A stretch of 47,172 bases of DNA from Acidobacteriota bacterium. Its GTDB lineage: Bacteria; Acidobacteriota; Terriglobia; Terriglobales; Acidobacteriaceae. The translations under genes were made by a program, and so were the position numbers. Shown here piece by piece: positions 1 through 47,172 of the stretch (positions are counted from its first letter, which is position 1; each line of letters starts with the position of its first letter). The stretch is from contig JAJZGF010000012.1 of NCBI GenBank assembly GCA_021805025.1, forward strand, positions 1 through 47,172, given 5' to 3'. The notes below the pieces were generated by a model. The model was not told the DNA's origin. It made no database searches and saw nothing but the letters and a program-made list of their open reading frames with translations.

Positions 1-1
1 C

Positions 2-91
2 CGGCTATGGAAGAACTGTGAACGCAAGCTCAACACCAGCCTCCAAATGGTCCACGTGGCTTTCCTTAGACTGCTGCTCAGGAGATCGTAA
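2..91 (+). pseudogene. C-terminal end of an IS5-type transposase (partial)
   Basis: An open frame enters from the left edge and stops with TAA at 89-91. It reads as 29 residues with a cluster WKNCERKLNTSLQ followed by a hydrophobic stretch and a terminal LLLRRS. This resembles the C-termini I recall from IS5-family DDE transposases. The stop codon lies directly against a candidate terminal repeat (91-99). Whether the element upstream of the window is intact cannot be seen. It could instead be the tail of an unrelated gene, so confidence is moderate. Confidence 0.45.
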
Positions 92-103
92 ACAGGCTCT
101 TAG
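91..103. mobile_element. Candidate IS right end plus 4-bp target duplication
   Basis: AACAGGCTC (91-99) reads GAGCCTGTT on the other strand, which is like the outer ends of many IS5-family elements. It is followed by TTAG (100-103), which fits the YTAR target duplication known for IS5 elements. The left end lies outside the window, so the duplication cannot be confirmed. Confidence 0.4.
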
Positions 104-243
104 GCGCGCCTCGACCCTGTCTGGGCCGAGGTAGAACGCGCATGACCAGGTGGGCAAGAGAAGCGGGGAAGGCCCGTTGAGCGAGTGAGGGGACCGGGCA
201 GTTGATCGGCAGTTCTGAGGGTTACCCTGCGTAGATCGCCGGG
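104..243. other. Gap without a gene; weak hairpin at 109-131
   Basis: I see no coding sequence here. CCTCG (109-113) pairs with CGAGG (127-131) and an inner CCC with GGG around a 5-nt loop. It lies downstream of the minus-strand outer-membrane gene and could end its transcript, but there is no T-tract. Confidence 0.3.
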
Positions 244-846
244 TTAGAACTTATAAACCAAGCCAAATCCTACGTTTGCGTTCCAACCGATGTGCGGGGA
301 GTCTCCCTGCTGGTAAGGGACCACGGTGAAATCCGAAAAAATATCGTCGCCAGACAGCCGTAGCGCAACGCGCGGCGTCAGGTTGTAGTCCATGCCGATA
401 CCGACGCCACCCGCTGGAGATGCCGCGGGTGAGATATTGGCGCCGCCCGTATGAGCCACTCCGATCAAGGCGCGCACGAAGAGGCTGGTAGGCCCGTAGA
501 GTGAGGCATGCATCGTTGGACCTGCGAGATACTCATCGACGGAGGGATTGCCGACGGCCGCATTTGAGGCGGTCACGATCCATGCGTAGTGGCCACCCTC
601 CGCCGTCAGGCCAAAGTACTTACCCCAGTCCCGCGTAATGGAGGCGGTCACGCCCTGCAGGCCGCTGCGGGACTGATTCACCTGGTTGATGCTGGTGTAA
701 CCCCAGCCAACGAAGCCCTCGTACTTATAAGTGGGGCCGACCTGGCGCACGTGGGGCTTCTCAGGTGCGATCTGGGCGCATGCCAACAGAGGCGAAAGTG
801 CAACCGCTGAAGCGGTCAGAATCGATAGCAGCAACGTTCGTTTCAA
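244..846 (-). CDS. Outer-membrane beta-barrel protein
   Basis: Predicted 200-residue secreted protein. The start chosen is TTG at 846, because GAGGAG lies 8 nt upstream and translation then opens directly with a signal peptide: LKR, a hydrophobic run, and a cleavage-like ACAQ around residue 25. An ATG further upstream (912) would add 22 residues that look unlike a signal peptide. The mature part alternates hydrophobic and polar residues, is rich in Gly, Tyr and Asn, and ends GFGLVYKF with a terminal aromatic residue, the usual outer-membrane insertion signal. It looks like an OmpA/OmpW-like small barrel. The substrate or role is unknown. It is divergent from dxs across a gap of about 436 nt that contains two perfect inverted repeats. 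Confidence 0.7.
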   Translation of the reverse strand: MKRTLLLSILTASAVALSPLLACAQIAPEKPHVRQVGPTYKYEGFVGWGYTSINQVNQSRSGLQGVTASITRDWGKYFGLTAEGGHYAWIVTASNAAVGNPSVDEYLAGPTMHASLYGPTSLFVRALIGVAHTGGANISPAASPAGGVGIGMDYNLTPRVALRLSGDDIFSDFTVVPYQQGDSPHIGWNANVGFGLVYKF

Positions 847-941
847 TGCAAAACTCTCCTCAATCCTGTGAGGGATTGCGCTGACTTTCCCGCACGACGC
901 AGCTTTCATCACTCAATCGATCGGTGGAAAGCAACGCCGGT

Positions 942-961
942 CTTTGCGTAGACGCGCAAAG
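942..961. promoter_or_regulatory. Inverted repeat upstream of the barrel gene
   Basis: CTTTGCG (942-948) and CGCAAAG (955-961) form a perfect 7-bp inverted repeat around a 6-nt centre. It lies about 96 nt upstream of the TTG start of the outer-membrane gene and could be an operator or an RNA hairpin in its leader. Confidence 0.4.
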
Positions 962-1005
962 CTGTTCCCCGTGAGCGGCGCCATGGGTTTCGTCTGGTAC
1001 ACACA

Positions 1006-1019
1006 TAGACTATCGTCTA
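1006..1019. promoter_or_regulatory. Second inverted repeat, TAGAC-N4-GTCTA
   Basis: TAGAC (1006-1010) and GTCTA (1015-1019) are a perfect inverted repeat with a 4-nt spacer. CGTCTAC (1014-1020) is the reverse complement of GTAGACG at 948-954, inside the loop region of the other repeat, so the two sites share a sequence. This may be a binding site in the dxs/barrel divergent region. Confidence 0.35.
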
Positions 1020-1125
1020 CCCCCCATATTGAAGAAGTGCGGCGGGAGCAGGGTTGGAAGATAGACCGTTGAACGACGTTGCCGGCTGTGCACGCCAAGC
1101 CCCGGAAGCGTACCATCTCGCGGAT

Positions 1126-1134
1126 TGTTATACT
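1126..1134 (+). promoter_or_regulatory. Extended -10 promoter candidate for dxs
   Basis: TGT-TATACT matches the TGn-TATAAT extended -10 pattern. No good -35 element lies 16-18 nt upstream. Transcription would start near 1141 and give a leader of about 140 nt before the dxs ATG. Confidence 0.35.
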
Positions 1135-1282
1135 TAATTGGCACATTTGCGCGGCTTGCTTCACCTGGCGCGACACGCAGGCAAACTTCTCTGCGAAGGG
1201 CGTGAAGGCAAGCTGGATCGAACTCCGCCGGACTGGCGGAATCGCCCCTGGAAGCCCGGTTTTTGCGGGGGAAGGGCAACAC

Positions 1283-3172
1283 ATGGGAACACTGCTGGAA
1301 TCCATTCACTCGCCTGCTGACGTAAAGCGCTTGAGCCACGCGCAGATGGGTGAGCTGGCGGAAGAGATTCGCGCCTTCCTGATTCAGACCCTTTCCAAAA
1401 CCGGCGGGCACCTCGGCCCCAACCTGGGCGTAGTTGAGCTTACGCTGGCCCTGCACGCAGTCTTCAACACGCCTCAGGACAGGATTCTCTTCGATGTGAG
1501 CCACCAGGCCTACGTGCACAAAATTGTGACCGGGCGGCTGGACCGCTTCGAGACCATTCGGCAGGCGGGCGGGCTCAACGGCTTTATGCTGCGCACGGAA
1601 AGCGAGCATGACTGCTACGGTGCGGGTCACGCGGGCACGGCGCTTTCAGCCGCGCTGGGCATGGCTGTGGCGCGCGATCTGGCGGGCGGCGATGAGCACG
1701 TCGTGGCTGTAGCCGGCGATGCGGCGTTTACAAATGGCATTTCGTTTGAGGCGCTGAATAATATCGCCGAGCAGACCAAGCGGCTGATTGTGGTATTGAA
1801 CGACAACGAGTGGTCCATTGACCGCAATGTGGGCGCGATTGCACGACACTTCCACCGCATCGTGACCAACGAGCATTACCGCAGCTTTCATGAGTCGGCT
1901 GCGAGGCTGGTGGAGCGCTTCGGCGGCAAGACGGCGGTCAACGTGGTGCGTCGCGCCGAGGAAGCGGCAAAGAGCATGTTGTGGCCTTCCATTCTGTTTG
2001 AGGAGTTCGGTCTGCAATATTTCGGACCGATCGATGGGCACAATATTCCGCTGCTGGTAGAGACCTTCAATTTTCTCAAGGCGGAGAACCGGCCGGTGCT
2101 GCTGCATGTTCTCACGCAGAAAGGGCGCGGCTACCAACCCGCGCTGGATGGTCAGAAGAAGTTTCACGGTCTTGGTCCGTATGACCCGGAAACAGGCAAG
2201 ACCAAGCCTGCCGGGCAGTTGACGTACTCTGAGGTTTTTGCGAACACGCTGGTGGAACTTGCAAACATCGACGAGCGCGTGGTGGCCATCACGGCTGCCA
2301 TGCCGAACGGTACCGGTCTCGATCTTTTTCGCCCGCATCACCCGCGGCGCTACTTTGACGTGGGTATCGCTGAGGAGCACGCGGTGATTTTCGCCGCAGG
2401 CATGGCGACAAGGGGCTACAGGCCGGTGTGCGCGATTTACTCCACGTTTCTGCAGCGCGCATTCGACCCGATTGTGCACGATGTATGCCTGCAGAAGCTT
2501 CCCGTGGTCTTCTGCATGGATCGCGCGGGACTCTCCGGCGACGATGGGCCAACGCATCACGGATTGTTTGACATCAGCTACCTGCGCGGTATTCCGGATA
2601 TTGTGCTGATGGCGCCCAGGGATGAAGACGAGCTGTCGGACATGATGAAGACAGCCTTGGAACTGCCGGGCCCAAGCGCGATTCGCTATCCGCGAGGCGT
2701 AGTGGCAGGGGTGGCGCGCAAGGCAGAGCCGCAATCGCTTCCGATTGGCAAAGCGGAACTGCTTGTCGATGGCTCCGACGTAGCGATTCTTGGATTGGGG
2801 CCGATGATTGAACTGGCCAAGGGGCTGGGTGCCCGACTGGAACTGGACGGTTTTTCGGCGGCAGTGATCAATCCGCGCTTCGTCAAGCCGCTTGACCGCG
2901 AAATGCTGCAGAGCTTTGCACACCGGGTTGCCGCGTTTGTCACGTTTGAAGATCACGTGAAGATGGGAGGCTTCGGCTCGGCCGTTGTAGAGGCTCTGGA
3001 CGACATGGGGCTCGCGGTTCCGGTAGTGCGCATCGGATGGCCGGATCAGTTTATTGAGCACGGCAAGGTGGATGCGCTTCGCGCCCGCTATGGCCTGACC
3101 GTAGAGGATGCCTACGCGCAGGTGTTGCCCCTTTTGACCCAGCGGCAGCGCCGCACGCTCGTGGCAAGCTGA
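1283..3172 (+). CDS. dxs: 1-deoxy-D-xylulose-5-phosphate synthase
   Basis: Condenses pyruvate and glyceraldehyde 3-phosphate to DXP, the first step of the methylerythritol phosphate isoprenoid pathway; cytosolic and thiamine diphosphate dependent. The ATG at 1283 gives 629 residues, the normal family length, and follows GGGGGAAGGG closely; a longer in-frame extension to 1079 has no family resemblance. Recognisable parts are DVSHQAY near the N-terminus, the cofactor segment GDAAFTNG (D146) with NDNE (N173-N175), the catalytic glutamate in AEEHAV (E364) and STFLQRA/DRAG in the pyrimidine domain. The usual GDG is GDA here and HSSTS is HAGTA, so this is a divergent subtype of the kind I recall from Verrucomicrobia and Acidobacteria. 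Undecaprenyl phosphate derived from this pathway carries lipid II made by the downstream dcw genes, though the two are not co-transcribed. Confidence 0.93.
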   Translation: MGTLLESIHSPADVKRLSHAQMGELAEEIRAFLIQTLSKTGGHLGPNLGVVELTLALHAVFNTPQDRILFDVSHQAYVHKIVTGRLDRFETIRQAGGLNGFMLRTESEHDCYGAGHAGTALSAALGMAVARDLAGGDEHVVAVAGDAAFTNGISFEALNNIAEQTKRLIVVLNDNEWSIDRNVGAIARHFHRIVTNEHYRSFHESAARLVERFGGKTAVNVVRRAEEAAKSMLWPSILFEEFGLQYFGPIDGHNIPLLVETFNFLKAENRPVLLHVLTQKGRGYQPALDGQKKFHGLGPYDPETGKTKPAGQLTYSEVFANTLVELANIDERVVAITAAMPNGTGLDLFRPHHPRRYFDVGIAEEHAVIFAAGMATRGYRPVCAIYSTFLQRAFDPIVHDVCLQKLPVVFCMDRAGLSGDDGPTHHGLFDISYLRGIPDIVLMAPRDEDELSDMMKTALELPGPSAIRYPRGVVAGVARKAEPQSLPIGKAELLVDGSDVAILGLGPMIELAKGLGARLELDGFSAAVINPRFVKPLDREMLQSFAHRVAAFVTFEDHVKMGGFGSAVVEALDDMGLAVPVVRIGWPDQFIEHGKVDALRARYGLTVEDAYAQVLPLLTQRQRRTLVAS

Positions 3173-3202
3173 GACTCCGGAGATCACATGCTGATGCCGT
3201 GT

Positions 3203-3224
3203 GCCACTGCCCGTACGCAGTGGC
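3203..3224 (+). terminator. Hairpin after dxs
   Basis: GCCACTGC (3203-3210) and GCAGTGGC (3217-3224) form a perfect 8-bp stem with a 6-nt loop, 30 nt after the dxs stop. There is no T-tract, so it is either a factor-assisted terminator or an mRNA-stabilising hairpin. Confidence 0.45.
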
Positions 3225-3303
3225 CATGATGGCTCACCGACGCGGTGGGGCAGGCGCTTCGCTTCAGCGCGTATGCGACAATCCCAAGCAGAACGTTTTC
3301 TAT

Positions 3304-4764
3304 ATGCGAATTGTTCATAGGGTTCCGGCGTGGATCGTTGGAGGAGCATTGGCCGCTTCCTTTTGCTGGCCGCAGGCAGCTCCAGCGCCCGCAACTCCGC
3401 TCGTACTGGCAGGCGGCACAGTGGTGGACGTCACGAATTGGGGCCGCTCTGCCCGAGATCTGCAGGATGCGGTCGTCATCGTGAATGAGGGCCTGATTAG
3501 TGCCGTGGGTTCGCGGACGGATGTGCTCATACCCAAAGGCGCGCGGGTCATCGATTGCACCGGCAAGTTCGTTGTCCCCGGCCTGGTGGATGGCTTTGCC
3601 GGCATGAACAGCCAGGGGCAGGCCAGCGCGAACCTCTACATGGGCGTCACGACCGTGGTAGCTCGCTCCGACAGCGAGCGCGGCCGAATCGACTTTGCTG
3701 CCAATCCCCGGCCGCATCTGTATCCGGTTGACTCGATCGGCTCAACCGACAACTGGAGCCTGCTTGTCGGACAGAAGGATTGGGCCGCACGACTCAGGGA
3801 AGCTGGACATACCGTCGAGCTGAGCCCTGAGGACACGGCCCGCCAGCTGAATGACACAGCGCGCATGGGTACACGCGCGCTGTGGCTTGGCCCGGATTTG
3901 ACGGCGGCTAATACACAGTGGATTATTGCCCGCGCACACCAGATGGGACTGGTCACGTACGGCCAGTTTGTTGCCACTCCTTACAGCGTCGGGATTGAGG
4001 CCGGTGTCGACGCGCTCGTTCACATGGGCCGGTATGAACTGGGTGTGATTCCCGATGAGTTGCAGAGGCCGCTGGTCGATGATCCTTACGGATCGGCCGC
4101 GACCACGGCGTACGACTATGCACAGCACCTGCCGCCGATGGACCCGCTTCTTCACAGTTATGTGCGTTTTATCGTCGCGCACCATACGGCTTTGGCACCC
4201 ACCTTAAGTGAGTATTTTCTGCGCTTGCCCCAGCACCGCAACCTATGGCTCGAACCTGCCGCGGCCCTGCTCAATCCGGCCAATCTTTCCGATCCGCCGG
4301 ACAGGGGAACGGGAGAGATAACCTATCCGCTTTCGCCGTGGACACGGCATCTGCCCAATGCGGCATTGCGCTGGATGGAGGAAGGCCAGCGCAAGAAAGC
4401 CGATCAGGCCGCGATGCGGCTGTGGCAGATCAATGAAACCATCTTTGCTGCAGGCCCGCATTATCTGGCCGCCTCCGGGGCGTCTGCAATGGGTACCATG
4501 CCGGGCATCTCCCTGCACACGGAGCTGGAGATGCTGGTGCGACTGGGACTTTCTCCGCGCGAAGCGCTGGCTGCCGCCACGAACAACTTCGCCCTTCAGT
4601 TCGGGTGGAGAGAGCTGGGCGAGGTTGCCCCAGGACGACGCGCAGATATTCTGGTGCTCGACGGGGACCCTACCGCGAGCGCCTGGAACGTGCGTCGCAT
4701 TTCCACGTTGATCCTGGGTGGCGAGGTCATCGACCGCGACGCGCTGCTGAACGCAAAGAAGTAG
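3304..4764 (+). CDS. Secreted amidohydrolase-fold protein lacking metal ligands
   Basis: A 486-residue protein that opens with a signal peptide (MRIVHRVPAW, hydrophobic run, PQAAPAPA) from ATG 3304. No strong ribosome binding site is visible. It has the amidohydrolase layout: an N-terminal beta-sandwich strand (LAGGTVVDV), a PGLVDGF segment, a TIM-barrel, and a C-terminal ADILVLDGDP-GEVID. The residues that normally bind zinc look replaced. The HxH after PGLxD is FAG, the histidine after the AHxxG helix is in TYGQ, and the aspartate near the end is in ASGASAMG; only VHM retains a histidine near its usual place. It is therefore probably a pseudoenzyme or has a changed function. The neighbours give no clue; it lies alone between dxs and a minus-strand gene, 10 nt tail to tail. 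Confidence 0.75.
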   Translation: MRIVHRVPAWIVGGALAASFCWPQAAPAPATPLVLAGGTVVDVTNWGRSARDLQDAVVIVNEGLISAVGSRTDVLIPKGARVIDCTGKFVVPGLVDGFAGMNSQGQASANLYMGVTTVVARSDSERGRIDFAANPRPHLYPVDSIGSTDNWSLLVGQKDWAARLREAGHTVELSPEDTARQLNDTARMGTRALWLGPDLTAANTQWIIARAHQMGLVTYGQFVATPYSVGIEAGVDALVHMGRYELGVIPDELQRPLVDDPYGSAATTAYDYAQHLPPMDPLLHSYVRFIVAHHTALAPTLSEYFLRLPQHRNLWLEPAAALLNPANLSDPPDRGTGEITYPLSPWTRHLPNAALRWMEEGQRKKADQAAMRLWQINETIFAAGPHYLAASGASAMGTMPGISLHTELEMLVRLGLSPREALAAATNNFALQFGWRELGEVAPGRRADILVLDGDPTASAWNVRRISTLILGGEVIDRDALLNAKK

Positions 4765-4774
4765 TCAGAGTTGC

Positions 4775-5326
4775 TTACGCCGGAGTCGATGGCACGTTTG
4801 CAGCAGACTCCAGCATCTTCGGCAGCCGCATCTGCCGGGCGGCGAACGAGCGCTGAAGCTGCGAGCGCACCACCGCAGAGGCCAGCGCGCCAATTGCGCC
4901 CAGCGGCAGGGCAAACTCAATGTCGTCGGTGACGAGTGTGCCCATTTGCCCGTTGCGGATTTCCGCGATGGTTCCGTGCCGATGGCGGAAGAATGCGAAC
5001 GGACCTTGGATCTGCTCATCACAGAAGTGACTCTTCCAGACAAATTCGGTGATGCGCGCCATCCAGCGGACGCGATAGGGAAGCACCGCGAAAGGACAGA
5101 AGCTGATCAGAATCTCCGAGCCGACACCCGCGTGCGGATTGGCAAAGCTGATCTCACTCGCGTGATTCGTGTCAAACCTCGGGGGCGCTTTGATGCGCGC
5201 TTCTTCAATGCGCGTTTTGAGCGCAGGCGGCATCAGGCGCGGCAGGTTGAGCGGATCCGCAAAAAAGGCAAAGACCATCTCCACTGGAAACGGAACCCAT
5301 TGGCGAGCGGCAAATTGTTGCTTCAT
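4775..5326 (-). CDS. SRPBCC (START-like) family protein
   Basis: A 183-residue cytosolic protein from ATG 5326; an in-frame TTG at 5341 would add five residues, and neither has a clear ribosome binding site. The N-terminus has the SRPBCC signature pattern: an early strand (QFAARQWVPFP), then a helix VEMVFAFFADPLNLPRLMPP, with strands ending at FVWKSHFCDEQIQGPF and a DDIEFALPLG strand before a long C-terminal helix. Proteins of this type bind hydrophobic ligands or act as cyclases; relatives are often annotated as cell-division-inhibitor-like or polyketide-cyclase-like without proof. The ligand is unknown. It may be transcribed with the fasciclin gene upstream on the same strand (gap 113 nt). 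Confidence 0.7.
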   Translation of the reverse strand: MKQQFAARQWVPFPVEMVFAFFADPLNLPRLMPPALKTRIEEARIKAPPRFDTNHASEISFANPHAGVGSEILISFCPFAVLPYRVRWMARITEFVWKSHFCDEQIQGPFAFFRHRHGTIAEIRNGQMGTLVTDDIEFALPLGAIGALASAVVRSQLQRSFAARQMRLPKMLESAANVPSTPA

Positions 5327-5439
5327 CGTGCGGTGGTCCAATGCAATCTGAATTCAAGGCTGTTTGCACACAGCGATGCAGCGGATCTGCCTGCATCGCC
5401 GCGTGCAAAGCAATCAAGCGCGCTGGATTGCTTCGGCGC

Positions 5440-6000
5440 TTAGTTCGGCAGCAGAACCGAGTCAATCACGTGAATCACGCCGTTTGACTGATACACATCG
5501 GCGATGGTCACGGTCGCGGTCCCGCCTTTTTCGTCCGTCAGCACAACCTTGCCGTCCTGCAGAGACGCGGTGATCGTGCCGCCTTCCACGGTCTTCAGTG
5601 CAGCTTTGCCATGACCCTTTTTGATCAGCTTGATCAGATCATGGGAACTGACCTTGCCCGCCACAACATGATAGGTCAGCACTATCACAAGCTGGTTCTT
5701 GTTCTCGGGCTTCAGCAGCGTGTCAACCGTGCCCGCAGGCAGCTTGGCAAAGGCCTCATTAGTGGGCGCAAAGACAGTGAAGGGTCCGGGACTCTCCAGC
5801 GTCTCTACCAGTCCGGCGGCCTTTACGGCGGCAACCAGCGTGGTGTGATCCGGGGAGTTGACCGCGTTCTCCACGATGTTCTTTACCGGACACATGGCTG
5901 CGCCGCCCACATCCGGATCTTTCTGCGCATGGATCATTGCGGTTGGAAGTGTAAGCGACAGGGCCGCGACGGCGGCGAGAATGAACTGTTTGCGGTGCAT
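5440..6000 (-). CDS. Secreted fasciclin (beta-Ig-H3) domain protein
   Basis: A 186-residue exported protein. ATG 6000 was chosen because GGAGAAG lies about 10 nt upstream and the product then begins with a clean signal peptide (MHRKQF, hydrophobic run, IHAQ). A single fasciclin domain fills residues about 38-186. The first conserved block is FTVFAPTNEAFAKLP, the second contains YHVVAGKV, and the end is NGVIHVIDSVLLPN. Family members mediate adhesion or sit in extracellular matrices; in bacteria the partners are mostly unknown. It is divergent from the DUF2127 gene. Confidence 0.88.
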   Translation of the reverse strand: MHRKQFILAAVAALSLTLPTAMIHAQKDPDVGGAAMCPVKNIVENAVNSPDHTTLVAAVKAAGLVETLESPGPFTVFAPTNEAFAKLPAGTVDTLLKPENKNQLVIVLTYHVVAGKVSSHDLIKLIKKGHGKAALKTVEGGTITASLQDGKVVLTDEKGGTATVTIADVYQSNGVIHVIDSVLLPN

Positions 6001-6204
6001 AGGCGTTGTCTTCTCCGGTGGCAATTTTTGTTCCTATGACGTAACGCGCCGCAGGCGCACTTGGATTCGAGCAACCCGGCGGAGATATGACCCGATGCAC
6101 AATGTGTATGCAATTTGTGGATACCGGCGAAGCGGACGTGCTTTTGAGAGAAGCAGGCATCATCATGTAACGTATCGGTAGCGGAACCCTTTCACTGGCT
6201 GGAC

Positions 6205-6720
6205 GTGGATATCATCGATTCTCGACGCAACACCCGCGTGTTACCCAGAAAGCACAATCGCCTGCTCGTGCTGATCGCGGCCTACAAGGTTGTGCAGGCT
6301 TTGCTGTTCGCATCTGTCGGGGTGGGCGCCCTGCGTCTCCTGCACAAGGACGCGGGCGATGTGTTGGCGCAGGTGACCACGGATCTCCGCTTCAATCCCG
6401 AGTCGCGCTTTGTGAACTTCATCCTGGACGAAGCCGCGCTGCTCAACGACCCTCTACTCCGACGCATCGGCCTGGTTGCCTTCTGCTATGCGGGCGTCAG
6501 CCTGGTCGAGGGAATTGGTCTCTATCTTGAGCAGGCATGGGCCGAATACCTCACATTGGTCATCACGGCCTCGTTCCTGCCCTGGGAAGTCTTTGAAGTC
6601 TTCCGCAGGCTGACCTGGGTGCGAGTCGGGCTGCTCATCGTGAACGCACTGGTCTTGATCTACCTGCTCATGCTGGTTTCCACGCGCAAGAAGCAGCAGG
6701 AGAGCAACAATGAGGGATAG
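6205..6720 (+). CDS. DUF2127 membrane protein
   Basis: A 171-residue integral membrane protein starting with GTG 6205; no strong ribosome binding site is seen. After a short basic N-terminus there are about four hydrophobic segments (around residues 20-42, 85-107, 111-130 and 137-157), then a Lys/Gln/Glu tail. The segment EGIGLYLEQAWAEYL followed by PWEVFEV matches the conserved EGxGLxxxxxWAEYL / P-E pattern that I recall for the DUF2127 family. The function is unknown. It stands alone upstream of the dcw promoter. Confidence 0.75.
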   Translation: MDIIDSRRNTRVLPRKHNRLLVLIAAYKVVQALLFASVGVGALRLLHKDAGDVLAQVTTDLRFNPESRFVNFILDEAALLNDPLLRRIGLVAFCYAGVSLVEGIGLYLEQAWAEYLTLVITASFLPWEVFEVFRRLTWVRVGLLIVNALVLIYLLMLVSTRKKQQESNNEG

Positions 6721-6914
6721 TTTCGCCTTTTGTTTTCCTTTAACGCGTTCTGCGTCCCTTGCCTAGCCCTGAGTCACCCGCCTGAACCTTACAAGTAAAC
6801 ACAATAGGTTGTGCTTGATTGATTTGAAGAGCCTATTAGGCAGGTCGATCGGGGTCGATTGACTCAATCGACTTTAGATACACAGGCCCGTTCCGCTTTC
6901 AATCACTTTTGGTA
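6721..6914. other. Non-coding spacer before the dcw promoter
   Basis: No gene is seen. The stretch is lower in GC than its surroundings and contains GATCGGGGTCGATTG-like partial repeats (near 6844), but no convincing hairpin terminator. Confidence 0.4.
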
Positions 6915-6943
6915 TTGGAGGGAGCAACAAGGTGGGCTATTAT
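6915..6943 (+). promoter_or_regulatory. Sigma70-type promoter of the dcw cluster
   Basis: TTGGAG (6915-6920) and TATTAT (6938-6943) are separated by 17 nt, an ideal housekeeping spacing. The expected start near 6950 places the MraZ boxes at the start of the transcript, leaving a leader of about 170 nt before mraZ. Confidence 0.6.
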
Positions 6944-6950
6944 CGTGTCT

Positions 6951-6990
6951 GAAGTGGAGTAAAAGGGAGTAAAAGGGAGTCGAAGGGTAA
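6951..6990 (+). promoter_or_regulatory. Four MraZ-box-like 10-bp direct repeats
   Basis: Four consecutive 10-bp units read GAAGTGGAGT, AAAAGGGAGT, AAAAGGGAGT and CGAAGGGTAA. The core GGGAGT or GTGGAGT recurs exactly every 10 bp, i.e. on one helix face. MraZ is known to bind GTGG/TGGG-type repeats with this spacing just ahead of its own gene, so this is the likely autoregulatory operator. Its place just past the -10 element suggests repression. Confidence 0.8.
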
Positions 6991-7118
6991 GTTCTAAGGC
7001 AAGATTACCTGATTTTCTCCCTACGAGCTTAGAGTTTGCGGTCGAAAGGCTTCTCGAACCATCCTGAACAACCCCGGTTGGGCAGGGGAGATAAGACGGG
7101 CACACGAGGGTCGGGGCT

Positions 7119-7568
7119 ATGTTTCGCGGAAACCATCTGGCGAAGGTTGATGAAAAAGGGCGGTTGAAGCTGCCCTCTGCCTTCAAGCAACTGGTGGATG
7201 CTGCCCATGTGACGCAGTTTTACGTGACCAGTACGGACGGCAAGAGCGCCGAGATTTGGCCGCTCCCCGAATGGGAAAAGCGGGAAGAGCAGTTGGCGGA
7301 CGCCAGCACGATGGATGACGCCGTGAAGAAGTACCTGAACATGACCAGCTACTACGGTCAGCAGGTGGAGATGGACAACCAGGCCCGGCTCCTGTTGCCG
7401 CAGATTTTGCGCAGTTCGGCCGCGCTGGATGCCGAAGTGACGGTTTTTGGCATGAGGACTTACCTGGAAGTGCATAACCGGGAGATCTTCGAGCGGAATC
7501 TGCAGGAGAACGAATTGACGGTCGAGGATCGCAAGGCAATGGCGGCCATCCTGAGCCGTCGCGGTTGA
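7119..7568 (+). CDS. mraZ: Transcriptional regulator MraZ
   Basis: A 149-residue DNA-binding protein, the usual first gene of a dcw cluster. It carries two SpoVT/AbrB-type half domains. The first begins MFRGNHLAKVDEKGRLKLPS (the conserved DxKGRLxLP) and the second contains DNQARLLLPQILR at about residues 85-100. It assembles into a ring that contacts several 10-bp repeats; four such repeats lie at 6951-6990, so it probably controls its own operon. The ATG at 7119 is preceded by a weak GAGGGTCGGGG. The rsmH start lies 25 nt after its stop. Confidence 0.95.
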   Translation: MFRGNHLAKVDEKGRLKLPSAFKQLVDAAHVTQFYVTSTDGKSAEIWPLPEWEKREEQLADASTMDDAVKKYLNMTSYYGQQVEMDNQARLLLPQILRSSAALDAEVTVFGMRTYLEVHNREIFERNLQENELTVEDRKAMAAILSRRG

Positions 7569-7593
7569 GGTGAAATCCCCCCAGGGGGAGCGC

Positions 7594-8505
7594 ATGACGA
7601 ATCGACGCGAACGCCATGTGCCCGTTCTTTTTGAAGAAGCGATTGAGTTTCTCCAAGTGCGCGCCGGTGGCGTTTACGCGGATTGCACCCTGGGGCTGGC
7701 CGGACACGCTGCGGAAGTGGCGCGGCGGATTGGACCGGAGGGTCGGTTGATTGGTTTTGACCGCGATCCGGAAGCCCTGGAGTTGGCCAGGATAAAGCTG
7801 GCCGCAGTTTGCAATGAGCTGGGCAGCCAGGCGCCACGGATCGAGCTGGTGGGCGAGGATTTTGGGTCGATTGCGCGGCACTTTGCGCCGGCCTCGCTGG
7901 ATGGGATTCTGGCCGACTTCGGAGTGAGCAGCCTGCAACTGGATGAGGCGCGCAGAGGATTCAGTTTTATGGCGGATGGACCGCTGGATATGCGCATGGA
8001 TACGCGCACCGGGCCCACCGCCGCACAAGTGGTGAATGAGGCGAGCGAGCGTGAGCTGGCAGACCTCATTTACGAATACGGAGAGGAAAGGAGGTCGCGG
8101 AGAATCGCCAGAGCCATTGTTCGCGGGCGGCCGGTGACAACGACAGGGCAGCTTGCCCGGATTGTTGCATCCGCCGCCCCGGCAATGAAACAGGACAGAA
8201 TTCATCCGGCGACGCGTACCTTCCAGGCGCTCCGGATTTGTGTAAATCGTGAGTTGGACGAGATTCGGACGTTGATGGAAGCCGCACCTGAATTGTTGAA
8301 GCCCTCCGGGCGGCTGGTCGTCATCAGTTTTCACTCATTGGAAGATCGCATTGTGAAGGACAGTTTGCGCGAGGGCGCACGGCAGGGAATCTGGGAACTT
8401 TTGACGAAGAAGCCGGCAACGGCCAGTGAAGAAGAGATGGAGCGCAACCCGCGGTCGCGGAGCGCCAAGATGAGAGCGGCAGAGAAGACCGGGGCCAGCG
8501 GATAG
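7594..8505 (+). CDS. rsmH: 16S rRNA (cytosine(1402)-N(4))-methyltransferase
   Basis: Methylates N4 of C1402 in 16S rRNA using S-adenosylmethionine. The ATG at 7594 gives 303 residues and has AGGGGGAG just upstream; the product then opens MTNRRERHVPVLFEE, the conserved HVPVL start. The SAM-binding motif is present as YADCTLGLAGHA (usually DxTxGxGGH) with FDRDP following. DGILADFGVSSLQLD, RGFSF and TRTFQALRICVNRELDEI match the family, and VVISFHSLEDRIVK lies near the C-terminus. It sits second in the cluster, as is typical, followed by ftsL after 39 nt. Confidence 0.95.
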   Translation: MTNRRERHVPVLFEEAIEFLQVRAGGVYADCTLGLAGHAAEVARRIGPEGRLIGFDRDPEALELARIKLAAVCNELGSQAPRIELVGEDFGSIARHFAPASLDGILADFGVSSLQLDEARRGFSFMADGPLDMRMDTRTGPTAAQVVNEASERELADLIYEYGEERRSRRIARAIVRGRPVTTTGQLARIVASAAPAMKQDRIHPATRTFQALRICVNRELDEIRTLMEAAPELLKPSGRLVVISFHSLEDRIVKDSLREGARQGIWELLTKKPATASEEEMERNPRSRSAKMRAAEKTGASG

Positions 8506-8544
8506 AAACTGGAGACGGGTTTCGCGAACGCAAGGAGATGTACC

Positions 8545-9051
8545 ATGGCGGCATGCACAACCACATTCAATGAGACAGTCAGCGGCTGGCCGGCGCGCGT
8601 AACCGAGCGCAATGCGGCCCTGCTGGCGCAGCAGCCATTACGCCGCAGGGGTGTCCGCACGCCCGAGGTCATGCTGAACAGGCACTTTGACAACTCACGG
8701 CTGGTGAAGGCGCCGGACCCGGTGCGGCTGCGCCAGATGCGCATCTTTTCGGCCGCGCTTTTTGTGCTGTTTTCGCTCGTAATGGTGTACGGATTGCAGC
8801 ACTTCACTGCGATTGAAGGTTCGTATCGCCTGGAGTCGGAAAAGCAGTTGCGGGATCAGTTGCGCGAAGAGAACCGCCAGTTGCGGTTGACCGAGGCGCA
8901 ACTCTCCCAGCCGGCGCGTATCGACGGGCTGGCGCACGAGATGGGCATGGCCGCACCTCAGCCGGGCCAGGTGGTACATGAAGAGATGCACCCCGATCTG
9001 ACCGCTCCCGTGCTGGCGCAGGTCACTCCCCCGCCATCGCCCGCGCGCTAA
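8545..9051 (+). CDS. ftsL: Cell division protein FtsL-like
   Basis: A 168-residue bitopic membrane protein starting 8 nt after AAGGAG. About 65 cytoplasmic residues precede one transmembrane segment (IFSAALFVLFSLVMVYGL, about residues 69-88). A short periplasmic coiled coil follows (SEKQLRDQLREENRQLRLTEAQL), then a Pro-rich tail. Position between rsmH and ftsI plus this topology identify FtsL, which forms the FtsQLB complex that activates FtsW-FtsI. Sequence conservation in FtsL is low, so the call rests mainly on topology and context. The cytoplasmic domain is longer than in E. coli. Confidence 0.8.
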   Translation: MAACTTTFNETVSGWPARVTERNAALLAQQPLRRRGVRTPEVMLNRHFDNSRLVKAPDPVRLRQMRIFSAALFVLFSLVMVYGLQHFTAIEGSYRLESEKQLRDQLREENRQLRLTEAQLSQPARIDGLAHEMGMAAPQPGQVVHEEMHPDLTAPVLAQVTPPPSPAR

Positions 9052-9087
9052 ACTGGCAAATGACGACCCTTCCCTGAGCCATTCGTG

Positions 9088-11370
9088 ATGCAGGCAGCCT
9101 TTCGAGCCAACCGGAATCGCAACACAGTCCCGCGCGCCATGCCGATGAAGCTGGCGCGCTTCTGGCTTATCTGCGCGTTTTTCCTTGTCTGGGCCGTCTT
9201 CATCACCGCGCGCCTGCTTTGGCTCCAGGGCGTGCGCCACGCAGAGTACGCGGAGCGCGCGCAGAAGCAGCAGCAGCGCACCTTTGAGGTGGCTCCGCAT
9301 CGCGGAGTGCTCTATGACCGCAACATGCGCGAGCTGGCCATGACCGTTGAGGTCGACTCCATCTATGCCGTACCCTCGGAGATGGACGACAAGCCGGCCG
9401 CTGCGCACGTGCTTGCCGCGGCCACGCACATCGACCCTGAAGATCCCTTCACAACCGAAGAGGAAATTGCCGGGCGGCTGGATGCGGGACGTAACTTCGC
9501 CTGGGTGGCGCGCCGCGTCAAACCGGAGGTGGCCGCGCGCGTGAAAGCCATAAACATGAAGGGCATCTATTTTCAGAAGGAGTTTCAGCGCTTTTATCCC
9601 AACAGCGTGATTGCCGCGCAGGTTCTGGGGTATGTAGGTTTGGATGACAACGGCCTTGGCGGACTGGAGCAGAAGTTCGATGCGCGCCTGCACGGCGTGC
9701 CGGGGCAGGTATTTACGGCGATGGATGCGCGGCGTCGCATCGTGGGCTCCACTGCACGAGAGCCTGAGCCTGGCCAGAACCTTCAACTCACCATCGACGA
9801 AAACATCCAGTTTATGGCTGAGAAAGCTCTCGACCATGCCTTGGAGAAGACCCACGCCGACAATGGAACGATCGTCGTGCAGGATGTGCACACCGGCCAG
9901 ATTCTCGCCCTCGCCATTCGCCCCACCTTCGATCCCAACGATTTTCGCCACACTACGCCCGCCCTGTTGAAAGACCACGCAGTCAGTGATGTCTATGAAC
10001 CCGGCTCGGTCTTCAAGCTCGTTACTTATTCAGCCGCGCTCGACTCCAACCTTGCCAAACCCGACGACATGATCGATTGCCAAGGCGGCAAAATCACTCT
10101 CGCCGGCCGCGTGATTCACGACAATCAAGGAGAACACTACGGAGTGATTCCACTCCATCAGGCGCTGGAGGTCTCCAGTGACGTTGCCGCCGTCAAACTC
10201 GCGCTCAAGGTCGGCCCTGATCGCTTCTACCACTACATCCGAGACTTCGGCTTCGGCAGCCGCACCGGCATGGAAGTTCCCGGCGAAACGCGCGGCTTGC
10301 TTCGCCCCCCGAGTAAATGGAACGGCTCCTCCATCGGCTCCATCGCCATTGGTCAGGAAGTCGGCGTCACTCCCGTCCAGCTTGTCTCCATGGTCTCGAC
10401 CATCGCCAACGGCGGAGTTTATCTCACGCCTCGCATCCTGATGCCGAATCAGCTGGACCCCAATCAGAAGTCCGCTGCCTTGCAGCCGGCAGCCTTTAAG
10501 CCCGGCGAAGACCTGCCCAATCCACTGCCTCCCGGCGCGCACCGTGTCATCTCCGAGATGGCCGCCGCACAAATGCGGAAGATGATGGAGGGCGTGGTGC
10601 TTTACGGAAGCGGCAAGCCCGCGCAGCTCAACGGCTACTCCTCCGGAGGCAAGACCGGGACCGCGCAGAAGGTTGACCCTGTCACGCACCTTTACTCGAA
10701 GACGATGCACATCGCATCCTTTGCCGGTATCGCGCCCGTGAACAATCCCGCCATCGCCGTGGCCGTCATCATCGATAACCCGAAGAGCGGCCCTTCCTAC
10801 TACGGCACCGCCGTCTCTGCGCCGGTGTTTGCAGAGTTGGCGCAGCAGGTTCTGGAGTACCTGGGTGTAGCGCACGACATTGATGTGCGATCACCTGACG
10901 AGCAGCCAAAGGCAGACGCAGTCACTTCAGAAGACGACAGCGGCACAGACCAGAACACCGTGGATGCCCTCTACGCTGCTGCCAATGATCTGCCCGCCGA
11001 TGATCCACTGCGCGCGTCGCCAGGCTCTGCGAGCGCGCCCGGCGCCACATCGGCTGGGCAGTCGGCCCGCGCCAAGCCCGATGCGAAGGCCGCTGACAGT
11101 GCGCCGCCCGCGCCGGTCCTGGCATCTCAGCCGGTGGCGCCAAACGCCGTCGATCCGCAGAAGGCGATCGCCCTCATCCAGGCCAGCGACGCAAAGAAGT
11201 TGACGGTGCCGTCCCTTGTGGGGCTGCCGGTACGCAAGGTGATTGAAGCTGCTGCCGCGGCGGGCCTGGATGTCAAGGTGCTCGGCACAGGCACAGCGCG
11301 CCAGCAGGCGCCCTCAGCCGGAACCCAGGTCTCATCGGGAACCAAGATCGTCGTTCATTGCGGGCGTTGA
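9088..11370 (+). CDS. ftsI: Septal penicillin-binding protein FtsI (PBP3) with PASTA domain
   Basis: Peptidoglycan DD-transpeptidase of the divisome, 760 residues. GTG 9085 or ATG 9088 could be the start. One transmembrane anchor lies at about residues 21-43, followed by the dimerisation segment beginning PHRGVLYDRN. The transpeptidase domain carries the acylated serine in SVFK (S307), the second motif SSD (S363-D365, where SxN is usual) and KTGTAQ (K522). After a Pro/Ala/Ser-rich linker a PASTA domain starts KLTVPSLVGLPVRKVIEAA and runs to the end, ending IVVHCGR. PASTA repeats on FtsI are more typical of Gram-positives but occur in some Gram-negative phyla. It partners FtsW (17870) and is coupled to murE, 54 nt downstream. 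Confidence 0.94.
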   Translation: MQAAFRANRNRNTVPRAMPMKLARFWLICAFFLVWAVFITARLLWLQGVRHAEYAERAQKQQQRTFEVAPHRGVLYDRNMRELAMTVEVDSIYAVPSEMDDKPAAAHVLAAATHIDPEDPFTTEEEIAGRLDAGRNFAWVARRVKPEVAARVKAINMKGIYFQKEFQRFYPNSVIAAQVLGYVGLDDNGLGGLEQKFDARLHGVPGQVFTAMDARRRIVGSTAREPEPGQNLQLTIDENIQFMAEKALDHALEKTHADNGTIVVQDVHTGQILALAIRPTFDPNDFRHTTPALLKDHAVSDVYEPGSVFKLVTYSAALDSNLAKPDDMIDCQGGKITLAGRVIHDNQGEHYGVIPLHQALEVSSDVAAVKLALKVGPDRFYHYIRDFGFGSRTGMEVPGETRGLLRPPSKWNGSSIGSIAIGQEVGVTPVQLVSMVSTIANGGVYLTPRILMPNQLDPNQKSAALQPAAFKPGEDLPNPLPPGAHRVISEMAAAQMRKMMEGVVLYGSGKPAQLNGYSSGGKTGTAQKVDPVTHLYSKTMHIASFAGIAPVNNPAIAVAVIIDNPKSGPSYYGTAVSAPVFAELAQQVLEYLGVAHDIDVRSPDEQPKADAVTSEDDSGTDQNTVDALYAAANDLPADDPLRASPGSASAPGATSAGQSARAKPDAKAADSAPPAPVLASQPVAPNAVDPQKAIALIQASDAKKLTVPSLVGLPVRKVIEAAAAAGLDVKVLGTGTARQQAPSAGTQVSSGTKIVVHCGR

Positions 11371-11424
11371 CTTCCTGCGCGGCCGTCCTGCACCCTCGCC
11401 CCGCCATCTACAATCGAGCACAAG

Positions 11425-12936
11425 ATGACGTGGAAAGAACTGATAGCGGAAATCTCCTTCGACGGTGCTGCGGGCGACTCCGAGCAAGCGGTCACCGGCA
11501 TCGAGTACGACTCGCGCCGCGTGCGTGCCGGCGCGGTGTTTGTGGCCATGAAGGGCGGCTCGACCGACGGCAATCGTTATGTGGAAAAGGCCATTGCCGC
11601 TGGCGCGCTCGGAATCATTACGGACTCAGCGCAGGTACTCGATCATCTGGTGGTGTACCGACCCGAAGTGTGTGTGTTGCAAGTGGAGCACGGACGGCGC
11701 GCACTGGCAGAGGCGTCGTCGGCCTTCTTTGGCCATCCGGAGCGTAGGCTTGCAGCGACGGGGATTACCGGTACAAATGGCAAGACCACGACGGCATTCC
11801 TGACCGAGGGGCTGCTGCATGAGGCTGCAAGAAAGACGGTGCTGGTGGGCACAATTGAGTATCATGTCGCCGGTGAGGTACGCCCGTCCGTGCACACCAC
11901 GCCGGAGTCGCGCGACCTGTTCGAACTCATGGCCGAGGGCGTGGCGCGGGGAGCAACCGAGTTGGTGACGGAGGTATCGAGTCACGCGCTCGATCAGGGC
12001 CGCGCGGCGGGAATCAACTTTGATGTAGCCATATTTACGAACTTGACCCGCGATCATCTTGACTATCACCAGACGATGGAAAAATATTTCGCAGCCAAGA
12101 GCCTGCTGTTTGACGGTACTGCGTATCCTGCGCCCCGCGTGGCCGTGCTGAATGCGCATGACCCGCGCAGCGAAGCGTTGGCCGAGGCCGCGCGCAAGGC
12201 CGGCGCAGAGGTGCGCATGTACGGCATTGGCCGGGGAGAATGGCGCGCGGAGAGTTTCGCGCTTACGCCGGGCGGCGCGGATCTGCATCTTGCAACCCCT
12301 GTGGGCGCGGCGCGGGTAACTTCGCGGCTCGCCGGCGAGGTGAACATTCTGAACCTTCTTGCGGCTTTCACGGCCGCTCATGCGCGTGGCGTGGAGTTTA
12401 GCGTGCTTGTCGCTGCGATTCCGCTCCTTTGGCCGGTGCCGGGCCGCTTTCAACCGGTGGATGCAGGACAGCCCTTCAATGTGATTGTGGATTATGCGCA
12501 TACGGATGATGCGTTGCGTAATCTGACAGCGCTGGCCCGGCAGATGGCGGCGCCCGCTGGCAGCCGCGTCATCACTGTCTTCGGCTGCGGAGGCGACCGC
12601 GACCGCACCAAGCGCCCCAAGATGGGCAAGGCCGCCGGAGAGGGAAGCGATCTTGTAGTCGCAACCAGCGACAACCCGCGTTCGGAAGATCCGCTGGCGA
12701 TTCTTGCGGAGATCGAGCCGGGGTTGAAAGCGACACGGGTTCGCTATCAGATTGAACCGGATCGCGCACAGGCAATCCGCACGGCGCTGGGCGCCGCTCA
12801 GCCGCACGATGTAGTGCTGATTGCGGGCAAAGGTCACGAACAGGAGCAGATCCTTGCGGATCGCACGGTCCCGTTCGACGACGTAGAGACCGCTCTTTTC
12901 ATCTTGCGGCAAATGGGATACGGTGGAGTGCGATGA
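11425..12936 (+). CDS. murE: UDP-MurNAc-tripeptide synthetase (meso-diaminopimelate type)
   Basis: Adds the third amino acid to UDP-MurNAc-L-Ala-D-Glu at the expense of ATP; cytosolic. The 503-residue protein has the Mur ligase layout: an N-terminal UDP-binding domain with YDSRRVRAGAVFVAMKG, the ATP loop GTNGKTTT (K120), VSSHALDQGR, NLTRDHLDYH, and a C-terminal domain with DYAHTDDAL. The amino-acid selection motif is DNPR (D416-R419), which specifies meso-diaminopimelate and not lysine. The stop overlaps the murF start (ATGA), so the two are translationally coupled. Confidence 0.95.
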   Translation: MTWKELIAEISFDGAAGDSEQAVTGIEYDSRRVRAGAVFVAMKGGSTDGNRYVEKAIAAGALGIITDSAQVLDHLVVYRPEVCVLQVEHGRRALAEASSAFFGHPERRLAATGITGTNGKTTTAFLTEGLLHEAARKTVLVGTIEYHVAGEVRPSVHTTPESRDLFELMAEGVARGATELVTEVSSHALDQGRAAGINFDVAIFTNLTRDHLDYHQTMEKYFAAKSLLFDGTAYPAPRVAVLNAHDPRSEALAEAARKAGAEVRMYGIGRGEWRAESFALTPGGADLHLATPVGAARVTSRLAGEVNILNLLAAFTAAHARGVEFSVLVAAIPLLWPVPGRFQPVDAGQPFNVIVDYAHTDDALRNLTALARQMAAPAGSRVITVFGCGGDRDRTKRPKMGKAAGEGSDLVVATSDNPRSEDPLAILAEIEPGLKATRVRYQIEPDRAQAIRTALGAAQPHDVVLIAGKGHEQEQILADRTVPFDDVETALFILRQMGYGGVR

Positions 12937-14342
12937 AACTCACCCTAGCCGAAGCGGCGGTAGGCGCGGGCGCGGTGCTGGAGGCGCCGGCCAGCGTGTC
13001 GCAGCCCGGCTCATGCATCGTAACGGGTTACTCCATCGACTCGCGTACCATTGCGCCGGGCGAGCTGTTCTTTGCCGTGCGCGGCGAGCGCCTGGATGGC
13101 CACGACTTTTTGGCCGGCGCCGTAGAGCGCGGCGCGGTCGGCGCGGTGGTGTCGCGCGCGCGCGTGGCCACGTTGCCCGATGCGGTGTTAGCCGTGCCGC
13201 TGCTGATTGCGGAAGATCCTTTGCTGGCGTTGCAGGGGCTGGCAGCGCATGTCCGCCGGCAGTGGGGCAAGCGCGTGGTGGGAGTCACGGGATCTGCGGG
13301 CAAGACCACCACCAAAGAGGCTATCGCTCTCGCCTTGGGCGCCAGGTTCAACGTGCTTAAGTCGCAGGGAAACCTGAACAACGGTTTTGGCCTGCCCTTG
13401 CAGCTGCTGCGGCTGGAACCGGAGCATGAGTATGCCGTGATTGAAATGGGCATGAACCACGCGGGCGAGATTGCGGCCCTGGCGCGGATAGCGGCGCCGG
13501 ACTGGGGCGTGGTAACCAATGTGGGCACAGCGCATATTGAAAATTTTCCAGATGAACAGGCGGGCATTGCACGGGCCAAGTTTGAACTGGTGGCCGCCTT
13601 GCCTGCCAGCGGCGTGGCCTTTCTGAACTGTTGCGATCCGTACGTGTCGCAGTTTGGCCGGGACTTTCCGGGGCGCGTGGTGTACTTCGGCGATGGACCC
13701 TGCGCGGACCCGCGGATTCTGACGGCGAAGGAAGACGAATCTGGCCTGCACGTGTGTTATCGCGTGGATGAGCGCGAGGGTTGGCTGACGCTGCACATGC
13801 TGGGCGCGCACAACGGCGCAAATGCCATGGCCGGCCTGGCGGTGGCGCTGGAGGCCGGCGTCGAACTGGATGCCGCGATCCGTGCGCTTGAAACCCTGAC
13901 GGCTGGCGACAAGCGCGGCGAGGTCATCGAGATCGGCGGAGCTACTCTGCTGAACGACAGCTACAACTCCAATCCTGAAGCGCTTCGTTCGATGATTCGC
14001 ACGCTCGCATCACGCAAGGCGCAGCGCCGCATCCTGATCGCGGGCGAGATGCTCGAGTTGGGCGAGCACGGACCCGCGCTTCACACTGCATGCGGCAAGG
14101 CTGCAGCAGAGGCTGGTCTGGATTTTGTGGTGGGCGTGCGCGGGAATGCAGAACATCTGGCTGTCGCCGCCTGTGCCTCCGGAGTTGCATCGGTCTTCCT
14201 GCCCGATGCCGAGGCCGCGGGCCGCTGGCTCAGCCGGAATCTGCGTGAAGGCGACGTGGTACTGGTGAAGGGTTCACGCGGTGTGCGATTGGAGCGCGCG
14301 ATTCAGATCGTGTTGACCGCGGCGGAAAGCGTGACCGAGTAA
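12933..14342 (+). CDS. murF: UDP-MurNAc-tripeptide-D-Ala-D-Ala ligase
   Basis: Adds D-Ala-D-Ala to the UDP-MurNAc tripeptide to complete the pentapeptide; cytosolic. The 469-residue protein shows YSIDSRTIAPGELFFAVRG in the N-terminal domain, the ATP loop GSAGKTTTKE (K124), GNLNNGFGLPL, EMGMNHAGEI and NVGTAHIENF in the central domain, and LLNDSYNSNPEA in the C-terminal domain. Its ATG overlaps the murE stop. The next gene, a B3 beta-lactamase, begins two bases after its stop. Confidence 0.95.
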   Translation: MKLTLAEAAVGAGAVLEAPASVSQPGSCIVTGYSIDSRTIAPGELFFAVRGERLDGHDFLAGAVERGAVGAVVSRARVATLPDAVLAVPLLIAEDPLLALQGLAAHVRRQWGKRVVGVTGSAGKTTTKEAIALALGARFNVLKSQGNLNNGFGLPLQLLRLEPEHEYAVIEMGMNHAGEIAALARIAAPDWGVVTNVGTAHIENFPDEQAGIARAKFELVAALPASGVAFLNCCDPYVSQFGRDFPGRVVYFGDGPCADPRILTAKEDESGLHVCYRVDEREGWLTLHMLGAHNGANAMAGLAVALEAGVELDAAIRALETLTAGDKRGEVIEIGGATLLNDSYNSNPEALRSMIRTLASRKAQRRILIAGEMLELGEHGPALHTACGKAAAEAGLDFVVGVRGNAEHLAVAACASGVASVFLPDAEAAGRWLSRNLREGDVVLVKGSRGVRLERAIQIVLTAAESVTE

Positions 14343-14344
14343 CC

Positions 14345-15217
14345 ATGCGCTATACCGTGCGCTGCCATCTTCTGCCGCTCGCCCTCTTCGCCCTGGCAAT
14401 GGGTCTCCGTGCGCAGGTTTCCGCTGCATGGACGAAGCCTTTCCCCGCATTTCATATCGCAGGCAATCTCTACTATGTGGGCAGCGAAGATCTGGCGTCT
14501 TACCTGATCGTGACTCCCAGGGGAGACATCCTCATCAACAGCAGCCTTGAGTCGTCTGTGCCATTGATCAGAAAGAGCGTTGAGTCCCTCGGCTTTCGAT
14601 TCAGTGACATCAAGATTCTGCTGATCAGTCATGCGCATTACGATCATTGCGCCGGCAGTGCGGCGATCAAGCGGCTGACGGGCGCGCAGTATTTTGTCAT
14701 GGATGCGGACGTTTCCGTGGTGGAGTCCGGAGGATCGGCCGACTTTCAGTATGCCGCGGACAAGTCTATGCACTTTCCGTCGGCGCATGTGGATCGCGTT
14801 CTGCATGACGGCGATACCGTCAGCCTTGGCGGCGCTGTGCTGACGGCGCACCGGACGCCCGGCCACACCAAGGGGACGACGACCTGGACGATGGACGAAA
14901 CCGAGGGCGGAAAGACGATGCACGTCGTGATCGTCGGCAGTCCCAACGTTAATCCCGGATACAAGCTGGTGGGAAACAATCGATACCCGCAGATCGCATC
15001 GGACTATGAACGCGGATTCAAAGTGCTGGCAGGCCTGCAGTGTGACATCTTTCTGGGCGCGCATGGCGGATATTTTGGCCTCAGTGAAAAGTACGCTCGC
15101 TTGCGGCAAGGTGATCGCAGCGCGTTTGTAGATCCGGCCGGCTACCGGAACTACATCACGGAACGCAAGCAGGCGTTCCAGGCGGAGTTGCATCGCCAGA
15201 TACAGGCCAGGCTGTAG
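14345..15217 (+). CDS. Subclass B3 metallo-beta-lactamase
   Basis: A secreted zinc hydrolase, predicted to open beta-lactam rings in the periplasm. It is 290 residues with a signal peptide (MRYTVRCHLLPLALFAL, then LRAQVSA). The fold marker HAHYDH supplies H96, H98, D100 and H101; the third Zn1 ligand is H174 in GHTKGTTTW and the last Zn2 histidine is H240 in GAHGG. This HxHxDH...H...H set without the B1 cysteine is the B3 pattern, and PFPAFHIAGNLYYVGS near the mature N-terminus also fits B3. All ligands are present, so it should be active, although activity on particular drugs cannot be read from sequence. It starts 2 nt after the murF stop with no room for its own promoter and so should be co-expressed with cell wall synthesis. 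A role in wall recycling is possible instead of or besides resistance. Confidence 0.88.
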   Translation: MRYTVRCHLLPLALFALAMGLRAQVSAAWTKPFPAFHIAGNLYYVGSEDLASYLIVTPRGDILINSSLESSVPLIRKSVESLGFRFSDIKILLISHAHYDHCAGSAAIKRLTGAQYFVMDADVSVVESGGSADFQYAADKSMHFPSAHVDRVLHDGDTVSLGGAVLTAHRTPGHTKGTTTWTMDETEGGKTMHVVIVGSPNVNPGYKLVGNNRYPQIASDYERGFKVLAGLQCDIFLGAHGGYFGLSEKYARLRQGDRSAFVDPAGYRNYITERKQAFQAELHRQIQARL

Positions 15218-15298
15218 TCTGTGCGTCCACAGGCTTCGCAGTCCCCGGCCTTGTAGAATCAACCTGAAGATTTGCCTCAGTCCGGCTCGGGAGGCCCA

Positions 15299-16435
15299 TT
15301 GCTTTATTGGCTGCTCTATCAAAAGCTGTATCCGTTCTTTCACCCGTTCCGCATCTTTCGGTATCTGACCTTTCGCACCGCTTTTGCCTCGCTGACTGCG
15401 CTTCTGATAGCTCTGTTCATCGGGCCGTATGTGATTGAGAAGCTGCGCGAGTTCCAGATCGGCCAGTACATCCGCGAGGAGGGTCCGCAGTCGCACCAGA
15501 AAAAATCGGGCACGCCGACAATGGGTGGGGTGCTTATCGTGATTGCGATTTTGCTGCCGACTGTGTTGTGGTCAGACCCCGTCAATCCTTTTGTTTGGGT
15601 TGCGGTGTTCTCTACGCTGGCCTTCGGCGCTGTCGGATTTGCGGACGACTACATCAAGGTGGTGCAGCGCCGCAGCCTGGGATTGACAGCGCGCGCGAAG
15701 CTGTTCTGGCAGGTGCTTGCTGCTGCGATGGTTGCCGTGGCGCTGGTCGTGCTGACGCAGTTCAAGGTTTTTTCTACAGCTCTCATGGTGCCGTTTATCA
15801 AGAGCTGGCGACCGGACTTGCAATGGCACTGGGCTGCAACTCTGCCTCATCTTGGCTGGCTGGGGTTCTTGCCTTTTGTCGCTTTTGTGGTCTTTGTGCT
15901 GATGGGCTCCACCAATGCAGTCAACCTTACCGATGGCCTGGACGGCCTCGCAATTGGCTGCACCATCATTGCCGCTGCGGCTCTCGCCGTGCTGACTTAT
16001 GTGAGCGGCCACGTCGTCTTTGCCGACTATCTTGAGCTGCAGCGCATGCCCATGGTGGGCGAACTGACGGTTTTCTGCGGCGCCATGGTCGGGGCTTCCA
16101 TCGGCTTTCTTTGGTACAACGCGCACCCGGCAGAAATCTTCATGGGCGATGTAGGCTCTCTCGCGCTGGGCGGCGCCATCGGGACCGTGGCCGTCATCAT
16201 TCGCCAGGAGTTGCTGCTCCCGTTCATCGGCGGCATCTTCATTCTGGAAGCCCTTTCCGTGGTGCTGCAGGTGGGCAGCTACAAGCTGCGCAACAAAAAG
16301 CGTATCTTCAAGATGGCGCCTCTGCACCACCACTTTGAGCAGCTTGGGTGGCACGAGTCTAAGGTCATTGTTCGCTTCTGGATTGGCGCCCTGGTGTTTG
16401 CACTGTTTGCTCTCACCACACTCAAACTTCGGTAG
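15299..16435 (+). CDS. mraY: Phospho-MurNAc-pentapeptide transferase
   Basis: Integral membrane enzyme that transfers phospho-MurNAc-pentapeptide to undecaprenyl phosphate, forming lipid I. TTG at 15299 is the likely start: GGGAGG ends 4 nt upstream, and the product then begins [13 protein letters not shown], matching the usual MLYWL start (378 residues). An in-frame TTG at 15272 is less likely. About ten hydrophobic helices are seen. Catalytic segments are GFADDYIKV (DD pair), [12 protein letters not shown], the [14 protein letters not shown] segment and the His-rich MAPLHHHFE near the C-terminus. It lies 81 nt after the beta-lactamase. Confidence 0.95.
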
Positions 16436-16502
16436 CCCGCAGCGCCTGGGCGGTCCGGCGTTGCACAATAGAAAAGTTGAAAGGGCCTGAGGAAGAACCG
16501 AA

Positions 16503-17885
16503 ATGATGGAGCTCAAGGGCAAAAAGGTTCTGGTCGTCGGACTGGGGAAATCCGGACTGGCAGCCGCTCTGTTCCTGCGCCGTCGCGGCGCCCAGGTCAC
16601 GGTCTCCGATGTGCGAAGCGCCGAGGCGCTGGCCAGGGATATCCCTGCGCTGCTCGAAGAGGGCATCATGGTCGAGACAGGCGGGCACGGGCTGCTGACC
16701 TTCCGCCGTCAGGATCTGATTGTCGTAAGCCCAGGCGTACCGCTGGACACCCCCGAGCTGGTCCAGGTGAGAAACTTTGGCCTGCCGGTGATTGGGGAAC
16801 TCGAACTTGCCGCACGCTTTTTGAAGGGCCGGCTGATGGCTATTACGGGCTCGAACGGCAAAACGACCACCACCGCCCTGCTGGGCGAGATTCTGGAAGC
16901 CGCCGGTTTGCCGACGCTGGTAGGAGGCAATATTGGCGTACCAGTCGTGTCGCTGATCGACGAGAGCACAGAGAACAGTTGGTCGGTACTCGAGGTGTCG
17001 AGCTTTCAGCTTGAAACGACTGACCAGTTCCATCCGAACATCGCCGTGATCCTGAACATTACGCCGGACCATCTGGATCGCCACGGCACCTTTGAAAATT
17101 ACGCCCTCGCGAAGGAGCGGATTTTTGCGGCGCAAACCGCGGCGGACTCTCTGGTGCTGAATGCCGAGAACGTGCGGGCATCTGCTGCGGCCGCGCGCTC
17201 GGCAGCGCCCGTCTACTGGTTTTCGCTGGAGCGCAGAGTGCCGCAGGGCGCATGGGTCGAGGATGGCTTTGTGGTCTTCCGTGCCGCCAAGGGGATGGCA
17301 GAGGAGCGGGTGATCTCGTTGAACAACATTCCTCTGAAGGGCGAGCACAACGTGGAGAACGTCCTGGCCGCGGTCTGCGCCGCCCGCCTGGCCGGCGCCT
17401 CTGCTGAATCGATTTGCCTGGCCGTTGAGAAATTCAAGGCGGTGGAGCATCGGCTGGAATATGTGGCGACCTTGAATGGCGTGGAGTTTTACAACGACTC
17501 CAAGGCGACCAATGTGGACGCCACGGCAAAGGCCATCGCTGCATTTCCGGCGGGGATTCATCTGATTCTGGGCGGCAAGGACAAGAACTCCGACTACACT
17601 CAACTTTCGCAGTTGCTGCGGGAACGCGTGCGCGCCGTGTATACCATCGGATCGGCAGCGGCAAAGATTGAGTCGCACCTGCGCGGCGTGGTGCCGCTGC
17701 ATTCCTGCGAGACACTGCAAAAGGCCGTTCAAGCCGCCGCTTCCGCCGCGCATCCCGGCGAAGTTGTACTCCTGGCTCCGGCCTGCTCCAGCTTTGATCA
17801 GTTCGAGAGCTATGAGCATCGCGGCCGCGTCTTCAAGGAGATTGTGAATGAAGGTCGGGGCTGGAAGGTATGGCAAAACGCGTAG
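16503..17885 (+). CDS. murD: UDP-MurNAc-L-Ala-D-Glu ligase
   Basis: Adds D-glutamate to UDP-MurNAc-L-alanine in an ATP-dependent step. The 460-residue protein starts at ATG 16503 (a second ATG follows at once) behind GAGGAAG. The N-terminal Rossmann-like domain has VLVVGLGKSGLAAALFL, the ATP loop is GSNGKTTTT (K120), then EVSSFQLET, NITPDHLDRH and FYNDSKATNVDAT, and the C-terminal domain has LGGKDKNSDY and LLAPACSSFDQFESYEHRG. Its end overlaps the ftsW start by 16 nt. Confidence 0.95.
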   Translation: MMELKGKKVLVVGLGKSGLAAALFLRRRGAQVTVSDVRSAEALARDIPALLEEGIMVETGGHGLLTFRRQDLIVVSPGVPLDTPELVQVRNFGLPVIGELELAARFLKGRLMAITGSNGKTTTTALLGEILEAAGLPTLVGGNIGVPVVSLIDESTENSWSVLEVSSFQLETTDQFHPNIAVILNITPDHLDRHGTFENYALAKERIFAAQTAADSLVLNAENVRASAAAARSAAPVYWFSLERRVPQGAWVEDGFVVFRAAKGMAEERVISLNNIPLKGEHNVENVLAAVCAARLAGASAESICLAVEKFKAVEHRLEYVATLNGVEFYNDSKATNVDATAKAIAAFPAGIHLILGGKDKNSDYTQLSQLLRERVRAVYTIGSAAAKIESHLRGVVPLHSCETLQKAVQAAASAAHPGEVVLLAPACSSFDQFESYEHRGRVFKEIVNEGRGWKVWQNA

Positions 17886-18964
17886 GCGTTGACAAGTGGA
17901 TCTTCTTCACCACGCTTCTGCTCGTGGTGTTCGGCCTGGCCATGGTGTTTTCAGCCTCCGCCGTCGTGGCCCAGGAGCAGTTTCATAACCCTTACGCCAT
18001 CGTCGGCAAACAGGTGGGCTGGGCGCTGGGCGGCGTCCTCTGCATGGTCTGGCTGATGACCGTCGACTACAGCCGCTACAAATCTCCGCGCATTATCTAT
18101 GCAGCCACAGCCATCACAACGATTCTGCTGGTGATGGTCTTCTTTTTCCGCAACTCGCACAACACGCACCGCTGGATTCGCTTCGGTGGCCTGTTCACGT
18201 TTCAGCCCTCAGAGATCGCCAAGCCGGTGCTCATCCTGTTTCTCGCCTGGTTTCTGCACACGCGCCTTGACGCCGTGCGCGATTGGAAGAATACGTTGCT
18301 GCGCGCGGCCATTATCCCATGCGTATTTGTGCTGCTTGTTCTCAAGCAGCCCGATCTCGGCACCGCGCTCGTGCTGGCCGGCGTCACCGCCATGATGATG
18401 CTTTTGGCAGGCATGGAGTGGAAGTACTTTTTCGCTGCGCTGGCTGCCACTCTTCCCGTGCTGGCGTTCCTTCTGTTCTGGGTCTCGTGGCGAAGGCAGC
18501 GTATGCTGGTCTTTCTCCACCCGGATTCAGATCCGATGGGCGCGGGCTTTCACATCAATCAATCCCTGATCGCCGTGGGCACAGGGGGCTGGCTGGGCCG
18601 CGGCTATATGGAAGGCATGCAGAAACTCTTCTATCTGCCCGAGGCCTCCACGGACTTTATCTTTGCCAACATCGCCGAGGAGTTGGGCTTTCTGGGAGCG
18701 ATATTCCTCGTGCTGCTCTTCCTCGTACTTGGCTTTCGCGGCTTGCGAACCGCCTACAAGGTGCAGGATCCCTTTGGCCGCCTGATCGCTTTCGGCATTA
18801 CGACCGCCATCCTTCTGCAGGCATTTTTCAACATCAGCGTGGTGCTTTCCCTGCTGCCCACCAAGGGGATTCCACTGCCCCTGATCTCCTCCGGCGGCAC
18901 ATCCATCTTCTGCACGCTGGCGAGCATCGGTATCCTGCTTAACATATCCAGGAAGGTGGATTGA
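17870..18964 (+). CDS. ftsW: Septal peptidoglycan glycosyltransferase FtsW
   Basis: SEDS-family polytopic membrane protein of 364 residues that polymerises lipid II at the septum together with FtsI. ATG 17870 follows GGAAGGT inside the end of murD. About ten transmembrane helices alternate with polar loops. Family marks include RWIRFGGLFTFQPSEIAKP, KQPDLGTAL (the conserved aspartate region), GAGFHINQSLIAVGTGGWLGRG, LPEASTDFIFANIAEELGF and GIPLPLISSGGTS near the C-terminus. Its cluster partners here are murD upstream and murG downstream. Confidence 0.95.
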   Translation: MAKRVGVDKWIFFTTLLLVVFGLAMVFSASAVVAQEQFHNPYAIVGKQVGWALGGVLCMVWLMTVDYSRYKSPRIIYAATAITTILLVMVFFFRNSHNTHRWIRFGGLFTFQPSEIAKPVLILFLAWFLHTRLDAVRDWKNTLLRAAIIPCVFVLLVLKQPDLGTALVLAGVTAMMMLLAGMEWKYFFAALAATLPVLAFLLFWVSWRRQRMLVFLHPDSDPMGAGFHINQSLIAVGTGGWLGRGYMEGMQKLFYLPEASTDFIFANIAEELGFLGAIFLVLLFLVLGFRGLRTAYKVQDPFGRLIAFGITTAILLQAFFNISVVLSLLPTKGIPLPLISSGGTSIFCTLASIGILLNISRKVD

Positions 18965-18970
18965 TGCGGC

Positions 18971-18991
18971 CGCCCGCGCCGTATGCGGGCG
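18971..18991 (+). terminator. Hairpin after ftsW
   Basis: CGCCCGC (18971-18977) and GCGGGCG (18985-18991) form a perfect GC-only stem with a 7-nt loop, 6 nt after the ftsW stop. No T-tract follows. TTGACT at 19002-19007 could be a -35 element for murG, but only a poor -10 (ATTCTT, 19025) is present. The hairpin may attenuate read-through into murG. Confidence 0.4.
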
Positions 18992-19101
18992 TTGGCCCAG
19001 GTTGACTTTGTTACGATGAGGCGCATTCTTCCAGAACGACCTGCAGCGCGGATGCAGCCGTCAGGCCGCCTGCGAGCGGCACGCGATCGAAAGGTTTATC
19101 C

Positions 19102-20178
19102 TTGCCCAACCTGCGCGTATTGATAGCCGGAGGCGGCACCGGCGGGCACATCATTCCGGCGCTCGCCGTGGCCCGCGAACTCGTCGCCCGCCACAGCGCC
19201 GATGTGCTTTTTATAGGAACCGCCCGCGGCATGGAGAGCCGTCTCGTACCCGAGGCCGGTTTCCTGCTACGCCTGGTCCAGGTCGGCCCCCTTAATCGTG
19301 TCTCGCTCGTCACGCGTCTGCACACCCTGCTCGACCTGCCGCGCAGCGTGATCGCCTGCCGCAGGATCATGCGCGAATTCGAGCCTGATGTTGTCCTTGG
19401 AGTGGGCGGTTACGCTTCGGGCCCCGCGATGGCTGCTGCGCTGCAGCTCAAGGTGCCAACCATGGCCTTTGAGCCCAACGCGATGCCGGGACTGGCGAAC
19501 CGGCTAGTGGGAAAGCGCGTGCAGGCTGCGGCTGTGAATTTTCCCGCTGCCACCAGGTGGTTTCGCAATGCGGAGGTGACGGGCATTCCCGTCCGCCCGG
19601 AGTTTATTCAACTGGCTCCGCCTCCCGCCGCGCCGCCCCATCTACTCATCTTTGGCGGCTCGCAGGGAGCGCGCCTGCTGAACCGGATGTTGCCGCAGAT
19701 TGTGTGTGCGCTGCTGCAAGCCGTACCCGGCCTGACGCTGTTGCACCAGTGTGGCGCGCGGCACACCGAAACAACCCTGGCAGCCTTTGCCGCAAGCGGA
19801 GCTGATCCGGCACGGTGGCAAGTCGCGCCGTTCCTTGACGACATGCCGGCGCGCTTTGCCAGGGCCAACCTGGTGGTGGCCCGTAGCGGCGCCTCCACCG
19901 TGGCGGAGTTGGCCGCAGCCGGCAAGCCTGCCCTGTTGGTGCCGTTTGCCGCGGCAGCCGATGACCATCAAAAGCGAAACGCCGAGGCGATGGTGCAGGC
20001 CGGCGCCGCGGTGATGATTTGCGAGGACGAACTGGTCCGCCCCGACCGCCTCCTCAACGAGCTCGTTCCGCTGCTTGCTTCTCCAAAGCGACTTGCAGCG
20101 ATGAGTCAAGCAGCCCGGACGCAGGCGCATCCCGGTGCGGCGGAGCGCATTGCCGACCGCCTGGCTGAGCTTGCGTGA
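19102..20178 (+). CDS. murG: UDP-GlcNAc:lipid I N-acetylglucosaminyltransferase
   Basis: Peripheral inner-membrane GT28 enzyme that converts lipid I to lipid II. The start is TTG 19102 (GAAAGG about 7 nt upstream), so the product begins MPNLRVLIAGGGTGGHIIPA with the glycine-rich loop in place; total 358 residues. Later segments are GVGGYASGP, EPNAMPGLANR, FGGSQGA, VVARSGASTVAELAAAGKPALLVPF (UDP-GlcNAc-binding region) and DDHQKRNAEAM. It is the last gene before the bidirectional terminator at 20254-20285, and two opposite-strand genes separate it from murC. Confidence 0.94.
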   Translation: MPNLRVLIAGGGTGGHIIPALAVARELVARHSADVLFIGTARGMESRLVPEAGFLLRLVQVGPLNRVSLVTRLHTLLDLPRSVIACRRIMREFEPDVVLGVGGYASGPAMAAALQLKVPTMAFEPNAMPGLANRLVGKRVQAAAVNFPAATRWFRNAEVTGIPVRPEFIQLAPPPAAPPHLLIFGGSQGARLLNRMLPQIVCALLQAVPGLTLLHQCGARHTETTLAAFAASGADPARWQVAPFLDDMPARFARANLVVARSGASTVAELAAAGKPALLVPFAAAADDHQKRNAEAMVQAGAAVMICEDELVRPDRLLNELVPLLASPKRLAAMSQAARTQAHPGAAERIADRLAELA

Positions 20179-20253
20179 TGCCTGCGCGGAATCGCATGCA
20201 GAGATGAGGGGCGATTGGCCTGTCCAGTCGCCTGCTATGCGAACGGTAAATCA

Positions 20254-20285
20254 AAAGGCCCGCCTGCCAGAGCAAGCGGGCCTTT
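20254..20285. terminator. Bidirectional intrinsic terminator
   Basis: AAAGGCCCGC (20254-20263) and GCGGGCCTTT (20276-20285) make a perfect 10-bp stem with a 12-nt loop. A-runs and T-runs at its base allow termination in both directions: murG from the left and the glycine-rich gene from the right. Confidence 0.8.
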
Positions 20286-20304
20286 CATATTTGTTCGTTG
20301 CGGA

Positions 20305-21189
20305 TTAACGGCGTCCGCCACCGCCGCCACCGTGGAAGCCACCGCCTCCGCCGCCACCGTGGAAGCCACCGCCGCCACCACCGCGGAATCCGCCACCACC
20401 GCCACCGCCATGGAAGCCACCGCCTCCACCGCCACCGCGGTAGCCGCCTCCGCCGAAGCTTCCACCACGGTAGCCACCGCCCTGGAAGCCACCGCCACGG
20501 TTGCCTCCTCCCTGGAAGTTCCCACCGCGGAAGCCATTGCCGCCGAAGCCCCCGGCGCGCCCACCAGCATAGGTGTTACGGACTCCGCCACCATTCAGGT
20601 TACGAGCCTGCATGCCATTGCCGCCACGGATTGGGCCGCCGGTGAAGCCGTTGCGCCCACCGAATCGGTTGTATCCGCCGTTGTTACCGGCCTGGTTGCC
20701 GAACCGGTTGTATCCGCCGTTGTTGCCGCCCTGGTTCCCGAAACGGTTGTACCCACCGCCGTTGCCCCAGCCTCCGCGCCCGCCGTAGCCGCCATAGCCG
20801 CCACGGTCGCCCCAGCCACCGCGACCCCAGCCTCCGCGTCCGCCCCAGTCATCGCCACCCCAGCCACCACCCCAACCCCAGCCGCCGCCCCAGCCCCAGC
20901 CGCCGCCCCAACCCCAGCCTGGGCCCATGCCCCAGCCCATCCACGGTCCGGCGCCGATGAAAGCACCGCCAAGAAACCAGTTGTCGCCGTAGTAGCCACT
21001 AGGGGCACAGCCATAGGGATAGTAAGGGTAGTAGCCCCAGCTGCAAACGGGCGGGCCGTCATCATCGGGTACTGCGACCACCGCAGGTCCGATTCCGATG
21101 CCGACACCGATGCCGATCTGCGCACTGGCCGTTACCGCAAAGGGCAATGCAAGCAGCATCCCACTCAGTACGAGCCGCAAGCTTTTCAT
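20305..21189 (-). CDS. Secreted glycine-rich repeat protein
   Basis: A 294-residue low-complexity exported protein. ATG 21189 is preceded by GAGGAAG and opens with a signal peptide (MKSLRLVLSGMLLALPFAVTASAQ). The mature protein has four parts: a short GIGVGIGIG segment, a Tyr/Pro/Cys stretch (CSWGYYPYYPYGC), Trp-Gly repeats (GWGWGGGWGWGGG), then Asn-Gly-Gly repeats containing three copies of NNGGYNRFG and a C-terminal run of Gly with FHGG and FRGG units. No family function is known to me. Such glycine-rich sequences suggest a surface or matrix role, or a disordered metal/peroxide-reactive coat. It faces against the dcw cluster, between murG and murC. Confidence 0.72.
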   Translation of the reverse strand: MKSLRLVLSGMLLALPFAVTASAQIGIGVGIGIGPAVVAVPDDDGPPVCSWGYYPYYPYGCAPSGYYGDNWFLGGAFIGAGPWMGWGMGPGWGWGGGWGWGGGWGWGGGWGGDDWGGRGGWGRGGWGDRGGYGGYGGRGGWGNGGGYNRFGNQGGNNGGYNRFGNQAGNNGGYNRFGGRNGFTGGPIRGGNGMQARNLNGGGVRNTYAGGRAGGFGGNGFRGGNFQGGGNRGGGFQGGGYRGGSFGGGGYRGGGGGGGFHGGGGGGGFRGGGGGGFHGGGGGGGFHGGGGGGRR

Positions 21190-21507
21190 GACTTCCTCCT
21201 CGTGCTGTCCTATCCCTGGCTTCTGGACGCGGAATACGGACCTGAACTTCAGTCTCAGCACCTGACGGTTCAGAACTCATTCTAGAACCGGCATCTGTAG
21301 CTTCAAACAGCAGAAACTTGCTTTAGTTGCGGTACTTTTGTGCAGACCCAATGCAGTTCCTGCCGGTTAACACCATTGTTTCACCCGTGTCACTTTGGGA
21401 GCATGCGTGCTGTTGTGCAGCCCCCTGATCGACCAGATCACTCAAAAAAAGCAGCTTAAGCGATTCCAGCTCCTTGCTTGCGCTGGTAGAACCCCTGCGC
21501 GCAGGGC
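21190..21507. other. Spacer between the two glycine-rich genes
   Basis: Probably holds the promoter of the gene ending at 20305 and the 3' end of the transcript from 21975. Directly after the latter's stop lies a 14-bp perfect palindrome (CCCTGCGCGCAGGG, 21493-21506). Further on, in the minus direction, an AGCT...AGCT stem is followed by seven Ts (21446-21452 on the complement), a weak intrinsic terminator candidate. Confidence 0.4.
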
Positions 21508-21975
21508 TCAGTCGTCATCGCCGCCATCGTCACCGCCCCAGCCACCGCGCCAACCGCCGTCGTCATCGCCGCCGTCGTCACCGCCCCAGCCGCCACCCCA
21601 ACCGCCGACCACCCCGCCGATTACGCCGCCGAGCACTCCCGCTGCGCCTTGCCAGAAGCCGCCTCCCTGATCGCCATCGCCGTCGCCATCACCACCCTGG
21701 TACCCCCCGTAGGGCGGGGCGTAGGCCGGCGCGTAGGGTTGGCCATAACCGTATGCGCCCTGATCATCGCCACCCACGTAGACCCACCGGCCGGGCACCC
21801 AGTACCCGTCGTCCATGTAGCCGTTTACCCAGGAGTAGCCCGGTCCTGGAGGCGGAGGAATATAGTTTGCCGGCCCACCCTGGTACGGATATTGGGCAGC
21901 GGCTTTCGTCGTTCCCAGGCTCAACAGCGCGGTAATCACCATCACCGCCAGCATCCAGCTCCTCACAAATCGCAT
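21508..21975 (-). CDS. Secreted WXXGXW-repeat, Gly/Asp-rich protein
   Basis: A 155-residue exported protein. Two adjacent ATGs (21978 and 21975) exist; the second is preferred because the GAGGA upstream is too close to the first. The signal peptide ends around KAAAQ. The mature part contains PPPPGPGYSWVNGY and GYWVPGRWVYVGG, i.e. a WxxGxW unit of the kind found in the YXWGXW/WXXGXW repeat family, then a Tyr/Pro-rich stretch and a tail of Gly-Gly-Asp-Asp and Gly-Trp units ending in DDD. The function is unknown. It sits beside the larger glycine-rich gene on the same strand and the two probably act at the same place in the envelope. Confidence 0.7.
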   Translation of the reverse strand: MRFVRSWMLAVMVITALLSLGTTKAAAQYPYQGGPANYIPPPPGPGYSWVNGYMDDGYWVPGRWVYVGGDDQGAYGYGQPYAPAYAPPYGGYQGGDGDGDGDQGGGFWQGAAGVLGGVIGGVVGGWGGGWGGDDGGDDDGGWRGGWGGDDGGDDD

Positions 21976-22228
21976 CATTCCTCGCTTTCGTCTCTAAAAA
22001 AATACCAGATAAAAGCTATCGCCTCTATCGCCCAACAAGCGTTTGACGATCCCGCCGCTGGCCACCGGTCAGGTTGAATGCAAACATACCTTAAAGTGAG
22101 GGTTGCGGACTGGTCTGAAAAATTGGCCTTCCGCAACCTTTTTCTTGCTTCGCAGGGTTGGATGCAGATTCCCGCCATGCGGACTGGGTATCAAGCGTCC
22201 CGGTGTTACATTGGAGTTTCACCTCTAC
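21976..22228. other. Divergent spacer upstream of murC
   Basis: This 253-nt stretch must carry the murC promoter, because the opposite-strand genes isolate murC from the main dcw transcript. Possible -35 elements for murC are TTGACG (22043) and TTGAAT (22074), but no -10 fits well. Toward the minus strand, TTGGGC and TTATCT with 17 nt between them could serve the WXXGXW gene. A tandem 9-bp near-repeat CTATCGCCT/CTATCGCCC lies at 22016-22033. Confidence 0.4.
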
Positions 22229-23596
22229 ATGTTTGCCACCTCCCAGCACGCGCATTTCATCGGGATCGGCGGAATCGGCATGAGCGGCATCGCGGAGATT
22301 CTGCTGAACCTGGGCATGAAGGTCTCCGGCTCCGATCTGCGCCGTGGTCCCGTGACCGACCGCCTGGCGCAGTTGGGCGCCACCGTCTATGAGGGCCATG
22401 ATGCCGGACATGTGGCGGGCGCCACGGTAGTGGTAGCCAGCTCGGCCGTCTCCCCTGCAAATCCTGAAGTGCTGGAAGCCCATGCCCGTAAAATTCCGGT
22501 CATCCAGCGCGCCGAAATGCTTGCAGAACTGATGCGGCTGAAATACGGCATCGCGATCGCCGGCATGCACGGCAAGACCACGACAACGTCGATGGTCGCG
22601 TCGGTGCTCGCCGCGGGCGGACTCGATCCAACCGTTGTCGTGGGCGGGCGTGTGGACGCTCTGGGCTCGAATGCGCGCCTTGGCACCACGCAATACCTTG
22701 TGGCGGAAGCCGACGAAAGCGACCGCTCGTTCCTCAAGCTCTCGCCGATTCTGGCCGTTGTCACCAACCTCGATCGCGAGCACATGGACTGCTACCGCGA
22801 CATGGCGGACGTGGAGGAGGCATTCCTGGCCTTCATGGACAAGGTGCCTTTCTATGGTGCCGTCACGGCCTGTGCGGACAATGCACTGCTTGCGGCCATC
22901 CTGCCCAGGGTGCGGCGGCGCGTCTTCACCTACGGCGTTGCGGCGCACGCCGATTATCGGCTTGAGTTTCTGGAGACGGAGCCGGGATGCTTTTCACGCT
23001 TCCTGGTCGGAACGGCAGCCGTCACTCTGGGGCCATTTGAGCTGCACGTACCGGGCCGCCACAACGTGCTGAACGCCACCGCTGCAGTGGCCGTCGCCCA
23101 TCAGCTTGAAGTGCCTTCACATAAGATCGCCGAAGGGCTCAGGAGTTTTCGCGGTGTGGACCGCCGGTTTCAGCAGTTGGGACACATACGCGGCGTGGCC
23201 GTGGTGGACGACTACGGCCATCATCCCACCGAGATTCGCGCCACTCTTTCTGCGGCACGCGAATGCACCCAGGGCCGCATTCATGTGGTCTTTCAGCCGC
23301 ACCGTTATACGCGCACCCGCGACCTGCTGGACGAGTTTGCGACCGCCTTCGGCGAGGCCGATACGGTGGCCGTGCTGCCTATCTATGCCGCCAGTGAAGT
23401 GCCGATTCCGGGCATCACGGGCGAGCGGCTGGCAGAGCGCATCCAGGGGCCGTCCGCGCAGTACGCCGCGGATTTTCCGGCCGCCGTCGCGGTTGTCGTG
23501 GGGCAGGCGCGCGAAGGTGACCTGATTCTGACGCTTGGCGCAGGCAGCGTAAGCCAGCTCGCTCCGCAGATTCTGGCCGCGCTGGAAGCCGTCTGA
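22229..23596 (+). CDS. murC: UDP-MurNAc-L-alanine ligase
   Basis: Adds L-alanine to UDP-MurNAc with ATP, the first peptide step. ATG 22229 gives 455 residues beginning MFATSQHAHFIGIGGIGMSG, the normal N-terminus with the UDP-binding GIGGIGMSG. Upstream in-frame sequence to 22103 lacks family similarity. The ATP loop is GMHGKTTTT (K116); EADESDRSFLKL, NLDREHMDCY, PGRHNVLNATAAVA, the DDYGHHPTEI motif and FQPHRYTRTRDL follow. It is separated from murG by two minus-strand genes. It ends 120 nt before the GH30 gene. Confidence 0.95.
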   Translation: MFATSQHAHFIGIGGIGMSGIAEILLNLGMKVSGSDLRRGPVTDRLAQLGATVYEGHDAGHVAGATVVVASSAVSPANPEVLEAHARKIPVIQRAEMLAELMRLKYGIAIAGMHGKTTTTSMVASVLAAGGLDPTVVVGGRVDALGSNARLGTTQYLVAEADESDRSFLKLSPILAVVTNLDREHMDCYRDMADVEEAFLAFMDKVPFYGAVTACADNALLAAILPRVRRRVFTYGVAAHADYRLEFLETEPGCFSRFLVGTAAVTLGPFELHVPGRHNVLNATAAVAVAHQLEVPSHKIAEGLRSFRGVDRRFQQLGHIRGVAVVDDYGHHPTEIRATLSAARECTQGRIHVVFQPHRYTRTRDLLDEFATAFGEADTVAVLPIYAASEVPIPGITGERLAERIQGPSAQYAADFPAAVAVVVGQAREGDLILTLGAGSVSQLAPQILAALEAV

Positions 23597-23670
23597 AAAA
23601 CGTCCCCCCGCGCGTTCATCGCGCTGCGGCAAATTCTTTGCTCAAACCTTTTACTTGATGGGGAAACCCC

Positions 23671-23679
23671 TGCTATCAT
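23671..23679 (+). promoter_or_regulatory. Extended -10 promoter for the GH30 gene
   Basis: TGC-TATCAT matches the extended -10 pattern (TGn-TATnAT). GGGG-AAA-CCCC (23660-23670) lies just upstream and could be an operator. The -35 region (TTACTT, 23651) is poor. Transcription from here would start near 23686, about 30 nt before the ATG. Confidence 0.45.
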
Positions 23680-23716
23680 GCGGCGGGCAAGAGTTTGTGT
23701 GCCGCAAGAGGTGGGT

Positions 23717-25156
23717 ATGACAAAGAGTTCGCGGAGAGGGTTCTTGCAGTCGGCGTCGGCAACGGCCGCAATGCTGGCGGCTTCAGGCGGGGTGCGTGCC
23801 TGGGCAGATCAGTCCGCTGCAGCGGGGCCGGTAAAGGTCTGGAGCACCTATCGGGATCGGCGTCATGCGGCGGGTGAGCCGTTGGCGTGGAGGCCCGCCG
23901 GCGAAGTTGCCGCCGACGCCATCGTCCTCGATCCGGGGACGGTGAAACAGGAGATGCTGGGCTTTGGCGCTGCCCTGACAGACTCTACCTGTTACGTGCT
24001 CAGCAGCCTCAGCGATGCCGAGCGCGAGCCGCTGATGCACGATCTGTTTGCCCCGGACCAGATGGCGCTGAATGTCTGTCGCACCTGCATCGGGGCCAGC
24101 GATTATTCGCGCACCGTTTACAGCTTTGACGACAGCACCGAGCCCGACCCCGAGCTGCGCCACTTCTCCATCGATCATGACAAGGCCTACATCCTGCCCA
24201 TGCTGCGCGAGGCGCGCAAGGCGAATGCGGAGCTGTTTCTGTTTTCCTCGCCGTGGAGCCCGCCGGGATGGATGAAGCCGAACAACTCCATGATGGGCGG
24301 CGCGATGAGGAAGCTGAACTTCGCGCCGTATGCGCAGTATTTCCTCAAGTTCCTGGAGGGATACAAGGCAGAGGGCGTCGCCATCGATGCCGTCACAGTG
24401 CAGAATGAAACCGATGCCGAGCAGGAAGGACGCATGCCCGCTTGCCTCTGGTCGCAGGAGCAGGAGATCGAGTTCGTGAAGAGCTATCTAGGACCGGCGC
24501 TGCGCAAATCCGGCTCGCCGACGAAGATATGGGTTCTCGATCACAATTACAACCTGTGGGGTCGCGCCATCGACGAGCTCAGCGATCCGGCCGCTTATGA
24601 GTACATCGACGGCGTTGCCTGGCACGGATACGTGGGTGGGCCGGCCGCCATGACGCGCGTGCATGATGCCTTTCCAAAGAAGAGCGCTTACTGGACCGAG
24701 GGCGGTCCGGACATCAGCGCGCCGGACTACCGGACCGACTGGGCGAAATGGGCCGATACATGCAACGGCATCGTCAACAACTGGGCGCGTTCCATCACGT
24801 CGTGGAATCTGGCGCTGGATGAGAATGGCAAGCCGAACGTGGGACCCTTTTCCTGCGGAGGCGTCGTCACCGTAGACAACGCGACCCACCAGATCACACG
24901 CAGCGGTCAGTACTGGGCCTTCGCGCATTACTCCAGGCATGTGCGGCGCGGCGCAAAGGTCTTCGCCACCGATGGAGTGGGCGGACCGGTCGCAGGCGGC
25001 CAGGTCACGCATTCAGGCTTCCGCAATCCCGATGGCAGCTTTGTCGTGGTGCTGGCCAACCGCGGTCCCCAGACGCGCACGCAACTCGTCCACGGGACCC
25101 AGGCGCTGGCCGTGGAACACCCGGCCGACTCCGTGCTCACGCTCGAATGGGCTTGA
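23717..25156 (+). CDS. GH30-family glycoside hydrolase (glucosylceramidase-like), Tat-exported
   Basis: A retaining beta-glycosidase of 479 residues, predicted to act outside the cytoplasm. ATG 23717 follows AGAGGTGGG. The N-terminus has a twin-arginine signal (SRRGFLQSA) with a hydrophobic Ala-rich core and AWADQ. The GH30 TIM barrel is recognisable by MLGFGAALTDS, FSSPWSPPGWMK, the acid/base in VQNETD (E231), IWVLDHNYN, and the nucleophile in YWTEGGPD (E328). A beta-sandwich follows, ending in VEHPADSVLTLEW. Relatives cleave glucosylceramide, beta-1,6-glucan or xylan; which one applies cannot be told here. It is inserted between murC and ftsQ, with a promoter-like element ahead and a hairpin behind, so it is likely its own transcription unit. 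No N-acetylmuramyl specificity is implied by sequence. Confidence 0.88.
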   Translation: MTKSSRRGFLQSASATAAMLAASGGVRAWADQSAAAGPVKVWSTYRDRRHAAGEPLAWRPAGEVAADAIVLDPGTVKQEMLGFGAALTDSTCYVLSSLSDAEREPLMHDLFAPDQMALNVCRTCIGASDYSRTVYSFDDSTEPDPELRHFSIDHDKAYILPMLREARKANAELFLFSSPWSPPGWMKPNNSMMGGAMRKLNFAPYAQYFLKFLEGYKAEGVAIDAVTVQNETDAEQEGRMPACLWSQEQEIEFVKSYLGPALRKSGSPTKIWVLDHNYNLWGRAIDELSDPAAYEYIDGVAWHGYVGGPAAMTRVHDAFPKKSAYWTEGGPDISAPDYRTDWAKWADTCNGIVNNWARSITSWNLALDENGKPNVGPFSCGGVVTVDNATHQITRSGQYWAFAHYSRHVRRGAKVFATDGVGGPVAGGQVTHSGFRNPDGSFVVVLANRGPQTRTQLVHGTQALAVEHPADSVLTLEWA

Positions 25157-25160
25157 GCCG

Positions 25161-25194
25161 TATGGCTGCCGCTCCAGTCTCTGCGGCAGCCGTA
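25161..25194 (+). terminator. Strong hairpin after the GH30 gene
   Basis: GGCTGCCGC (25164-25172) and GCGGCAGCC (25183-25191) form a perfect 9-bp stem with a 10-nt loop, extendable by three pairs including one G-T. It lies 7 nt after the GH30 stop. There is no T-tract, but the position suggests termination. Confidence 0.55.
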
Positions 25195-25414
25195 TCGTGC
25201 TTCCTGCAGGCGCGGCAGGCGGCCTTCTGCCGGTCGCCGATGAGCCGGCGCTCCCGGCCTCGTTACGCAACGGGTTCCCCCATTGTTACTCGTCCCCTGG
25301 GTCCGCATCCGCGCGGGCTATAGTGAAACCTGGCGAATCTCACGACCTTGCTCAGGCGTGGCGATCAAAGGCAGTAATCAAACTCGTCCCCTTGTGTGGG
25401 AAGATGATGCGCCC
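25195..25414. other. Spacer upstream of ftsQ
   Basis: No gene is seen. If the hairpin at 25161-25194 terminates, the ftsQ-ftsA-ftsZ promoter must lie here. I cannot pick out a good -35/-10 pair. Confidence 0.3.
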
Positions 25415-26686
25415 ATGGAACCTCGCTTCCGGCGCACACAGAAGGCTGTGCCCTTTTCCAATCGGGGCCTGCCCGGCATGCCGGTCGACATGGAAGACTC
25501 TGACGACGAAGAGATTTCCGGTCGAGGGCGGTATGACGGTCCGCGCCAGCCATGGTGGCGACCCTCCGGCACATGGAGCCGCGTTCTTCTCAGTGTCGCC
25601 GGCGTGCTCCTTCTGGCCGGCGCTGCAGTGGCGTTGCACCTTGTCAGGCACTTCTTCGATCACGATTCTCAATTCCGCATTGAGAGTTCCGGCAACATCC
25701 AGGCCACCGGGCTTGGGGAAGTGAGCCGCGCCGATCTTCTGCCGCTGTTTGGCGCCGACATTGGCCGCAACATCTTCTTTGTTCCGTTGAATGAGCGCCG
25801 CAATCAGTTGGAGCAGATTCCGTGGGTCGAGCGCGCATCCGTCATGCGCCTGCTGCCCGATCAGATTCGCGTGTCGATCGTCGAGCGCCAGCCGGTCGCC
25901 TTTGTCCGCCGCGGCCAACAGATCGGTCTCGTCGATGCCAACGGCGTCCTGCTTGACATGCCGGCTGCAGCCATGGCGCAACATCACTACTCGTTCCCCG
26001 TGCTCACGGGCATCGACGCCCGCGACCCGCTGCCCTCGCGCAAGGCGCGCATGGCAGTCTATCTGCGCCTTTTGAGCGATCTGGACGCGAACACCCAGCA
26101 CAACTCAGATCAGATTTCAGAGATCGATCTGACTGACCCCGAGGATGCGCGCGTGCTGATGCCCGAGCAGGGCGCGGACATCCTGGCCCATTTCGGCGAG
26201 GACCACTTCCTTGAGCGCTACCAGCGTTACAAGGCGCACATCGCAGAGTGGCGTCAGCAGTACCCCAGGCTTGCCGAAGTGGACCTGCGCTATGACCAGC
26301 AGGTTGTTCTGCAGATGACTCCCGGAGCACCCGGTAACCAGGCCGCCGCGACTGCGCCTGAGAGCAAACCGGCGCAGCCCGAGGCCAGGCCCAGCGTCAA
26401 GCAGGACGCGAAGCAGGCCCCCGCTCCCGTCAAGCATGCTGCCGCCGCCGTCAAGCCTGTGAAGCCGAATGTCGCAAAGCCCGTCGTTTCGTCGAGCCAT
26501 CCCGCCGGCACGAAGACGGCGAAGGTGCGACTGAGTCAGGCTGACATCGAAAAGGCCGCGGCCAGGCAGCGCGCGGCGCGAGCCAAAGCCAGGAAGCGCG
26601 CGGAGGCCAAACACGCCCCGCTCCACAAGACCAGGCAAACGACAAACAGCCCCAGGGCAGCCGCAGCGGCACGGCAGGGACAGTGA
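25415..26686 (+). CDS. ftsQ: Cell division protein FtsQ with basic C-terminal tail
   Basis: Bitopic divisome protein of 423 residues linking FtsL/FtsB to the ring. ATG 25415 has GGGAAG about 11 nt upstream; an in-frame GTG at 25396 is an alternative. The cytoplasmic N-terminus (about 55 residues) has an acidic patch; a transmembrane segment (VLLSVAGVLLLAGAAVAL) follows. The POTRA domain starts at FRIESSGNIQATGLGEVS with the typical PWVERASVMRLLPDQIRVSIVERQP motif. The FtsQ beta-domain runs to about residue 310 (YDQQVVLQM). The last 110 or so residues are Lys/Ala/Pro-rich with a helical RQRAARAKARKRAEAKH stretch, not normal for FtsQ. Located directly before ftsA (10 nt). Confidence 0.9.
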   Translation: MEPRFRRTQKAVPFSNRGLPGMPVDMEDSDDEEISGRGRYDGPRQPWWRPSGTWSRVLLSVAGVLLLAGAAVALHLVRHFFDHDSQFRIESSGNIQATGLGEVSRADLLPLFGADIGRNIFFVPLNERRNQLEQIPWVERASVMRLLPDQIRVSIVERQPVAFVRRGQQIGLVDANGVLLDMPAAAMAQHHYSFPVLTGIDARDPLPSRKARMAVYLRLLSDLDANTQHNSDQISEIDLTDPEDARVLMPEQGADILAHFGEDHFLERYQRYKAHIAEWRQQYPRLAEVDLRYDQQVVLQMTPGAPGNQAAATAPESKPAQPEARPSVKQDAKQAPAPVKHAAAAVKPVKPNVAKPVVSSSHPAGTKTAKVRLSQADIEKAAARQRAARAKARKRAEAKHAPLHKTRQTTNSPRAAAAARQGQ

Positions 26687-26696
26687 GCTGAGAACG

Positions 26697-27905
26697 ATGA
26701 GCCAGAAGCAAGACAACCTGATCGTAGTCCTGGATGTGGGCAGCGCGTGGACGCGCGTACTTGCCGCTGACCTTAATGAAGGCGCCCTTCGCTATCGCGG
26801 CCACGGCCTGGTTGAGTCCGCGGGCATGCGGAAGGGGCTCATTGCCGACCTGGGCCCGGCGGCCAGGGCCGTCAAGGCGGCAGTGGACCACGCCGAAGCC
26901 GCCGCGCGCGCCAACATTGATGCATGCGTGGTCGGCGTGGGCGGACCGCATATTCGCGGCGTCAACACCAATGGCGGCCTCGATCTGGGCAGCCGCATGC
27001 GCGAAATTACAAGAGACGACGTGCGCGCCGCCATTGACCGCGCGCGCGCCGTCGAGCGCCCGCCCGATCGCGAAATCCTGCACCTGCTCCCACGCCAGTT
27101 CATCCTTGACGATCAGCCCGGCATCTTCGACCCCATCGGCATGGTGGGCGCGCGGCTGGAGGTGGATCTGCACATCGCCACCTGCTCCGGCAGCGCGATG
27201 CAGAGCACCATCACCTGCGCCAATCGCGCCGGCCTTGAGGTCACAGAGGCCGTGCTCGAGTCGATCGCCGCGGCGGAAGCCACACTTTCCTCCGACGAGC
27301 GCGAGCTCGGCGTCTGCCTGCTTGACGTCGGCGCACATTCCAGTGACCTCGTCGTGTTCTTTGAGGGCGCGGTCGCGCACACCGGGTCGATTCCTGTGGG
27401 CGGCGCGCACTTCACCAACGATCTCGCCGTCGGCCTCCAGATGCCCGTCGCGCAGGCCGAGGACCTCAAACGTCAATTCGGCCATGCCGTCGTCACCGCG
27501 GTTCCGCAGGAAGCCCAGATCGACATTGCCAATCCCCAGCCGAAGCGGCTCGCCCTGCGCACGGTTGCGGAGATCCTCGAACCAAGGGCCCGCGAGCTGA
27601 TGTTTTTTGTAAAGGAAAGCCTCAGGCATGGCGGCGTGCTCGATGCGCTCGGCGCCGGATGCGTGCTCACAGGCGGCGGCTCGGCCCTGCCCGGTATGCT
27701 GGATGTAACGGAGAGTCAACTGCGCGTTCCAGCCCGGACTGGGATGCCGGTCCGGCTCTCCAATATGCCGGGCGAACTGGCCCACCCGGCCTTTGCAACC
27801 TTGATCGGAACGCTCTTGTACGCCCATCGCACGCGTGTCACCCGTGCGGCGGAAAGTAATACCCTGCGCGCCAAATTGCGCGCACTTTTTGCAGCCAGTT
27901 TTTAA
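26697..27905 (+). CDS. ftsA: Cell division protein FtsA
   Basis: Actin-like protein of 402 residues that tethers FtsZ filaments to the membrane and recruits late divisome proteins. It begins IVVLDVGSAWTRVLA (phosphate-1 loop, usual DIGTSK) and contains the SHS2/1C insertion (GPHIRGVNTNGG), the second phosphate loop LLDVGAHSSDLVVF, GGAHFTNDLAVGL and GCVLTGGGSALPGM. The C-terminal NTLRAKLRALFAASF is a short amphipathic helix, the expected membrane-targeting sequence. The start ATG 26697 has only a weak GAGCTGAG upstream. It is 10 nt after ftsQ and 30 nt before ftsZ. Confidence 0.95.
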   Translation: MSQKQDNLIVVLDVGSAWTRVLAADLNEGALRYRGHGLVESAGMRKGLIADLGPAARAVKAAVDHAEAAARANIDACVVGVGGPHIRGVNTNGGLDLGSRMREITRDDVRAAIDRARAVERPPDREILHLLPRQFILDDQPGIFDPIGMVGARLEVDLHIATCSGSAMQSTITCANRAGLEVTEAVLESIAAAEATLSSDERELGVCLLDVGAHSSDLVVFFEGAVAHTGSIPVGGAHFTNDLAVGLQMPVAQAEDLKRQFGHAVVTAVPQEAQIDIANPQPKRLALRTVAEILEPRARELMFFVKESLRHGGVLDALGAGCVLTGGGSALPGMLDVTESQLRVPARTGMPVRLSNMPGELAHPAFATLIGTLLYAHRTRVTRAAESNTLRAKLRALFAASF

Positions 27906-27935
27906 CTGGAGAACTTTGAAGGAGGCCCACGTCCC

Positions 27936-29396
27936 ATGGAGCAGCAGTCAAACGAAGCCGGAGAGATGCGCATTCAGTTTCACGATGAAAGCCCGCGCGG
28001 AGCCCGCATCAAGGTCATCGGCGTCGGCGGCGGCGGCGGCAATGCCGTCAATCGCATGATCCAGGCCGGGCTTGAAGGCGTGGAATTCATCGCCGCCAAC
28101 ACCGACGTGCAGGCCCTCAAGCTCTCGCAGGCCCCGGTCAAGCTGCAGCTCGGCGTGCGCCTTACCTCAGGCCTTGGCGCGGGAGCGAACCCCGATGTGG
28201 GCCGCCGCGCCGCCCTGGAGGATTCGGAAAAGATCATTGAAGCGCTGGAAGGCGCGGACATGGTCTTCGTGACCGCCGGTCTCGGCGGCGGTACCGGCAC
28301 CGGCGCTGCTCCCGTTATTGCCTCACTGGCCAGTGAAATGGGCATCCTGACTGTCGCGGTGATTACGCGCCCCTTCTCGTTTGAAGGCAAGCGTCGTTTG
28401 CAGCAGGCTGAGCGCGGCTTGAAAGAGCTGCTTGAAAGCGTCGACACAATGATTGTGATCCCCAACGAGAAGCTGCTCGCCGTGGCCAAGGACGCCGGCT
28501 TCTTTGAGAGTTTCCGCGTCGCCGACGATGTTCTTCGACAGGGCGTCCAGGGTATCAGCGACATCATTACCATCCCCGGCATCATCAACCGCGACTTTGC
28601 CGATGTAAAAACCACCATGGCCGGCATGGGACATGCCGTGATGGGTACGGCTGTGCGCTCCGGCTCAAACCGCGCCATTGAGGCGGCACAGGCAGCCATG
28701 GCATCCCCACTGCTGGAGGCGGGCGCCATCGACGGGGCGCGCGGCATCCTCATCAACATCACCGGATCCAGCTCTCTGAAGCTCTCCGAGGTCAATGAGG
28801 CTTCTTCGCTCATCCAGTCTGCCGCCCATGAAGATGCCAACATCATCTTCGGCGCCGTGCAGGACGAGCGCATGGGCGACGAGGTCAAGATCACCGTCAT
28901 CGCCACCGGCTTCCGCGATCAGATGCCGGAGCGCCGCGCGCGCATGTTGAACGTGGAAGAGGTCCCGGTCGTTTCCGTGCCCGTGGTTGCACCGGACAGT
29001 TGGATGCGCGAACCGGAGGCACCCGCCATCACAGCACCAGCGCGGGCGCGCTTCCAGAGCGAAGAGGAAGAAGGCCTATCGCGCGGCGCAGAAGTCGCCG
29101 GATCCTCCGCCGCTCATTCAGCCCGCGCCGCAGTGGCGGAGGAGGATGTGGCATCTCTTGACTTGAGCAAGCAGGATTTTGCCCCGACCCGGCCGCAGTT
29201 CGCCGAGTTGGCTGAGGAGGCCGCCTACACGCCGCTGCCCAGGGACTATGCGTCTGACATGGGCAATGGTGTCCACATCGCGACCCCACCGGAAGCTCAG
29301 ATCGCCAGGCCTGAGACATCGATCTTCGAAGAGCCCTCAGAGGAGCCTGAGCGGGATCTGGACGTCCCGGCCTTTATGCGCCGACTGCAGTTTTAA
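27936..29396 (+). CDS. ftsZ: Cell division GTPase FtsZ
   Basis: Tubulin-like GTPase of 486 residues that builds the cytokinetic ring. Its ATG follows AAGGAGG by 10 nt. The nucleotide-binding loops are [13 protein letters not shown], the tubulin signature [13 protein letters not shown], and the T7 segment [11 protein letters not shown]. The core ends near residue 330. About 140 residues of variable, acidic and Ala-rich linker lead to the C-terminal peptide [13 protein letters not shown], the site that binds FtsA. The linker is longer than in E. coli (383 residues in total). Position after ftsA is canonical. Confidence 0.96.
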
Positions 29397-29720
29397 GAGT
29401 TGACTGCTCCGGTCGCGCTCGCAGGTGTTGAAGGGGAAGGGTTTTACTTTTTGCAGGAGCGCGAAATTGGGGCTGCTGCAAGTGATTTTTCCTGCAATTT
29501 CGGCCTGTGTTTCAGGTATTGTAGAAAGAAGCAACAGTTTCGCTGGACCGTATGAGAATTGCATCCATCTTTCGTTTGTTTTTTTGCAATCTTTCTTTGC
29601 CGGTCGGATCATCATGACCGCGATCTTTTGATTGTTGCTCGTTCTATGCAAATTACTTAAGTGCAGTCCCGGCACGGAAACGCAGGACGATAGAGTCGCA
29701 ATGGAGAGGATACTAGCTGG
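29397..29720. other. AT-richer spacer after ftsZ with an inverted repeat
   Basis: This 324-nt stretch is clearly lower in GC than its surroundings. CGAAATTG (29462-29469) and CAATTTCG (29495-29502) are a perfect 8-bp inverted repeat around 25 nt; flanking CAGG and CCTG extend it imperfectly. It may hold the ftsZ 3' end and the promoter of the next transpeptidase gene. A small open frame (29425-29631) is not convincing. Confidence 0.45.
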
Positions 29721-31010
29721 ATGAGACAGTCTTGCGTTCGAGCCTGGGGCCTCATGCTTGTTATTTTTGGATGCTGCGCCGGCCCCGCCATTGCGCTGAA
29801 TGCGCCTCATACCCTGCATCACTCAAAGCCAGCCAGCCAGCACCTTTCCGCCGGCGCACACGCCCGCACGCACCGCACTACCGCACACCACGCGGCGCAA
29901 GGCGCCTCAGCCAGGCACGCAGCGTCGCACACCGCAGCCGTGCATAGCTCAGTGTCCGGAGCGGCAACCGTGCGTCGCGCCAGCCTGCGCACGCATCGCC
30001 ATCGCTACTATGAGCGTTTCACCGCCAGCTCCTTCGTCACCGGCGCAGTCGGCGAGGGCGACGTCACCGCAGGCGAAGATCCCGTAGTACGCCAGGCAGC
30101 GATTGACGCCATGGGCGACATGAATGGCACGGCCGTGGTCATCAATCCCGCCAATGGACGCATCCTGGCCATGGTCAATCAGAAACTGGCTCTCGCTCCG
30201 GGCGCGGAACCCTGCTCGACCATCAAGCTCTCCGTGGCCCTCGCGGCGCTGTCTGAGGGGCTGGTTACGCGCGACACCATGGTGCAGTTGGCCGGCTTCC
30301 GCATGAACATGACCCAGGCCATCGCGCACAGCAACAACCTCTACTTTGAGGAGTTGGGCCGCGAGTTGGGCTTTGACCGGGTCCGCCACTATGCCAATCA
30401 GTTTGGGCTCGGCGAACTGGCCGGTTATCACATTCAGGGTGAGCAGCTGGGCGTCTATCCCGATGAGCCGATCCCGGCCTCGGAAGGCGGCGTCGGCCGC
30501 ATGTGCAGCTTCGGACAGGGTGTTTCCATGACCCCCCTGCAACTCGGCGCCCTGGTGGCAGCCATCGCAAACGGCGGAACCCTCTACTACCTGCAGCACC
30601 CCGCCACGCCGGAAGAGATCGCCGGCTTCCAGCCCAAGGTCAAGCGCACCCTGGATATCGCCAGGTATGTTCCGGATCTGCAGGACGGCATGGCCGGAGC
30701 AGTCCAGTACGGCACGGCAAGGCGTCTACGCGCCAACTTCCAGGAACTGCCTGTCTTCGGCAAAACCGGCACCTGCTCTGACAAGGGCACCCGTTTTGGC
30801 TGGTTTGCCTCCTACTCCGAGACGCCGCAGGGGAACATGGTCACTGTCTTCTTCCTGGAGGGTGGGCGGCCAACTTTTGGTCCCCGCGCCGCCGAGCTCA
30901 CCGGCGAGTTCTACAAGAACCTGTGGGACCGCAACTACTTCGCCGGCAAAGATCAGCAGACCGCGCGTGCATCAGAGCCTGCCGTCGAGTCCCAACACGC
31001 TGCGCAGTAA
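29721..31010 (+). CDS. Penicillin-binding transpeptidase-domain protein, His-rich N-terminus
   Basis: A 429-residue exported protein with a penicillin-binding transpeptidase domain. ATG 29721 lies 11 nt after GAGAGG. A signal peptide (MRQSCVRAWGLMLVIFGCC, then PAIA) could also be a lipoprotein signal. Residues about 29-93 are unusual: Ala/Ser/Thr/Arg with 13 histidines. The catalytic domain has STIK (S166, K169), SNN (S204-N206) and KTG (K348), so all three motifs are intact. It lacks the pedestal domains of FtsI-type class B PBPs, and its size recalls class D beta-lactamases or small transpeptidases. GEQLGVYPDEPIPASEGG and GQGVSMTPLQLGALVAAIANGG are typical of FtsI-like domains, so a transpeptidase is more likely than a lactamase. 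It follows ftsZ after a 324-nt gap. Confidence 0.85.
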   Translation: MRQSCVRAWGLMLVIFGCCAGPAIALNAPHTLHHSKPASQHLSAGAHARTHRTTAHHAAQGASARHAASHTAAVHSSVSGAATVRRASLRTHRHRYYERFTASSFVTGAVGEGDVTAGEDPVVRQAAIDAMGDMNGTAVVINPANGRILAMVNQKLALAPGAEPCSTIKLSVALAALSEGLVTRDTMVQLAGFRMNMTQAIAHSNNLYFEELGRELGFDRVRHYANQFGLGELAGYHIQGEQLGVYPDEPIPASEGGVGRMCSFGQGVSMTPLQLGALVAAIANGGTLYYLQHPATPEEIAGFQPKVKRTLDIARYVPDLQDGMAGAVQYGTARRLRANFQELPVFGKTGTCSDKGTRFGWFASYSETPQGNMVTVFFLEGGRPTFGPRAAELTGEFYKNLWDRNYFAGKDQQTARASEPAVESQHAAQ

Positions 31011-31192
31011 CAGACTTACTGGTTCTGCCCGCGAAGCTGCCTCCTGTGCGGCCTTCCACTTTTCCACCTGGCAGAGATTGCAACGAAATCTCCGCTTGTT
31101 CATCCGATAAAGGAAGAGCTTCTCTGCATCTTGTCCGGCTTGGCTGAGAGGCGCGGAGCTTCCTGATTCCTGAGCAAGCAGGTCGTCCCCTT
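31011..31192. other. Non-coding spacer
   Basis: No gene, good promoter or hairpin is apparent in this 182-nt stretch between the transpeptidase gene and the DedA-rhodanese gene. Confidence 0.3.
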
Positions 31193-32167
31193 ATGGCATT
31201 GCCCACGCATATTCTTCTCCTCTACGGCTATCTGCTGCTCTTCCTTTGGGTTCTGGTGGAGCAGGCTGGTCTGCCTCTGCCGGCCGTTCCTGTCCTGCTG
31301 GCGGCGGGCGCTCTTTCGGCCGAGCATGAGATCAGCTTTCCGCTCTCCTTTTTGGCCGGGTTGGTTGCATCGCTCCTGGCGGATACAGCCTGGTTCCTCA
31401 TCGGCCGTCGCTACGGACACCATGTCCTGCGTATTCTCTGCAAGCTCTCCCTGGAGCCGGCTGTCTGCGTCCGTCAGACCCAGAACTCCTTTGCCAGCCG
31501 TCGCGCTCTCACGCTCGTCATTGCCAAGTTTGTCCCTGGCCTGGCCACGCTCGCCCCTCCGGTAGCCGGCGAAAACGGCATGGCCATGGCGCAGTTCCTT
31601 CTCTATGACGGCATCGGCTCGTCCCTGTGGGTCGGGGGACTGTTGACGGTTGGCCGTCTCTTCGGCGATGCGCTCAAGCGCGACCCCAGCCTGCTCAACC
31701 TGGTGGGTCGCTTTTCAGGCGCGCTCCTCATCCTCGGCATTGTCGGCTTCTTCCTCGCCCGGCTCTACCGCCGCGAACTCTTCCTGCGCAAACTGGTTGA
31801 CGCGCGGCTCGAGCCCGAAGAACTGAAGCGCCAGTTGGATGCCGGCGAGCAGGTCTTCATCGTCGATCTGCGTCATCCGCTCGAGCTGCTGCCGGACCCC
31901 TACACCCTGCCCGGCGCGCTGCACCTGACGCCCGAAGCCCTGGCCGCTCGAATCAGCGAGATTCCCCGCGACCGCGACATCGTCCTCTATTGCACCTGCC
32001 CCAGCGAGGCCACCGCGGCCAAGACCGCGCTCGTCCTGCACAAGCTCGGCATTGAGCGCGTTCGACCGCTGCGCGGCGGCTTCGAGGAGTGGAAGCGGCG
32101 GGGCTATCCCCTCGATGCCATTGCGCCTGTGCAGCCCCTGGTACAGGTAGTCTCAGGGGCCCACTGA
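31193..32167 (+). CDS. DedA-family membrane protein fused to a rhodanese domain
   Basis: A 324-residue fusion. Residues about 1-200 are a DedA/SNARE-associated membrane domain with several hydrophobic segments, the E-G-P-like VEQAGLPLPAVPVLLAAG at the start, and the conserved KFVPGLATLAPPVAGENGM segment (usual RFxPGxRxxxPxxAG). Members flip polyprenyl phosphate or phospholipids. Residues about 215-310 are a rhodanese domain: FIVDLRHPLELLPDPYTLPGA, the active cysteine loop YCTCPSEATAAKTALVL and GGFEEWKRRGYPL. Rhodaneses carry persulfide sulfur. The ATG has no clear ribosome binding site. It ends 16 nt from the protease gene, tail to tail. Confidence 0.85.
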   Translation: MALPTHILLLYGYLLLFLWVLVEQAGLPLPAVPVLLAAGALSAEHEISFPLSFLAGLVASLLADTAWFLIGRRYGHHVLRILCKLSLEPAVCVRQTQNSFASRRALTLVIAKFVPGLATLAPPVAGENGMAMAQFLLYDGIGSSLWVGGLLTVGRLFGDALKRDPSLLNLVGRFSGALLILGIVGFFLARLYRRELFLRKLVDARLEPEELKRQLDAGEQVFIVDLRHPLELLPDPYTLPGALHLTPEALAARISEIPRDRDIVLYCTCPSEATAAKTALVLHKLGIERVRPLRGGFEEWKRRGYPLDAIAPVQPLVQVVSGAH

Positions 32168-32183
32168 GCCCTTCAGTGCGTCC

Positions 32184-33266
32184 TCAGAACAACGCCGATA
32201 GACGTATGCCGATCGGCGAGCCCAGTCCGCTGCATGGGTCCGGCCCGGGCCCGGCGCTGTAAAAGCCGTTGCTCCCTACCGTGATGTCGTTGAAAGCTCC
32301 CTGGTTCTGCCACAGCTTCGGCGTCACAAAGCCCAGCTTGGTGCCTAAAGCGGCAAACAGACCCGCATAAAGCGGTGCCACGGCGCTGGTGCCGCCCACC
32401 ACCGTTGACGATCCATGCACGAAGATGTAGTACCCGGTCTGGGGGTCGGCGTCTGCCGTCACATCCGGCACCATCCTGCCCTTTCCGGCGGTCGAGCCCG
32501 CAGGCGTGGGGGGCGCGCCAACCTGAAAAGCCTGGACGGGAAAGATCGTCGAGTATCCACCCCCGGTGCCTTCGCCGTTGGTCTGTCCAGGGTTGTCGTT
32601 CCACACGGTTTCAGAAGACGCCGTCTTGTGGGTGCCTCCGCAGCCCACCACATGCGGGCAGGACGATGGCACATCCACATTCGCCGGGGTCGGCCCACCA
32701 TCGCTGGAGTCGTTATCGCCCGCGGCCGCAAAGACAATCATGCCGGAACTGGTGGCGGCCGCCGCAGTGGACTCCATCTGTTCCGCCGCCGTTGTGCCCC
32801 AAATTGCCTCGTCAGCGCCCCATGAGATTGAGCACACATCGCAGCCGTCTGCCGTCGCCATCTTCACTGCGGCGGCAATGTCCTGCGACCAGTAGATGCG
32901 GAGCGTCGCCGCGCTGCCCGTCGCCGCAAAGTAGGAAGCCGCTGCAACTTCAATGTCCAGCGCCACTTCAACGTCTGCATCGCCGGCGCTGCCGCTCTGG
33001 TTCGGGCTGTTCTGCGTTCCATCCACGGAGACATCCGTGATGGACGGAGTCGGCTGGCCCAGCGATTGGAAATAGGCGTCGATGTCGGACATCACCCAGC
33101 CGCCGCCCAGCTCTACGATTGCGATCACGCCGCCCCCAGCCCGTTGTGCAGGCCAGTTGTACGCGGCGCACAGGTTCGGCACGTTCCACGGCAAAGCCGC
33201 GGCCCGCGCTTCAGGTTTAGGAAATTTGATGTAGGACTTGCATCGATGCAGGGGAGGATGATGCAT
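32184..33266 (-). CDS. Peptidase S53 (sedolisin/kumamolisin-like), no pro-domain
   Basis: A 360-residue serine-carboxyl protease. ATG 33266 is supported by AAGGAGAA 7 nt upstream. The catalytic set is complete: E100 and D104 (EVALD), the oxyanion aspartate D184 (AAAGDNDSSDGG), and the serine S294 (GGTSAVAPLY). A C-terminal DITVGSNGF and SGLGSP match the family's calcium-binding loop. The first residues (NVPNLCAAYNWP) match the start of the mature enzyme in family members. The N-terminal prodomain of some 150-200 residues and any signal peptide are missing, so either it is a cytosolic form or export occurs by another route. Family members work at acid pH, which suits an acidic habitat. It is divergent from the ubiD gene. 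Confidence 0.85.
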   Translation of the reverse strand: MHHPPLHRCKSYIKFPKPEARAAALPWNVPNLCAAYNWPAQRAGGGVIAIVELGGGWVMSDIDAYFQSLGQPTPSITDVSVDGTQNSPNQSGSAGDADVEVALDIEVAAASYFAATGSAATLRIYWSQDIAAAVKMATADGCDVCSISWGADEAIWGTTAAEQMESTAAAATSSGMIVFAAAGDNDSSDGGPTPANVDVPSSCPHVVGCGGTHKTASSETVWNDNPGQTNGEGTGGGYSTIFPVQAFQVGAPPTPAGSTAGKGRMVPDVTADADPQTGYYIFVHGSSTVVGGTSAVAPLYAGLFAALGTKLGFVTPKLWQNQGAFNDITVGSNGFYSAGPGPDPCSGLGSPIGIRLSALF

Positions 33267-33410
33267 CTCGAAGTTCTCCTTCTACGGCTCCCATGCCGTG
33301 CGTGGGAGTATGCCACACCCCGCAGGAGAATACAAAGCCTTCGCGTGTTCAAAGATCCAACGTTCCCGACCCCGGGCAAGCCGTACCGCGCAACTGCCTC
33401 AAGCCGTAGT

Positions 33411-35090
33411 ATGAAAGAGAACGGTACTCACCGCACGGAGCAGATAACCTTGGCCTACGACGACCTGCGCGACTGGATCAAGACTCTTGAAAAGCACGGC
33501 GAACTCAAGCGCATTCGCGAAGAGGTCTCTCCGGAGCTGGAGATCACTGAGATCACCGACCGCGCGTCAAAGATCGGCGCAGGCGGCCACGCGCGAACCC
33601 AGGCCCAAACGAAAGGGAACTACGCGCCCGGCGGCCCCGCGCTGCTCTTTGAAAACGTCAAGGGCCATCCCGGTCACATGGTCCTCATCAACCAATTCGG
33701 CAGCGAGCGCCGCATGGCCATGGCGCTTGGCGTCGAGCGGCTCGATGAGATTGCCGAGCGCATTCACGGCCTGATGAATGTGAAGGCTCCCGAGGGTCTC
33801 CTGGACAAGCTCAAAATGCTGCCGCAGCTCGGCGCTCTCACCAGCGCCTTCCCAAAAACTGTCAGCACAAAGGATGCGCCCTGCAAGCAAGTCATCCTCA
33901 AAGACAACATCGACCTCAACGCCTTCCCTATTCTCAAGTGCTGGCCGTATGACGGTGGGCGGTTCATTACGCTGCCCTGCGTCCACACGCGCGACCCGCG
34001 CACCGGCAAGCGCAACATCGGCATGTATCGCATGCAGGTCTACGACGGCCGTACCACGGGCATGCACTGGCAGAGGCAGAAGGTTGCCGCCGAGCACTAC
34101 CGCGAAGCCTTGCGCGCTGCCGCATCCGCGGCCTCTGACGCCGGCTCCGCTACCGCCCGCGTTGCCGCCATGGCAGAGTCCGCAGGCGGCGCCGTCAGCA
34201 TTCCCGATGGCCCCATCGGCGGCCTGCCCCAGGTGGCTATGGGCAATCTGAAAGGCTCGCGGTTGGAGGTGGCCGTCGCCATCGGCACCGATCCGGCGAC
34301 CACCTTTGCCGCCATTGTCCCTGCGCCGCCTGAGATCGAGGAATTCATGATCGCAGGTTTTCTTCGCGGCAAGCCGGTCGAGATCGTGAAGTGCGAGACT
34401 GTCGATCTTGAAGTCCCTGCGCACGCAGAAATCATCCTCGAGGGGTACGTCGAACTCGGCGAGCTGCGCAGCGAGGGACCCTTCGGCGACCACACCGGGT
34501 TCTACACCATGACCGACGAGTACCCGGTCTTCCACATCACCTGCATTACGCATCGCAAGGATCCCATCTACGCCGCCACTATCGTCGGCAAGCCGCCCAT
34601 GGAAGACGCCTGGATGGGCAAGGCCGTCGAACGCATCTTCCTCCCGGCGATGAAGATGACCATTCCCGAGATTGTCGATGTGCATCTGCCCGTGGAAGGC
34701 GTCTTTCACAACCTCATGCTGGTCTCCATTAAAAAGTCCTATCCCGGCCAGGCGCGCAAGGTGATGAACGCTATCTGGTCCCTCGGCCAGGCTATGTTTA
34801 CCAAGTGCATCGTCGTGGTGGACGAAGACTGCGACGTGCAGGATTTGGGCGAGGTGGTCTTGCGCGTTGCTAACAACATCGACCCCGAGCGCGACATCCA
34901 GTTCACGCTCGGCCCCGTCGACTCGCTCGATCACTCCTCGCGCCTGCCGAACTACGGCTCCAAGATGGGCATCGACGCCACGCGCAAATGGAAGGCCGAA
35001 GGCTTCGAGCGCCCCTGGCCCGCGATGATTGAGATGGACCGCGACACCAAAGCCAAAGTGGATGCCATGTGGGGCAGGCTGGGCATTTGA
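33411..35090 (+). CDS. UbiD-family decarboxylase
   Basis: Prenylated-FMN-dependent (de)carboxylase of 559 residues. ATG 33411 is used; TTG 33450 with GGAG ahead is an alternative that would begin LAYDDLRDW, close to the usual family start. Blocks recognised: DDLRDWIKTLEKHGELKRI, LEITEITDR, NIGMYRMQVYDGRTTGMHW (prFMN-binding region), PEIEEFMIAGFLRGKPVEIV, SEGPFGDHTGFYT (catalytic Glu/Asp region), and RDIQFTLGPVDSLDHSS. Residues about 234-280 are an Ala/Ser-rich segment some 40 residues longer than in E. coli UbiD. The role may be in quinone biosynthesis or aromatic acid metabolism; UbiX, which makes the cofactor, is not in the window. Its 5' end lies divergent to the S53 gene. Confidence 0.88.
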   Translation: MKENGTHRTEQITLAYDDLRDWIKTLEKHGELKRIREEVSPELEITEITDRASKIGAGGHARTQAQTKGNYAPGGPALLFENVKGHPGHMVLINQFGSERRMAMALGVERLDEIAERIHGLMNVKAPEGLLDKLKMLPQLGALTSAFPKTVSTKDAPCKQVILKDNIDLNAFPILKCWPYDGGRFITLPCVHTRDPRTGKRNIGMYRMQVYDGRTTGMHWQRQKVAAEHYREALRAAASAASDAGSATARVAAMAESAGGAVSIPDGPIGGLPQVAMGNLKGSRLEVAVAIGTDPATTFAAIVPAPPEIEEFMIAGFLRGKPVEIVKCETVDLEVPAHAEIILEGYVELGELRSEGPFGDHTGFYTMTDEYPVFHITCITHRKDPIYAATIVGKPPMEDAWMGKAVERIFLPAMKMTIPEIVDVHLPVEGVFHNLMLVSIKKSYPGQARKVMNAIWSLGQAMFTKCIVVVDEDCDVQDLGEVVLRVANNIDPERDIQFTLGPVDSLDHSSRLPNYGSKMGIDATRKWKAEGFERPWPAMIEMDRDTKAKVDAMWGRLGI

Positions 35091-35123
35091 AGGTTCGCAG
35101 TGCCCTTGTTATACCCTGAAGAT

Positions 35124-36011
35124 ATGCGCGGTGCGATTTGCAGACCCCTGATTTGCAGACACCTGGTTTTTCTCGTCGCAACACTCCTTGCTATGTTGAG
35201 GCCCTCCATCGCCCAGCAGGCCCCCGATTCCTTCCACTGGGTTGACTTTCACTCGTCCCAGGATCAGGATGTCATCGCCTGGGTCACCCGTTCGCTCGAG
35301 CCTGAAAAATGGACCGCGATCCGCGAGATCGGCGTGCAATATGACGCAGCCCTCGTCGTCACCACGCTCCGTGCCAACCCGCAGGGCGCGGTCGGCACAG
35401 ACACCTTCAATGTCTGGAGCGTCTCGCTCACCACACATGCCGTCCTCCGCGTGCTGCAGGGCGCTGATCTGCGCCTGCTTGACTGGATTCAGCTCACGCC
35501 CGGCCGTCCGCGCGAACTGGCCGCTCTCTACGACGATTGCAGCGAGTGCAACGCCTCCACCTTCTTCACCGTTTTCTACTACGACATCACGCAGCACGGC
35601 TGGGGCGCGCGATGGCTGCATGGCAATCAGGCCGTCACAGTCCACAGCGCCAACCCGCCGCCCGGTGTCGCCTGGACACAGGTCTTCGCCGTACTGGCTG
35701 ATCCCAGCGGAAACGAGTTTGCCGGCTCCTGGACCCACTTCGACTACGGCGCGCAAAAGCCCGCGGAAGACTATGTATACCAGTACGACATCGACCCCTG
35801 GCACAGCCTGGATCGCGTACAGCAGGTGAGCGATAAGCAGGCAGCCGCCATGGAGCAGAGGCTTTGCAGCGCGCAGGACGCGGTGCCCGGCTTTGCCGAC
35901 GGCCAGGACTCCCAGCTCTGCCGCGACCTGCTGCACCCCAGGCCGGTGCATGAAAACGGAAAGCCCTGCAAGTGCCGCGATCAGGTCGCCCCCGCGCATC
36001 CTGGCAAGTAA
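35124..36011 (+). CDS. Secreted protein of unknown function
   Basis: A 295-residue protein with a signal peptide (MRGAICRPLICRHLVFLVATLLAM, then SIAQQ). I do not recognise a family. The mature part contains several Trp and acidic segments, a DDCSECNASTFF stretch, and a C-terminal cluster of four cysteines within about 40 residues (CSAQ, LCRD, CKCRD), so disulfides or metal binding are possible. The gene starts 33 nt after ubiD and may be co-transcribed with it. It ends 39 nt from the convergent molybdopterin-fold gene. Confidence 0.6.
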   Translation: MRGAICRPLICRHLVFLVATLLAMLRPSIAQQAPDSFHWVDFHSSQDQDVIAWVTRSLEPEKWTAIREIGVQYDAALVVTTLRANPQGAVGTDTFNVWSVSLTTHAVLRVLQGADLRLLDWIQLTPGRPRELAALYDDCSECNASTFFTVFYYDITQHGWGARWLHGNQAVTVHSANPPPGVAWTQVFAVLADPSGNEFAGSWTHFDYGAQKPAEDYVYQYDIDPWHSLDRVQQVSDKQAAAMEQRLCSAQDAVPGFADGQDSQLCRDLLHPRPVHENGKPCKCRDQVAPAHPGK

Positions 36012-36050
36012 GGCGGTCTGCCCCTCGCTATGCGCGCATCGTGCCGGGCT

Positions 36051-36620
36051 TTAGCGCGCCGTCTCCACGCGGATCGACACCAGATTCCGTACCCACCGCG
36101 CCGGGTGCTTTTCTCCCGTAGCCACAAGCTGCAGCGGCCCCGTCGAGCCCAATGGGTTGCCGCCCATCGCATCGGCCACGATCACCGTCGCGTCATGCAC
36201 CTCGGGAATCACCTCGGCCATCGCGTAGACCACCGCGTAGCCGTCCGCCCCTTCGGCCACCAGATAGAGCCGGTAGTCCTTGGCCTTCGGCTTTTGCGGA
36301 AACCCCAGCGGGATTAGCAGGTCAATCACCGGCACGCCGGAGTAGGTCTCGCTGGCCTTGCTGTGCGTGTCGAACACCGTGATCGCCGTATGCGGCAGCG
36401 CCGCCAGCTTCTCCGGCGTCCACTCCGCGGATTTCCTGTCGAATGTCACCCGCAGCGGCCCGGCGGCCGCCTTTGCCGCCATCTCTTGTTGAATCCTGCT
36501 CGTATCAGGCTCCGGCGGCGGCCCCATGGGCATGCTGGGTCTCTGCTGTCCATCCGCGCCGGTCGTCCACAAGCCGAGTCCGAGCGCCAGGACAATTGCT
36601 TTCTTCGCACCTCGCCTCAT
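36051..36620 (-). CDS. Small exported molybdopterin-oxidoreductase-fold protein
   Basis: A 189-residue protein starting at ATG 36620 (GGGAGAG ahead). A signal peptide (MRRGAKKAIVLALGLGLW, then ADGQQ) and a Pro-rich linker precede a domain like the sulfite-oxidase-type molybdopterin-binding fold: LPHTAITVFDTHSKASETYSG, VPVIDLLIPLGFP, a GADGYAVVYAMAEV segment, then GPLQLVATGEKHPARWVRNLVSI. The usual cysteine ligand to molybdenum is not seen, so cofactor binding is doubtful. It is divergent from the NuoI-like gene; only 34 nt separate their starts. Confidence 0.68.
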   Translation of the reverse strand: MRRGAKKAIVLALGLGLWTTGADGQQRPSMPMGPPPEPDTSRIQQEMAAKAAAGPLRVTFDRKSAEWTPEKLAALPHTAITVFDTHSKASETYSGVPVIDLLIPLGFPQKPKAKDYRLYLVAEGADGYAVVYAMAEVIPEVHDATVIVADAMGGNPLGSTGPLQLVATGEKHPARWVRNLVSIRVETAR

Positions 36621-36642
36621 GAATCTCTCCCGGCCTTCATCG

Positions 36643-36648
36643 TATACT
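36643..36648 (+). promoter_or_regulatory. -10 element abutting the nuoI-like start
   Basis: TATACT lies 6 nt upstream of the ATG at 36655, and no ribosome binding site is visible in between. Transcription would begin at or next to the start codon, so the mRNA could be leaderless. No good -35 lies at the expected distance. Confidence 0.4.
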
Positions 36649-36654
36649 GGATAC

Positions 36655-37125
36655 ATGTCGATTGTGGGCAACATTGCCGCCATTGCCAAAGGCATGAGCA
36701 TCACCTTCGGGGAGATCTTCCAGCCCACGCAGGTGGAGAACTATCCCGACGGCCCGGGTCCCATGCGCGGAGCCATTTTCCAACCGCGCTTCCGCGGAAA
36801 GCACGTGCTGCAGCGCGACGAAAACGGCCTAGAAAAATGCGTGGCCTGCTTCCTCTGCGCCGCCGCCTGCCCCTCAAACTGCATCTATATTGAGGCTGCG
36901 GACAACTCCGATGAAAAGCGCATTTCCTCGTCGGAGCGCTACGCCAAGGTTTACAACATCGACTACAACCGCTGCATCTTCTGCGGATACTGTGTGGAGG
37001 CGTGCCCCACAGACGCCATCACCCATGGCCACGGCTTTGAGCTGGCTACCCTGAATGCCACCAACCTCGTGATGCGCAAAGAAGACATGCTGGTTCCCGT
37101 GCAGTCCCTCACCGCGGCAAGGTAA
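36655..37125 (+). CDS. nuoI: NuoI-like 2[4Fe-4S] ferredoxin subunit
   Basis: A 156-residue protein with two 4Fe-4S motifs, CVACFLCAAACP and CIFCGYCVEACP. The second is followed by TDAI. The region before them (MSITFGEIFQPTQVENYPDGP) and RGRF-like FQPRFRGKHVLQRDENGLEKC match complex I subunit NuoI, which passes electrons from the matrix arm to the quinone site. It stands alone: no other nuo gene is in the window. It may complete a complex I encoded elsewhere or serve another oxidoreductase. It starts 34 nt from the divergent molybdopterin-fold gene. Confidence 0.85.
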   Translation: MSIVGNIAAIAKGMSITFGEIFQPTQVENYPDGPGPMRGAIFQPRFRGKHVLQRDENGLEKCVACFLCAAACPSNCIYIEAADNSDEKRISSSERYAKVYNIDYNRCIFCGYCVEACPTDAITHGHGFELATLNATNLVMRKEDMLVPVQSLTAAR

Positions 37126-37239
37126 ATTCGCTCCGCCATCGCCAAGCCGCGGCACACTCGCGCAAAGTTGAAACTGCATTTCCTGCATCCCGAGGCAGAA
37201 CGGCGCTCAGGCTGACAAGATGCGAGTTTCGTGGCGTAT

Positions 37240-37268
37240 TTGCAGTATCTTGATGCTCCCTTCATAAG
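37240..37268 (+). promoter_or_regulatory. Promoter candidate for the acyltransferase pair
   Basis: TTGCAG (37240-37245) and CATAAG (37263-37268) are spaced by 17 nt. Matches to consensus are partial. The predicted start near 37275 leaves a 45-nt leader before ATG 37321. Confidence 0.35.
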
Positions 37269-37320
37269 CGCGCCGGATACTATTTGCGTGATCGTGCATG
37301 GCGGGCTCCAAAATTCAGAG

Positions 37321-38178
37321 ATGAAACCGCTCCACCGCCTTCCATCTGCGGCGTCATCGTCCTGTGTCTATCCCCACGCGCCGGATTTCGAAACTGGAGT
37401 CCAGGTCCGCGCGGAGGCAGGTCGCTATTGTCTGCGCCTGGCTGAGTCCGCTGAGGATCGCGATGAGGCGTGTCGCCTGCGCTTCAAGGTGTTCAACATT
37501 GAGTTAGGAGAAGGACTCGACGAATCGTACATAACAGGGATGGACGCAGACCAGTACGATCTCTTCTGTGATCATCTCCTGGTGGAGGACAAGATCACCG
37601 GGAGAGTCGTGGGAACCTATCGAATGCAGTCTGGTCCCACCGCGGCGCGTTATCTTGGGTACTACTCTGAGCAGGAGTTCCATCTCGATCCTTATGAGCC
37701 GCTGCGCCCTTATGTGCTTGAGCTGGGTCGCGCTTCAATTGATCGTGAGCATCGAACGCCAGAGGTGCTCACGCTTCTTTGGCGAGGAATTGCACAGTTT
37801 GCCACGCAGGCGGGTCTTCGGTACCTGATCGGCTGTTCATCGCTGCACTCGCAGTGCCCCGCCAATGGGTGGGAGATGTATCGTCAGTTGCACAATTTCC
37901 GGGTCTCGCCGGAGTTTGAGACGCTGCCTAAGGGCCCCTACGGCTGTCCCGCGCTCGCACTGGATACTGATGCCCAATCGCCCGCGGCAGTACAGCAATC
38001 GCAGACGCAACCGAAGATTCCGCGACTGTTGAAAGCCTACTTGGCTATCGGCGCGCGCATCTGCGCTCCGCCGGCATGGGACCGGGAGTTCGGTACCATC
38101 GACTTCCTCACCCTGCTGGACATCGCTGCACTATCGCAGGCTGCAAGGAATCGATTCCTCGCCCCGCTCGCTCCATGA
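37321..38178 (+). CDS. olsB: OlsB-like acyl-ACP N-acyltransferase
   Basis: GNAT-fold acyltransferase of 285 residues. ATG 37321 is used because the family similarity starts shortly after it; a GTG at 37231 is an alternative. The core is characteristic of the OlsB/hemolysin-like group: YCLRLAESAEDRDEACRLRF, then VFNIELGEG, FCDHLLVEDKITGRVVGTYRM, YVLELGRASI and YLIGCSSLHS. In ornithine lipid synthesis OlsB joins a 3-hydroxy fatty acid to the alpha-amino group of ornithine. The next gene overlaps it (ATGA) and encodes the matching second acyltransferase. An N-acyl amino acid synthase for another amino acid is possible. Confidence 0.8.
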   Translation: MKPLHRLPSAASSSCVYPHAPDFETGVQVRAEAGRYCLRLAESAEDRDEACRLRFKVFNIELGEGLDESYITGMDADQYDLFCDHLLVEDKITGRVVGTYRMQSGPTAARYLGYYSEQEFHLDPYEPLRPYVLELGRASIDREHRTPEVLTLLWRGIAQFATQAGLRYLIGCSSLHSQCPANGWEMYRQLHNFRVSPEFETLPKGPYGCPALALDTDAQSPAAVQQSQTQPKIPRLLKAYLAIGARICAPPAWDREFGTIDFLTLLDIAALSQAARNRFLAPLAP

Positions 38179-39035
38179 AACTGCGTGTTGTCTGGCGCGC
38201 TGCGCAACTGGGCATTACGCTGGCAGTGTGTGCATTGGATCTTGCCGTGCGCCGCTTGCGTGGCCCTCTCACTCTGGAGCAACGCACACTCTGGATGCAC
38301 AAATCTTGTCGCGCTGTGTTGTCCAGTCTTCATGTTGATTGCCAGGTGCATGGTCATCCACCTCCCGCCGGGCTGCTCGTCGCAAACCATCTCAGTTACC
38401 TGGACATTGGGGTCCTCGGAGCCGCTATGCCGTGCTTCTTCGTCTCCAAGGAGGAGGTGCGCAGATGGCCTTATTTCGGCACCCTGGCGCGCGCGAATGG
38501 CACGCTGTTCTTGACGCGCTCCAGCCGATCCAGCACCAACCGTGTGGCCAAACTCATCGCAGAGCGGCTCGCTTTTCCAGCACCGATCATCCTCTTTCCA
38601 GAGGGAACCAGCACAGATGGCAGTGCTTTGCTCCGCTTTCATCCTTCTCTGTATGAGCCGGCTATTCAAGGCAACGCCGCAATCACTGCGGCGGCCTTGC
38701 GCTATCTGCCAGCAGCGGGAGCGCACGAACGCGATTTCTGCTGGTTCGGCGATGACGCATTCTTGCCGCACCTCTTCAAAGTGCTGGGGACCCATGGCTT
38801 TTCGGCTGAGGTGAGGTTTGGTACGCCGAAAGTGTACGCAGATCGACGCGAGGCAGCCATTGGAACTCATAAGGAGATTGCAGCGATGCGAGCCGTTGGC
38901 GCTTCCGTCCATGCTCCTCCCGAGCACTCTGCAAGCAGGAGTGATTGCGGATTAGACAGAGCCCGGGACTGTGCTTTGATGGATTGTGAAGTCGAATCGC
39001 AAGATAGACAGGCAGCCCGGTTAGAGCCCTGCTAG
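38175..39035 (+). CDS. olsA: OlsA-like 1-acyl-glycerol-3-phosphate acyltransferase family
   Basis: A 286-residue membrane-associated acyltransferase of the PlsC family. The ATG overlaps the stop of the preceding gene by 4 nt, so translation is coupled. The acyltransferase motifs are NHLSYLDI (NHx4D, catalytic His and Asp) and FPEGTSTDG. A hydrophobic segment near the N-terminus may anchor it. With an OlsB-like partner it is best read as OlsA, which esterifies lyso-ornithine lipid to ornithine lipid, a phosphorus-free membrane lipid. The last 50 or so residues are polar and low in conservation. Confidence 0.8.
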   Translation: MKLRVVWRAAQLGITLAVCALDLAVRRLRGPLTLEQRTLWMHKSCRAVLSSLHVDCQVHGHPPPAGLLVANHLSYLDIGVLGAAMPCFFVSKEEVRRWPYFGTLARANGTLFLTRSSRSSTNRVAKLIAERLAFPAPIILFPEGTSTDGSALLRFHPSLYEPAIQGNAAITAAALRYLPAAGAHERDFCWFGDDAFLPHLFKVLGTHGFSAEVRFGTPKVYADRREAAIGTHKEIAAMRAVGASVHAPPEHSASRSDCGLDRARDCALMDCEVESQDRQAARLEPC

Positions 39036-39042
39036 AAACAAA

Positions 39043-39076
39043 GATGGCCCCTGAGTGCGTGCTTCAGTGGGCCATC
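39043..39076. terminator. Bidirectional terminator between olsA and ilvC
   Basis: GATGGCCC (39043-39050) pairs with GGGCCATC (39069-39076), and CTGA with TCAG inside, with one bulged T, making a stem of 12 pairs. On the minus strand it is followed by TTTGTTTCT, so it is a good intrinsic terminator for the ilv-leu operon. It is less ideal toward the right. Confidence 0.7.
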
Positions 39077-39093
39077 GATGTTTGCGCAGGCCG

Positions 39094-40774
<1,681 letters not shown>

Positions 40775-40802
40775 GATGACTTCTTGCTCCTGGATGTGCG
40801 AC

Positions 40803-42569
40803 TTACTTGTCGTCGGGCGACTCCACCAGCGGATTTTTGCCGGGCCGGCGGATCATCTCGTGCAATGCATTCCCGGCGGGAATCATCGGGTAAACCGAGT
40901 CTTCCTTCTCGACCAGGAAGTTGAGCAGGAATGCGCCGGGCGCGGAGCGTGCAACGCTGACGGCCTCGGCCAACTCGGTGCGGGTGCGCACGGCGCGGCC
41001 CTGAATGCCATGCGCGTCAGCCAGTTTCACGAAGTCCGGACTGACCAGCGGCGTAGCCTCGTAGTTACGCTCGTAGAAGAACTCCTGCCACTGGCGCACC
41101 ATGCCCAGATAGCCGTTGTTGATGATGGCGATGTTGATCTTGATCTTCTCCTGCACGATGGTCGCCAGTTCGGACGCTGTCATCTGGAAGCCGCCGTCGC
41201 CGGCGATCACCCAGACCTCCCTGTCAGGGCAGGCCACCTTGGCGCCGATGGCCGCGGGCAATGCAAAGCCCATGGTGCCGAGGCCGCCGGAGGTGATGAG
41301 CGTGCGCGGCTTCTCGTGGTGAAAGTACTGCGCTTCCCACATCTGATGCTGGCCCACGTCGGTGGCGACGATGGCGTCACCGCTCGTGATGCGCCACAGG
41401 TCGTGCATCACATGCGCGGCATAGAGATGGCCGGAGTCGGGCAGGTTCTTGATGTCGCGCACCGAGACGGCGCCCTTGCTGGCGTCTATCGTCTTGAGCC
41501 AGGCGCTGCCGTCGCGGCCGGGGATGCGGGGCAGCAGGTCTTCAAGCACCGCGCGCAGATCGCCCACCAGCGCCACATCGATTTTGATGTTCTTGTTAAT
41601 CTCGGCGGGGTCAATCTCGATATGTATCTTCTTGGCCTTGAGCGCATACGTGGATGTGGAGCCCGTGACGCGATCATCAAAGCGCATCCCGCAGGCGATC
41701 AGCAGATCGGCTTCCTGAATGGCGTGATTGACCCATGCCTCGCCGTGCATGCCCATCATGCCCATGTTCAGTGCGTGCGAAGCAGGGAAGCAGCCCAGGC
41801 CCAGCAGCGTGAGCGCCACTGGAATCTGCGCGCGCTCAGCCAGCGTGCGCACCTGCTCCATCGCGCCGGACTCGATGACGCCGTGGCCGGCCAGAATGAC
41901 AGGCCGCTTGGCGTTGCGAATGAGCTCAGCTGCGTGCGCCAGCCCCGATTCCTCAACGTGCAGCATGGGATGGGGCCGATAAGCGCGCGGCTTGGCCGCT
42001 TCAAAGTCAAAGATCGCAGTGCCTTGCTGTGCGTCCTTTGTAATGTCGACCAGCACCGGGCCGGGACGGCCGGAGGTGGCTATTTGAAAGGCGTGACGCA
42101 GCGCCGGCGCAATGTCTTCCGTGCGATGCACCAGAAAGTTGTGCTTTGTCACCGGCAGCGTGATGCCGGTGATGTCCACTTCTTGAAAAGCATCGGTGCC
42201 GAGCACTTTGCTGGAGACGTTGCCCGTGATGCAGACTATGGGAATGGAGTCCAGCATCGCGGTTGCAATTCCCGTGATGAGGTTCGTCGCGCCGGGGCCG
42301 CTGGTGGCGATGGCCACGCCCACCTTGCCTGAGGCGCGCGCGTAGCCATCCGCCATGTGTGCCGCGCCCTGCTCGTGGCGCACCAGGACGTGGTGTATGG
42401 GAAACTTGCGCAGCGCGTCATAGGCCGGCAGAATCGCTCCGCCGGGATAGCCGAAGACATCCGTTACGCCCTCGCCCACCAGCGTGGCCCACAGAATCTC
42501 CGCGCCGGTGAGACGCGTGGATGTGGTGAGGTGGGCATTCGATGCTTGCGTTTTGGCGTTCGTTCCCAT
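40803..42569 (-). CDS. ilvB: Acetolactate synthase catalytic subunit
   Basis: Thiamine diphosphate-, FAD- and Mg-dependent enzyme of 588 residues that condenses two pyruvates, or pyruvate with 2-oxobutyrate. ATG 42569 follows AAAGGAG. The N-terminal domain has GAEILWATLVGEGVTDVFGYPGG and the catalytic glutamate in HEQGAAHMADGYAR. The C-terminal ThDP site is GDGGFQMTASEL and INNGYLGMVRQWQ. It works with IlvN directly downstream. Confidence 0.96.
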   Translation of the reverse strand: MGTNAKTQASNAHLTTSTRLTGAEILWATLVGEGVTDVFGYPGGAILPAYDALRKFPIHHVLVRHEQGAAHMADGYARASGKVGVAIATSGPGATNLITGIATAMLDSIPIVCITGNVSSKVLGTDAFQEVDITGITLPVTKHNFLVHRTEDIAPALRHAFQIATSGRPGPVLVDITKDAQQGTAIFDFEAAKPRAYRPHPMLHVEESGLAHAAELIRNAKRPVILAGHGVIESGAMEQVRTLAERAQIPVALTLLGLGCFPASHALNMGMMGMHGEAWVNHAIQEADLLIACGMRFDDRVTGSTSTYALKAKKIHIEIDPAEINKNIKIDVALVGDLRAVLEDLLPRIPGRDGSAWLKTIDASKGAVSVRDIKNLPDSGHLYAAHVMHDLWRITSGDAIVATDVGQHQMWEAQYFHHEKPRTLITSGGLGTMGFALPAAIGAKVACPDREVWVIAGDGGFQMTASELATIVQEKIKINIAIINNGYLGMVRQWQEFFYERNYEATPLVSPDFVKLADAHGIQGRAVRTRTELAEAVSVARSAPGAFLLNFLVEKEDSVYPMIPAGNALHEMIRRPGKNPLVESPDDK

Positions 42570-42624
42570 GGTGACTCCTTTGTCAGAGTTCAGTAATCCG
42601 CCGTCGCAGATCAGCGGTCTGCTT

Positions 42625-44298
42625 TTACGTGGTTGCGCCCTTTGAAGCGCTGTTTACGCGGTCAACATATTTGCGAAAGACGCCTGCTGGCCAGCGCAGT
42701 GCAGGCGGCGCAAAGTTCTTGAGCCGTGCGGCAATTTCCTCGTCGCTGACTTCGAGTGTCAGCTTACGGTTAGGAATGTCGAAGTGGATCGTGTCGCCCT
42801 CGCGCACTGCGGCGATGGGCCCGCCGACAAAGGCCTCAGGAGCCACGTGGCCTGCGGTGAACCCGCGCGTGGCGCCGGAGAAGCGGCCGTCGGTGAGCAA
42901 GGCCACATGTGCGCTCAGTTCTGCGTTGGATGAGATGGCCGCGGTCACTTGCAGCATCTCCCTCATGCCGGGGCCGCCCTTGGGGCCTTCATAGCGAATC
43001 ACTAGAACGTCGCCCGGCTTGATCTGGCCGGATTGCACAGCGGCAAAGCAGGCTTCTTCCGTGTCAAAAACGCGTGCAGGCCCGCGATGATCGTATCGGT
43101 CCGCAGCAGCGACCTTCATCACGCAGCCCTCAGGCGCAAGGTTGCCCTTGAGGATGACGAGCCCGCCGTTTGGCTTGATGGGCTTGTCGAAAGTGTGAAT
43201 GACGACCTGGCCCGGAGTTTCATGGGCCTGAGCGGCCTCTTGAGCCAGCGTTTTTCCGCTGATGGTGAGCGTGTCTCCATCGGCATAGCCCGCATCAATA
43301 AGGCGTTTGGCAAGGAGGCGCGAACCTCCCGCGGCCTGAAAATCAGAAGCCACAAACTTGCCCGCCGGAGTCAGGTCGCAGATGAACGGCGTGCGTTTGC
43401 TGATCGTGTCGAAGTCGTCGATGGAGAGCTCAATGCCCATCTCCTTCGCAATGGCCAGCAGATGCAGCACGGCGTTTGTGGAACCGCCGCTTGCGGCGAC
43501 GCTGGCGATCGTATTCTCAATCGACTTGCGGGTGATGATCTGCGAGGGGCGACGGTTGGCGCGCACGGCATCCATCAGGATGCGGCCGGCCTCGCGTGTG
43601 GCAGCGTGCTTGTCCTTGGCCGTCGCGGGAACACCGGAAAGCTGAATGGGCGAAATGCCGAGAATCTCACCGGACATCGCCATCGTATTCGCGGTGAACT
43701 GGCCGCCGCACGCGCCCGCGCCGGGACAGGCATTGGCCTCCAGCGCTTCCAGGCCCGCATCGTCGATGCGTCCCGCGGCATGGGAGCCGATCCCCTCAAA
43801 CACATTCTGAATCGTAATATCGACGCCGTTGAGCTTGCCCGGAGCAATCGAACCGCCATAGAGCATCATGCCGGGAATATCGAGTCGGCACAGCGCCATG
43901 ATGATGCCGGGCATGTTCTTGTCGCAGCCGCCAATGCCGACCAGGCCGTCGAAAAGATTGCCGCGCGCAACCAGCTCAATCGAGTCGGCGATCACTTCGC
44001 GCGAAACCAGCGAAGCCTTCATGCCCTGCGTGCCCATCGTGATGCCGTCGGAGATGGTGATGGTGTTGAACTCCATCGGCGTGCCTCCCGCTTCGCGAAT
44101 GCCCTCCTTCAGCGCTTCCGCAACTTCGCGTAGATGCACATTGCAGGTGCCGATTTCCGTCCATGTGTTGGCGATGCCGATGAGCGGCTTGTGCAGGTCG
44201 TCTTTTGCGAATCCGGCCCCGCGCAGATATGAGCGCGCAGCGGCGCGGCTGGGGCCTTCCGTCAACGGGATGCTCTGGCGCTTGCCTTCGATGGTCAT
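42625..44298 (-). CDS. ilvD: Dihydroxy-acid dehydratase
   Basis: Iron-sulfur hydro-lyase of 557 residues that makes the 2-oxo acids of valine and isoleucine from the dihydroxy acids. ATG 44298 has AAGGAAA ahead. Cluster and active-site segments are CDKNMPG and CPGAGACGGQFTANTM, with SGGSTNAVLHLLAI, GPKGGPGMREML and LTDGRFSGATRG later. Upstream in the operon is leuD (gap 62 nt), downstream ilvB (55 nt). Confidence 0.96.
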   Translation of the reverse strand: MTIEGKRQSIPLTEGPSRAAARSYLRGAGFAKDDLHKPLIGIANTWTEIGTCNVHLREVAEALKEGIREAGGTPMEFNTITISDGITMGTQGMKASLVSREVIADSIELVARGNLFDGLVGIGGCDKNMPGIIMALCRLDIPGMMLYGGSIAPGKLNGVDITIQNVFEGIGSHAAGRIDDAGLEALEANACPGAGACGGQFTANTMAMSGEILGISPIQLSGVPATAKDKHAATREAGRILMDAVRANRRPSQIITRKSIENTIASVAASGGSTNAVLHLLAIAKEMGIELSIDDFDTISKRTPFICDLTPAGKFVASDFQAAGGSRLLAKRLIDAGYADGDTLTISGKTLAQEAAQAHETPGQVVIHTFDKPIKPNGGLVILKGNLAPEGCVMKVAAADRYDHRGPARVFDTEEACFAAVQSGQIKPGDVLVIRYEGPKGGPGMREMLQVTAAISSNAELSAHVALLTDGRFSGATRGFTAGHVAPEAFVGGPIAAVREGDTIHFDIPNRKLTLEVSDEEIAARLKNFAPPALRWPAGVFRKYVDRVNSASKGATT

Positions 44299-44360
44299 GA
44301 TTTCCTTAGTAGCTGCTAGTTCGGGCTAGTCTGTTGTGCTGCTTGATTGGATGGCTTCGA

Positions 44361-44972
44361 TTACTTCGCTTTCAGCCAGCCGGCCTCATCGTGCCTGGCT
44401 TCAAATGTGTCCAGCGCCGCCGAGTGCCGCAGCGTAAGGCCGATGTCGTCGAGCCCTTCCAGCAGGCAAAACTTGCGGAACGGATCGATCTCAAACGATG
44501 CCTTCAAGCCCTGGTCGTCGGTCACTGTCTGTGCTTCGAGCGAGACGGTGAGTTGGTAGCCCGCGATGGCTTGCGCCCTGCGGAGCAACTCGGCAACCTG
44601 CTCTTCGCTCAGGCGGGCGAGCACAATGCCGTTCTTGCCCGCGTTCGAGAAAAAGATATCGGCGAAGGTGGGCGCAATCACGGCGCGAAAGCCGAAGTCA
44701 CTCAGAGCCCATGCCGCATGTTCACGGCTCGATCCGCAGCCGAAGTTTTTGCCGGCGATGAGAATCTGCGCGCCCTTGTAGCGAGGCACGTTCAGGACGA
44801 ATGCGGGATCAGGATCGCCCGCGGCCGTGCGGCGCCAGTCGAAGAACAGAAAGTCGCCGTAGCCGGTACGCTCAATGCGCTTCAAAAACTGCTTGGGAAT
44901 GATCTGGTCCGTGTCAACGTTCGTACGGTCGAGCGGCGCTGCCAGTGAAGTGAGTGTGCGAAACGGTTCCAT
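44361..44972 (-). CDS. leuD: 3-isopropylmalate dehydratase small subunit
   Basis: A 203-residue small subunit of isopropylmalate isomerase (aconitase swivel domain). Recognised by NVDTDQIIPKQFLKR, FDWR, NFGCGSSREHAAWAL and FADIFFSNAGKNG. Its ATG overlaps the leuC stop by one base (TGATG), so the two subunits are translationally coupled in equal amounts. The enzyme isomerises 2- to 3-isopropylmalate for leucine. Confidence 0.96.
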   Translation of the reverse strand: MEPFRTLTSLAAPLDRTNVDTDQIIPKQFLKRIERTGYGDFLFFDWRRTAAGDPDPAFVLNVPRYKGAQILIAGKNFGCGSSREHAAWALSDFGFRAVIAPTFADIFFSNAGKNGIVLARLSEEQVAELLRRAQAIAGYQLTVSLEAQTVTDDQGLKASFEIDPFRKFCLLEGLDDIGLTLRHSAALDTFEARHDEAGWLKAK

Positions 44973-46405
44973 CAGGCCTTTACCTCCTCGCGAACGGGCC
45001 AGTTACGTATATCGACAAAGTGGCCGGCAATCGCGGCCGCTGCAGCCATCTCAGGACTCACGAGGTGCGTGCGCCCCCCGCGTCCCTGGCGGCCTTCAAA
45101 GTTGCGGTTGCTGGTCGAGGCGCAGCGCTCGCCAGGCGAAAGAATATCCGGATTCATGCCCAGGCACATGGAGCAGCCGGGCTCGCGCCAATCGAAGCCT
45201 GCCTCGCGGAAGATGCGATCCAGGCCCTCTTTTTCGGCCTGCGCCTTGACAGCTTGCGAGCCGGGTACCACCATCGCGCTTACATGTGTTGAGACCTTGT
45301 ATCCGGCGGCGATACGCGCCGCTGCGCGCAGATCTTCGAGGCGTCCGTTGGTGCAGGAACCGATGAAGACGCGGTCGATGGAAACATCTTCGAGCTTGGT
45401 TCCGGCCTTCAGATCCATGTATTCCAGAGCGCGCTCCAGGCCCTTGCGCTCCTGCTCGGACGATGCGGCGGCGGGGTCGGGCACAACAGCCGTGACTGGG
45501 GCCACCATGCCTGGGCTGGTGCCCCAACTCACGTAAGGAACCAGCGTCGCCGCGTCGATGAAGAGTTCGCGGTCGAACGTTGCGCCGGGGTCGCTGGGCA
45601 GTTTGCTCCACTCGTCAACCGCAGCCTTCCAGGCCTCTCCTTTTGGACTGAATCTCCGGCCCTCCAGATATGCAAAAGTCGTGGCATCAGGGGCGATCAT
45701 GCCCCCGCGTGCGCCCGCCTCGATGCTCATGTTGCAGATGGTCATGCGGCCTTCCATCGAAAGCGCGCGAATGGCCGAGCCCGCGTATTCAATGACGCAA
45801 CCCGTGGCGCCGTCGGTGCCAATCTGGCCTATGATGGCGAGAATGATGTCTTTGGCCGTGACGCCCTTGGGCAGCTTGCCTTCAACCGCGATGCGGAGGG
45901 TCCTGGGCTTCGATTGCGGAAGCGTCTGCGTCGCCAGCACATGCTCCACTTCGCTGGTGCCGATGCCGAAGGCCAGCGCGCCGAAGGCGCCATGCGTGGA
46001 GGTGTGCGAGTCGCCGCAGACGATCGTCATGCCGGGCTTGGTGATGCCCAGCTCAGGCCCGATGACGTGCACGATGCCCTGGTCACGCGAGTTGACATCA
46101 TACAGTTCGATGCCGAAGTCGGCGCAGTTCTTGCGCAGCGTGGCAATCTGTGTGGCTGCGATCTGGTCGACGATGTTGAGGCGTCCCTCCAGTGTGGTAG
46201 GCACATTGTGATCCACCGTGGCGATCGAGCGATCCGGCCTGCGTACCTTGCGGCCGGCCAGGCGCAGGCCCTCGAAAGCTTGCGGAGAAGTGACTTCGTG
46301 CAATAGCTGCAGATCGATGTAGAGCAGCGTTGGCTCGCCCTTGGGCTCGACCACCACATGCTTCTCCCAGACCTTTTCAAAGAGTGTCTTTGGTTCGGAA
46401 CTCAT
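44972..46405 (-). CDS. leuC: 3-isopropylmalate dehydratase large subunit
   Basis: Catalytic aconitase-type subunit of 477 residues with a 4Fe-4S cluster. Features are [62 protein letters not shown] (the dense conserved core), [14 protein letters not shown] and GCSMCLGMN, which supply the cluster cysteines. It has the standard length. It sits between leuB (26 nt upstream) and leuD. Confidence 0.96.
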
Positions 46406-46431
46406 CCATATCCTCGGTAAGCTTTATTGCG

Positions 46432-47172
<741 letters not shown>

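What the first reader, a model, noticed from the sequence alone, without database searches (positions are those of the whole stretch)
14345..15217. B3 metallo-beta-lactamase embedded in the dcw operon, 2 nt after murF
An intact HxHxDH-type B3 enzyme starts two bases after the murF stop, between the gene that adds D-Ala-D-Ala and mraY. It would be co-expressed with lipid II synthesis. A constitutive resistance gene inside an essential operon, or a wall-recycling hydrolase, would both be unusual. The ligands (H96, H98, D100, H101, H174, H240) and spacing are seen directly; the function is inferred.
Basis: partly seen in the sequence, partly recalled or inferred. Interest (0 to 1): 0.75.

Follow-up and report, generated by a model that had tools for sequence, protein, structure and literature searches.

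The report
Beta-lactamase coupled to cell-wall gene murF
A soil acidobacterium and many of its relatives carry an intact antibiotic-destroying enzyme gene tucked directly behind the essential cell-wall gene murF; the enzyme type is known, but this long-inherited housing for it is unusual.

Summary

It is not an artefact. Of 80 genus genomes searched, 55 have the gene; in 52 it lies directly behind murF, two of these being single-contig genomes. In 36 of 51 relatives a candidate bla start overlaps the murF stop by 4 nt, suggesting translational coupling. dN/dS is 0.08-0.20.

The co-expression claim needs correcting: mraY has its own conserved promoter-like box (67 of 77 loci), and in 19 genomes the cluster is broken after bla, which stays with murF. 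So bla ends the upstream half of the cluster and is tied to murF rather than mraY.

Best reading: an old, inherited, dispensable self-protection beta-lactamase whose expression is locked to murF, lost many times, once recently (G010). Beta-lactam hydrolysis, a shared message and the benefit are untested. The enzyme is ordinary; the clade-wide murF coupling is the interesting part.

The parts
12933..14342 (+). murF, the gene that bla is tied to; stop codon TAA at 14340-14342
   Evidence: TIGR01143 378 bits, cut-off 288.6
14345..15217 (+). FEZ-like subclass B3 metallo-beta-lactamase gene, 290 aa
14345..14425 (+). likely Sec signal peptide, residues 1 to about 27
   Evidence: by eye in the translation; no signal-peptide program was run; low model confidence there
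14630..14647 (+). HAHYDH zinc motif, residues 96-101
   Evidence: aligned with FEZ-1 HAHFDH
14864..14866 (+). zinc ligand H174
   Evidence: 51 of 51 aligned sequences
15062..15064 (+). zinc ligand H240
   Evidence: 49 of 49 aligned sequences with a residue there
15253..15260 (+). GTAGAATC, probable -10 region of mraY's own promoter, 46 nt before its start
   Evidence: GTARAATC box in 67 of 77 mraY upstream regions; not found by the sigma-70 consensus scan
15299..16435 (+). mraY, TTG start, first gene of the downstream half of the cluster
   Evidence: TIGR00445 402 bits, cut-off 192; start from alignment

Best explanation
bla encodes an exported di-zinc FEZ-like B3 beta-lactamase that destroys beta-lactams from soil competitors before they reach the penicillin-binding proteins. 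It settled directly behind murF in an ancestor of this genus (Terracidiphilus/Occallatibacter by the names on homologues), at the border between the two halves of the dcw cluster. Its start is coupled to the murF stop, so enzyme is made whenever murF is translated, with no regulator; mraY's own promoter just downstream makes the insertion harmless to the second half. Shown: gene, ligands, fold match, position, start/stop overlap of candidate starts, co-retention with murF, purifying selection, losses, conserved mraY box. Inferred: export, beta-lactam hydrolysis, shared message, translational coupling, promoter function of the box, benefit.
Against: No activity, RNA or export data. The sigma-70 scan found no promoter at the mraY box. 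The window itself has a 2-nt gap, not the 4-nt overlap. Copies that are not behind murF (Granulicella mallensis L049, L024, G268) fall inside the linked clade of the bla tree, and G383 falls outside it, so inheritance is not purely vertical or the tree is unsure. murF and mraY distances agree only weakly (r 0.34).
Confidence: 0.62

Rival explanations
1. Wall upkeep: the enzyme acts on a wall-derived or self-made lactam or related metabolite, and its coupling to murF reflects a housekeeping role in wall synthesis or recycling rather than drug resistance.
For: Only 2 of 55 genus copies shown to lie elsewhere and 1 undetermined; stays with murF after cluster breaks; purifying selection.
Against: Absent in 25 of 80 genomes, 11 of 42 among those at least 90% complete and at most 5% contaminated; recent loss in G010 beside a near-identical relative; homologues in differing contexts elsewhere in the class; substrate-site residues match a known beta-lactamase.
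Confidence: 0.2
2. Neutral passenger: the spot between murF and the mraY promoter tolerates cargo, and the gene is kept there only because moving it is rare; coupling to murF has no meaning of its own.
For: Other DNA also sits between murF and mraY in some genomes, with gaps of 264-1287 nt in 4 of the 10 bla-less murF-mraY loci; a GH30 gene sits elsewhere in the same cluster.
Against: Candidate starts hold the 4-nt register in 36 of 51 loci; purifying selection.
Confidence: 0.15
3. Assembly artefact or a recent mobile insertion in this one genome.
For: The window's genome is a 320-contig assembly.
Against: Same order in 51 further genus genomes, two of them single-contig, and in G306 of another genus.
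Confidence: 0.01

Closest known systems
FEZ-1 subclass B3 metallo-beta-lactamase (Legionella/Fluoribacter gormanii)
   Different: Below NCBI's FEZ cut-off (363 of 600 bits); the partner of FEZ-1's Cys256-Cys290 disulfide is Tyr267 here; FEZ-1 has its own gamma-proteobacterial kin. I did not look at the gene neighbourhood of FEZ-1.
Unlinked FEZ-like B3 genes of other Acidobacteriota (for example Granulicella mallensis L049, Acidobacterium sp. S8 L050)
   Same: 57% and 66% identity, same family
   Different: No murF or mraY within the fetched flanks
dcw (division and cell wall) cluster
   Same: rsmH-ftsL-ftsI-murE-murF, then mraY-murD-ftsW-murG-murC-ftsQ-ftsA-ftsZ (that this order is usual is recalled)
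   Different: bla after murF and a GH30 gene after murC; broken after bla in 19 relatives

Membership tests
Subclass B3 metallo-beta-lactamase | Zinc ligands H116, H118, H196 and D120, H121, H263 | tested here: met
   H96, H98, H174 and D100, H101, H240 align with FEZ-1; standard numbering from passages of PMC5531557
Subclass B3 metallo-beta-lactamase | No zinc-binding Cys at 221 | tested here: met
   Ser199 aligns with FEZ-1 Ser221; invariant in 41 homologues
Subclass B3 metallo-beta-lactamase | Score above the curated B3 equivalog cut-off | tested here: met
   331 bits, cut-off 240
Subclass B3 metallo-beta-lactamase | B3-type MBL fold | tested here: met
Subclass B3 metallo-beta-lactamase | Hydrolyses beta-lactams | not testable with these tools
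   no assay
FEZ family as defined by NCBI | Score above the FEZ cut-off of 600 bits | tested here: not met
   363 bits; hence FEZ-like, not FEZ
murF-bla co-expression unit | Start overlapping or next to the murF stop | tested here: met
   2 nt in the window; overlap of 4 nt in 36 of 51 relatives and -1 to +11 nt in 11 more
murF-bla co-expression unit | One message across murF-bla | not testable with these tools
   no RNA data; no promoter-like site found at 13900-14420

The most novel reading that the evidence does not exclude
In this lineage a beta-lactamase has become a tied partner of wall-precursor synthesis: its dose is set by translation of murF, so protection scales with wall growth without any sensor, and it may even clear a wall-related or self-made lactam as part of wall upkeep.
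Probability: 0.2. Interest if true: 0.8.

Novelty: new variant of a known kind. Interest (0 to 1): 0.52.

Why it matters
Beta-lactamases are mostly pictured as mobile genes or as stand-alone chromosomal genes under their own control (recalled). Here one has been inherited behind murF since before a genus radiated, stays with murF where the cluster is broken, and is yet dispensable. That is a tractable case for what resistance enzymes do in soil without drug use and whether their dose can be hard-wired to wall synthesis. FEZ-like relatives are common in this soil phylum: 143 of 299 sampled genomes of the class have a hit at E <= 1e-30.

Tried and rejected
Artefact or lone insertion: rejected by the genus survey.

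FEZ-1 as a recent transfer from Acidobacteriota: considered because FEZ-1 fell at an open fork among acidobacterial sequences. Not supported: the 120 best of 7,961 matches to FEZ-1 run from 87% down to 66% identity after FEZ-1 itself, and the 13 that carry an organism name, FEZ-1 included, are all gamma-proteobacterial, mostly Legionella.

bla remnants in bla-less junctions: 22 stretches prepared, 21 tested (G349's came out empty). The G011 hit matches the end of G250's bla, which runs into the shared mraY leader, so it is not counted. Only G010 keeps a plausible scar (48 nt, 87.5%).

Genome size and loss: medians 4.7 Mb with bla (31 genomes) and 3.9 Mb without (11), Mann-Whitney p 0.006, but the tree-based test had only 2 pairs on supported branches (7 on all) and cannot decide.

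Promoter and terminator scans at both ends of bla: no + strand hit. Rfam at 6000-21500: no family.

Literature, ten searches: none of the titles and abstract starts listed described a murF-linked or dcw-embedded beta-lactamase; Terracidiphilus plus lactamase gave 0 papers. Searches had more hits than were listed. Opened, passages only: PMC8066302, PMC6882493, PMC4639628, PMC5531557. PMC7381538: search listing only, as the passage call failed on a short term. Subscription journals are mostly not held.

Weak points of my counts. In one search, G030 and G370 were scored as having bla although G030's copy is not behind murF and G370's place is unknown, while G381, whose copy lies elsewhere, was scored as lacking it. 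Sixteen changes is the parsimony count on the best tree; supported branches force 8. Both trees are quick searches with many open forks. Starts are candidates, some far upstream of the mature domain. Of the 30 loci called separate, separation is not shown for G367, G370 and G374, where no intact murF neighbourhood was available. Fetched murF loci: 72 of the 73 other genomes with a hit (G022 left out, cut by a contig end). Both class listings were cut off and compared by eye. Three of the 12 dN/dS pairs have bla dS above 1.5, near saturation.

Full report

Where it is. Upstream lie rsmH, ftsL, a PASTA-bearing ftsI, murE and murF, downstream mraY, murD, ftsW and murG, then murC, ftsQ, ftsA and ftsZ. 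bla starts 2 nt after the murF stop. mraY starts at TTG 15299 by alignment (77 of 77 loci have TTG there), leaving 81 nt. It is the only close B3 gene of its genome: the second of two matches has 36% identity over residues 88-180.

How widespread. Some homologues are named Terracidiphilus, which NCBI now files as Occallatibacter, Acidobacteriaceae. In 80 genus genomes, window included, bla was found in 55, murF in 74, mraY in 75. I fetched 72 further murF loci. bla lies directly behind murF in 51 of them, so in 52 with the window: 29 have mraY within 2.7 kb of murF on the same contig (window included), 19 run on for at least 0.9 kb without mraY, and 4 end in or near bla. For one of the 4, G358, the end of a bla followed by mraY lies on another contig. 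Of the 3 other genomes with bla, G381 has it elsewhere, G030 has no murF in the 270-290 nt before bla and no bla behind its murF, and G370 cannot be told. Twenty-one of the 72 loci lack bla: 10 with mraY following, 10 with neither, 1 cut by a contig end. Among 299 genomes of the class 143 have a hit at E <= 1e-30. In the printed rows, compared by eye and both cut off, bla lies within 3 kb of mraY only in genus genomes and in G306 of another genus of the family; in G175 and G215 the two are 37-43 kb apart. Nine homologues outside the genus whose neighbours could be read (11 tried) sit in other contexts, two of them alike.

Coupling to murF. Candidate bla starts overlap the murF stop by 4 nt in 36 of 51 genus loci; 11 more have a candidate at -1 to +11 nt; G343, G352, G014 and G378 do not fit well. 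This is shared descent, not 36 independent events. In the 19 genomes whose cluster is broken after bla, bla stays with murF and the fetched upstream flank of mraY holds none; some flanks are short, the shortest about 0.5 kb. In 43 genomes with all three genes bla distances follow murF (Mantel r 0.59; 0.54 without G383) more than mraY (0.19, p 0.054; 0.24, p 0.036 without G383), while murF against mraY gives 0.34-0.36.

mraY's own box. GTARAATC occurs within 150 nt upstream of mraY in 67 of 77 loci, 66 of the matches 40-47 nt before the start; 73 matches occur in all in 1.30 Mb counted on both strands. It is present in 27 of 30 loci where mraY was not found with murF (separation itself not shown for 3 of the 30). 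It is missing in five outgroup genomes (G219, G253, G268, G328, G336) and in G003, G007, G366, G370 and G383; G366 and G370 differ by one letter. In 6 of 10 bla-less murF-mraY loci the gap is 76-91 nt and carries the same leader where the box is present; in 6 bla-bearing genomes (G033, G034, G250, G028, G005, G002) the bla stop codon is part of the box. I infer the -10 region of an mraY promoter; the sigma-70 scan did not find one. The murF/mraY border then is an operon border, and bla is the last gene of the upstream half.

History. On a murF+mraY tree the deepest genus branches (G012, G343, G369, G008, G021, G005) carry bla, as does G306 in the nearest outgroup; the label needs 16 changes on the best tree, 8 forced by supported branches. 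The simplest account is placement before the genus radiated and repeated loss. G010 is a recent loss: its flanks are 92-95% identical to G004, but between them only 48 nt from the end of bla remain among other DNA. Against a purely vertical story, the bla tree differs in detail from the murF+mraY tree, L049 (Granulicella mallensis), L024 and G268, none of them behind murF, fall inside the linked clade, and G383, with a divergent copy at the same spot, falls outside. dN/dS (my own Nei-Gojobori script) is 0.08-0.20 for bla in 12 close pairs; in the 10 pairs where murF could also be measured (0.03-0.14) bla is higher in 8, equal in 1 and lower in 1; mraY is 0.02-0.09 in 11 pairs. bla is kept functional but is less constrained than its neighbours.

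Mechanism. The best-supported reading is a periplasmic di-zinc beta-lactamase for self-protection, hard-wired to murF translation. A wall-upkeep role is not excluded, but its absence from 25 of 80 genomes (11 of 42 good ones) argues against an essential one. A passenger at a permissive spot cannot be excluded without expression data.

Known or new. The enzyme is FEZ-like B3, a known kind, though not FEZ by NCBI's cut-off. Ten literature searches listed no murF-linked beta-lactamase. I rate it a new variant of a known kind because of its genomic housing.

Noticed in passing
window 23678-25156 (+): A GH30 glycosidase gene (PF02055) lies inside the dcw cluster between murC and ftsQ. By eye, nine relatives have a homologue on the same contig and strand about 7-9 kb from mraY.
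   Followed up: partly
window 29721-31010 (+): A stand-alone transpeptidase-domain protein of 429 aa follows ftsZ; it resembles the catalytic part of PBP2-type proteins and only weakly class D beta-lactamases.
   Followed up: partly
L074, L079, L080, L083, L085, L086, L093, L095, L097, L106-L110, L128, L130-L132, L013: In 19 genus genomes the dcw cluster is broken right after murF-bla, and mraY-murD lie on another contig. The new neighbours look like PlsY/GpsA or YggS/TrxB genes by eye.
   Followed up: partly
L080 (G371): bla has an in-frame stop inside the zinc motif: a pseudogene or a sequencing error in this metagenome-type assembly.
   Followed up: no
L070 (G357): First zinc-ligand His replaced by Gln (QGHFDH), as in LRA-12, which has Gln116.
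   Followed up: no
L095 (G383): A divergent bla (52% identity) at the same place behind murF: fast evolution or replacement in place.
   Followed up: no
G053 and G059 (loci L026, L027, L029, L031): Several B3-like or MBL-fold matches per genome in two relatives of the class: 7 and 5 matches at E <= 1e-10.
   Followed up: no
window 14303-15496 (-): A 397-codon open frame runs antisense through all of bla; probably a by-product of G+C-rich codon use.
   Followed up: no
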